A stretch of DNA of 41,341 nt from Desulfuromonas sp. (GTDB lineage Bacteria > Desulfobacterota > Desulfuromonadia > Desulfuromonadales > Desulfuromonadaceae), in NCBI GenBank assembly GCA_021162745.1, contig JAGGYC010000055.1, positions 1 to 41,341 on the forward strand. Direction: 5' to 3'. The notes under the pieces were generated by a model. The model was not told the DNA's origin, made no database searches, and worked only from the letters and a program-made list of their open reading frames with translations. The translations under genes and the position numbers were made by a program. This document shows, one piece after another, positions 1 through 41,341 of this stretch (position 1 is its first letter; every line of letters begins with the position of its first letter).

Positions 1-2957
1 AGGCGGTCTTCGGCCCTGAGAGTCCTCTGCCCATCCCCCCCACCCTGCGCCTGAGCCAGCTGAAGCAAGCCGTCACGCACCGAGCGCTCGGCATGATCCT
101 GAATATGACCCATATAGGCCTCGACACTGGCAAGACCGGCACCGGCAATCAACTCCTGCAGCAAGACACTGCCACACTGATTGGCTGCGACCTGAGCCTT
201 GAAGTCGGAGATATTGTCGGCCAGACGGCAACTGCCCGGAATGATACGACCATCAGCGTCATGCTTCGTCTCACTGAGCAACGCTTCAATCTCCTGCTGC
301 TGAAACCGTCCCTGCCGCACCAGCTTCATGCCACGAATGGCACAACCCTCTTCTTCCAGGCTGGTGGAAAACGGCGGCATGGAACCGGGCGTCAGTCCGC
401 CGATATCGGCATGATGGCCACGGTTAGCCACATACATGACGATACGCTGCTGATGCCAGACAGGACTGATCACCGTCATATCAGGCAAATGACTGCCCCC
501 CAGCTGCGGATGATTACTCAACAGCACGTCGCCGGGCTGCAGGTCGTCAGAGAAGGCGGCAATCTGCTTGCATACCGCCTCGCCCATGGCACCGAGATGA
601 ACCGGGGTATGCGGTGCATTGGCGATCAGCGCCCCCCGGCCATCGAACAGGGCACAGGAAAAATCGCAACGCTCCTTGATATTGGTGGAGATCGCCGTGC
701 GTTGCAGGGTATGGCCCATCTGTTCAGCAATAGACATAAAGCGATTACCGTACAGTGCCAGCTGCACCGGATCGAGTTGACAACTGTGCTGCTGACCATG
801 GGCTGCAACGTCGATCACCAGATCCCCGTCGGCGGTGAATCGTGCCACGCAGTCCAACTCAACCACCAGCGTCGCCGTCTGCTGAATAATCAGCGCCGGG
901 CCAACAATCTGCAGCGCACCACGCACATCATCACAATGATAAACCGGTGTCTGCCGCCATTGGCCGCTCAGGTAACAGGGTACAATGGTTCGCGGCCCAA
1001 TCTGCCCATGATCCTGCTCTTGATCCAGCGCACCGCCCTCAACAGCGTGCTCAGCCACGGCACAACTGCTCACCCGCACCCGAACATCATCCACTTCGAT
1101 GACGGCATCGAGTTCAAAACCGTACTCACGGCGATAATTTTCAACAAAGGCCCGCCGATAGTCGCCGTGGGCGGGACGGGCAATCATCAACCCATGGTCG
1201 GTACCAGCATAGCGCAGATTGAGATACTCTTCACACTGCGTGTGCTCAACGTCAACACCCTGTCGGGCCAGTTCTGCCCGCGCCTCAATGGCCAACTGCT
1301 GCTGGCGCTGCCGTAGAGAGGCCAGCAGCTCATCCGTCAACACACCGCTGACCGCCTGTTGTCGATCCTGAACCTGCTCAGCCAGACCCATGCCGTAGGC
1401 GGACAGAATCCCCGCATAACGATGGATAAAAATGGTCTCAATCCTCAGCTTGCGCGCCATATCACAGGCATGCTGCCCACCGGCACCGCCAAAACAGGCC
1501 AGAGCATGTTCCGCCAGATCGAAGCCGCGCTGTACCGACACCGCTCGAATGGGGCGCGCCATCTGCTCGTTGGCCACATCGACGAAACCGGCCGCGACCT
1601 CTTCCAGGGTCATGGCGGGGCGTCCATTATCCTCCAGCCAGCGGTTGATATCCGCCGTCAGCTCGACAAAAGCCCGGCGGGTGGCGACGATATCGAGGGG
1701 CTGGTTTTCATCAGGGCCAAAAATGTGCGGGAAAAAGTCGGCCTGTAGACGACCCAGCATCAGGTTGGCATCGGTCACCGTCAAATAGCCCTGCTTGCGG
1801 TAGCAGACCGGACCGGGATGAGAGCCGGCCGATTCAGGGCCAACCACAAACATACCGTGGTGGAAAAACAACCGAGAACCACCGCCGGCGGCAACGGTAT
1901 GAATATTCAACTGCGGTGCCTGAATACGCACCCCGGCCACCTCGGTCTGCTGAACCAGATCGTAATGACCACCACCGCGACCACCACATCTACCATCATA
2001 ACGGGAGACATCCGTCGACGTGCCGCCCATATCAAAGCCGATCACCGGCATCTGCGGCAACACCCGACGACAGGTTTGGGCATAACCGACCACACCGCCC
2101 GCCGGACCGGACAACAACGCCCGGCTGCCGTTAAAGGTATCCGCAGACACCAAGCCGCCATCGGAGGCCATGAACAGCAACTCGGTATCCTGCAAGCGAT
2201 CACGGAATCCTTTGCTGAAACCGGCAACATACTGTTGGATGTGGGGGGTCAGGTAAGCATCGACAACGGTGGTATCACCGCGCGGCACCATCCTGATGGT
2301 CGGCATCACCTGATGGGAAAGGGAGACATGCTCAAAACCGGCCTGGTCGGCCAGTTCAGCAAGGAGCATTTCATGTTCCGGGCAGGCATAGGCATGGGCC
2401 AGTACTACGGCGACACTGCGGCAGCCGTGCTGATGCGCATCATGCAGCTGGGCCAGCATCGCAACGCGATCTGGAGCATTGAGGATACGATAGCCACGGC
2501 CATCACGGCCGGTTCGACAGGGGATTTCATCGTCCTGAGCCGGGCGGATCCGTTCATCAACCTCTATCACCCGTTGATAGAGTTGCTCAGGCCGCTGAAT
2601 ATTCAGGGCAAACAGCTCGGGGCGGGTCTGATCACCAATCTGTAGCAGATCACCCAGACCACGGGAGATCAGCAACAGTGTCGCCGCCCCCTTGCGTTCG
2701 AGCAGGGCATTGGTGGCAACGGTGGTTCCCATGCGGATGGAATCAATGTTTTCGGCACTGATTTGCTCCGCGGCGAGAGGCGCTCCCAGCTCTTGCTCTA
2801 AGATACGACGGATTCCCTCGCGCGGCGCATCGGGGTAATTGGCAGGATCATCGGAAAGCAGCTTAAGAACCGTGCTACGGCCATCGGTAAATTCGGCATA
2901 CACATCGGTAAAGGTGCCACCACGATCAATTGAAAATTTTATTTTTGGATTTAACAT
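1..2957 (-). CDS. 5-oxoprolinase / N-methylhydantoinase, HyuA-HyuB fusion (partial, cut by left edge)
   Basis: The frame is open without a stop from the ATG at 2957 to the window edge, giving about 985 codons. The N-terminus carries the ASKHA-type nucleotide-binding signature DRGGTFTDV of HyuA proteins, and a second motif, GFDMGGTSTDVS, follows at roughly residue 300. A glycine-rich VAAGGGSRL stretch and CFGGAGGQHAC are typical of HyuA. At about residue 720 the chain passes into a HyuB-like half (LYGNRFMSIAEQMG, then NAPHTPVHLGAMGE). Such fusions are ATP-dependent amidohydrolases that open 5-oxoproline to glutamate, or hydantoins. Full-length fusions are usually near 1200-1300 residues, so the C-terminal fifth lies outside the window. 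No good ribosome site precedes the start. The gene begins 78 bp after pepN ends and may be co-transcribed with it. Cytoplasmic; the exact substrate cannot be read from sequence. Confidence 0.9.
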   Translation of the reverse strand, partial: MLNPKIKFSIDRGGTFTDVYAEFTDGRSTVLKLLSDDPANYPDAPREGIRRILEQELGAPLAAEQISAENIDSIRMGTTVATNALLERKGAATLLLISRGLGDLLQIGDQTRPELFALNIQRPEQLYQRVIEVDERIRPAQDDEIPCRTGRDGRGYRILNAPDRVAMLAQLHDAHQHGCRSVAVVLAHAYACPEHEMLLAELADQAGFEHVSLSHQVMPTIRMVPRGDTTVVDAYLTPHIQQYVAGFSKGFRDRLQDTELLFMASDGGLVSADTFNGSRALLSGPAGGVVGYAQTCRRVLPQMPVIGFDMGGTSTDVSRYDGRCGGRGGGHYDLVQQTEVAGVRIQAPQLNIHTVAAGGGSRLFFHHGMFVVGPESAGSHPGPVCYRKQGYLTVTDANLMLGRLQADFFPHIFGPDENQPLDIVATRRAFVELTADINRWLEDNGRPAMTLEEVAAGFVDVANEQMARPIRAVSVQRGFDLAEHALACFGGAGGQHACDMARKLRIETIFIHRYAGILSAYGMGLAEQVQDRQQAVSGVLTDELLASLRQRQQQLAIEARAELARQGVDVEHTQCEEYLNLRYAGTDHGLMIARPAHGDYRRAFVENYRREYGFELDAVIEVDDVRVRVSSCAVAEHAVEGGALDQEQDHGQIGPRTIVPCYLSGQWRQTPVYHCDDVRGALQIVGPALIIQQTATLVVELDCVARFTADGDLVIDVAAHGQQHSCQLDPVQLALYGNRFMSIAEQMGHTLQRTAISTNIKERCDFSCALFDGRGALIANAPHTPVHLGAMGEAVCKQIAAFSDDLQPGDVLLSNHPQLGGSHLPDMTVISPVWHQQRIVMYVANRGHHADIGGLTPGSMPPFSTSLEEEGCAIRGMKLVRQGRFQQQEIEALLSETKHDADGRIIPGSCRLADNISDFKAQVAANQCGSVLLQELIAGAGLASVEAYMGHIQDHAERSVRDGLLQLAQAQGGGDGQRTLRAEDR

Positions 2958-3035
2958 CAATCAATTCATTTCAGATATATGCTGAATACCAAACAACACC
3001 CCTCCGAACGAATCTTCAGAGAATACCCGTCCGAC

Positions 3036-5723
3036 CTATGGCTGACCCTGCTGCAAACTTTTACTGACCACCTCATAGAGATCAGTCGATACGTCAGAAG
3101 CTCCCAATAGCTGCTCAAGGGCTTGCTTCATCGCCCCACGTCGCTGTTCATCGTAGCGTGGCCAACGCAGCAACGGTGTCACCAACCGTGCCGCGACCTG
3201 GGGATTAAAGCGGTCGATCATCGCAATCTGGCGACGCAGGAAATCGTAACCGGAGCCATCGCGTTCGTGGAAACGGACGCTGTTGCCCTGACAAAAAACA
3301 CCGATCAGTGACCGCACCTTGTTGGGATTTTGCAGATTAAATGCCGGGGTTCCCATCAGCCGCTCCACCTGCGCCAAACAGTCCTCCCGCCGTGAGCGGG
3401 CCTGGATACTCAGCCATTTATCCACCACCAGCGGATCGTCCTGCCAGTGCTGATAGAACTCATCCAGAGCATGACGGGTCTGCCAGTCGTCTTTATCGGC
3501 CATGATGCTCAGGGCGGCGCTAACATCGGTCATATTGCCCCCCGCCTGGTATTGATCGAAAATCAATCCATTGATCTCCGCATCGGCCAGCGCTCCGAGG
3601 TAGGACAGGCAGAGATTTTTCAACCGTCGTCGCCCCACCGCCAGCGGTGACAACTCATATTCGCCCTGCTCCAGGCAACGCTGATAGCAGGCCAGAAATT
3701 CGTCTTTTAACTGCTGAGCCAACGAGAAGCGGACAAATTCCCGCGCCCGAAAAATGGCATCGGGATCGATCTGCGTCATCTGCTCGGCAAGATAGTTTTC
3801 CAACGGCAGCGTCAAAGCCAATGCCAGCAGCGACGGATCGCTCTCAGTGTCGTTGAGACTGTCGCGATACGCCTGCAGATAGACCGGGTCGAGCTGCAAT
3901 GTTCGCTGCTGCTGAACATCGTCGATCAGGCGGGACAACAGTTGGCCCGCCAAACGCTGACTGGCATTCCAACGATTAAACGGATCCGTGTCGCGGGCCA
4001 TCAAAAAAGCCAGATCGCTCTTACTGGTGGTCATCTCCAACTTGACCGGTGCCGAGAAATCTCTCAGCAGCGATACCACACAACCAGCCGGCACCTGAGC
4101 GAAGCAAAAGCGCTGAGTCGCCTGCGTCACCGACAACACGACTTCTTCTACCTTGGCGTCGGCGACCTCATCTACAATGGCAGCTGCACCATCGCCATCT
4201 CCGTCGCCATCTAAACGCAGTGGCACATGGCGACCGTTGCTATCAAGGATAGCCAAGCGCACCGGAATATGAAACGGCTGCTTTTCTGTTTGCCCCGGTG
4301 TTGCCGGGCAGCTCTGCTCTACGCTCAGGGTAAGCGTTTGCGCGCTATCATCGTAATACTGCTCCACACCTAACACCGGCGTACCCGCCTGCGAGTACCA
4401 GAGCCGGAACTGATCGAGGTTGACACCACCGGCATCCTCCATGGCGGCAACAAAATCATCCGTCGTCACCGCCTGGCCATCATGACGCTCCACATAGCAA
4501 CGAATCCCGGCCATGAAACCATCACGCCCCAGCAGTGTCTGCATCATGCGGATCACTTCGGCACCCTTATTATAGATAGTCATGGTATAGAAATTGTTGA
4601 TCTCGACATAGGATTCGGGACGCACCGGATGGGCCATCGGCCCGGAATCCTCGGCAAATTGATAGGTCTGCAGCAGCCGCACCTCCTCAATCCGCTTCAC
4701 CGCCGCCGAGTTCATATCGGCAGAAAATTCCTGATCACGAAAAACCGTCAGCCCCTCTTTGAGGCTGAGCTGAAACCAGTCGCGACAGGTGATCCGATTA
4801 CCGGTCCAGTTGTGGAAATACTCATGGCCGATCACCCCTTCAATATTCAAAAAATCATCATCGCTGGCGGTGTTCGGGCAGGCGAGAACATATTTGGAGT
4901 TGAAGACGTTCAACCCCTTATTCTCCATGGCCCCCATGTTGAAATCATCAACGGCGACAATCATGTAACGATCGAGATCATACTCGAAGCCAAAGCGCTC
5001 CTCATCCCAGGCCATCGACTTTTTCAGCGAACGCATGGCGTGTTCACATTTGTCGCGGTTACGCTCCTCGATATAGATCTCCAGCAGCACCGGACGCCCT
5101 GAGCAGGTGGTAAAATGATCCTGCCGACAGACCAGGTCACCAGCGACCAGGGCAAACAGATAAGATGGCTTGGGGAAGGGATCCTGCCAGTGGGCAAAAT
5201 GACGACCATGCTCCAGATCACCGGAATCAATCAGGTTACCGTTGGATAACAGCACCGGAAATCGGCTTTTATCGGCACGAATGGTGGTTGAATAGCGACA
5301 CATCACATCGGGGCGATCGGGGAAATAGGTGATACGGCGAAACCCCTGTGCCTCACACTGGGTGCAGAAATTTCCGCTGGACAGATACAGTCCCTCCAGA
5401 GCGCTGTTGGCAGCGGGATTGACCTCGGTAATAATACGCAGGGTAAACGCTGACGGCACATAAAACAGTTTCAGCCCGGCATCGTTGAGCTCATAATTAC
5501 CGGGATCGACGTCAAGGCCGTTGACCTGCAGCGTGATCAGGGTTTGTCCAGAACCATCAAGAACCAACGGTGTATTGTCGGCGACATCATTTTTACGCCG
5601 TAACGTTGTCAACGCTTCAACCCGAGTCTGTTCGGGTTCGAGATCAAACGCCAGCTCAAGCTGCTCTACCTGATAGGCAAAGGGGGTGTAATCTTTTAGA
5701 TAGGTTGTCTGCGGCTGCGCCAT
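3036..5723 (-). CDS. pepN: Aminopeptidase N (M1 family zinc metallopeptidase)
   Basis: An 895-residue cytoplasmic aminopeptidase that removes N-terminal residues from peptides. The exopeptidase signature GAMEN is at about residues 264-268. The zinc site HEYFH is at 300-304, and the third ligand Glu is near 323 in the LKEG motif. Length and order match E. coli PepN: N-terminal beta domain, catalytic domain, small beta domain, helical C-terminal domain. The frame extends 30 codons further upstream to 5813, but I prefer the ATG at 5723. It has a GGGAG ribosome site at suitable spacing, and the resulting N-terminus (MAQPQTTYLKDY) resembles the family. A short acidic Gly-Asp run (about residues 500-510) is an unusual low-complexity insertion. 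The gene is followed by the oxoprolinase on the same strand. Confidence 0.97.
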   Translation of the reverse strand: MAQPQTTYLKDYTPFAYQVEQLELAFDLEPEQTRVEALTTLRRKNDVADNTPLVLDGSGQTLITLQVNGLDVDPGNYELNDAGLKLFYVPSAFTLRIITEVNPAANSALEGLYLSSGNFCTQCEAQGFRRITYFPDRPDVMCRYSTTIRADKSRFPVLLSNGNLIDSGDLEHGRHFAHWQDPFPKPSYLFALVAGDLVCRQDHFTTCSGRPVLLEIYIEERNRDKCEHAMRSLKKSMAWDEERFGFEYDLDRYMIVAVDDFNMGAMENKGLNVFNSKYVLACPNTASDDDFLNIEGVIGHEYFHNWTGNRITCRDWFQLSLKEGLTVFRDQEFSADMNSAAVKRIEEVRLLQTYQFAEDSGPMAHPVRPESYVEINNFYTMTIYNKGAEVIRMMQTLLGRDGFMAGIRCYVERHDGQAVTTDDFVAAMEDAGGVNLDQFRLWYSQAGTPVLGVEQYYDDSAQTLTLSVEQSCPATPGQTEKQPFHIPVRLAILDSNGRHVPLRLDGDGDGDGAAAIVDEVADAKVEEVVLSVTQATQRFCFAQVPAGCVVSLLRDFSAPVKLEMTTSKSDLAFLMARDTDPFNRWNASQRLAGQLLSRLIDDVQQQRTLQLDPVYLQAYRDSLNDTESDPSLLALALTLPLENYLAEQMTQIDPDAIFRAREFVRFSLAQQLKDEFLACYQRCLEQGEYELSPLAVGRRRLKNLCLSYLGALADAEINGLIFDQYQAGGNMTDVSAALSIMADKDDWQTRHALDEFYQHWQDDPLVVDKWLSIQARSRREDCLAQVERLMGTPAFNLQNPNKVRSLIGVFCQGNSVRFHERDGSGYDFLRRQIAMIDRFNPQVAARLVTPLLRWPRYDEQRRGAMKQALEQLLGASDVSTDLYEVVSKSLQQGQP

Positions 5724-5917
5724 TGATTTATTCTCCCGCTGAGTATCAAATTCGTAACTATTCAGCCCGATACGCTGGCAACGCCCATTCCAAGGGACGA
5801 CAAGCACATCCATGGGTACTTAACTGCCGCCATCCGGGCGACAGATACCCTTTCCATGGGCGTAGCCAGCGTATCTAACAGTTGTGCTGAATAGATTACT
5901 CAAATTCTATATAAAAA

Positions 5918-5945
5918 GGCCCCGCTCCCGTTCAGGAGCGGGGCC
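5918..5945 (-). terminator. Rho-independent terminator downstream of the membrane-protein gene
   Basis: An 11-bp GC-rich perfect stem (5918-5928 with 5935-5945) and a 6-nt loop. On the minus strand it is followed by a T run (A5913-5917 on plus). It lies 31 bp after the stop of the gene at 5977-6741, so it ends that transcript before pepN. Confidence 0.85.
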
Positions 5946-5976
5946 ACTTATGACCACTCAAATTATGTGCAACATC

Positions 5977-6741
5977 CTATTCGATCAGGATAGCGTCGTT
6001 ATTATCATCTTCATCATCATGCTCAATCTGTGAGATCTGACCGCCCGTCAGTATCTTACCTTGCTGATCCATAACGCGATCGTCATCAAGGATAATCAAG
6101 CCGGTCTTCTCAACAATATCTTTTTTGTATTGATACTGGAATTCCATCCCTTTTTTACGCAGATTATAACTCATAAACATCCACACCAGACCAAGGATAA
6201 CCCCGACACCAAGCACTACCGCCAGCACGATAAACAGGTAATGCGCAGTTTGCTCACCGACATGACCAATCACCGCCAGAATGCCATCGAGCTTGTAGAC
6301 AACACCAGATAACGCCACCAGCAACAGCAAACCCATCAAAAAAGGGATCTGGCGAATGACGTAAATAACGGCGTGAAACTTCTGTACCCGGCTTTGCTGC
6401 TCAGAATTGGACACTCCGAGACCAGTCCCTACAACTCCCGAAGGCTGGTGACCATAGAGATAACGGTCAAAACCCAGCACGATCACCCCGAGTAAAAAGG
6501 TGATGGTCAACGGAATAATAAAGGCGGCAAAGAAATAGGATTTCCAGGGAAACGGCACATTTTCCGGGCCAAGCTGACTTAAAAAACTGACAAAGAAGAT
6601 AAACCCTTCAATCACCCCGATCAAAATCAGATATTTGATAAACAGATCTTTGAGTTCCTCGCGACCAAACAGTGCCGCAATCCCCTTGCGAGGGACCGAA
6701 CCCTTTTGCTGTGATTTCTGTTGTTCTTCACGCTCTGGCAT
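5977..6741 (-). CDS. Uncharacterised four-helix inner-membrane protein
   Basis: A 254-residue protein I do not recognise. It has a charged, Gln/Lys-rich N-terminus (about 30 residues), then four predicted membrane helices near residues 33-55, 68-92, 122-148 and 165-190. A cytoplasmic-looking C-terminal tail of about 60 residues ends in a strongly acidic DDEDDNND run. No catalytic motif is evident. The ATG at 6741 is preceded by AGGAG at good spacing, and a strong terminator follows the gene, so it is probably a single-gene transcription unit between metY and pepN. The tail sequence (ILDDDRVMDQQGKIL) has no family I can name. Function unknown. Confidence 0.8.
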   Translation of the reverse strand: MPEREEQQKSQQKGSVPRKGIAALFGREELKDLFIKYLILIGVIEGFIFFVSFLSQLGPENVPFPWKSYFFAAFIIPLTITFLLGVIVLGFDRYLYGHQPSGVVGTGLGVSNSEQQSRVQKFHAVIYVIRQIPFLMGLLLLVALSGVVYKLDGILAVIGHVGEQTAHYLFIVLAVVLGVGVILGLVWMFMSYNLRKKGMEFQYQYKKDIVEKTGLIILDDDRVMDQQGKILTGGQISQIEHDDEDDNNDAILIE

Positions 6742-6920
6742 GATTACAACTCCTGCATAATTACATTAAAAGACTTGCGCAATTTAAACGGAACACGAGA
6801 ATCACTCTCCGGCAACAATTCCCCTCACAAATCGTATACTATAGAGCATTTCCATAGCGATGTCTGTCGAAAAAAACAGCTGCAACGTTTTTGATCACAC
6901 CCACCCCCCTGACAAAATTC

Positions 6921-6949
6921 AGGCCGACTGCACACTGCACAGTCGGCCT
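6921..6949 (-). terminator. Hairpin terminator downstream of metY
   Basis: A perfect 10-bp stem (6921-6930 with 6940-6949) and a 9-nt loop, 29 bp beyond the metY stop. The following minus-strand sequence has a short TTTT tract. An A-rich run on the other side could also make it work in the opposite direction. Confidence 0.65.
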
Positions 6950-6978
6950 AAAAATTAAACATCATCTGAAGCGAATCA

Positions 6979-8256
6979 CTAACACAGTGCTAAAGCCTGA
7001 TCAACATCAGCGATAATATCCTCAACACTCTCAATACCCACCGACAGGCGGATCAGATCTGGAGTAACGCCGGATTCGATCTGTTGCTCTTCGGTCAGTT
7101 GGCGATGGGTGGTACTGGCCGGATGCAACACACAGCTGCGCACGTCACCAACATGGACGACCATGGCAATCAACTTGGTACTCTCCATGAAACGGCGGCC
7201 AGCTTCAACACCACCTTCGATGCCAAAGGTCAATACGCCACTAGCCCCTTTAGGGAGATATTTAGATGCGCGATCACAACTTGGATGACTGGGCAATCCC
7301 GGATACGAGACCCACTTCACCTTAGGATGAAGCTCTAAGCGGCGAGCAACCTCTAAAGCATTTTCACTGTGACGCTGCATACGAACATGGAGCGTTTCCA
7401 AGCCGTGATTAAACATAAAAGCGTTCATCGGCCCTAAACTGGCACCAATATCGCGCATGAGTTGAACCCGCACCTTGACAATGTAAGCCATGTTGCCAAA
7501 CTTTTCGGTGTAACGGAGACCATGATAGCTGGAATCCGGCTCGGTCATCTCAGGATATTTACCATTATTCCAGTCAAAACGACCACTATCAATAATCACC
7601 CCACCAACACTGGTGGCATGACCATCGATATACTTAGTCGCCGAGTGGATAACAATATCTGCACCGTGTTCAAAAGGGCGACACAGATAAGGAGTTGGGA
7701 AGGTGTTATCAATAATCAGCGGCACCTGCATCTCTTTGGCTACCGAGGAAAACTTTTCGAAATCGAGAACATTCAGGCCGGGATTGCCAATACTTTCAGC
7801 AAAGATCAACCGTGTTTCAGGGCGGAAATGACTCTTAATCTCCTCGGCACTGGCTTCGGGGTCAACAAATGTAACCTCGATACCCATTTTAGGTAACGTG
7901 TTGTAAAATAGTGAATAGGTTCCACCATACAACGAATTTGCCGTGATGATATGCTGGCCGCTGCAACAGATATTGAGAATCGACAGCGTGCTCGCCGCCT
8001 GCCCAGAGGAGGTCGCCAACGCAGCAACGCCACCCTCGAGATTGGCCATCTTGGTTTCAAAAGCATCCCAGGTCGGATTACTGATGCGGGTGTACATATG
8101 ATCGGCACAGTCCAGATCAAACAAACTAGCGATATGATCCGCGTTGTCATATTTGTATGTTGTACTTTGGACAATCGGCACAATCCGTGGCTCGGTTGCT
8201 TCGGGGCTATAGCCCCCCTGAATGGCGACGGTTTCGAGGTTCCAATCCTGATCCAT
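6979..8256 (-). CDS. metY: O-acetylhomoserine sulfhydrylase (homocysteine synthase)
   Basis: A 425-residue PLP enzyme of the Cys/Met-metabolism (cystathionine gamma-synthase) family. It should convert O-acetylhomoserine plus sulfide to homocysteine for methionine synthesis in the cytoplasm. The PLP lysine is K208 in SATKYIDGHA; the cofactor-contacting YTRISNPT (about 55-62) and SSGQAA (83-88) motifs are present, as is the C-terminal RLSVGIES signature. Length matches MetY (about 425-430), longer than typical MetB/MetZ. The ATG at 8256 has an AAGGAG ribosome site. The gene diverges from the cytochrome cluster across a 403-bp region. O-succinylhomoserine use or a methionine gamma-lyase role cannot be fully excluded, but the length and motifs favour MetY. 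Confidence 0.93.
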   Translation of the reverse strand: MDQDWNLETVAIQGGYSPEATEPRIVPIVQSTTYKYDNADHIASLFDLDCADHMYTRISNPTWDAFETKMANLEGGVAALATSSGQAASTLSILNICCSGQHIITANSLYGGTYSLFYNTLPKMGIEVTFVDPEASAEEIKSHFRPETRLIFAESIGNPGLNVLDFEKFSSVAKEMQVPLIIDNTFPTPYLCRPFEHGADIVIHSATKYIDGHATSVGGVIIDSGRFDWNNGKYPEMTEPDSSYHGLRYTEKFGNMAYIVKVRVQLMRDIGASLGPMNAFMFNHGLETLHVRMQRHSENALEVARRLELHPKVKWVSYPGLPSHPSCDRASKYLPKGASGVLTFGIEGGVEAGRRFMESTKLIAMVVHVGDVRSCVLHPASTTHRQLTEEQQIESGVTPDLIRLSVGIESVEDIIADVDQALALC

Positions 8257-8659
8257 AACGTGGCTCCTTCTCTTTCTGTGTATTTATTAAACACATCACA
8301 CGTATTCGTGTATATTTCAGATCAATTCAACAAGAACGAAAAATTCCAACCGTTCATGAAACCATTCAGACTAATGGTTTTTCGCTTAAATGTCGACAGC
8401 CAATTGATCGACACAGCGACGGATGAACCGACAGTCGACTCAGCGTCGTTAATTTGCAAGTGCCGCGACTGGTTCCCACGCAGATTCTCCTCATTCTGTG
8501 TATTTTCTGTCACCGGATGCAGTCATATCTTGATTTCCACTCTCGATTCTGGTTACATATGACCTTGCAAATTGTATACAATCTACCCATATGTTACATT
8601 TTATCTCTTATGATTGTTTTGCGTTTAATTTCAATGAGTTGTTAAGGAGGAGTACCGCT
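8257..8659. promoter_or_regulatory. Divergent intergenic region between metY and the cytochrome cluster
   Basis: 403 bp without a convincing gene. It must hold the promoters of metY (minus) and of the first 12-haem cytochrome (plus). Contents seen: a 12-bp palindrome at 8571-8582, and a small hairpin with arms AACCATT and AATGGTT followed by T5 on the plus strand (about 8360-8381). The metY leader could be up to about 250 nt, long enough for a regulatory RNA, but I could not match a known riboswitch consensus. Confidence 0.5.
8571..8582. promoter_or_regulatory. Perfect 12-bp palindrome, candidate operator
   Basis: ATTGTATACAAT is a perfect inverted repeat 78 bp upstream of the first cytochrome start codon. 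Its form resembles operators bound by FadR-subfamily GntR regulators. It is flanked by two CATATG-containing stretches. No regulator gene is present in the window, so the binding protein is inferred only from site shape. Confidence 0.4.
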
Positions 8660-9439
8660 ATGAAAACTATCGTCACGTTATGTCTCGTTCTTTTGTCGAG
8701 CCTGGCCCTAGTCTCTGCAGCCACAGCATCTGAAGTTCTCAGCGATGCCGACTGTGTTAAATGTCACATCAATGCCGTTAAGGACGTTGCGGCCCACGGT
8801 GCGGCCCATGCTGAAATGGGTTGCCAGGACTGCCACGCCGAGCACGCGCCCACCGGCAGTAATCCTATCCCTGAATGTGCACTGTGTCATGCCGCCGATG
8901 AAAGCGCTCACTATGCACTCAACAACTGCGTCGGCTGTCACTACCCTCACCACCCGTTGGAAATTGATTTCGCTGCATTGACCGATGTCAAACCGGCTTG
9001 TCTCTCCTGTCACCCGGAACAGGGTAAGGAGATGGCAGCACACCCCAGTGCTCACTCAGAACAGGATTGCAACGAATGTCACAATGCCCACGGTCTGGGC
9101 GAAGGCCAGTTCCAGAACTGCCTCGACTGTCACGAAGGACACTCCGAGGGCATGGTCGTTGCCGACTGCACCAAGTGTCACAAACCACACAGCCCGGTTG
9201 AGGTCACCTACAACGATCTACCTTCCGCCCTCTGTGCCGGTTGCCATGATGATATTGTCGCCGCCCTGGACAAATCGAAGAAGGCGCACCACGACCTGAC
9301 CTGTTCCGAGTGCCATGTGGACGAGCACAAGACCATCACCCCATGCGCGGATTGCCACGGCGAGCCACACGGTATCATGCACCAGAAGTACCCGAACTGC
9401 GTTGAGTGTCATATCGATCCTCACGCATTGGCGGAGTAA
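8660..9439 (+). CDS. Periplasmic 12-haem c-type cytochrome
   Basis: A 259-residue exported cytochrome with a clear signal peptide (cleavage near VSAATA-S, about residue 23) and 12 CxxCH haem motifs, about one haem per 20 residues. The haem spacing (18-13-12-19-18-12-11-17 then 18-9-13) matches the first eight and the last four haems of the 20-haem protein next door, so the two are paralogues. Many extra His in PSAH, GAH and PHxP contexts could supply distal axial ligands. The ATG at 8660 has a strong AAGGAGG ribosome site; an upstream in-frame start at 8591 would spoil the signal peptide. Likely role: soluble periplasmic electron carrier or wire. A transcription terminator follows it, so it may be expressed separately or more highly than the genes behind it. 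Not assignable to a named cytochrome by eye. Confidence 0.93.
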   Translation: MKTIVTLCLVLLSSLALVSAATASEVLSDADCVKCHINAVKDVAAHGAAHAEMGCQDCHAEHAPTGSNPIPECALCHAADESAHYALNNCVGCHYPHHPLEIDFAALTDVKPACLSCHPEQGKEMAAHPSAHSEQDCNECHNAHGLGEGQFQNCLDCHEGHSEGMVVADCTKCHKPHSPVEVTYNDLPSALCAGCHDDIVAALDKSKKAHHDLTCSECHVDEHKTITPCADCHGEPHGIMHQKYPNCVECHIDPHALAE

Positions 9440-9449
9440 GACCATAACC

Positions 9450-9479
9450 GTTGCCGGTCTGCACGCGCAGACCGGCAAC
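9450..9479 (+). terminator. Strong hairpin terminator or attenuator between the first two cytochrome genes
   Basis: A perfect 12-bp stem (9450-9461 with 9468-9479) and a 6-nt loop, followed by ACATTTTTTATT. It has the form of a rho-independent terminator and lies 10 bp after the 12-haem gene. Because the next gene begins only 45 bp later with no obvious new promoter, it may be a partial terminator that sets expression ratios. Confidence 0.8.
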
Positions 9480-9524
9480 ACATTTTTTATTCGACGTTTT
9501 GCTTTCTAACGGTTGATTCTCATC

Positions 9525-10814
9525 ATGCGCATTATCACACGTCAATGGCCGCTCCGTGCCGGCCTGTTTCTTTTGCTGCTGATCTGTAGCTGTGGCCTGA
9601 GCTGGGGAGAAGTTACACCTGTTCCCCTCGACGATGCAGACTGTATCAAATGCCACCGCCAGCCCTCGCTACAAATACGCGAACATGGTGGTGCTCACAA
9701 TACAGAGCTGGGCTGCCTGGGCTGCCACGAGGCACACCCCCCGGCAGGTGAAGCGGTTATTCCCGAATGTGAGCAATGTCATCCGGCGGATGAAAATACC
9801 CACTTTGCTTTGTCCGGTTGCCAGGATTGCCACAGTCCCCATGCCCCGGTTATTCCTGATTTCAGTGAACTCAGTGACGCCAAGCGGGCATGCCTGAGCT
9901 GCCACGACTCGATTGCCACGGCCATGGAACAAAAACCGAGTCTGCACGCAGAACAGGATTGCAGCGAGTGTCACCAGCAACACGGCACCGAGCCCGGCCA
10001 GTTCCTGAACTGTCTTGAGTGTCACGAAGCTCACAGCCCTGACATGGTCTATGCCGACTGCCTGGGTTGTCATAATCCCCACCAGCCAACGGTCTATCAG
10101 TGGTCTGACGAAACACCGTCAAAAAAGTGTGGCGCCTGTCATACCGATCAAGTAGACGAACTGGCCAATGAGGGCAGTGCTCACGCCAGCGAGATCCATT
10201 GCAGCGAATGCCACAGCCAGCATCCACCTGCGGAATCCGGCGTCATCCCGACCTGCGCCGACTGCCACGACCCATCGGAGCATGAGCATTACAAAGTGGA
10301 AAACTGCACGGCCTGTCACCGGCCTCACGCACCGTTGAACATCAACATGGACGCTGTTTCGCCAATCAAACCGGTCTGCACGTCATGCCATGAAGAACCA
10401 GCAAAAGAGATGCAGCACACACCCAGCGCCCATGCCGAGATGGACTGCAATGAATGTCACCAGCAACATGGTGAAGCTCTGTCCTGCCTCGACTGCCACG
10501 ATGGCCACGGTGATGCAATGAGCTACAACGACTGTCTGCGCTGTCATCAGCCCCACAGCCCGACGCGCCTGCAATTTGCTAAATCAGGCGTTCCGACACC
10601 CCTGTGCGGCAGTTGCCACGATGGTCAGTTTGAACAGTTATCCACCAACACCAGTCGACATGCCAAACTACAGTGTGTCTTCTGTCATCGACGGACTCAC
10701 AAGGTAACCCTGAGCTGCGACAACTGCCATGGCGAACCTCACGATTCAAGTATCCACCAACATTTTGATGATTGCGGCAAGTGTCACAAGGGACCGCATA
10801 ATCTGAGAAATTAA
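9525..10814 (+). CDS. Periplasmic 20-haem c-type cytochrome made of repeated 8-haem modules
   Basis: A 429-residue exported protein with a hydrophobic signal sequence (roughly residues 10-28) and 20 CxxCH motifs. Haem-to-haem gaps in the first module are 19-13-12-19-18-12-11-18. They recur as 19-13-12-19-18-8-11-19 in the second, and a four-haem tail (18-9-14) matches the tails of the 12-haem proteins on each side. The protein is therefore 8+8+4 haems where the neighbours are 8+4. It could act as an elongated periplasmic wire. I use the ATG at 9525; a TTG four codons earlier (9513) is possible, and neither has a strong ribosome site. It lies just after the hairpin at 9450-9479 and 25 bp before the next cytochrome gene. 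Confidence 0.92.
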   Translation: MRIITRQWPLRAGLFLLLLICSCGLSWGEVTPVPLDDADCIKCHRQPSLQIREHGGAHNTELGCLGCHEAHPPAGEAVIPECEQCHPADENTHFALSGCQDCHSPHAPVIPDFSELSDAKRACLSCHDSIATAMEQKPSLHAEQDCSECHQQHGTEPGQFLNCLECHEAHSPDMVYADCLGCHNPHQPTVYQWSDETPSKKCGACHTDQVDELANEGSAHASEIHCSECHSQHPPAESGVIPTCADCHDPSEHEHYKVENCTACHRPHAPLNINMDAVSPIKPVCTSCHEEPAKEMQHTPSAHAEMDCNECHQQHGEALSCLDCHDGHGDAMSYNDCLRCHQPHSPTRLQFAKSGVPTPLCGSCHDGQFEQLSTNTSRHAKLQCVFCHRRTHKVTLSCDNCHGEPHDSSIHQHFDDCGKCHKGPHNLRN

Positions 10815-10839
10815 GCCAAAGCAACCGGCGAGGCATGTT

Positions 10840-11676
10840 ATGAAACAACGGCAACAACGATCAACCCCATTGACACTTCTCTGCTCCATGATCTTGATCA
10901 TCGGCCTGGTCACCAGCGTCAGCGCAGAAGAAGCAGATGTTTTTTCTCAACCCGTTAAGCCACTGACAACACTCGAGTGCGCTCAATGTCACGAACAGGT
11001 ATTTGTCGACCTGCGTGACAGCGGCGGCGCTCACCGCATGGTGTGTCGTGATTGCCATGAAACGTTCCACAATGCCAAGCGGAATTTAACGTGGGATCAG
11101 CGCGTTCCAGCCTGTGTTGACTGCCATGAAACTCCGCACGGTGAAGAAGCGGACATGGTCAAGTGTCTGGATTGCCACAGCAATGCTCATGCACCCGTCG
11201 CCAGTCTCGATATCGATCAGCTGGAACCATTATGCGCCCGTTGTCATGAACAACCGGCAGCTGAAATGACCAATCCCAGCGCCCACGCCGATCTCAGCTG
11301 TAACGACTGTCACCAGGAGCAGCACGGTTATCTGCCCAAATGTATCGAATGCCACGAGGAACCCCACTCCCCGTTCATAAACAGTAGCGGCTGCATGCAG
11401 TGCCACCCGGTACATAACGTCAGTGAAATGCTCTATGGCGGGCAGATCAAAAACAGTGACTGTGCCGGCTGCCACGACGGACCCGGTGCGGAGCTGCAAC
11501 AGGGTCACCTGGCTCACTCGCTGCTGAACTGTATATTTTGTCATGCCGATGAACACGGCAACACTCCCGACTGTCAGACCTGCCACGACACCCCTCACAG
11601 TCAAGAGATGCTCAAAGAATTCGCCGGCTGCAACGACTGCCATGGTGGCCCTCACAATCTGCTCCCCGGAGCATAA
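10840..11676 (+). CDS. Periplasmic 12-haem c-type cytochrome (second paralogue)
   Basis: A 278-residue protein with a signal peptide (cleavage near VSA-EEA, residue 30) and 12 CxxCH motifs. Haem gaps are 17-18-12-18-17-9-12-18-18-9-14. The last four haems (CAGCH, CIFCH, CQTCH, CNDCH, then GGPHNL) closely parallel the C-terminus of the 20-haem protein (GPHNL), showing shared ancestry; the N-terminal part has diverged. The ATG at 10840 has a GAGG ribosome site 6 nt upstream. The gene is 25 bp after the 20-haem gene and 40 bp before the Sel1 gene, so probably one operon. Likely a soluble periplasmic electron carrier; partner specificity cannot be deduced. Confidence 0.92.
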   Translation: MKQRQQRSTPLTLLCSMILIIGLVTSVSAEEADVFSQPVKPLTTLECAQCHEQVFVDLRDSGGAHRMVCRDCHETFHNAKRNLTWDQRVPACVDCHETPHGEEADMVKCLDCHSNAHAPVASLDIDQLEPLCARCHEQPAAEMTNPSAHADLSCNDCHQEQHGYLPKCIECHEEPHSPFINSSGCMQCHPVHNVSEMLYGGQIKNSDCAGCHDGPGAELQQGHLAHSLLNCIFCHADEHGNTPDCQTCHDTPHSQEMLKEFAGCNDCHGGPHNLLPGA

Positions 11677-11716
11677 ATAGGGCCTTGCAAGCCATGCAAG
11701 ATAGGGGATAAATCGA

Positions 11717-12796
11717 ATGAGTTCGCGTAAGAAATTAATTCTGAACATACTCTTGTTCGTCAGCTGCATTGCCTTGGCCGGTGGTGCCGTACTGTATAAT
11801 TACGGCTATAAACTGTGCTGGAAATGTTCAACACATGACTATTACAAACGCGGTAAAGAATTTGTCAGTCACGGCGATGATGAGCTGCGTAAGACCGGCG
11901 TCGATTTCCTGCGTCACGCGGCAGATCATGAAGACACTGCCGCACAACTGCTTCTGGCAGAAGGCTATCAGCCCACCCTGCCCGACGGTTATGTCAGCCA
12001 AACAGCTACAGCACGCAACGCCCTGAGCACGCTTCTACCCAAAAATCCGGTAGCGGCTAAACGACTGTTCAACACCGCCTACAATCGTCTTTACAGCGAC
12101 AAAACCATTACAGCAGAACAACTGTACAATATGGCGATTCTGGTGGAAAACGGCATCATCAACCGGGATGATGCTCAACAACTACTCATCGACGCTGCTG
12201 AGGCAGGCAACTATATCGCCATGAGCCGGTTGGGACGTATCCTCCATCGCCAAGCCAACTACGAACAGGCAAAAAAATGGTTACGCCTGGTCGCTGAAGC
12301 AGGTAAGGATGCCCAACCAGCCCTTATCCTCGGTGATTATTTCTTCTATGGCAAAAGCGAAGCGATCAATTACGAAAAAGCGATCCATTGGTACCGCATC
12401 GCCTTAAAAACACAAAAGACACTGACGGCACGCGCCAGTGAAAAGCAACGTCTCGCTGCTGAGGACGCCCCCATGGCACGGATAGAGATGGCCATGCGTC
12501 AGCTACAGAAGAACCGCATGCAAGCACCGATGACATTGCGCTACCATATTGGCGGCAATGCCAGGCGTTATCTCGTTCACACCGAGGATCACCCAGAGGG
12601 AACCATCGGTACCGTCAGTCAGGAAAATGACCTCATTGTTGCCGAGATTGATCCATCCATCACCTTGGCCCTGTCGATCCCGGTCGCGAAAAAAACGTTT
12701 TCATCCATGAATGAAGGGATGGAGTGGGTTCTCCAGTCCTACGCCCGCAGCCGCTACGGCAGCTATACCAAATTTCATTTTGAATTGATCCGCTAA
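11717..12796 (+). CDS. Membrane-anchored Sel1/TPR-repeat protein in the cytochrome cluster
   Basis: A 359-residue protein with one N-terminal membrane helix (about residues 7-28) and the rest presumably periplasmic. A CWKC pair just after the helix lacks the following His, so it is not a haem site. Helical repeats of Sel1 type are visible near residues 155-235 (AAEAGNYIAMSRLGRI, then AEAGKDAQPALILGDY). The C-terminal 90 residues look like a separate mixed alpha/beta domain (YHIGGNARRY onward). Sel1 repeats usually mediate protein-protein contacts. Its place between cytochrome genes suggests an assembly or scaffold role for the electron-transfer complex, which is inference from position only. 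The AGGGGA ribosome site is well placed. A strong hairpin follows the gene. Confidence 0.8.
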   Translation: MSSRKKLILNILLFVSCIALAGGAVLYNYGYKLCWKCSTHDYYKRGKEFVSHGDDELRKTGVDFLRHAADHEDTAAQLLLAEGYQPTLPDGYVSQTATARNALSTLLPKNPVAAKRLFNTAYNRLYSDKTITAEQLYNMAILVENGIINRDDAQQLLIDAAEAGNYIAMSRLGRILHRQANYEQAKKWLRLVAEAGKDAQPALILGDYFFYGKSEAINYEKAIHWYRIALKTQKTLTARASEKQRLAAEDAPMARIEMAMRQLQKNRMQAPMTLRYHIGGNARRYLVHTEDHPEGTIGTVSQENDLIVAEIDPSITLALSIPVAKKTFSSMNEGMEWVLQSYARSRYGSYTKFHFELIR

Positions 12797-12816
12797 CACC
12801 AAAGATCACTCATCGC

Positions 12817-12856
12817 CGCTGGTGGAGCCGTACGAACATGGTCGGCTCCACCAGCG
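12817..12856 (+). terminator. 14-bp perfect hairpin after the Sel1 gene
   Basis: Arms 12817-12830 and 12843-12856 pair perfectly over 14 bp around a 12-nt loop, 20 bp after the Sel1 stop. No T run follows on the plus strand, so it may be an mRNA-stabilising 3' structure or processing site rather than a classical terminator. It separates the soluble-cytochrome genes from the barrel and conduit genes. Confidence 0.6.
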
Positions 12857-13088
12857 TATCTGCCCCCAGCCCGAACATCCCCTTTCGCCCTTGCACCACT
12901 CCTTTGCTTTCCACATTTCATATCCACGCATTCAGCTTTTTGCCTCTCTGCGCTTTGCAGGACCACAAACACTGGACAGTTCCATTTTCTTGGTTAGATT
13001 TGTTAAAAAGCGTCCGCTAAGGAAATAAGGACAACTCCACATCAGCCCCATATCAAACGAATCTCTGCACTGAAGAAAGGGAGGCAGA

Positions 13089-14303
13089 ATGAAGGGTTGG
13101 CACAAGCTGTTTCTCGGCATCGCTATCCTATCCACAGTGGCTCTGCCGCTGCATAGCGCGCTGGGAGCAACAACCTCAGGACGATCAAGCACTGAGTTCG
13201 AATGGTACGATACCGCAGATGGCGATACCGCCGTCCCCTTCTATCAATACCTGCTGCTCAATGTTCACGACATTGACAGCGATGGGATGACCTTTCGCGG
13301 CTATGGACGACTGGCCGACGACTTAGCCGATGAGATGGATGTCGACAGTCGCATCTACTACGCCTACATTGAGAAAAAAGAGTTACTCAAGAATCTGGAT
13401 CTGCGCTTTGGTCGTCAGTTTATTTCCACCACCGCCGGAGCCTCGATCATGGATGGCCTGTACCTCGAATACGGTGGGCAGGACGATTTCAATATCACCC
13501 TGTTTGGTGGTGGCGATGTCGCCTACTACGAGGGCTACAATGCCAAGGATCTGATCGCCGGCATTGAGATCAGCCGCTCATTTTTTAACGACTTGAACCT
13601 CGGCCTGTCCTATCTGCAAAAGTGGGATCATAGCGAACTGGCCAATGAACTGTTTGGCCTCGATCTCGACTACGATTTCAACGAGAGACTGCATATCTAC
13701 AGCGAGACGCAGTTCAACTATCTGGCCAACACCATCAGTTATTTTCTGGTCGGCAGCCAATACCACCGTAGCGAGAACTGGTCACTACGCGCCGAGTACC
13801 TCTATTCCCTGCCGGTATTCTCCTCCACCTCCATCTATTCGGTATTCGCCGTCGATGAGTATCAGGAACTGTTCGTCGAATATGAGCAGCGCATTGCTCT
13901 GGGTCTACGTGCGTTTATCAATTACGCCCGCGAGATGTACGTGTATGGCGCCGATGCCGACGTATTCGAAGCGGGTCTGGAAAAGATCCGTACCGGCCGG
14001 TTTTCCGGTTATGTGATCGGCACCTGGCGTGACGATCCCGATGGTCAGGACTTGGCCGGAGTCAAACTGTATGGTGCTACCACCATCAACCATAAATTTC
14101 AAGCCGGAGCCGGTATCCACCTCGACGTGCTGGAGCGCTATCTCGACGAGGATGAGGATGATACCACCAGCTCACGGATATGGGTCGACGGTATGATCAC
14201 CTTTAATCGCAAGGTCAACGTGCAAGCCAAGGTGGAACGGATTGAAAGCGATCGGTGGGACGATTACTACCGTGGCCGAGTCCGTCTGAATGTCCGTTTC
14301 TAA
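13089..14303 (+). CDS. Outer-membrane beta-barrel protein of a porin-cytochrome conduit
   Basis: A 404-residue exported protein with a signal peptide (cleavage near ALGA-TTS, about residue 26). The mature chain is rich in alternating aromatic/polar beta strands, with many Tyr, Asp and Trp residues and no long hydrophobic helix. It ends in a C-terminal Phe (RVRLNVRF), the usual signal for outer-membrane barrel insertion. It is followed 13 bp later by a decahaem cytochrome and then a 13-haem surface lipoprotein. This is the arrangement of porin-cytochrome conduits such as Mtr or Omb-Oma-Omc, in which the barrel holds a cytochrome across the outer membrane. By length it is smaller than MtrB (about 700) and closer to OmbB-class porins. 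GGAGG-type ribosome site. Assignment rests on features and context, not an alignment. Confidence 0.8.
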   Translation: MKGWHKLFLGIAILSTVALPLHSALGATTSGRSSTEFEWYDTADGDTAVPFYQYLLLNVHDIDSDGMTFRGYGRLADDLADEMDVDSRIYYAYIEKKELLKNLDLRFGRQFISTTAGASIMDGLYLEYGGQDDFNITLFGGGDVAYYEGYNAKDLIAGIEISRSFFNDLNLGLSYLQKWDHSELANELFGLDLDYDFNERLHIYSETQFNYLANTISYFLVGSQYHRSENWSLRAEYLYSLPVFSSTSIYSVFAVDEYQELFVEYEQRIALGLRAFINYAREMYVYGADADVFEAGLEKIRTGRFSGYVIGTWRDDPDGQDLAGVKLYGATTINHKFQAGAGIHLDVLERYLDEDEDDTTSSRIWVDGMITFNRKVNVQAKVERIESDRWDDYYRGRVRLNVRF

Positions 14304-14316
14304 AAAGGAGTCACAT

Positions 14317-15156
14317 ATGAAGCACAGTGTACAGAGACTATTGATCGTTCTGGCCATGCCTGCGATCGTGCTGGTGACATCCACAGTCTGGGCGACACCG
14401 TTCGATCATGATGACCACTTGAGCGTTCTGGAAGGGGAGTCCTGTCTCACCTGTCACGTTGAAGACGGTAAAAGCATCAGCCCTGACCAGGCAATGTGCC
14501 TGCAATGCCACGAAGCAGAGATGCTGGCTGAGGTCACCTATCCGGGACTGAAAACTCACGGCGCCAGCTGGGCGCTGAGTCACCGCGCGATCGCCAAAAA
14601 TCAAACCATCGACTGCGCCAGCTGCCACCAACAGAGTGATTGTCTGGAATGTCACAGCGCCGGCCTCGGCGACGAGATGGGCCAGTTCAGCAACAACATG
14701 AGCAATGTTCACCGCAGCGACTTCCATGTCAGTCACCCCATTGCCGCCCGCACCAATCCACAATTGTGCAGCAGCTGTCACGAAGCGGGCTACTGTTCGG
14801 ACTGCCACAACGACTTTCGCCGCAGCTCGCTGGCCGGAGCGTCACATCAACGTAGTTTCAGCAGTCTGACCGTTGGTCCTAATGGCCCGGCCCATGAAAA
14901 TTTCAGCGAAGCACAATGCCAGCTCTGCCATATCGGTTCGATTTTACCCAGCCATGAATGGACAACAGCTCACGCCCGCGAAGCACGCAAGAATCTGGTC
15001 ACCTGTCAGACCTGTCACCCCGACGGTGATGTCTGCATCAAGTGTCACAGTGCCCGCACAGGCTTAGGCGTTAATCCCCACCCCAGAGACTGGGATAATA
15101 TCAAGGGGAGAATGCTACGGGCCAGCAATGGTCGCAGCTGTCGCAAGTGTCACTAA
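14317..15156 (+). CDS. Periplasmic 10-haem c-type cytochrome (candidate barrel-inserted partner)
   Basis: A 279-residue protein with a signal peptide (cleavage near VWA-TPF, about residue 26) and ten CxxCH motifs. Two are closely spaced pairs: CASCH-QQSD-CLECH and CSSCH-EAGY-CSDCH, with only four residues between motifs. The haem count and its place after the barrel gene suggest the role of MtrA or OmaB, the periplasmic cytochrome that sits inside the barrel. Its haem spacing differs from the 12- and 20-haem proteins upstream, so it is a separate lineage. The ATG at 14317 has AAGGAG 7 nt upstream; an earlier in-frame ATG overlapping the barrel gene is unlikely. Next gene 23 bp downstream. Confidence 0.9.
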   Translation: MKHSVQRLLIVLAMPAIVLVTSTVWATPFDHDDHLSVLEGESCLTCHVEDGKSISPDQAMCLQCHEAEMLAEVTYPGLKTHGASWALSHRAIAKNQTIDCASCHQQSDCLECHSAGLGDEMGQFSNNMSNVHRSDFHVSHPIAARTNPQLCSSCHEAGYCSDCHNDFRRSSLAGASHQRSFSSLTVGPNGPAHENFSEAQCQLCHIGSILPSHEWTTAHAREARKNLVTCQTCHPDGDVCIKCHSARTGLGVNPHPRDWDNIKGRMLRASNGRSCRKCH

Positions 15157-15179
15157 CAACGCCACCACAGGAGGACGAA

Positions 15180-17501
15180 ATGAAGATTAAACAATGGCTC
15201 TCACTGTTCGCAGTGATCAGCAGCATGCTGTTTGCAGCCTGTGGCAGCAATTCCGGATCCGGCGGTGATCAGACAGCAAGCCTCGCCGATGATCTCGGCA
15301 ATGATAATTCAGGTATCGCTTTGGTCGGCACCGCCGTCTGCATCGGTTGCCACGAAGACTTCAGTTGGAGTGCACAAGAGGTGGCCGACTATTTGGCAGG
15401 CAAGCACGTAGTCCACAGCAGCCACATCAGCCAGGCCGATGCCGCTGACGACTGCCTCGATTGTCATGATCCCATCGGCGACAGTGCCGAGCTTGAAACT
15501 CTGATCGATCCAGCCAATGTCCCTGCTGAAGGCCTAGCCGCCGTCGGTTGTGAAAACTGCCACGGTGCAGGCGGTGACCACTACGGTGTCGGGCCGATGC
15601 CGGTGGCCACACCTGATTACACCGTCTGTGCCACCTGTCACGATGAACTGCCGGACAGCCATCTGAGCTATCACCCTGAAGCCAACTTCATCGCCACAAA
15701 GTTTGTCGCCTCGCGTCACTTTACCACCACGGTGATCACTGAGGCGATCTGCTCCAAGTGTCATAGCGACGAAGGGGCTAAACAGTATAAAGATGTCACC
15801 AGCCGCGAACAATTGCTGGCAATAGTGCTCCCCGTTGCCACGGATGATCCCATCCAGTGCCGCACCTGCCATAACCCACACCATGCCGGTGGACTGCTGC
15901 TGGAGTCAGTGGAGAGTGGCGGCGAGCTGGTGGAAAGCGCGGAATATGCCACTTGCGTCAGCTGCCACATGGCAGCGGATGCCACGATGGCTGATGACGG
16001 CATGGGCGGCACCGACTGGGATAACACCGAGCTGATCTACCATCAGGATGTCTACTATCGTATCATCACCGACAGCCACTCCGATGATCCGGCAACAACG
16101 GACATCATCGAAGGCTATGTCATCAATCCGAAGAGTGATCGCGCCTGCCGAGACTGTCACGATGTCCATAGTGTGGTCGAAATCCGTGCCGATGATGACT
16201 CGGCCAGCTTCTCTAATACGATTCACGACCAGTGGTCAATGTCCGGCCATGGCGGTTTTATCGGCACCATCAAGCTGGCCAAAGCAGAAGAGTATGATGA
16301 CATGGCTCTCAACCTCACCACCGAACAAAGCGTTGCCATTAAAGAGGCAGGTGTCACCTCAGCTGATGCCGATGCCTGGGTCCATTACGATTGGGATGCC
16401 CAAGATCGCCAGTCCTGCCAGGATTGCCATACGGCCACCGGAGCCAAAAATTATCTGAACGATCCGGCGGGCTATGACGCCGCCGACAACGATTTCTCCC
16501 ATCTCGTCGGCTGGTCTATCGCCGATGGCGTGGTCACCTCATCCGGCCAGAACGAACTGCTCTACTGCTGGGGCTGCCACAGCGACAACAGCGGCGGCCT
16601 GCGCAATCCCGGCGCTATCAGCCAGCCCTACACCGTCGATGGCGCTGCCGTCATTCTGCCCGACCAAGGCAACTCCAATGTCTGTATCAACTGCCACGGT
16701 GCTCGCGGCAATATGGACTCCTACCAGATCGGCGCCAGCGATGCGCCATTGAGCGGTGATCCAAGCGCTGACATGTCCGCATATCTGCCCGGTTTCGTCG
16801 GCAACACTGAAAACGTCACCGCACCCCACTATGCAGCGGCGGCCGCCACCCTGTTCCAGGCCCGAACCCGCATCGGTTACCAGTATGGTGGTCTGAGCTA
16901 CGCCGATCTGCCCTACTTCGCCCATGACGTCACCGCCCTCAACAGCGACGCTCCCGAAAGCGGCAGTGGTCCCTGTGTCGCTTGCCACATGGAAACCGCC
17001 ACAGGCCACAGCTTCGAGGTGGTGGGAAAAACCGGGGACGTCATCACCGGCCTGAATTCGACCGTCTGTATCAACTGTCATGACGGTGGACATGGTCCCG
17101 CCCTGGTGGTTGAGGACACTACCATCGACGGCACCCTGCATACCGCTGCCGCTGCGGCGGCCTTGCTGCAAGAGGAAGCGGAAGGCTTTCACGATGCCTT
17201 GGCGCTGCTGCAAGCGGAATTGCTAGTTAAAGAGCTGACCTTCACCGGCAGCTATCCCTACTTTGCCGGTGCAAGATGGATCGACGAAGGCACCTTTGGT
17301 GCCGCCCATAACTTCAACTACCTGCACCATGAGCCGGGAGCCTATGCCCACAACCGCATCTACGCCAAGCGATTGATTTTTGACTCCATTAACTGGCTGC
17401 AAGATGGTGTCCTTGACGGCACCATCGCCATCAATGCCGCTATGTACCCAGAAGCAACCGCCTGGTTAGGCGCTGATGCCGGAGTGGCTTCCCGTCCGTA
17501 A
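15180..17501 (+). CDS. Large 13-haem outer-membrane lipoprotein cytochrome
   Basis: A 773-residue protein with a lipoprotein signal (LFAAC, Cys at about residue 18) followed by a Gly/Ser-rich linker. Thirteen CxxCH motifs are spread over residues 55-640; the last 130 residues contain no haem and include helical, Ala-rich sequence and an aromatic/His-rich stretch (FNYLHHEPGAYAHNR). The low haem density (1 per 60 residues), lipidation and position after a barrel and a decahaem cytochrome suit a surface terminal reductase or adaptor in extracellular electron transfer. The ATG at 15180 has an AGGAGG ribosome site. It is the last gene of the cluster and is followed by a strong terminator. Named homologues (OmcB, Ext-type proteins) are possible but cannot be decided by eye. 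Confidence 0.9.
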   Translation: MKIKQWLSLFAVISSMLFAACGSNSGSGGDQTASLADDLGNDNSGIALVGTAVCIGCHEDFSWSAQEVADYLAGKHVVHSSHISQADAADDCLDCHDPIGDSAELETLIDPANVPAEGLAAVGCENCHGAGGDHYGVGPMPVATPDYTVCATCHDELPDSHLSYHPEANFIATKFVASRHFTTTVITEAICSKCHSDEGAKQYKDVTSREQLLAIVLPVATDDPIQCRTCHNPHHAGGLLLESVESGGELVESAEYATCVSCHMAADATMADDGMGGTDWDNTELIYHQDVYYRIITDSHSDDPATTDIIEGYVINPKSDRACRDCHDVHSVVEIRADDDSASFSNTIHDQWSMSGHGGFIGTIKLAKAEEYDDMALNLTTEQSVAIKEAGVTSADADAWVHYDWDAQDRQSCQDCHTATGAKNYLNDPAGYDAADNDFSHLVGWSIADGVVTSSGQNELLYCWGCHSDNSGGLRNPGAISQPYTVDGAAVILPDQGNSNVCINCHGARGNMDSYQIGASDAPLSGDPSADMSAYLPGFVGNTENVTAPHYAAAAATLFQARTRIGYQYGGLSYADLPYFAHDVTALNSDAPESGSGPCVACHMETATGHSFEVVGKTGDVITGLNSTVCINCHDGGHGPALVVEDTTIDGTLHTAAAAAALLQEEAEGFHDALALLQAELLVKELTFTGSYPYFAGARWIDEGTFGAAHNFNYLHHEPGAYAHNRIYAKRLIFDSINWLQDGVLDGTIAINAAMYPEATAWLGADAGVASRP

Positions 17502-17530
17502 TTCCCCAGTTCAAATACTCAAACAAAAAA

Positions 17531-17560
17531 AGCCCCGGCAACATTCTTTGCCGGGGCTTT
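17531..17560. terminator. Bidirectional terminator between cytochrome cluster and ettA
   Basis: A 10-bp perfect stem (17531-17540 with 17551-17560), flanked by an A run on the left and a T run on the right. It ends both the plus-strand cytochrome transcript and the convergent minus-strand ettA transcript. Confidence 0.92.
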
Positions 17561-17580
17561 TTTCATATAACTGAGCTGAC

Positions 17581-19266
17581 TTAAGCGCGGGTCAAATCGC
17601 GGTAGCGGATGCGATGGGGTTGATCGGCATCGCGTCCCAGCCGTTTATGGCGATCCTCATCATACTCACTGTAGTTACCCTCGTACCACATCACTTGGCT
17701 GTCGCCCTCAAAAGCGAGGATGTGGGTAGCGATGCGGTCGAGGAACCAGCGGTCATGACTGATCACCACTGCGCAACCGGCAAAGTTTTCCAGCGCCTCT
17801 TCCAACGCCCGCATGGTGTTGACATCGAGATCGTTGGTCGGCTCATCCAGCAGCAGCACATTGGCGCCCTCGGTGAGGATCTTGGCCAGATGAACGCGGT
17901 TGCGTTCGCCACCGGACAGATTACCCACCTTCTTCTGTTGATCGCTACCACCAAAGTTAAAACGACCGACATAGGCGCGGGAATTAACCTCACGGCTACC
18001 AAGGGTCATCATCTCCTGACCGCCGCTGATCTCTTCCCAAATGGTCTTATCGCCATCAAGCACATCGCGGCTCTGATCGACATAACCAAGCTTAACGGTA
18101 CTACCTAACGTCATACTGCCGCTGTCCGGTTGCTCGGCTCCGGTGAACATCCGCATCAGGGTGGTTTTACCGGCACCGTTGGGACCAACCACGCCGACAA
18201 TGCCGCCGCGCGGCAGCTTGAAGTTCATATCTTCCATCAACAGCCGACCGTCGAACGCCTTCTGCACATGATCGGCCTCGATAACGATATCGCCCAGCCG
18301 CGGCCCGGAAGGGATAAAAATCTCCAGTTCGCGACTCTGGCTTTCACTGCCTTCGCCGAGCAATTTGTCATAAGAACTGATCCGCGCCTTACTCTTGGCA
18401 TGACGCCCCTTGGGCGACATGTTGATCCATTCCAGCTCGTGCTTAAGGGTGCGCTGACGCGCCGACTCGGCTTTCTCTTCGTTCTGTAGCCGCTTCTGCT
18501 TCTGATCCAGCCACGACGAGTAGTTGCCCTGCCACGGAATACCGTGACCGCGATCCAGCTCCAGAATCCAACCGGCCACATTGTCGAGGAAGTAACGGTC
18601 GTGGGTAACAGCGATAACGGTACCGGCATAGCGTTGCAAGTGCTGCTCCAGCCAGGCCACGGTTTCGGCATCAAGGTGGTTGGTCGGCTCATCGAGCAGC
18701 AGGATATCCGGCTTCTGCAACAGCAGGCGACATAGCGCGACGCGGCGACGCTCGCCACCGGAGAGCACCTTGACCTCGGCATCGGCCGGTGGGCAACGTA
18801 AAGCGTCCATGGCCAGATCAAGGCGTGAATCGAGATCCCAGGCATCCAGCGCATCGAGCTTGTCCTGCACCTTGGCCTGACGATCACACAGCTTGGCCAT
18901 GGCGTCATCATCCATTACCTCGCCGAAGGCCATGTTGATCTCTTCAAACTCCTTGAGCAGATCAACGGTTTCCTGAACGCCCTCTTCCACCACCTGACGC
19001 ACGGTCTTGGCATCATCGAGCTGCGGTTCCTGCTCCAGGTAGCCGACGCTGTAACCTTCGGACAGCACCGCTTCGCCGTTAAAGTCCTTATCCACCCCGG
19101 CCATGATCCGCAGCAGACTACTCTTACCCGAACCATTGAGACCGAGAACGCCGATCTTGGCACCGTAGAAATAGGACAGGGAGATGTCCTTGATCACCGG
19201 CTGTTTATTGTAACTCTTGCTGACCTTCATCATGCTATAGATAATTTTTTTGCTATCTTCACTCAT
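17581..19266 (-). CDS. ettA: Energy-dependent translational throttle protein EttA (ABC-F ATPase)
   Basis: A 561-residue soluble protein with two ABC ATPase domains. First domain: GLNGSGKSS Walker A near 42-50, LSGGERRRVAL signature and DEPTNHLD Walker B. Second domain: GPNGAGKTT, LSGGERNRVHL and DEPTNDLD. There are no membrane segments. The domains are joined by an arm/linker rich in basic residues (SPKGRHAKSKARISSY), which in EttA reaches the ribosomal E site and tRNA. Length (E. coli EttA 555) and the inter-domain linker support EttA over Uup or other ABC-F members. AGGAG precedes the ATG at 19266. Monocistronic and convergent with the cytochrome cluster. Confidence 0.95.
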   Translation of the reverse strand: MSEDSKKIIYSMMKVSKSYNKQPVIKDISLSYFYGAKIGVLGLNGSGKSSLLRIMAGVDKDFNGEAVLSEGYSVGYLEQEPQLDDAKTVRQVVEEGVQETVDLLKEFEEINMAFGEVMDDDAMAKLCDRQAKVQDKLDALDAWDLDSRLDLAMDALRCPPADAEVKVLSGGERRRVALCRLLLQKPDILLLDEPTNHLDAETVAWLEQHLQRYAGTVIAVTHDRYFLDNVAGWILELDRGHGIPWQGNYSSWLDQKQKRLQNEEKAESARQRTLKHELEWINMSPKGRHAKSKARISSYDKLLGEGSESQSRELEIFIPSGPRLGDIVIEADHVQKAFDGRLLMEDMNFKLPRGGIVGVVGPNGAGKTTLMRMFTGAEQPDSGSMTLGSTVKLGYVDQSRDVLDGDKTIWEEISGGQEMMTLGSREVNSRAYVGRFNFGGSDQQKKVGNLSGGERNRVHLAKILTEGANVLLLDEPTNDLDVNTMRALEEALENFAGCAVVISHDRWFLDRIATHILAFEGDSQVMWYEGNYSEYDEDRHKRLGRDADQPHRIRYRDLTRA

Positions 19267-19384
19267 TTACGTCATCTCCTGATCAGTTTATGGTCTGTTT
19301 AACTCAATCTTTATATTTTCTCTTAGCTGGCAAACTCAATCACAACGGTTCTATATTGCCAACTATGAAATGCATTACTATCAA

Positions 19385-19575
19385 TATAGACAACCCGTAA
19401 GGGATCAGGGCTACATTGCAGGTCACGCTGTGTGTTGACCTGCACCGCCGTAATCAGTTAACGCGGCAGTATCTTACTTTGGTTTTAAACCCATTTCTTT
19501 GCCTACTTTCTTTGGGGGTTTGCAAAGAAAGTATGTCATCGAGCGGGGACGAACCCCCGCGAACTTGATCTTGAT
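19385..19575 (+). repeat. Dispersed structured repeat, copy A
   Basis: A divergent copy of the intergenic repeat. The core hairpin arms ACTTTCTTTG (19505-19514) and CAAAGAAAGT (19523-19532) pair perfectly, extended by a flanking T-A pair. They are followed by a GCGGGG...CCCCGC stem and the conserved GAACTTGATCTT end. The left part has diverged and carries its own 8-bp hairpin. Confidence 0.75.
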
Positions 19576-19605
19576 TTACAGGTGTCCACAACCAACCATT
19601 CTCAT

Positions 19606-19659
19606 CATTTCACATCCACGGCATTGTACGGACTTTGTCGCCATCCGCCAATAGCTTAT
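19606..19659. repeat. Imperfect direct repeat, left copy (flanks the GGDEF gene)
   Basis: About 54 bp, roughly 80 percent identical to 20999-21053; both contain CGCCAATAGCT and a conserved CATTTCACA start. Same orientation on both sides of the diguanylate cyclase gene. Confidence 0.7.
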
Positions 19660-19899
19660 CTGAGACAGAATGACACGTCTACGATTACAGGTTGAAGCAG
19701 CTGAAAAGTTTAGATATTCTAGCTCTGTTGTGAGTCAGGCGGCCAAACACGGCGAGCAATTGTTTAAAGATGATGAGATACTGCTGTTCTCGCTGCAACA
19801 CGTAGATTTTATTGAATTGTTCCTTTTTTGTCTGCTGCTTTGACCAAAAATTGACTGGATCACCAATAGACTCCAGTCGAGCTTGGAGAGTTTTTGTTT

Positions 19900-20994
19900 A
19901 TGTTGAGAATTGCCGATCACATAAGAAATCTCTTTTCAGAATCTCCAGAGTATCTTGACAAGAAACTGGAGGAACACCGTTTTTCATCAGGTGTAATATT
20001 TGCAATCTTTGTAGCTACGGCCGTTATACTCTGGCTCTGGGATTATGTTGTTGACCCTGTTGGCGCTGAAAACACTGTCGCCCTCAGATGTAGTTTCCTT
20101 TTCTGTGCTTTTCTCTCCCTGATATATAAATTCGCCAAAAATAAACATGTTTTAATGCTCACATACATTGTGTTTGCCGTTGTTATTGGTGAAACAATAT
20201 TTCTGAAGATATTGGAACGGCTGGAAAATGGTTTCGTGTACGGTACAGGTGGATTTTTATTCTGGATGTTTCTCTCTTCTTTGGTTCTGCGCTGTTTTTC
20301 TCTACGGGTTAACTTTTCCCTTACATTTTTTACCGTAGCATTTCCGCATCTGCTGGCCTTAGCCGGGGGAGTAGATGGTTTTATGCATGGCTATTATGCC
20401 GTTTTTATATGGCCGGGAGCATTTACGGCGATGATGGTGCAGCTTGTTCTTGCTCAAAGTGATATGCAGAAGCATAAGACAGAAGTAGCGCTGGAACGTG
20501 CATCCAATACTGATGCTCTCACCGGAGCCAGCAACAGACGGCATTTCATGGGCTTGCTCAGACAGGAGATTGTCCGCAGTGACCGTTTTGACCACAATTT
20601 TTCACTGATGTCGCTGGATATTGACCATTTCAAGAGGATCAACGACAAATATGGTCATCCTACAGGGGATACTGCTCTTTGCACATTTGTCGAGATATGT
20701 TGTCAATCTGTTCGCAACATCGATACAGTTTCCCGCCTTGGCGGCGAGGAGTTTGCAATACTGCTTCCAGAAACGGACATTGATGGTGCCATGGCTATGG
20801 CGGAACGGACTCGCGCTGCTATTGAAGATACTTTATTTGACATAGGTGGAAATGAATTTAAGCTCACCACAAGTATAGGCGTTGTCTGTAGATATTCTAA
20901 GGATATGTCAGAAGAGACTCTTATTAAATTAGCAGACAGTGCATTGTATCAAGCTAAAACAGATGGCCGCAACAAGGTCGTCAGCTCTTTATAG
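19900..20994 (+). CDS. Membrane-bound diguanylate cyclase (GGDEF)
   Basis: A 364-residue protein: an N-terminal membrane region of about six helices (residues 25-190) and a C-terminal GGDEF domain. The active-site GGEEF is intact. An RNID motif lies exactly five residues before it, matching the RxxD inhibitory site, so product feedback is expected. The metal/substrate residues in DIDHFKRIND and DALTGASNRR are present. It makes cyclic di-GMP from two GTP. The sensor domain resembles MASE-like membrane modules but I cannot name it. The ATG at 19900 has GGAG about 11 nt upstream; an in-frame TTG six bases earlier is an alternative. Codons are more AT-rich than in neighbouring genes, and it is bracketed by direct repeats, suggesting later acquisition. 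Confidence 0.92.
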   Translation: MLRIADHIRNLFSESPEYLDKKLEEHRFSSGVIFAIFVATAVILWLWDYVVDPVGAENTVALRCSFLFCAFLSLIYKFAKNKHVLMLTYIVFAVVIGETIFLKILERLENGFVYGTGGFLFWMFLSSLVLRCFSLRVNFSLTFFTVAFPHLLALAGGVDGFMHGYYAVFIWPGAFTAMMVQLVLAQSDMQKHKTEVALERASNTDALTGASNRRHFMGLLRQEIVRSDRFDHNFSLMSLDIDHFKRINDKYGHPTGDTALCTFVEICCQSVRNIDTVSRLGGEEFAILLPETDIDGAMAMAERTRAAIEDTLFDIGGNEFKLTTSIGVVCRYSKDMSEETLIKLADSALYQAKTDGRNKVVSSL

Positions 20995-20998
20995 ATCC

Positions 20999-21053
20999 CA
21001 TTTCACAGGTACGGCAGTGTACGAACTTTGCATCAATTCGCCAATAGCTCTAT
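20999..21053. repeat. Imperfect direct repeat, right copy
   Basis: Right-hand partner of 19606-19659. It contains the promoter-like elements placed before the alpha/beta hydrolase gene. Confidence 0.7.
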
Positions 21054-21056
21054 ACT
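21028..21056 (+). promoter_or_regulatory. Candidate sigma-70 promoter of the alpha/beta hydrolase
   Basis: TTGCAT (21028-21033), a 17-bp spacer, and TATACT (21051-21056). The preferred start codon lies 8 bp beyond the -10 box, so the transcript would be nearly leaderless. This fits the lack of a clear ribosome site. Confidence 0.45.
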
Positions 21057-21063
21057 GCAGAGC

Positions 21064-22023
21064 ATGTCATTCTTTTATCCCGTCTTGATTACCGTCACCC
21101 TGCTGTTAGCCGTTATTGTGCTGAGCATCATTGTCATTGCCCACCGTGAGGCGCGGCGTTTAACCGAGCATCCGCACAACAAACGACAACAACGTTACGC
21201 CGAATGCCCCGATCTGCATCCCATGCAGCAACTGGTCGAACACCGCCTTGACGCCAGCCGTATCTGCCTGACCACCGCCGACGGGTTGAGCCTTGCCGCC
21301 CTCTATCGGCCGGCGCAGAACGGTGCCATGGTGATCCTCTGCCACGGTTACAAGATGGATTGCGGCGAGATGATCCCCATGGCCGCCATGCTGGTACGCC
21401 ACGGTTACGGGGTGCTGCTACCCGATCTGCGCAGCCACGGCAGCAGCGCTGGCGAACTGATCAGCTTTGGTCATCATGAATGGCAGGACTTGGACGCGGT
21501 CGTCGATTTCATCCACACTCAACAGCCCGCGGCCCGTATCGGCCTGTTCGGCAACTCCATGGGCGGCGCTCTGGCACTGTATTATGCGGCGCGCGAGCCA
21601 CGCATTGCCGCTGTGATCGCTCAATCGCCCTATGCCTCCATCGCCCACACCATCAACAAGAGTGTCAGCCGTTTTACCAACCTGCCACCCTTTCCCTTCG
21701 CACCGTTGATCAACTATTTTGCCGAGCGCAAGCTCAACTTCAACACCAATGAGGTGGCGCCATTAACACACATCGGAAACATCAGCCCACGCCCGGTGAT
21801 GCTGATGATGGGAGGCCGCGATCAGGTGGTGCCATCCGAAGGAATTTTTGCCCTGCAACAGGCCGCTGGCGAACCCAACGAGTTATGGTACGAACCGGAG
21901 CTGGACCATGTTGAATTCCATCAGCAACATCCGGTAGAATTTGAGCGGCGAGTGGTCGCATTCTACCGGCATTACCTGCTTGATGCCGCTAATGACAGGG
22001 TAGCTGACGACGAAACCATTTAA
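21064..22023 (+). CDS. Membrane-anchored alpha/beta hydrolase
   Basis: A 319-residue protein with one N-terminal membrane helix (residues 5-26) and an alpha/beta-hydrolase fold. The nucleophile elbow is GNSMGG (Ser165), preceded by an oxyanion-type CHGYK (93-97). A late Asp (GGRDQVVP) and His (ELDHVEF) complete a plausible catalytic triad. The family (BEM46/YqkD-like serine hydrolases) contains esterases and peptidases of mostly unknown substrate. I prefer the ATG at 21064; a TTG at 21028 lies within the repeat and the -35 element. The 3' end overlaps the convergent permease pseudogene by 35 bp. Confidence 0.87.
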   Translation: MSFFYPVLITVTLLLAVIVLSIIVIAHREARRLTEHPHNKRQQRYAECPDLHPMQQLVEHRLDASRICLTTADGLSLAALYRPAQNGAMVILCHGYKMDCGEMIPMAAMLVRHGYGVLLPDLRSHGSSAGELISFGHHEWQDLDAVVDFIHTQQPAARIGLFGNSMGGALALYYAAREPRIAAVIAQSPYASIAHTINKSVSRFTNLPPFPFAPLINYFAERKLNFNTNEVAPLTHIGNISPRPVMLMMGGRDQVVPSEGIFALQQAAGEPNELWYEPELDHVEFHQQHPVEFERRVVAFYRHYLLDAANDRVADDETI

Positions 22024-22711
22024 CCGCCACCGGCAAGGTCAGACAGAGTAAGGCGATCGCCGCCAATCGTTGCAGCGGCTCACTGATCAGCTCGGCACCC
22101 ACGCCCAACTGCGCCTGCACCTGTAGATCCAAGGCCACATACAGCCAGTCGACCACCAAACCGGACACCACCGCCCCCAGTGCCACCATCAACAGATAGA
22201 CCAGCGTCGCCCGCCGTCCCAGCAGATGGATCAGCACCGTCAACGAGGTGATATTGGTGGCAGGACCGGCGAGGAGAAACACCCGTGCCGCACCGGGACT
22301 TACCCCCCTGCATAATCAGCGCCGCAGCAATGGGGGTCGAGGCACTGGCACAGATATAGATGGGGATCCCCACCGCCAGCATGATCAGCATCGACGGCAA
22401 GCCTCCGCCCAACCAGCGCTGCATCAATTCTTGCGGAACCAGGGTGGTGATCAACCCGGCCAGCAACAAACCAATGAAGAACCAGCCCGCCATATCCGCC
22501 CACACTGGGGTAAAGGCATAGCGTAAGCCATCACGCAAAGAACGGCGACTGAGGGGCTGTGGCAACAGCAACGATTCAGGGCGCTCCTGGCGCTGAGGCA
22601 ACAGATTTTCCACCACCCCAGCAGCGATGGCGGTAGACAACGCCGCCAGAGGTCGGGCAATGGTTAGTAACGGATCAAGGCTTCATTTATAATGCTCAGT
22701 ATAAAGGTCAT
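21989..22711 (-). pseudogene. Broken UPF0718/DUF318-type permease (internal deletion plus frameshift)
   Basis: Pieces of one membrane permease can be read in different frames. The start (MTFILSIINEA, ATG at 22711) jumps after 11-13 codons to LDPLLTIARPLAAL in another frame and hits a stop in its own frame. In this family about 100 residues, including the CSCG segment, normally lie between those parts, so an internal deletion at about 22670-22682 is inferred. A second lesion is a run of six C (22303-22308 on plus) where five would restore ALIMQGVSPGAARVFLLAGP. The tail is intact to the stop at 21989. The ATG overlaps the TPR stop (ATGA). Intact relatives are membrane permeases, some linked to metal or metalloid export. 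Confidence 0.85.
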
Positions 22712-23982
22712 GGTGTCCGTTCCTGCAACTGACGAAGCAACTCCTTAGCCCGTTGTCGTTGTTCAGAAAACCTTTGCGCCTGACGAAGGGCCAGGCGTGC
22801 CTCAGCCCACAGTTCACCATTCCAGGCGGCATAGGCCGTCATCAACCACAACGGCCCCGGCTGCTCAGACTGCTTTGCCAATCGCCCGAACAACTCACTG
22901 GCCTCGGCATAACGCTCAAGGCTGAACAGCAGCTGCCCCTGTAATTGTAACAGCTCTGGATCGCTCTGTGCCCCCTGCTGCTGCGTCCAATACAATGCCT
23001 GCTGCGGTTGATGCAGATTCAGGCTGGCGTGGGCGAGGCGGGTCAGCACCTGACGGTCATGAGGCTGAGTTTTCAGCAATTGCTGATAATAGTGCTGCGC
23101 CTGCTGCGGCACGCCGAGGCTGAGGTGAAGATCGGCCAGCAGCCGGGTTTGTTCAGTGCTGAGCGGTTGCAGATAGCCCACCACTTTCAGCGCCACCAAG
23201 CCCTGTTCATAGTGTCCTGCTTCAAGATGGAGATGGGTAAGCAACGTCCACCAGCGCGAGTGTAAACCATCCTCATCAGTGTAGCGATTCAGGGCGTTCA
23301 ACGCCTGATCGCTCATCCCCAGCACCATGTATTGCTGCACCAGCAATTCACGCCAACGACGCTGCGGCTCATGCTGGGTGTGCTCAGCCAGAAACTGCAA
23401 TTGCGGCAGCGCCTGACGTGGTTGCTCCAATTGCAGATAAACCTGCACCAACGCCCCGCGCCAGCTATTATCAATCTGCTCTGCGGGTCGATCAATCAGT
23501 TGGCGTAACACCGTCAACGCCGACTGCGATTGTTCGGCCTGCAGGTACGAGAGGGCGGCATTGTAGAGCAAGGATAGACGCTCAGGCCGGGTCAGGGCAA
23601 AACTGCGTTCAAAGGCTTGCCCAGCACCAGCATAGTCATCACTGACATACAATGCCTGAGCCAGATTGAGCCAGCCCGGCGCATAGTCGGCCTGCTTGAC
23701 CACCACCCGGCGCAGCCAGGGAATCGCCAGGGCCGGGCGCTCGGAGAGCAGATAGGCATTGGCGCGACAGAAATCGATAAGATAGTGTCCACTATCCTTG
23801 GCCTCAATCCCCAGCAATTTGAGCGCCTGATCGTAGCGCTGCTGTTCAAGCAGTTGCTGTGCTTCGACCACCTTACGGCGCACCGCCAGCGGAATATTCT
23901 GTGCCGCGACCGCCACCACCAACTGTACCCCCAGCAGCATAACAACACTGAGGAGGATTATTTTTATCCACCGCTGCATCAT
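22708..23982 (-). CDS. TPR-repeat protein of the TonB2 system
   Basis: A 424-residue protein with an N-terminal signal or anchor helix (about 6-27) followed by successive tetratricopeptide-like helical pairs through most of the chain (for example YAPGWLNLAQALYVSDDYAGA and LLYNAALSYLQAEQSQSALTVL). It starts 3 bp after tonB ends, so the two are surely co-transcribed. Vibrio TonB2 clusters also end with a TPR gene downstream of tonB2. TPRs would bind a partner in the periplasm; the specific partner is unknown. The stop overlaps the start of the permease pseudogene. Confidence 0.85.
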   Translation of the reverse strand: MMQRWIKIILLSVVMLLGVQLVVAVAAQNIPLAVRRKVVEAQQLLEQQRYDQALKLLGIEAKDSGHYLIDFCRANAYLLSERPALAIPWLRRVVVKQADYAPGWLNLAQALYVSDDYAGAGQAFERSFALTRPERLSLLYNAALSYLQAEQSQSALTVLRQLIDRPAEQIDNSWRGALVQVYLQLEQPRQALPQLQFLAEHTQHEPQRRWRELLVQQYMVLGMSDQALNALNRYTDEDGLHSRWWTLLTHLHLEAGHYEQGLVALKVVGYLQPLSTEQTRLLADLHLSLGVPQQAQHYYQQLLKTQPHDRQVLTRLAHASLNLHQPQQALYWTQQQGAQSDPELLQLQGQLLFSLERYAEASELFGRLAKQSEQPGPLWLMTAYAAWNGELWAEARLALRQAQRFSEQRQRAKELLRQLQERTP

Positions 23983-23985
23983 CGG

Positions 23986-24654
23986 CTACGACTCCAACTC
24001 AAAACGGATGGTGGTGACCACCCAACTACGCACCGCTTCGCCATCAATGGTGCCGGGGGTGAAGCGCCAGCCGCGCACTCCGCGCTCGACGGTGCTCTCA
24101 AACATATCTTTGGGCTGCGCTTCAAGGATCTGCACCTGTTCGACATCGCCCGTGGTCGAGATCAGCATCTTCACCCGCACCCAACCCTCGATCCCCAGAC
24201 GCTTGGCGCGCAGCGGATAGATAAACGGCGATTGTGCCAGTGGCGTCAACGGCCGATCCAGGGCCGCACTGTCAAACACACTCGGCACCGGCTCCAACCG
24301 GGTCAACTGCACCTCAGGCATCGCCACCCCACCCAGGCTGCTGGGGATTTCCGGCTGCAACTGGAGATTAAGTTTCAACCGTTGAACCTGAGGTTTTGGC
24401 GTGCGCTGAGCGATGCGCTGCTTGACTACCTGTTGTTCAGGAGGCTTTTGAGCCGCTTGCTGACGTGGCGATGGTGATGGTGGAGACACCCGCACCACCG
24501 ATACGGAAACAGCCGGCAGCTCATCACGTCGCGGCTGTTGTTGGCCGATCAACTGCGGCATCAACCAGAACAACAGCAGATTGATCGCGAGCGTGGCGAC
24601 CACGGCCAGACCGAGTTGAACAGTTGAATTTTGTAGCCAAAATCGTCGTGCCAC
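23986..24654 (-). CDS. tonB: TonB-family energy transducer (TonB2 type)
   Basis: A 222-residue protein with one N-terminal membrane helix (about 13-35), a Pro/Gln/Lys-rich periplasmic linker, and a C-terminal TonB domain (YPLRAKRLGIEGWVRVKMLI near 145-165, then VRGWRFTPGTIDGEAV). It transmits proton-motive-force energy from ExbB/ExbD to outer-membrane transporters. The start is a GTG at 24654 with a modest CAGGA site. The short linker is characteristic of TonB2-like proteins. Unlike the tight spacing elsewhere in this operon, 458 bp of repeat DNA separate it from exbD, which may have put it under different transcription. No TonB-dependent receptor is present in the window. Confidence 0.9.
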   Translation of the reverse strand: MARRFWLQNSTVQLGLAVVATLAINLLLFWLMPQLIGQQQPRRDELPAVSVSVVRVSPPSPSPRQQAAQKPPEQQVVKQRIAQRTPKPQVQRLKLNLQLQPEIPSSLGGVAMPEVQLTRLEPVPSVFDSAALDRPLTPLAQSPFIYPLRAKRLGIEGWVRVKMLISTTGDVEQVQILEAQPKDMFESTVERGVRGWRFTPGTIDGEAVRSWVVTTIRFELES

Positions 24655-25112
24655 GCTTAGTGTCCTGTCATCGGTTATATTTTCGAGTGATCATTTTCAC
24701 GTCATCTCCCTAGTCAGGGAGAGGAGCTAATCAGCGATGTGCAAAAAAATGAGTTGTCGGAGTCCGCTGCGTTAACCCGATCTGCCGCTACGGATTTTCC
24801 CGTTCATGATGAAATATCATTGATCAAATTACGCGGGCCGCAAGGGATCAGGCCCGCCTTTCGCAGCTCGGGTAGATACGCGGTTGGCACACTGAAATCG
24901 TTGCATTGCACAGGTTGTTACTTTGGTTTACAAAGCCATTTCTTTGCACCCTTTCTTTGGGGCTTTACAAAGAAAGAGTGTCGCCTGCGGGGCGAATCCC
25001 GCGAACTTGATCTTATGGATTTTAGGGGTTTGATCAATATTGCTCCAGCACCAAACGGGGATGCCACTACAAGACAATTCTGCCAGCCTAACAATTTAAG
25101 CCATACAGGACA
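24655..25112. other. Non-coding gap inside the TonB2 operon
   Basis: 458 bp with no credible gene; a plus-strand frame here lacks a ribosome site and tracks the repeat. It is filled by repeat copy B (24803-25080) and a 7-bp hairpin (24705-24711 with 24716-24722). Confidence 0.75.
24803..25080 (+). repeat. Dispersed structured repeat, copy B
   Basis: A near full-length copy (about 280 bp) aligning along its length with copy D. The order is: GATGAAATATCAT edge, a GCGGGCC...GGCCCGC hairpin, a spacer with CACTGAAA, the CTTTCTTTG...CAAAGAAAG hairpin (24951-24976), a GCGGGG/CCCGC block, GAACTTGATCTT, then GATCAATATTG and CCAAACGG. Confidence 0.85.
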
Positions 25113-25529
25113 CTACTCTCCAGCAACACCGGCGGCCAGCGCCACATCTTGGGCCCCGGCCTGACGACAGGCATCCATCACCTCAATAGCTGTACCGGTG
25201 CGACTGCCGCGATCGGCGACAATCACCACGCTGCCTTCGGGATTTTCAGCCAGTGCCCGTTCAACGTGGATCCGCACCGCACGTATATCAATCGGACGAC
25301 GCTCGACGTAGATCTGGTCATCGGCGGTAACGGCAATCAGGATGGTGGCGTGTTCTTTACTCACCGCCGTGGCGGCGGTGGGGCGCTGCACATCAATGCC
25401 GGTTTCACGGACAAAACTGGTGGTGACCAGAAAGAAGATCAGCAGAATAAACACCATGTCGATCAACGGTGCAATATTCAGTTCCAGGGTTTGCCGTTTG
25501 GCGCGGCGGCTGGAGGTAACATTAATCAT
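25113..25529 (-). CDS. exbD: ExbD/TolR-family biopolymer transport protein
   Basis: A 138-residue protein with a single N-terminal membrane helix containing the conserved proton-path Asp (D24, in PLIDMVF), then a small periplasmic domain. It works with ExbB as a proton-driven stator-like motor that energises TonB. The ATG at 25529 overlaps the exbB stop as ATGA and has a GGGGAG ribosome site within exbB; an upstream in-frame start is less likely. It is separated from tonB by the repeat-filled gap. Confidence 0.93.
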   Translation of the reverse strand: MINVTSSRRAKRQTLELNIAPLIDMVFILLIFFLVTTSFVRETGIDVQRPTAATAVSKEHATILIAVTADDQIYVERRPIDIRAVRIHVERALAENPEGSVVIVADRGSRTGTAIEVMDACRQAGAQDVALAAGVAGE

Positions 25530-26152
25530 AGTACGCTCTCCCCCGACAATTCTCGCGACAACTCCCGTTTCAGGCACAACCCCAGTGAGCTGAGGCGCTG
25601 CTTGAGATTTTCGGCGCGTCGCTGAAGGAAATTGCGCATATACAGACCCGGAATGGCAATCAACAGACCAGTCTGGGTGGTGACCAGCGCTTCGGAGATA
25701 CCACCGGCCATAGCCCGAGCATTGCCGGTGCCAAACAGGGCGATACTGTCAAAGGTGGTGATCATCCCCACCACGGTGCCGAGCAAGCCGAGCAGCGGCG
25801 CAATGGCCGCCAACACGCCGATCAGCGTCAGCCCCCGCTCCAGACGTGCCGCAACCGTCAACAATGCTTCATCGACCACATGGCCATCCAGTTGCGGATA
25901 GCCACTTTTACGACTAACGAATTCGCTGACCAGCCGCGAAGTAATACCGGCATACTCAGCCGGTGGCAACACACCACGGCGGGCGTAATCGATGGCTTGA
26001 GCCTCGGCCATGTTGTGATCGTACAACCCCTTCAGACATAACAGCCGCTGAATAATCAGCGCCCACATCAGCAGTGACACCGCCACCAGCGGCCACATGA
26101 TAATGCCGCCGGTGCTCAGGTAATCTTCGATCGTACGCCATGATGCCATCAT
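25526..26152 (-). CDS. exbB: ExbB/MotA/TolQ-family proton channel subunit
   Basis: A 208-residue inner-membrane protein with three membrane helices (about 18-38, 110-135, 150-172). The two C-terminal ones carry the family motif APLLGLLGTVVGMI and the GGISEALVTTQTGLLIAIP stretch. It forms the proton channel with ExbD. It begins at the ATG at 26152, overlapping the ttpC stop (ATGATGG arrangement, with a second in-frame ATG immediately following), and overlaps exbD by ATGA at its end. This is the short ExbB2-type partner next to the long TtpC. Confidence 0.93.
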   Translation of the reverse strand: MMASWRTIEDYLSTGGIIMWPLVAVSLLMWALIIQRLLCLKGLYDHNMAEAQAIDYARRGVLPPAEYAGITSRLVSEFVSRKSGYPQLDGHVVDEALLTVAARLERGLTLIGVLAAIAPLLGLLGTVVGMITTFDSIALFGTGNARAMAGGISEALVTTQTGLLIAIPGLYMRNFLQRRAENLKQRLSSLGLCLKRELSRELSGESVL

Positions 26153-27588
26153 GACGACGACTCTCCACCACCGAAACGCGCCTTGCACACTACATTGACA
26201 AAGCGGATCGATTTTTCCTCCAGCTGGGCGATCAGCGTTTCCACCCGCCGACTGAGCAGGCTATGGCAGAGCATGATCGGAATCGCCACGCCAAGACCGA
26301 GCATGGTGGTGATCAGCGCTTCAGAGATGCCGCTCGACATCAGTCGCGGATCACCGGTGCCGTGGAAGGTGATCACCTGGAAGGTGTTGATCATACCGGT
26401 AACAGTGCCGAGCAGTCCGAGCAGCGGCGCAATGGAGGCCAGCACTGCCAAAGTGGAGAGAAAACGTTCCAGACGCGGTATCTCGCCGAGAATCGCCTCT
26501 TGCAGGGCATTTTCCAGATCTTCCCGGCCCATGGTTCGATAGCGTAACCCCGCGCTCAACACCCGCGGCAGCGGTTTGTCGGCACTGTGCTGACAGGCAC
26601 TCTCGCAGCCACTCCAGTCACCGTCAGCCACCAACGGTTCGATGGTGTTGAACAGGGCATCGGCGTCAAAGCGGTTGCGCCGCAAAAACCAGCTGCGCTC
26701 AACGATCAGCACCAGTGCCACAGCACCGATCAATACAATCGGCCAGACGATAAAACCACCCTGCCCCAACTGGTCGGTCAGGCCGGTGCGATAATTAAGC
26801 TGACGCAATGACGCGCCACGACCGATATCGATGGGTGCACTGGCGCTTTCACCATCGAGATAACGTTCAATCTGTTTCTGCCAGCGCCGCCCCGGCAACT
26901 GCGACAACGCAAACAAGCGACCACTTGGCGGCGAATAGAGCAGAAAACCGCTCTCATCAACGGTGCGATAGGCAGCACTGAAATCACCGAGCATCAACAC
27001 ATCGGCAGCGCGCTGCTCACCCTGACGGTCGAGAATGGTCTGGCGGACAATCTGCACCTCTGCGGTAGCGGTCATCTCGTCAAGCAACAGAGCACTAAGA
27101 GCGCGCACATCATCCATGCCGGGAAAACGCTCCTGCTGCTGTAGTACGTTCAACACCTCGGTGCGCCCGGGACGCAGGGCATTGATCTGGCTATGTTGCA
27201 ACAGGGCATCGCTCTCTTTGGCACTGACACGGATAAAACCCAACAGCTCCTGCAAGCGGACGCTGCGCTGCTGCTGTTCCGTTTGCAGCGCAGTCTGCTG
27301 CACCGTCAAGCGGCTGAGCTGTTTTTTCAACGAGCGGGTCTGCTGTTTAAGATCAGCGACATCGCCACGTAGCGTTTTCACCGCCTGCCGTAGAGCTGTG
27401 CGATCCGCCAGCAACTGCTGACGCTGCTTGGTCGCCAGTGTTTCAGCCCGCAGCTGCTCCTGTTCGGCGGCGGCAACCACCTGTTGTTGTTGTTGCTGCA
27501 GGGCCTGGGCCCGCTGGCGTTGATCTTGCCCCAGAGCGGGCAGTGTGGTTAAGACCACAAGGATCAAGGTGATGATCATCGCTTTCAT
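26149..27588 (-). CDS. ttpC: TtpC-like ExbB-family protein with periplasmic coiled-coil extension
   Basis: A 479-residue protein with a signal peptide (cleavage near ALG-QDQ), a long Gln/Leu-rich coiled coil (about residues 22-125) and a globular periplasmic part. A C-terminal ExbB/MotA-like three-helix module follows from about residue 285 (GFIVWPIVLIGAVALVLIVE, then SIAPLLGLLGTVTGMI). This is the architecture of Vibrio TtpC, an extra subunit needed by TonB2 systems. The start overlaps the DUF3450 stop by ATGA, and the end overlaps exbB, so expression is translationally coupled. Confidence 0.92.
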   Translation of the reverse strand: MKAMIITLILVVLTTLPALGQDQRQRAQALQQQQQQVVAAAEQEQLRAETLATKQRQQLLADRTALRQAVKTLRGDVADLKQQTRSLKKQLSRLTVQQTALQTEQQQRSVRLQELLGFIRVSAKESDALLQHSQINALRPGRTEVLNVLQQQERFPGMDDVRALSALLLDEMTATAEVQIVRQTILDRQGEQRAADVLMLGDFSAAYRTVDESGFLLYSPPSGRLFALSQLPGRRWQKQIERYLDGESASAPIDIGRGASLRQLNYRTGLTDQLGQGGFIVWPIVLIGAVALVLIVERSWFLRRNRFDADALFNTIEPLVADGDWSGCESACQHSADKPLPRVLSAGLRYRTMGREDLENALQEAILGEIPRLERFLSTLAVLASIAPLLGLLGTVTGMINTFQVITFHGTGDPRLMSSGISEALITTMLGLGVAIPIMLCHSLLSRRVETLIAQLEEKSIRFVNVVCKARFGGGESSS

Positions 27589-28382
27589 TGCGCCACCACC
27601 TTTCCTAACGGCAGGCTGAGCAGATCCACCGGTCGATGCTTACTGCCCATGTCGATGGCACGCTGTAACTCGCCATTGACATCACCAGCCAACAGCTGCC
27701 ACTGCTCACTGACCGGATCATAAATAGCACTGCGCTGGCCATCGAGGGACTGAGCAAACAACGCCAGACGGCCGACCCGCAACTGATTCATCAGCGCCGA
27801 ACGTCCGTCCACCGTCAGTGTCGCCTGGATCACCTCAACACTGCGGCCATACTCGGTCTCGACCCGCAACGCCTCCATGGTACGACGGAATTTCTCGCCG
27901 ATCGCCACCGTGTCATCGTCCAGCGCCTGTTGCAGGCGCTGCAAACGCAGTTGCCGTTCATGGACGAGAAACGGCAGATCTTCAGCCACCTGCTGGCGCA
28001 GCTGATCGACACTCTGCTGCAAAAACGGCAGCATCTCATCAGTCAACCGTTTCGACTCGGCAATTGCCCGTTGCAATGCTGCGATGGCTAGCGTGCGCTC
28101 ATCCAAGTGCTGCTGTAGATCATCGCACAGACAGCTGAGCTGTTGCTGCTCCAACTCCAGCCGTTCCAGCTCAGCGCTGAGCTTCAAGCGCTCGGCCTGC
28201 CAGGCATCGGCCTCACGTTGCGCCTGCTGACGCACTTTCAACGTCTGCGCCACCGGTGTCGTCACCTGATCTGAAAACGGCTGAGCAGGTAATGCCACGG
28301 GTTGAGCCATGGCACTACCCGCACACAACAACAGACACACACTGTTCAAAAGGCTGAATCTTAAAACATTGTACAATTTCAA
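27585..28382 (-). CDS. DUF3450 periplasmic coiled-coil protein of the TonB2 system
   Basis: A 265-residue exported protein with a signal peptide (cleavage near AMA-QPV, about residue 26). A coiled coil spans roughly residues 45-115 and a conserved C-terminal region is typical of DUF3450 (VIQATLTVDGRSALMNQLRVGRLALFAQ type). It is the first gene of the DUF3450-TtpC-ExbB-ExbD-TonB-TPR operon, as in Vibrio. The start is a TTG at 28382 with AGGAG 6 nt upstream. It may be a periplasmic partner of TtpC; the biochemical role is unknown. Confidence 0.88.
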   Translation of the reverse strand: MKLYNVLRFSLLNSVCLLLCAGSAMAQPVALPAQPFSDQVTTPVAQTLKVRQQAQREADAWQAERLKLSAELERLELEQQQLSCLCDDLQQHLDERTLAIAALQRAIAESKRLTDEMLPFLQQSVDQLRQQVAEDLPFLVHERQLRLQRLQQALDDDTVAIGEKFRRTMEALRVETEYGRSVEVIQATLTVDGRSALMNQLRVGRLALFAQSLDGQRSAIYDPVSEQWQLLAGDVNGELQRAIDMGSKHRPVDLLSLPLGKVVAQ

Positions 28383-29015
28383 AAAGATCTCCTGTAGGAT
28401 AGAACGTTCGAGTCAACTCTGTCCCGGAAATAGGTATTGTATATAGCCACTGCTGAATCATGATTAGATGAATAGACAAACAATGGTGTCACACCAACAG
28501 GGTTCTGCATAACGGTACCACGGAAAAAGTAGAGAGCGATAAACTAACACATTACTCAATGCCGTATCTCAGAAAAAGAGAAAACTCAGTCGACCTAAAG
28601 GGCGACTTGCCGCCAAGGTGAAGCAAGACGGAAAACGACTCATCGTCGGTGGGTTTGCGACCCCCGGAGGGCCGGTTTTAAAGCCATTTCTTTGCACACT
28701 TTCTTTGGGGCTTTGCAAAGAAAGTGTGTCGGCTGCGGGACGAAACCCGCGAACTCGATTTTGTTTTTAGGGGTTTTGTTTAGCCGCCCGTGGTACCGGA
28801 TCAATATTATTCCGTCGCCAAACGGTGTCATCGGCTGAACTAAACCGGGGTTGCGCCCCCGGGCGGCGCCCTACTTTTAGAATCATCCAAAAGTAGGCAA
28901 AACATGACCCCAAATGTCTTGCCCTACGGGTTCCCTCACTTCAATCGCTACCACCGAGGAGCCCGACCAAACAATTTAAGATGAACAAACTAACAAACCC
29001 CCAGCGGAGATTCAA
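28383..29015. other. Intergenic region between the TonB2 operon and the FMN-protein gene
   Basis: 633 bp. It should contain the promoter of the minus-strand TonB2 operon, though I see no convincing -35/-10 pair. It also holds repeat copy C (28665-28835) and a further inverted CTACTTTTAGAATCATCCAAAAGTAG structure (about 28871-28896). No gene is supported. Confidence 0.6.
28665..28835 (+). repeat. Dispersed structured repeat, copy C
   Basis: A 5'-truncated copy with the best central hairpin: 13-bp perfect arms, CACACTTTCTTTG (28695-28707) and CAAAGAAAGTGTG (28716-28728). A GCGGG...CCCGC stem, a GAACTCGAT end, GATCAATATT and CCAAACGG follow. Confidence 0.8.
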
Positions 29016-29420
29016 ATGGATTCAACACAGCTTCCCGGCTACTTTACGACCAGCGACGGTAGCGGAATTCTCTCCACTGCCGACAGCGATGGTCAGGTCA
29101 ATTCGGCCGTGTACGCCAAACCCCGTTTTTTCGATGACGGCACCATCGCCTTTATCATGCTCGACCGTCTCAACCATCACAATCTACAGTCCAACCCGCA
29201 CGCGGCCTATCTGTTCCTGGAGCGCGGCGACGGCTATCGCGGCATCCGCCTCAAGTTAACGAAACTGCGCGAGGAATTGAATACTGAACGCATTGAACAG
29301 TTGCTCAGCGACAGCAAACACAAGCTGGTTTGTAATGAAGATCGTTATCTGGTGTTCTTTAACATCGACACCATTCTGCCGTTGGTCATTGGCCGCAAAA
29401 AGGATCAACAAGATGCTTAA
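29016..29420 (+). CDS. Pyridoxamine 5'-phosphate oxidase-like (split-barrel FMN-binding) protein
   Basis: A 134-residue cytoplasmic protein with the split-barrel flavin-binding pattern: an N-terminal GILSTADSDGQVNSAVY strand pair, then FDDGTIAFIMLDRLNHHNLQSNPHAAYLF, typical of small PPOx-family proteins. The family binds FMN, F420 or haem; the specific activity is not predictable. GGAG precedes the ATG at 29016. It overlaps the HAD gene by 8 bp, so the two are co-translated. Confidence 0.78.
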   Translation: MDSTQLPGYFTTSDGSGILSTADSDGQVNSAVYAKPRFFDDGTIAFIMLDRLNHHNLQSNPHAAYLFLERGDGYRGIRLKLTKLREELNTERIEQLLSDSKHKLVCNEDRYLVFFNIDTILPLVIGRKKDQQDA

Positions 29421-29883
29421 CATTGATATTCCCGGTGCTGATTCGCTGCAACTGCATCATTTGGTTCTCGACTACAACGGCACCCTGGCGTGTGATGGCC
29501 AACTGCTTCCCGAACTGATTGCGCCGCTACAGCAACTGGCCGACAGCTTGATGATCCACGTTATCACCGCCGACACCCACGGTAGCGCCGCCAAGCAACT
29601 GGCTGCGTTACCCTGCCGACTGGAGATCATCGCTCAAAACGATCAGATTGCGGCCAAGCAACAGTTCGTCCACCAACTCGGCACCGAACACTGCGTAGCC
29701 ATCGGCAATGGTTACAACGACCAACAAATGCTCAAGGATGCGGCCCTCGGCATTGCCCTTATCCAACGGGAGGGAGGCGCGGTTGCCAGCCTGCTCAATG
29801 CCGATATTGTCTGCAACCATTGTTGCGACGCCCTTGAGCTGTTACTCAAACCGGCGCGACTCATTGCCACCTTGCGCCGTTAA
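29413..29883 (+). CDS. Small HAD-superfamily protein (soluble P-type-ATPase-like) with variant motif I
   Basis: A 156-residue single-domain HAD fold without a cap. Motif I reads LDYNGTLA: the nucleophile D20 is kept, but the usual second Asp of DxDxT is Asn22. The motif III-like GNGYNDQQMLKDA is intact. Small soluble proteins of this kind are grouped with the P-domain of P-type ATPases; P-type ATPases themselves carry DKTGT, so a phosphoaspartate may still form, but phosphatase activity may be weak. The ATG at 29413 (AAGGA upstream) overlaps the preceding gene. Substrate unknown. Confidence 0.8.
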   Translation: MLNIDIPGADSLQLHHLVLDYNGTLACDGQLLPELIAPLQQLADSLMIHVITADTHGSAAKQLAALPCRLEIIAQNDQIAAKQQFVHQLGTEHCVAIGNGYNDQQMLKDAALGIALIQREGGAVASLLNADIVCNHCCDALELLLKPARLIATLRR

Positions 29884-29904
29884 TCAACCATCACTAAAAG
29901 AATG

Positions 29905-29932
29905 TTGACAAAACCACTCAACTATCTATTAT
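29905..29932 (+). promoter_or_regulatory. Candidate sigma-70 promoter of the OB-fold lipoprotein gene
   Basis: TTGACA (29905-29910), a 16-bp spacer and TATTAT (29927-29932), 50 bp upstream of the GTG start at 29983. Confidence 0.6.
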
Positions 29933-29982
29933 TGTTGATCTCAACTAACCATCAACGTTAAACAACACCGGAGGGTTATCCC

Positions 29983-30792
29983 GTGAAATTCACCCATTTG
30001 ATTTTAATTGCTCTTCTCGCCAGCGGTCTTGGCGCATGCAAAGACACCAACGATAATCAGGCAGCAGCCCCGGCAGCCCACCCCGCTACCAGCGAAGCAC
30101 CTGCTCATGCCGATGCTCTGCAACCCATTCAGCAGATGTCCGGCACCGTGCTTGAAACCATGGATACCGCCGGTTACACCTATATCAAAGTTAAAACTGC
30201 CGACGCCGAAGTATGGGCCGCCGCACCGCAGTTCCCGGTCACAGTGGGTGCTTCGGTCATGATCCCCGAAGGGATGCCGATGCCCAACTATCACAGCAAT
30301 ACCCTCAACCGCGACTTCGACTTGGTCTACTTTGTCGGCGACGTACTGGTTGTCGGTGCGGATATGAATTTGCACAGCCCTGAAGATGGCCACGTTGATA
30401 TGGGGAAGATGGGCGACATGGCTGACGCAGCGATGGGTCATCAGAAACCGGCGGCAGCCGTAGTGGAGATTGACTTTTCAAACCTGACCAAGGCGGAAAA
30501 AGGCTACACCATAGCGGAAATTTTTGCCCAGAAGGACGCTCTGGCGACCAAGGAAGTAACCCTGCGTGCCAAAGTGGTCAAGTTCAGCCCCAAGATCATG
30601 AAAACCAACTGGATCCACCTCCAGGATGGCAGCGGTGAGGCCGGCACCCACGACCTAACCATCACAACCGACGGCCAGGCAGCGGTAGGCGACACGGTCG
30701 TGGTAAAGGGTATCCTCGATCTGAATCAGGATTTCGGTTACGGCTACAAGTATGATGTGATCATTCAAAAAGCCGAGGTAACGGTGGAATAA
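29983..30792 (+). CDS. Lipoprotein with two OB-like domains (NrfJ-like)
   Basis: A 269-residue lipoprotein: lipobox GLGAC (Cys at residue 19), then an Ala/His-rich linker. A first small beta domain (about 48-130) contains GYTYIKVKTADAEVWAAAP, and a second OB-like domain near the C-terminus has NWIHLQDGSG and VVVKGILDLNQDFG. Proteins with this layout are sometimes annotated NrfJ-like or as nucleic-acid-binding OB-fold proteins, but a periplasmic lipid-anchored protein is unlikely to bind DNA. Met/His-rich stretches (about 125-155) could bind metal. The start is a GTG at 29983 with GGAGGG upstream. It has its own candidate promoter and terminator, so it is monocistronic. Confidence 0.75.
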   Translation: MKFTHLILIALLASGLGACKDTNDNQAAAPAAHPATSEAPAHADALQPIQQMSGTVLETMDTAGYTYIKVKTADAEVWAAAPQFPVTVGASVMIPEGMPMPNYHSNTLNRDFDLVYFVGDVLVVGADMNLHSPEDGHVDMGKMGDMADAAMGHQKPAAAVVEIDFSNLTKAEKGYTIAEIFAQKDALATKEVTLRAKVVKFSPKIMKTNWIHLQDGSGEAGTHDLTITTDGQAAVGDTVVVKGILDLNQDFGYGYKYDVIIQKAEVTVE

Positions 30793-30814
30793 AGATCACA
30801 GCAGATAGATATGA

Positions 30815-30851
30815 TAAAAAAGCCCCCGGTCAACACCGGGGGCTTTTTTTG
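30815..30851 (+). terminator. Rho-independent terminator after the OB-fold lipoprotein gene
   Basis: A GC-rich 10-bp stem (30821-30830 with 30835-30844) and a 4-nt loop, flanked by an A run and followed by seven T. It lies 23 bp after the stop codon. Confidence 0.92.
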
Positions 30852-30938
30852 TGCCACCAGGCATCCCGATACTGGAATGAACGGGGGCCTTGTGCCATAA
30901 TTGTTTTTAAAGTTATGCCTTAATTTTCGGAGCTGAGG

Positions 30939-31814
30939 ATGCAGAGTTTTAGCAACAAACCAGCACAGTCTATCTATTCCCCGCGAGGATGCACCCTGTT
31001 GCATGTTGAAGAGCTGACACCGCAGGAAAAGCTGTTCCGCTTTGTGCTGGATGATGGTTCTGCTCTGGGGCATCAGCCGGGACAATTTGTCCAGCTATCC
31101 ATTGCCGGACTGACGGAAGCACCGATCTCCATTGCCGGCTCTCCCACCCGCGGGCCGCAATTCGAGCTGGCGGTGCGCAACGTCGGCACCCTGACCGGGG
31201 CGCTGCATCAGCTTCAGGTCGGAGCCAAGGTCGGCATTCGCGGGCCCTTTGGCCGCCCCTTTGACCTCGCGGCACTACAAGGCAAACATCTGGTGTTGAT
31301 TGCCGGAGGCTGTGGTCTGGCGCCGCTGCGTTCCCTGATTCAATACTGCGAGGATCGCCCCCAGGAATTTGCCTCGGTGCAGATCATCTACGGCGCACGA
31401 ACATCTCACTGCCTGCTATTCAAAGAGGAGCTGAAAGCGTGGCAAAACAGCCCCCACCTGAGTTGCTGCTACACCGTTGATCAGGCTGTGCCGGATTGCG
31501 ACCATGACACCCCTTACGATGGTGAACAGGGTTTGATCACCGACCTGTTTGAACATTTATTTGAGCGCTGCATCTTTACGGCGGAAAATAGCTGCGCTGT
31601 GATTGTCGGCCCACCGGCCATGTACCGCCCGGTAATTGAGGAACTGCGCCGTTACGGCTTTACCGCCCCCAGGCAGATCATGTTGTCCCTCGAACGGAAA
31701 ATGCGCTGCGGCATCGGCAAATGCGGCCACTGCACCATTGAACATCTGTACTGCTGCACCGATGGCCCAGTATTCTGGTTGGAAGAGGTTGAAACCTTGC
31801 GGGGAGCCCTATGA
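30939..31814 (+). CDS. Flavin/2Fe-2S reductase subunit of formate dehydrogenase (AsrB/PyrK-like)
   Basis: A 291-residue cytoplasmic protein of the ferredoxin-NADP reductase fold. The FAD-binding region is near residues 55-70 (HQPGQFVQLS, APISIAGSP), and an NAD(P)-binding GGCGLAPLRSL starts at about residue 122. A C-terminal [2Fe-2S] motif CGIGKCGHC carries Cys257, 262 and 265, with a fourth Cys at 272/273. Such proteins are the gamma subunits of sulfhydrogenases, AsrB, or PyrK. Here it would pass electrons between NAD(P) and the formate dehydrogenase. The ATG at 30939 has GGAG/GAGG upstream. Its last bases overlap fdhA (ATGA), so it is the first gene of a tight three-gene operon. Confidence 0.88.
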   Translation: MQSFSNKPAQSIYSPRGCTLLHVEELTPQEKLFRFVLDDGSALGHQPGQFVQLSIAGLTEAPISIAGSPTRGPQFELAVRNVGTLTGALHQLQVGAKVGIRGPFGRPFDLAALQGKHLVLIAGGCGLAPLRSLIQYCEDRPQEFASVQIIYGARTSHCLLFKEELKAWQNSPHLSCCYTVDQAVPDCDHDTPYDGEQGLITDLFEHLFERCIFTAENSCAVIVGPPAMYRPVIEELRRYGFTAPRQIMLSLERKMRCGIGKCGHCTIEHLYCCTDGPVFWLEEVETLRGAL

Positions 31815-33868
31815 ATGGAAACAAGCCGAGTGAAATGAACGCGACCCTGACCACCTGTCCCTACTGCGGCACAGGCTGTAATTTTTATCTGCTCAGTGGC
31901 AGCGATGGCCGCCTGAGCGGTGTTGAACCGGCGGCAAAACATATTGTCAGCAAGGGGCGACTGTGCATGAAAGGCTGGAACGCCCATGCCTTTGTCCACC
32001 ATCCCGACCGTTTGAGCACACCCCAGCTTAAACGGGATGGAGCATTGCAAGACTGCGACTGGGACACGGCGCTGGCAACGGTGCATCAGCGGCTGCAAGC
32101 CATTGCCGACAGGCACGGCCCGGACAGTCTGATGTTCTTCTCTTCGGCCAAGGTCAGCAACGAGGAAAATTACCTGATGATGAAACTGGCCCGCGCCGGT
32201 TTCAGCACCAACAATGTCGATCATTGCGCTAGGCTGTGCCACTCATCCACGGTGGTCGGGCTGGCTGAAACCCTCGGTTCCGGTGCCATGACCAACACCC
32301 TGGACTGCTTTGACCATACGGATCTGGTATTTGTCATCGGTTCCAACACCACGGAGCAGCATCCCCTGATCGGTGGCCGGATTCTTCAAGCCCTGCGCCA
32401 CGACACAAAATTGCTGGTGGCCGACAGCCGCAAAATCCGGCTGGCCCAGCATGCAAATATCCACCTGCGCCATCACAACGGCAGCGACGTGGCGCTGATT
32501 AACGGTATGATGCGCCAAATTTTGGTCGATGGCCTGGAGGATCGAGACTTCATCGCCCGCCGCACCGAAAACTTCGATGCCCTGCGCGACTCACTTGAGC
32601 CGTTCACGCCTGAGTACGTGGCCGCCATCACCGGCCTTGAGCCACAGCAGATTATTGATGCGACCCGGCTCTATGCCGGGGCGGACAACGCCATGATCGT
32701 CTTTGCCATGGGCATTACCCAGCACAGCCACGGCGTGGATAATGTGCGTGCCCTCTCCAATCTGGCGCTGATGACGGGCAACCTGGGACGACCCGGAACC
32801 GGCATTAATCCCTTGCGCGGCCAAAACAATGTCCAAGGGGCCTGCGACATGGGAGCGCTACCCAATGTTTACACCGGCTACCAGCAGGTAGCCGATCCAC
32901 AGGCGCGGCTGAAGTTTTCCACCGCCTGGGGCAAGGAATTGCCGGAAACCCCCGGCTTGATGGCCACCCATGCCATTGAAGCCGCAGCGGCAGGCAGCGT
33001 GCGCGGCATGCTCATCATGGGTGAAAACCCCATGTTGTCGGAACCCAACCAGACACTGGTACGCAAGGCGCTGGAGAATCTTGATTTTCTGGCGGTCATT
33101 GATATTTTTCCAACGGAGACTGCACAACTGGCGGATGTGGTTCTGCCGGCGGCCTGTTATGCCGAACGCGACGGCACTTATACCTCGACGGAGCGGCGGG
33201 TGCAGCGCGGTCGCCAGGCCGTCGAAACGCCGGGAGATGCCCGCGCCGACTGGAGAATTCTGTGTGATCTGCTGCAACGCTGCGGCATTAAAGCGAATTA
33301 CGAATCACCGGCACAGATTATGGATGAAATCACCACCCTGACCCCCAGCTATGGCGGCATCAGCTACCAGCGGCTGGAGGGCGGCCATGGCTTGCAATGG
33401 CCCTGCCCCGATGCAGATCATCCCGGCACGCCGATTCTCCATCAGGAGCAGTGTACGCGGGGTAAGGGGCGTTTCAGCCCGACCCGCTACCGCCCGCCCA
33501 AAGAGCTGCCGGATGAAAAGTATCCGTTGCTGCTCAACACCGGACGCACCGCTGTCCATTGGCACACCGGCACCATGACCCGGCGCAGCCATCTGCTGCA
33601 CCGTGAAGAACCGCACGCCTTTGCCGAAGTCAATCCGCAGGATGCCGGACAACTCCAAATCTGCGACCGGCAGTTGATCCGGGTCAGCAGTCGCCGCGGT
33701 AGTATCCAGCTCAAGGCCCGGCTGACGGAGCGGGTTCCGGCGGGGCAGATCTTCATCCCCTTCCATTTTGCCGAGGGTGCAGCCAATGTGCTGACCAACA
33801 ATGCCCTGGACCCCGAATCGGGCATCCCGGAATTTAAAGTCTGTGCCGTGAGGGTGGAGCCATGCTGA
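31811..33868 (+). CDS. fdhA: Formate dehydrogenase catalytic subunit (molybdopterin, Cys variant)
   Basis: A 685-residue molybdo/tungsto-bis-MGD oxidoreductase. The N-terminal [4Fe-4S] ligands are Cys16, 19, 23 (CPYCGTGC) and Cys52 (GRLCMKG). The metal-ligand position is Cys143 in VDHCARLCHSS; there is no in-frame UGA, so this is the cysteine rather than selenocysteine form. The family motif GMGALPNVYTGYQ-type region and ENPMLSEP are present, as is the C-terminal MopB domain. There is no twin-arginine signal, so it is cytoplasmic. Formate oxidation or CO2 reduction is the likely reaction; assimilatory nitrate reductases are related, but the DHCARLCH signature favours formate dehydrogenase. 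It is overlapped at both ends by its partner genes. Confidence 0.92.
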   Translation: MNGNKPSEMNATLTTCPYCGTGCNFYLLSGSDGRLSGVEPAAKHIVSKGRLCMKGWNAHAFVHHPDRLSTPQLKRDGALQDCDWDTALATVHQRLQAIADRHGPDSLMFFSSAKVSNEENYLMMKLARAGFSTNNVDHCARLCHSSTVVGLAETLGSGAMTNTLDCFDHTDLVFVIGSNTTEQHPLIGGRILQALRHDTKLLVADSRKIRLAQHANIHLRHHNGSDVALINGMMRQILVDGLEDRDFIARRTENFDALRDSLEPFTPEYVAAITGLEPQQIIDATRLYAGADNAMIVFAMGITQHSHGVDNVRALSNLALMTGNLGRPGTGINPLRGQNNVQGACDMGALPNVYTGYQQVADPQARLKFSTAWGKELPETPGLMATHAIEAAAAGSVRGMLIMGENPMLSEPNQTLVRKALENLDFLAVIDIFPTETAQLADVVLPAACYAERDGTYTSTERRVQRGRQAVETPGDARADWRILCDLLQRCGIKANYESPAQIMDEITTLTPSYGGISYQRLEGGHGLQWPCPDADHPGTPILHQEQCTRGKGRFSPTRYRPPKELPDEKYPLLLNTGRTAVHWHTGTMTRRSHLLHREEPHAFAEVNPQDAGQLQICDRQLIRVSSRRGSIQLKARLTERVPAGQIFIPFHFAEGAANVLTNNALDPESGIPEFKVCAVRVEPC

Positions 33869-34908
33869 AACAACTGACACAACAGGACCTGTTTGAGCTC
33901 TTCGACCGGCTGGCCGAACAGTATCATTTACTGATGCCGACCCTCCTGACCGATGGCAGCCGCGAGCTGATGCCATGGCCGGGAAGCAAAGCAGCCGCCA
34001 TAGATGGCATCATCCCATCCATGGCGGGGGAGCCGATCCAGCGCAAGCCGACCAGTCACTTTTTCCCCCAGACCGATCCGCTGGTGTTCCTCAAGCCCGA
34101 CGGCACGGTCAGTGTGCCGCAGCCGCCGGACAAGCCGTTGGCCCTATGCGGACTGAACCGCGAAGACCTGGCAGCCGTGGCCTTTGTCGACCGCTTTTTC
34201 AGTGCTGAACCAGCGGACGATGTGTATCTGGCCAAACGCTCCGGCGCATTGCTCATCGGACTGAGCGGGCACTGTGGAGATGGTAGTCATGGTGACCACT
34301 TTCTACCGTTAGCTCAGGGGCTGTGCGATATAGAATTGATTGCCGAAGAGCCGAATGAAGAAAAAAAAGAGCAGGAAAAACAGTGGCTGGCCGTGGTTTA
34401 CAATGCTGTCGGAGAGCAGTGGCTAAGCGGATTCGCCGCCGGTTCACCACAACGGCTGGAGCTGCTGCGCCACAAATCCGTCACCATGGGCCATCAGCAA
34501 CAGGAGCTGTTACAACAGGCAAGCCGTCTGCTACAGGCCGATCAGGTGCCGGACAGCTTCTGGCAGGAGATCTCCTCTCGCTGCATCCGTTGCGGCGGCT
34601 GCAACTTTGTCTGCCCTACTTGCACCTGTTTTTGCGTTCAGGATCGCACCACAACAGCAGGGACACAGCGCAGCCGCATCTGGGATTCCTGCCAGCTGGA
34701 CGCCTTCATGCGTGAAGCCAGCGGCCACAACCCCCTGGGCACGGAGCTGTTGCGCACCCGACGCCGGATTCATCATAAACTGGTGGATGATCCCAAGCGC
34801 TGGGGAGAAATCAGCTGCGTGCTGTGCGGTCGCTGTGACCGCGCCTGCCCGACGGGGATCGGCATGGTGGCGGTATGCGAGGAGTTGGTACGGCGTTTTA
34901 CGAGTTAA
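33862..34908 (+). CDS. Iron-sulfur subunit (AsrA/HydB-like) of formate dehydrogenase
   Basis: A 348-residue cytoplasmic protein. The N-terminal part resembles AsrA/sulfhydrogenase beta subunits (PTSHFFPQTDPLVFL near residue 65). The C-terminal third holds two cluster motifs: CIRCGGCNFVCP at Cys241, 244, 247 and 251 followed by extra cysteines (CTCFC), and CVLCGRCDRACP at Cys319, 322, 325 and 329, giving two [4Fe-4S] clusters. It would relay electrons between the catalytic subunit and the flavin subunit. The start overlaps the fdhA stop by 7 bp. The same reductase/Fe-S pair serves [NiFe] sulfhydrogenases and Asr sulfite reductase, so its coupling to a molybdo-enzyme here is notable. Confidence 0.88.
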   Translation: MLKQLTQQDLFELFDRLAEQYHLLMPTLLTDGSRELMPWPGSKAAAIDGIIPSMAGEPIQRKPTSHFFPQTDPLVFLKPDGTVSVPQPPDKPLALCGLNREDLAAVAFVDRFFSAEPADDVYLAKRSGALLIGLSGHCGDGSHGDHFLPLAQGLCDIELIAEEPNEEKKEQEKQWLAVVYNAVGEQWLSGFAAGSPQRLELLRHKSVTMGHQQQELLQQASRLLQADQVPDSFWQEISSRCIRCGGCNFVCPTCTCFCVQDRTTTAGTQRSRIWDSCQLDAFMREASGHNPLGTELLRTRRRIHHKLVDDPKRWGEISCVLCGRCDRACPTGIGMVAVCEELVRRFTS

Positions 34909-34970
34909 TTTTCGTGTAGATCAACAGTAAATGTGGGCACTGTCCACCATCAAGCAACAGGCACTGCTGT

Positions 34971-35250
34971 TCAGGATGAAATATCATCAATCAAATACGT
35001 GCGGGCCGCAAGAGATCAGGCCCGCCCCGCAGTTCGGCTAGCTACGCAATCCGCACCCTGAAACAGTTACACGCCACAGTTGGTTACTTTTGTTTCGATT
35101 TTAAAGGCCATTTCTTTGCTTACTTTCTTTGGGGCCGATTCTAAGAAAGTACGTCGGCTGCGGGACGAAACCCGCGAACTTGTCTTTACGAATTTCAAGG
35201 TTTAATCAATATTGATTCGTTGTCAAACGGAAAACTACTACTAAACAATT
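34971..35250 (+). repeat. Dispersed structured repeat, copy D
   Basis: A near full-length copy aligning with copy B from TTCAGGATGAAATATCAT to AAACAATT. The central arms are TACTTTCTT (35121-35129) and AAGAAAGTA (35143-35151). The GCGGG...CCCGC stem, CGCGAACTTG and GTCAAACGG are present. Confidence 0.85.
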
Positions 35251-35309
35251 TTACAAGAGGGAAACATCTCGTAACTATTGAGTTTATCATTGATCCAGAA
35301 CTAGCAAAA

Positions 35310-35354
35310 ATGGGACTGTCCCCGCGCTTTTGAGGTTTTAGAGGGGTCTGTCCC
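35310..35354. repeat. Inverted pair of TGGGAC..CCCC motifs
   Basis: TGGGACTGTCCCC (35310-35322) and, in inverted orientation, TGGGACAGACCCC (ending near 35354), separated by about 20 bp. Their form is like REP-type intergenic palindromes. Confidence 0.5.
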
Positions 35355-35392
35355 AGGCTTTTGCGGCGCAAACTACCGCCGTTCCATAGTCA

Positions 35393-35610
35393 GTAAACCA
35401 AGATCAAGTTCGCGGGTCTCGCCCCGCAGGCGACGTCCTTTTTGCCATGCCCCAAAAAGTAAGCAAAAATGGCTTTTAGAACCAAAGAAACCATCCGCCG
35501 AGTCAACTGTTTCAGTGTGCTAATTGCGGAACCACCCGAACTGCGAGGGCGGGCCTGATCCCTTACGGCCCACCGGATTTCGATGCCGCTCATTTCATAT
35601 CGAACACTGT
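35393..35610 (-). repeat. Dispersed structured repeat, copy E (inverted)
   Basis: Read on the minus strand, it shows the GTAAGGGATCAGGCCCGCC start, the CACTGAAACAGTT block, a shorter central hairpin (CTTTTTG with CAAAAAG), GCGGGG...CCCGC and GCGAACTTGATCT. It faces copy D head-on. Confidence 0.8.
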
Positions 35611-35683
35611 CAACATCATGATGTTTCCCGGTGTCGGTTCTGTACCGTTACTCGATGAAAATTCGCCCGAAGGACTTGGGCCG

Positions 35684-36313
35684 CTATTCTACACCCTCTC
35701 CAATCAAACGATAATCCTGCGGCGTATTGATGTTTCTGAAGCTCTTGCCTTGGGGATCGAGATGAACGATATCTTCAGCGGTCAGCCTAAGGGTTTCCAC
35801 CTGCTCAAACAGTGCCCCCACCCGGCGCTGTTTCTGATTCAATAACCGTTCAACAGCAGGCAAACAACTCTTCGCATACAGGGCATGCAGGGGTTCATGC
35901 CCCCCGGCGCTGTAGGGCAATATGACCTCGCCCTGGTCGGCGAAAGAACAGATATGCCGAATAAGCGGCGCGGAGATAAAGGGCATATCGCAACCGACAA
36001 TGAACACCCTGTCCTCAGTAGCATGACACAACGCGGAATGGATTCCCGACAGCACCCCCATGCCGGGGTGGCAATCCACCACCTTGCGGCAGGGGATGTC
36101 GGCATAGGATTTCGGGCTGTTGGTCACAATGATCACTTCGGCAAACAGCGACGCCAGCCGCTGGTAGACATGGTCGATCAGCCGTTGCTCACCAAAGGGC
36201 AAAAGGGCCTTATCGCAGCCCATGCGGGTACTCTTGCCCCCGGCCAGAATCGCGGCACTGATGCCGGGGAGGGGTGTTTCCGGCAGGGTGATTTCAGGTA
36301 CTGCATTATTCAT
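35684..36313 (-). CDS. mobA: Molybdenum cofactor guanylyltransferase
   Basis: A 209-residue cytoplasmic nucleotidyltransferase. The signature AAILAGGKSTRMGCDKALLPFG is at about residues 20-41 and contains the GTP-binding LAGGxSxRMGxDK pattern. The metal-binding GCDMPF motif is near residue 107 and NINTPQDY near the end. It links GMP to molybdopterin to make MGD, needed by bis-MGD enzymes such as the nearby formate dehydrogenase. I use the ATG at 36313, which overlaps the thioesterase stop (TAATG), implying coupled translation; an in-frame start 15 codons upstream would lie inside that gene. Confidence 0.92.
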   Translation of the reverse strand: MNNAVPEITLPETPLPGISAAILAGGKSTRMGCDKALLPFGEQRLIDHVYQRLASLFAEVIIVTNSPKSYADIPCRKVVDCHPGMGVLSGIHSALCHATEDRVFIVGCDMPFISAPLIRHICSFADQGEVILPYSAGGHEPLHALYAKSCLPAVERLLNQKQRRVGALFEQVETLRLTAEDIVHLDPQGKSFRNINTPQDYRLIGEGVE

Positions 36314-36816
36314 TACATTGAAATCTCTTGTGGTGCATTGTCCGCAGGAGGAAACCACTCCTCTGCAACAAAATCGTCGGCACCGATCTGACTCAGATTT
36401 CGTTTCATATACTTACCCGTCGCCGAAACAGCCACATCGCCATTGGGCAATAACAGTTCACCGCTCCCCTCGAAAATGCGTCCCTTATCCTTGGTAATGC
36501 GGCCAATGGATTTCAGCTCCACATTCAACGGCACCGGTTTATGGTAGCGCAACTGTAGGTCAATGGTGACACCGAAGGTATTTTGATCATAAAACGCCAT
36601 GATGGCCCGACCGATCACCTCGTCGAGCAACGCTGCGGAAATACCGCCATGGGTGATGCCGGGGTAACTTTGATGTTCATGCCGCGCCGTAAACAGACCG
36701 ATCACCTCTTTCTCCTCTGTTTGATAAAAGCGCGTTTGTAACCCCAGTTTGTTTTCGGTGCCACAGACCAGGCAATTTTTAGAGATATGCTGGCTGCGAT
36801 TGATTTTATGGTTCAT
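36313..36816 (-). CDS. PaaI-type hotdog-fold thioesterase
   Basis: A 167-residue hotdog protein. The N-terminal NCLVCGTEN Cys pair and central HGGISAALLDEVIG (about 57-70) are typical of PaaI/YiiD-like acyl-CoA thioesterases; the Asp/Glu in LLDE is the usual catalytic region. The acyl-CoA substrate is unknown. It lies 30 bp downstream of the restriction-subunit gene and overlaps mobA by one base. Pairing with mobA is probably organisational rather than functional. Confidence 0.85.
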   Translation of the reverse strand: MNHKINRSQHISKNCLVCGTENKLGLQTRFYQTEEKEVIGLFTARHEHQSYPGITHGGISAALLDEVIGRAIMAFYDQNTFGVTIDLQLRYHKPVPLNVELKSIGRITKDKGRIFEGSGELLLPNGDVAVSATGKYMKRNLSQIGADDFVAEEWFPPADNAPQEISM

Positions 36817-36846
36817 GCTTGTCCTGTCAGAGACTGATTGCCTAAA

Positions 36847-39800
36847 CTATCTCAGTTGATTCTTTTCACTATTTCTGCCAGAACCTGCTCCATCAATTGA
36901 AATGACTCTCGTATCTGGATCGACCCCGGTTCCGACGATCTCCATCAATTTGCCATAGCTGTTTACAACATCATATTTCACATGATCCGGGTTGATCTTG
37001 CGGTTGATTTCATCAAAAAACTTCCGGGCGCATTTTATTTTGGTCTTTTCGATTTCCCTTAGCTCCATGCTCGACATAGAACCCTTGGTTTCAGCGACGA
37101 AATAAACGTGCTTAACAACCCCTTGTTTAAATGAAATAGCCCAATCTGGGTTGTAGTTTCCAACCGGTGTAGGGATGGAAAAGCCTCTGGGTAGCTTTGC
37201 ATAGACGACAACTTCAGAGCTGGTATCCAGCTCGTTTACGAAGGTACGTTCAGTCTTTGAATCGGTAATGACATAATCGTAGATATGACGTTTTAGAGCT
37301 GCGCCAGCTTTACTGAAATCCTGCTTACTTTGCTCATCTGTAAATATGTCGGTATCGTGAGTTTCGGTAATGGAGTTGTAGCTTAGGTGTTCGACAATAA
37401 CCGTTGCTTTCTGCTCTTGGATCAGTCGTGCCGCTTCGGTGATAAAATTTTCAGGGTTGGTCTTGAACTGTGAGAATACCGTTTTTTCGATTTGACTCAG
37501 AATGTCTGTAACAGTCTTTCTGGTCAGCTGTGTGTTCTCCGCAATTTTTCCGGTCAGGTCATATTTGACAGCAGAATGGATGGAATGGGTGTTGTACTCG
37601 ATTGAGGTATCTTGAACCTGAAAACCATCACCTGATTTCATCTGATCGTAGCTGATATCATTGGATTGTTCGCCTCGCTGAACGGTGTATTGAAGAGGAG
37701 TAACCCGTAGTTCAGAATTTAGAGTGTGAACACATTTTTCAACTAATTCAGAGCTGTCAAAATGAACACTGTAGACTGCTTTACGATTTATTCTGTTCCA
37801 GAGCTCCTTAAACTCTTTTTTCTCAAAGTTGGCATTCAAGGGATTGGTTTTAGCACCACGATCATTTTGAATTTGAGGCAAACTGGCATCGCTGTAAACA
37901 CTGTTAATCAATTGAAAAATGTCAGCCTTGTAAGGTTGAAGATCATCAGGCAACTCAGCCAACTCTTCATTCTTCACAGCATCATGATACCTCTGAGCAA
38001 TGTTTTTCTTTCTGTCCACATAGCCATTCTGAATCAAATAAAATTCAATCCCTTCTGCCATGTCCTGGGTGACTTCGATGTTTCCAGATGTTGTCTGCAA
38101 AATTTTCCCGGTAAAATATTTAACATCGGCAATCCGTGGTCTTTCCGAAAGTGATTCGCTGATATCGTTCTGCAACGCAGTGACAAAATCCTTATAACTT
38201 TCACTGGCAACAACGGTCAAAACATTGGTCTGATGGACAGTTGCCTGATTGTCCTGTCTTTCACCAAGCTGATTGACAGAAATGCGCAGCCCCCGACCAA
38301 CTTCCTGTCTGCGAGAGATAGTGTTGTCACTGTGCTTTAACGTGCAGATAACAAAAACATTCGGATTGTCCCAGCCTTCACGCAGTGCTGAGTGGGAGAA
38401 AATAAAGCGCGTCGGCTCAGCAAAAGAAAGCAATCGCTCCTTGTCTTTCAGGATCAGATCGTATGCACTTTGGTCTGTACTTTCGACCCTTTCGCTTCTT
38501 GTCGACTTTACCGCATCAACCATTTTTCCTTTTTTATCAATGGAAAAATAGCCGTTGTGGGTACAATCAACCGGAATATTGTCCAAGTGTTTTTTATAGC
38601 CCTCGTGCATAAACAGGTCTTGTTTTAGCTCATTCAATGCAGCACTATATTCTTCCTCGAATATTTTTGCATATTCGCCACCCTCTTTTCCGGCATCAGT
38701 GTAAATACGGTATTTTGCTACCTCATCAATAAAGAAGAGGGTGAGAACCTTGATTCCCTGATGAAAAAGCACCTGTTCCTTTTCAAAGTGTGATTTGATT
38801 GCTTCACGAATCTGAATACGCCTCAATGCCTTATCGTTGACATCACCGGTTGCTTCACCAGCCTGCAACTGATCCCCATTCGTAAATTCAACGATGTCGG
38901 TCACGGCATTAATGTCAGCAATCACAACTCCTTTGTACTGATCCAGTTCACCGGAAAGATCATAGAGGTTGTCGCCTTTTTTCAGCTTGCGAATCATCCG
39001 CTTGATACCGCTACTCTGCTTAACCTCAAGTTCGATCCGGGCAACCGGTGCCTTCCTGGAAACCTCAATTGATTCGAGATAGAGATAGGCATTGGTTCCA
39101 GACAAGCCTTTAACGGAGATTCCGCGCACTGCGATCTTTTTTACCAGCTTCTGGTTATAGGCATCCAGAGCATCAAGCCGGTGAACTTTATTGTGCTGAG
39201 TTTTATGTGTAGCCGAATAGCGCAGGATAAACAGTGGGTTGAATTCCTTGAGAGAATCCAGCGTTTTTTTGCCCTCCATCTTTTGTGGTTCGTCAAGAAT
39301 CAGGATTGGTCTGTTTGCCTTGATCACGTCAATGGGACGGCGGCTTTGAAAATCGTCCAGCTCTTCATATATACGTCGATTATCTTTGCCCGTAGCATTG
39401 AACGCCTGGACATTGATCACCATGACATTGATTCCGGCATCCGAGGAAAAGCTTTCGAGTTCGTGGAGTGACTTGGAATTGTAAATAAAAAACTTGATCT
39501 TTTTGTTGTAACTTTCCTGAAAGTGATCGGCTGTGATTTCCAGTGATTTGTAGACACCTTCACGAATAGCAATACTGGGAACCACAATAATGAATTTGCT
39601 CCAGCCGAACTGCTTCTTCATCTCAAAAATGGTTTTGATGTAGCAGTAGGTTTTACCGGTACCGGTCTCCATTTCCACATCAAGGTGGTATGGCGCAATT
39701 GCCAACGCTTTTTTGGTGTAAGGCTTATCGACCACAAAAGCATCTTTTTTTATGGTTTTAAATTCACTGACAGACTGGCTCTGCGGCAAATTTTGATTGC

Positions 39801-40020
39801 GCTGAACCACTTGGATATTCTCTAAAATCTGCTGTTGGGTCAGGAGGATGTCAGCGTTTTTGAAGCCCGACTCTGCAAATAATTTCGGTTGAGTGGCTTT
39901 TGTCACGCCGGGGTCAATCCTGTAACCATGACCTGCTGTATTCGGCTGCCCTTTGAAGCAATTCAGTACTGCATCGACGGCACGAGTCTGGTACGCCTGC
40001 TTTTTAAATTTGAGTTTCAC
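36847..40020 (-). CDS. Type III-like restriction enzyme Res subunit (helicase-nuclease)
   Basis: A 1057-residue SF2 helicase-nuclease. Walker A METGTGKT is at 117-124, followed by the [15 protein letters not shown] segment characteristic of Type III Res proteins. Motif II is DEPQ at 243-246, motif III is SAT (269-271), then [10 protein letters not shown] and a motif VI VGRGLRI. The C-terminal nuclease has the PD-(D/E)xK pattern NPDW (957-960) and ETK (977-979). In Type III systems Res acts with a Mod methyltransferase; Mod should lie upstream on the minus strand, beyond the right edge. DNA here is less GC-rich than the metabolic genes, fitting a defence island. The ATG is at 40020; a good AGGAGGCC ribosome site precedes it. 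Confidence 0.9.
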
Positions 40021-40096
40021 TGGTGGCCTCCTGCACTGTTAACCACAGATGGGCACGGATAAGCACTGATATTTACAAACTGAAAAAAGCCACCAA
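40021..40096. repeat. Short spacer with degenerate tandem decamers
   Basis: 76 bp between the DUF1016 and Res genes. It contains about three degenerate 10-bp units ending in GAT (CACAGATG, GGCACGGATA, AGCACTGAT), resembling a common intergenic repeat type. Confidence 0.35.
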
Positions 40097-41278
40097 TCAT
40101 GATTTGCCCCCCTTATGCTCTTCTATGGTTGCTTCAATTAGTTTGCGTTCTTTTTCTATCTCCAGCTTCAATTCCCGCTCACTGGGGAGAAACTGTAGAT
40201 ACTTGGAAGCGAAAATCTGTTTGTTCTCGTTGAGCACAGAGTATTTTGCAACGGCTTCGCTTTTGTCTGAACAGAGAATAAGACCGATGGTTGGGTTGTC
40301 TCCCGCCACCTTGAACTTATCCTCAAACAAACGGACATAGCCATCCATCTGCCCCACATCCCGATGGGTCAGTTTGCCGATTTTCAGGTCAATGAGCAGG
40401 AAGCACTTGAGCATGAAATTGTAAAAAACCAGATCGATATAAAAATCGTCATCGTCAAAACGGATATGCTTTTGCCGGGCAACAAAGGAGAACCCTTTGC
40501 CAAGTTCCAGCAGGAAGGTTTGTAAATTGTCGATAATAGACTGTTCCAGATTGTTTTCATGAAGAGTTACCGCATCGGGGAGGCCAAGGAATTCCAGCAC
40601 ATAGGGCGATTTGATGATTGTTTCGGCAAGTAAAGGTTTGCCGGGCAAATGCTCCCGGTCACTTGCAACAAGTCCCTCTTCCCCGCAGTTAGCAATTATT
40701 CGTTGGTAATAAGATGACTGAATCTGCCGCTCTAACTGAACCTTGTTCCAACCGCACTCGATCGCTTCCTGTTCATAGAAAAGGCGAACTTTTTCATCGT
40801 TAACACGCATCAGGGCACGATAATGGGACCAGGTTAACTGAGATGAAAAGGATTTTTCACCCATCGGGGAATGACTCTCTGGAAGCTGTGATTCTCTCCC
40901 CGGATGGGAGAGTTTTTTATGATTCAATTCTCTTCCTGACGGGGAGAGAATTTCGAAGCGATCCGAATAGACCTGATAAAACTGCCGATAGTTCCATAAT
41001 GTCGGGGATGAAAACCCTCTTCCAAACTGTTCAGACAATTTTGCAGATAGACCATCAATCACCCGCTTCCCATATTCCGCTCGTTCATCACCGCCCTGTA
41101 GCTCCTGCACAATTTCACGCCCAATCAACCCATAAGCAAGTACCATATTGGAATTGACCGAACGCACCACATTGCCCCGCGCCTGTTCCAAAATAGAAAC
41201 CACCCGGTCAAATAAACTGTCTCCATCCGGCTTTATCAATCCGTGCCCATCTGAGTTTATTCGTGGTTTCTTGCTCAT
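40097..41278 (-). CDS. DUF1016/YhcG-family PD-(D/E)xK nuclease-like protein
   Basis: A 393-residue protein. The N-terminal DUF1016 helical domain contains YGLIGREIVQE and YGKRVIDGLS, then WNYRQFY and LTWSHYRALM. The C-terminal nuclease-like domain (about 235-370) has the catalytic pattern DFYIDLVFYN and LLIDLKIG (Asp..Asp-x-Lys type). Family members are frequently encoded inside restriction-modification loci. Between FEI and FSSQLTWSHY the chain carries about 33 extra residues built from SPSGREL, SHPGRES and SPMGEKS units, encoded by small palindromes (40850-40955). The start codon overlaps the end of the gene to the right (ATGA), so it belongs to the same operon as the Type III genes. Confidence 0.88.
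   Translation of the reverse strand: MSKKPRINSDGHGLIKPDGDSLFDRVVSILEQARGNVVRSVNSNMVLAYGLIGREIVQELQGGDERAEYGKRVIDGLSAKLSEQFGRGFSSPTLWNYRQFYQVYSDRFEILSPSGRELNHKKLSHPGRESQLPESHSPMGEKSFSSQLTWSHYRALMRVNDEKVRLFYEQEAIECGWNKVQLERQIQSSYYQRIIANCGEEGLVASDREHLPGKPLLAETIIKSPYVLEFLGLPDAVTLHENNLEQSIIDNLQTFLLELGKGFSFVARQKHIRFDDDDFYIDLVFYNFMLKCFLLIDLKIGKLTHRDVGQMDGYVRLFEDKFKVAGDNPTIGLILCSDKSEAVAKYSVLNENKQIFASKYLQFLPSERELKLEIEKERKLIEATIEEHKGGKS
40850..40955 (-). repeat. Palindromic repeat cluster inside the DUF1016 gene
   Basis: Two adjacent hairpins, CTCTCCC/GGGAGAG (40894-40900 with 40906-40912) and TTCTCTTCC/GGGGAGAGAA (40928-40936 with 40941-40950), plus a degenerate third unit. They sit in frame and give a Ser/Pro/Gly/Arg/Glu-rich insert. 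Confidence 0.65.
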
Positions 41279-41341
41279 ATCGTCTTCACCTCAGTATGAG
41301 GCGACATGAGCTTGAAGATCTGCTCCACGTTGATTTTTACG
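41275..41341 (-). CDS. C-terminal end of an upstream defence-operon gene (partial)
   Basis: The last 21 codons of an open frame entering from the right edge, ending in LMSPHTEVKTI and a TGA that overlaps the DUF1016 start (ATGA). The overlap implies the same operon. By position it could be the Mod methyltransferase or a small accessory gene of the Type III system; the fragment is too short to identify. Confidence 0.55.
   Translation of the reverse strand, partial: VKINVEQIFKLMSPHTEVKTI

Follow-up and report, generated by a model that had tools for sequence, protein, structure and literature searches.

Seven genes carried by the same strand of a Desulfuromonas contig encode five multihaem cytochromes, a predicted outer-membrane barrel and a Sel1-like protein Table 1. 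Do they form one extracellular electron-transfer route with its own dedicated periplasmic wires, as the initial annotation had proposed, or several systems that are neighbours? The window, i.e., the whole stretch of 41,341 nucleotides analyzed in this work, is one contig of a genome of 2.9 Mb that is 97% complete; the source organism is a marine Desulfuromonas bacterium. Our analysis favours two neighbouring electron-transfer modules (probability of about 0.7): module B (genes 5 to 7), a porin-cytochrome conduit of the OmbB-OmaB-OmcB (Pcc) type, and module A (genes 1 to 4), a set of haem-dense periplasmic wires or stores that would not be dedicated to module B. This reading is based on gene content, homology, barrel fold, repeat architecture and separability of the two modules.

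The outer limits of the cluster (8660-17501), its seven ORFs on the plus strand and the haem counts of its five cytochromes (67 CxxCH in total) had all been given exactly. By comparison, residue-shuffled cytochromes have a mean of 0.05-0.45 CxxCH per protein and never more than three, and the rest of the window, read in all frames, contains only three further CxxCH, none of them on the minus strand. A search of PHROGs gave no useful match.

Table 1. Genes and predicted hairpins of the cluster (positions in the window).
Feature	Position	Strand	Description	Length (aa)	CxxCH	Module
Gene 1	8660-9439	+	dodecahaem cytochrome	259	12	A
Hairpin	9450-9479	+	probable intrinsic terminator or attenuator in the gap that separates genes 1 and 2; perfect 13-bp stem, T-rich tail
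Gene 2	9525-10814	+	20-haem cytochrome	429	20	A
Gene 3	10840-11676	+	dodecahaem cytochrome, second type	278	12	A
Gene 4	11717-12796	+	Sel1/TPR-like protein	359	0	A
Hairpin	12817-12856	+	perfect 14-bp stem 3′ of gene 4, within the 292-bp gap upstream of the barrel gene
Gene 5	13089-14303	+	OmbB-type 22-strand outer-membrane barrel (predicted)	404	0	B
Gene 6	14317-15156	+	OmaB-type periplasmic decahaem cytochrome	279	10	B
Gene 7	15180-17501	+	OmcB-type surface lipoprotein cytochrome	773	13	B
Hairpin	17526-17563	.	16-bp stem, A and T tracts; intrinsic terminator, bidirectional, at the end of the cluster 3′ of gene 7

Genes 5 to 7 and related conduits

The last three genes had been described as encoding an outer-membrane barrel, a decahaem protein and a surface lipoprotein arranged in conduit order, and each part of this description was borne out. 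The AlphaFold2 model of the barrel (21 sequences, mean pLDDT of 85) has 22 strands, and the solved structures nearest to it are outer-membrane barrels that also have 22 strands (Z about 20; rmsd about 4 over about 340 residues). The C-terminal residue of the protein is Phe. The Foldseek and VIA searches returned outer-membrane barrels in general, with no conduit barrel among the matches listed. The barrel is 82% identical to that of Desulfuromonas sp. BM513, all the nearest named records being from Desulfuromonas. Its profile also matches (E-values of 1e-45 to 1e-65) the barrels of Geobacterales operons encoding a barrel, an 8-haem cytochrome and a lipoprotein. The gene order is identical in Geobacterales (barrel, cytochrome with 8-9 haems, lipoprotein with 8-12 haems), and several of these genomes carry the conduit as two tandem copies a few kilobases apart. 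The decahaem protein shares 33-48% identity with the 8/9-haem partners from Geobacterales (229-278 aa), and the 13-haem protein shares 32% identity over its full length with two 12-haem lipoproteins (741 and 768 aa; 342 and 337 bits). The latter carries a lipobox-like motif, FAAC, that is LTAC in its relatives. Judged from these other Geobacterales operons and from published papers, module B is a putative member of the OmbB-OmaB-OmcB (Pcc) type. Synteny of the seven genes, a combination to which the initial annotation knew no counterpart, is partial: genes 5 to 7 are syntenic and homologous with this type (PMC4245776, PMC8235581), and module A has a locus of its own. Clusters of pcc genes were described by Shi et al. 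(2014) in Geobacter daltonii FRC-32, G. uraniireducens Rf4 and Desulfuromonas acetoxidans DSM 684 (PMC4245776), and ombB-omaB-omcB genes were reported in several Desulfuromonas strains, ombB being absent from D. soudanensis (PMC8235581). A weak match was all that the barrel search gave in the genome taken as D. soudanensis.

Two complete Desulfuromonas genomes (G007 and G008) each carry the conduit twice, at loci far apart from each other. The DNA identity between the two copies is very high for the barrel (99.9% in G007 and 99.5% in G008) and decahaem genes (99.1% and 99.8%) and much lower for the lipoprotein genes (69.5% and 73.3%). The lipoproteins resemble the copies of other species, with protein identities of 90% between copy a of G007 and copy b of G008 and of 91% between copy a of G008 and the lipoprotein of G009. 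Furthermore, the lipoproteins of G001 and G009 are 93-100% identical in the first six sampled segments and mostly 21-50% identical in the last third. Most simply, this would mean that barrel and periplasmic genes undergo gene conversion and that surface cytochromes evolve by maintenance and cassette exchange. The same pattern of identical barrel and periplasmic genes accompanied by a divergent surface protein is known for omcB/omcC of G. sulfurreducens (PMC4245776), and replacement of surface lipoproteins has been described across the order (PMC6148476). However, the Pcc copies of G. sulfurreducens are in tandem whereas those found in the relatives of module B are dispersed in the chromosome. 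These relatives offer clear examples of dispersed loci where the barrel and periplasmic genes are homogenised and the surface cytochromes diverge and recombine.

The haem-dense cytochromes and the Sel1-like protein

The first three cytochromes constitute, as previously suggested, a separate paralogous family with a very high haem density (in proteins of this type, one haem for every 20-25 aa or so), the product of gene 2 being 49% and 39% identical to those of genes 1 and 3, respectively. They consist of tetrahaem units of ~80 residues in tandem (three, five and three units for genes 1, 2 and 3) whose CxxCH spacing is nearly fixed: 24-18-17, 23-13(17)-16 and, for the C-terminal unit, 23-14-19. 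The spacing is 23,18,17 / 23,17,16 / 23,14,18 in gene 1, and the first unit of gene 3 is spaced 22,23,17. Gene 1 has an RBS (AGGAGG) upstream of its ATG and encodes a periplasmic protein with a Sec signal peptide and matches to the Pfam domains Cytochrome_C7 / Cytochrom_c3_2; its AlphaFold model (six sequences) had a pLDDT of 42 and was set aside. The comparison of 236 tetrahaem units from 49 proteins revealed a near-invariant spacing and four conserved non-haem His in each unit type, which fits haems that have bis-histidine ligation and no open catalytic site. Searched against PDB, the unit profile matches 6r2q_A (1.4e-12), 1z1n (4.6e-12), 1gws (4.3e-8) and 1m1p (9.6e-8, a chain that it covers in part only), these matches including MtrA, the 16-haem HmcA and small tetrahaem cytochromes. 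The product of gene 2 is below the cut-off of the NCBIfam CctA equivalog (42.7 bits vs 180).

Several other families have, at this kind of locus, one giant gene encoding a protein of 1069 to about 1530 aa with 53, 65, 73 or 77 CxxCH. It is followed by a dodecahaem gene of the gene 3 type and usually also by a Sel1-like gene. Gene 2 is, as judged from these comparisons, the counterpart of the single 53-77-haem proteins. The gene 3 type is a conserved partner adjoining the giants and is also present at further loci. Pairs of gene 1 type and gene 3 type exist elsewhere without a Sel1-like gene, one of them in a cluster with NHL, PPIase, 26-haem and 16-haem genes. The module A family is thus a natural length series of one tetrahaem block (3, 5, 13, 16, 18 and 19 units) that would permit direct tests of haem number and wire length against electron transfer or storage.

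The product of gene 4 had been annotated as a membrane-anchored Sel1 protein. The anchor stands, the protein having a positively charged N terminus and a single membrane segment, whereas the Sel1 label is weak, its Pfam Sel1 score (22.7 bits) being lower than the curated cut-off (30.7). A CxxC motif (CWKC, residues 34-37) is located directly after the predicted membrane segment, just outside the membrane, and is kept in all 19 homologues with a complete N terminus, down to 24-29% overall identity. The Sel1-like gene is linked to cytochrome genes at every read locus with sufficient contig reach; the 77-haem locus of G511 has no Sel1-like gene. The invariant CxxC outside the membrane suggests a role in maturation or tethering, and we hypothesize that this protein probably handles, reduces or tethers the apocytochromes of module A during their maturation. 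It would thus be a candidate for an assembly factor with a specialised role in making very haem-dense proteins. Alternatively, the Sel1-like protein could be a structural tether or a signalling scaffold instead of a cytochrome maturation factor, a possibility to which we give somewhat less than an even chance: Sel1/TPR repeats commonly mediate protein contacts and no CcmH or CcmI match was found in Pfam and NCBIfam searches, but the CxxC that remains invariant at such low overall identities and the linkage with cytochrome genes speak against it. In System I, CcmH/CcmI and NrfF/NrfG combine a membrane-anchored CxxC, TPR repeats and linkage with cytochrome genes (PMC3601427). The Sel1-like protein shares with them a membrane-anchored CxxC and TPR-like repeats near cytochrome genes, but it has no detectable sequence homology with them, its repeats are Sel1-like instead of TPR, and it carries anchor, CxxC and repeats in one protein. 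It may work like CcmH/CcmI, and we do not claim homology.

The cytochromes of module A could also be mainly an electron capacitor, i.e., a haem store filled when acceptors are absent, instead of a directed wire. Their extreme haem density and a haem number that varies from 12 to 77 with an unchanged unit pattern are consistent with this proposal, but the conserved pairing with the second dodecahaem type suggests a specific partner, and we consider a predominant role as capacitor rather doubtful. More speculatively, module A could be a modular system of periplasmic wires: the number of units (3 to 19) would determine their length, and the CxxC-Sel1 protein would be its own assembly factor, maturing or loading the apocytochromes. 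It would then be a distinct mode of polyhaem assembly and wiring in Desulfuromonadales that serves conduits interchangeably; we hold this larger proposal to be improbable as a whole.

Distribution and separability of the two modules

Among the 14 genomes of the family, all carry the Sel1-like gene and 10 carry the barrel gene. Wherever the contig reaches, genes 1 to 3 and the Sel1-like gene come after a divergent metC-like gene. Module B lies directly 3′ of module A in six genomes only, all belonging to this genus (G000, G001, G005, G007, G008 and G009), and module A is devoid of an adjoining conduit in three genomes of the same genus (G002, G003 and G004) and three of the same family (G011, G012 and G013). 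Downstream of the Sel1-like gene, G002 and G003 have a gene encoding 162 aa and then an ABC-F gene. The conduit occupies the interval between the Sel1-like and ABC-F genes in the window and G008; it therefore looks like an inserted block, or may have been lost elsewhere. At the level of the class (277 genomes), strong near-full-length Sel1-like matches were found in about 22 genomes versus 161 for barrel homologues, and many Desulfuromonadia genomes harbor a conduit but no Sel1-like gene. One 12-haem relative (G408) is located near a conduit, a single case that is no evidence of coupling.

Since modules A and B are separable in both their loci and their distribution, there is no support for the claim that the seven genes constitute a single conduit that has wires dedicated to it. 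The two modules appear to be neighbours here that evolve independently, although functional coupling could be the reason why they adjoin in six genomes. Likewise, the sequence gives no support to a single seven-gene operon, given the hairpins found after genes 1, 4 and 7. In 11 relatives, a strong hairpin likewise occupies the gap between genes 1 and 2, with stems that differ markedly in sequence; this recurrence suggests that attenuation or processing is conserved there. One integrated seven-gene extracellular electron-transfer system, in which the 12-20-12 cytochromes would be the dedicated wire and the Sel1 protein an inner-membrane dock, is in our view unlikely: strand and order are kept in the six genomes of the genus and neither module includes an inner-membrane quinol dehydrogenase, so that both need partners, but six other genomes carry module A without an adjoining conduit, the barrel and the full-length Sel1-like gene have very different frequencies in the class, hairpins follow genes 1 and 4, and second conduit copies lie away from module A.

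The favoured reading remains two neighbouring modules. From it we infer electron flow and partner choice, and also what the Sel1-like protein does. Electrons from the oxidation of quinol at the inner membrane would pass to periplasmic carriers; the genome also encodes separate c7-like proteins and one NapC/NirT-family gene. The exported proteins of module A probably link this oxidation to outer-membrane conduits, as wires or as electron stores in the periplasm, and may feed module B in the source organism. In module B, the 22-strand barrel would sheathe the decahaem wire, electrons would cross the outer membrane to the 13-haem surface lipoprotein, and the latter would reduce extracellular acceptors.

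Comparison with known systems

Module B shares with OmbB-OmaB-OmcB and OmbC-OmaC-OmcC of G. sulfurreducens its gene order, a porin-like barrel, a periplasmic multihaem cytochrome and a multihaem lipoprotein. It differs from them by its haem numbers (10 instead of 8 for the periplasmic cytochrome and 13 instead of 12 for the surface protein), and thus adds haem-number variants to a known type of conduit. The Ext conduits (ExtABCD, ExtEFG, ExtHIJKL) and MtrCAB have the same design, i.e., barrel, periplasmic cytochrome and surface redox lipoprotein, but were reported to be devoid of sequence homology with the OmcB type (PMC6148476). Membership of Ext and of MtrCAB was considered and, in both cases, set aside in favour of the OmcB type. 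The barrel and the decahaem protein have no sequence match to MtrB or MtrA chains in PDB; a Pfam MtrC/MtrF-like domain was detected in genes 6 and 7, and the fold lists of the barrel contain mostly other barrels.

D. soudanensis and D. acetexigens are reported to have giant cytochromes, of 69 (PMC4914508) and 86 haem motifs (PMC12133095), respectively; like the relatives of module A, these proteins have very high haem counts and come from the same bacterial order. The 69-haem cytochrome was considered as a tandem tetrahaem member and rejected, the genome taken as D. soudanensis having no strong match to gene 2. In the 100-kb stretch of this genome that is presumably the place of DSOUD_0664, the largest cytochrome has 58 CxxCH in an open frame of 2802 codons. 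It is sparse and irregular, which suggests that it is of another kind than the tandem tetrahaem family. The 53-77-haem proteins may already have been counted among the Desulfuromonadia cytochromes that Soares et al. surveyed (2024, BMC Genomics; cited in PMC12977616).

The OmcB/Pcc-type conduit is already known, and the haem-dense periplasmic set of repeated four-haem units is less described. The PDB chains of STC/CctA, MtrA, HmcA (16 haems) and the GSU1996-type c7 match the unit profile of module A, and concatenation of small cytochromes is a known principle, exemplified by HmcA and GSU1996. Proteins of the module A type differ from all of these by their 3 to 19 repeated units, their almost fixed spacing and their 20-25 aa or so per haem. 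The tandem tetrahaem cytochromes apply a known principle in a new form and are of greater interest than the conduit.

Conserved loop of the barrel and dispersed conduit copies

Conservation along the barrel protein is highest in LPVFSSTSIYSVFAV (residues 241-258), a loop joining strands 13 and 14 that has low confidence in the predicted model and may contact the decahaem protein within the barrel. Two complete genomes of the same genus, G008 (L035/L036) and G007 (L038/L039), carry dispersed conduit copies whose barrel and decahaem genes are at least 99% identical between copies and whose surface cytochromes differ. The surface proteins also show apparent cassette exchange in their C-terminal part.

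Hairpin between genes 1 and 2

In each of the 12 genomes read, that of the window included, the gap separating gene 1 from gene 2 contains a strong hairpin; the stem sequences are mostly unrelated. This hairpin may attenuate transcription downstream of gene 1.

Features located in the window and in relatives
Feature	Location	Strand
Conserved barrel loop	window 13809-13862	
Gene 1/gene 2 hairpin	window 9450-9479	
Gene 1/gene 2 hairpin, relative	L082 6364-6395	
Strong hairpin, equivalent gap	L034, L035, L037, L039, L042, L044, L045, L048, L050, L051	
Transport operon of TonB/ExbB/ExbD-like type, also encoding DUF3450 and TPR proteins	window 22708-28382	minus
Consecutive genes: Flavin/NAD oxidoreductase, molybdopterin oxidoreductase, 4Fe-4S protein	window 30939-34908	plus
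Type III restriction enzyme (Res) gene, close to contig end	window 36847-40020	minus
Second dodecahaem cluster	L211 4392-17707	
Second dodecahaem cluster	L214 3678-18001	

Neighbouring genes and second cluster in relatives

Elsewhere in the window, the three consecutive plus-strand genes at 30939-34908 possibly constitute a formate dehydrogenase-like set. Relatives possess a second cluster encoding both gene 1-type and gene 3-type dodecahaem proteins; that of L211 also encodes 26-haem and 16-haem cytochromes, an NHL protein, an unknown 678-aa protein, and LpoB-like, FlgD-Ig-like and PPIase proteins.
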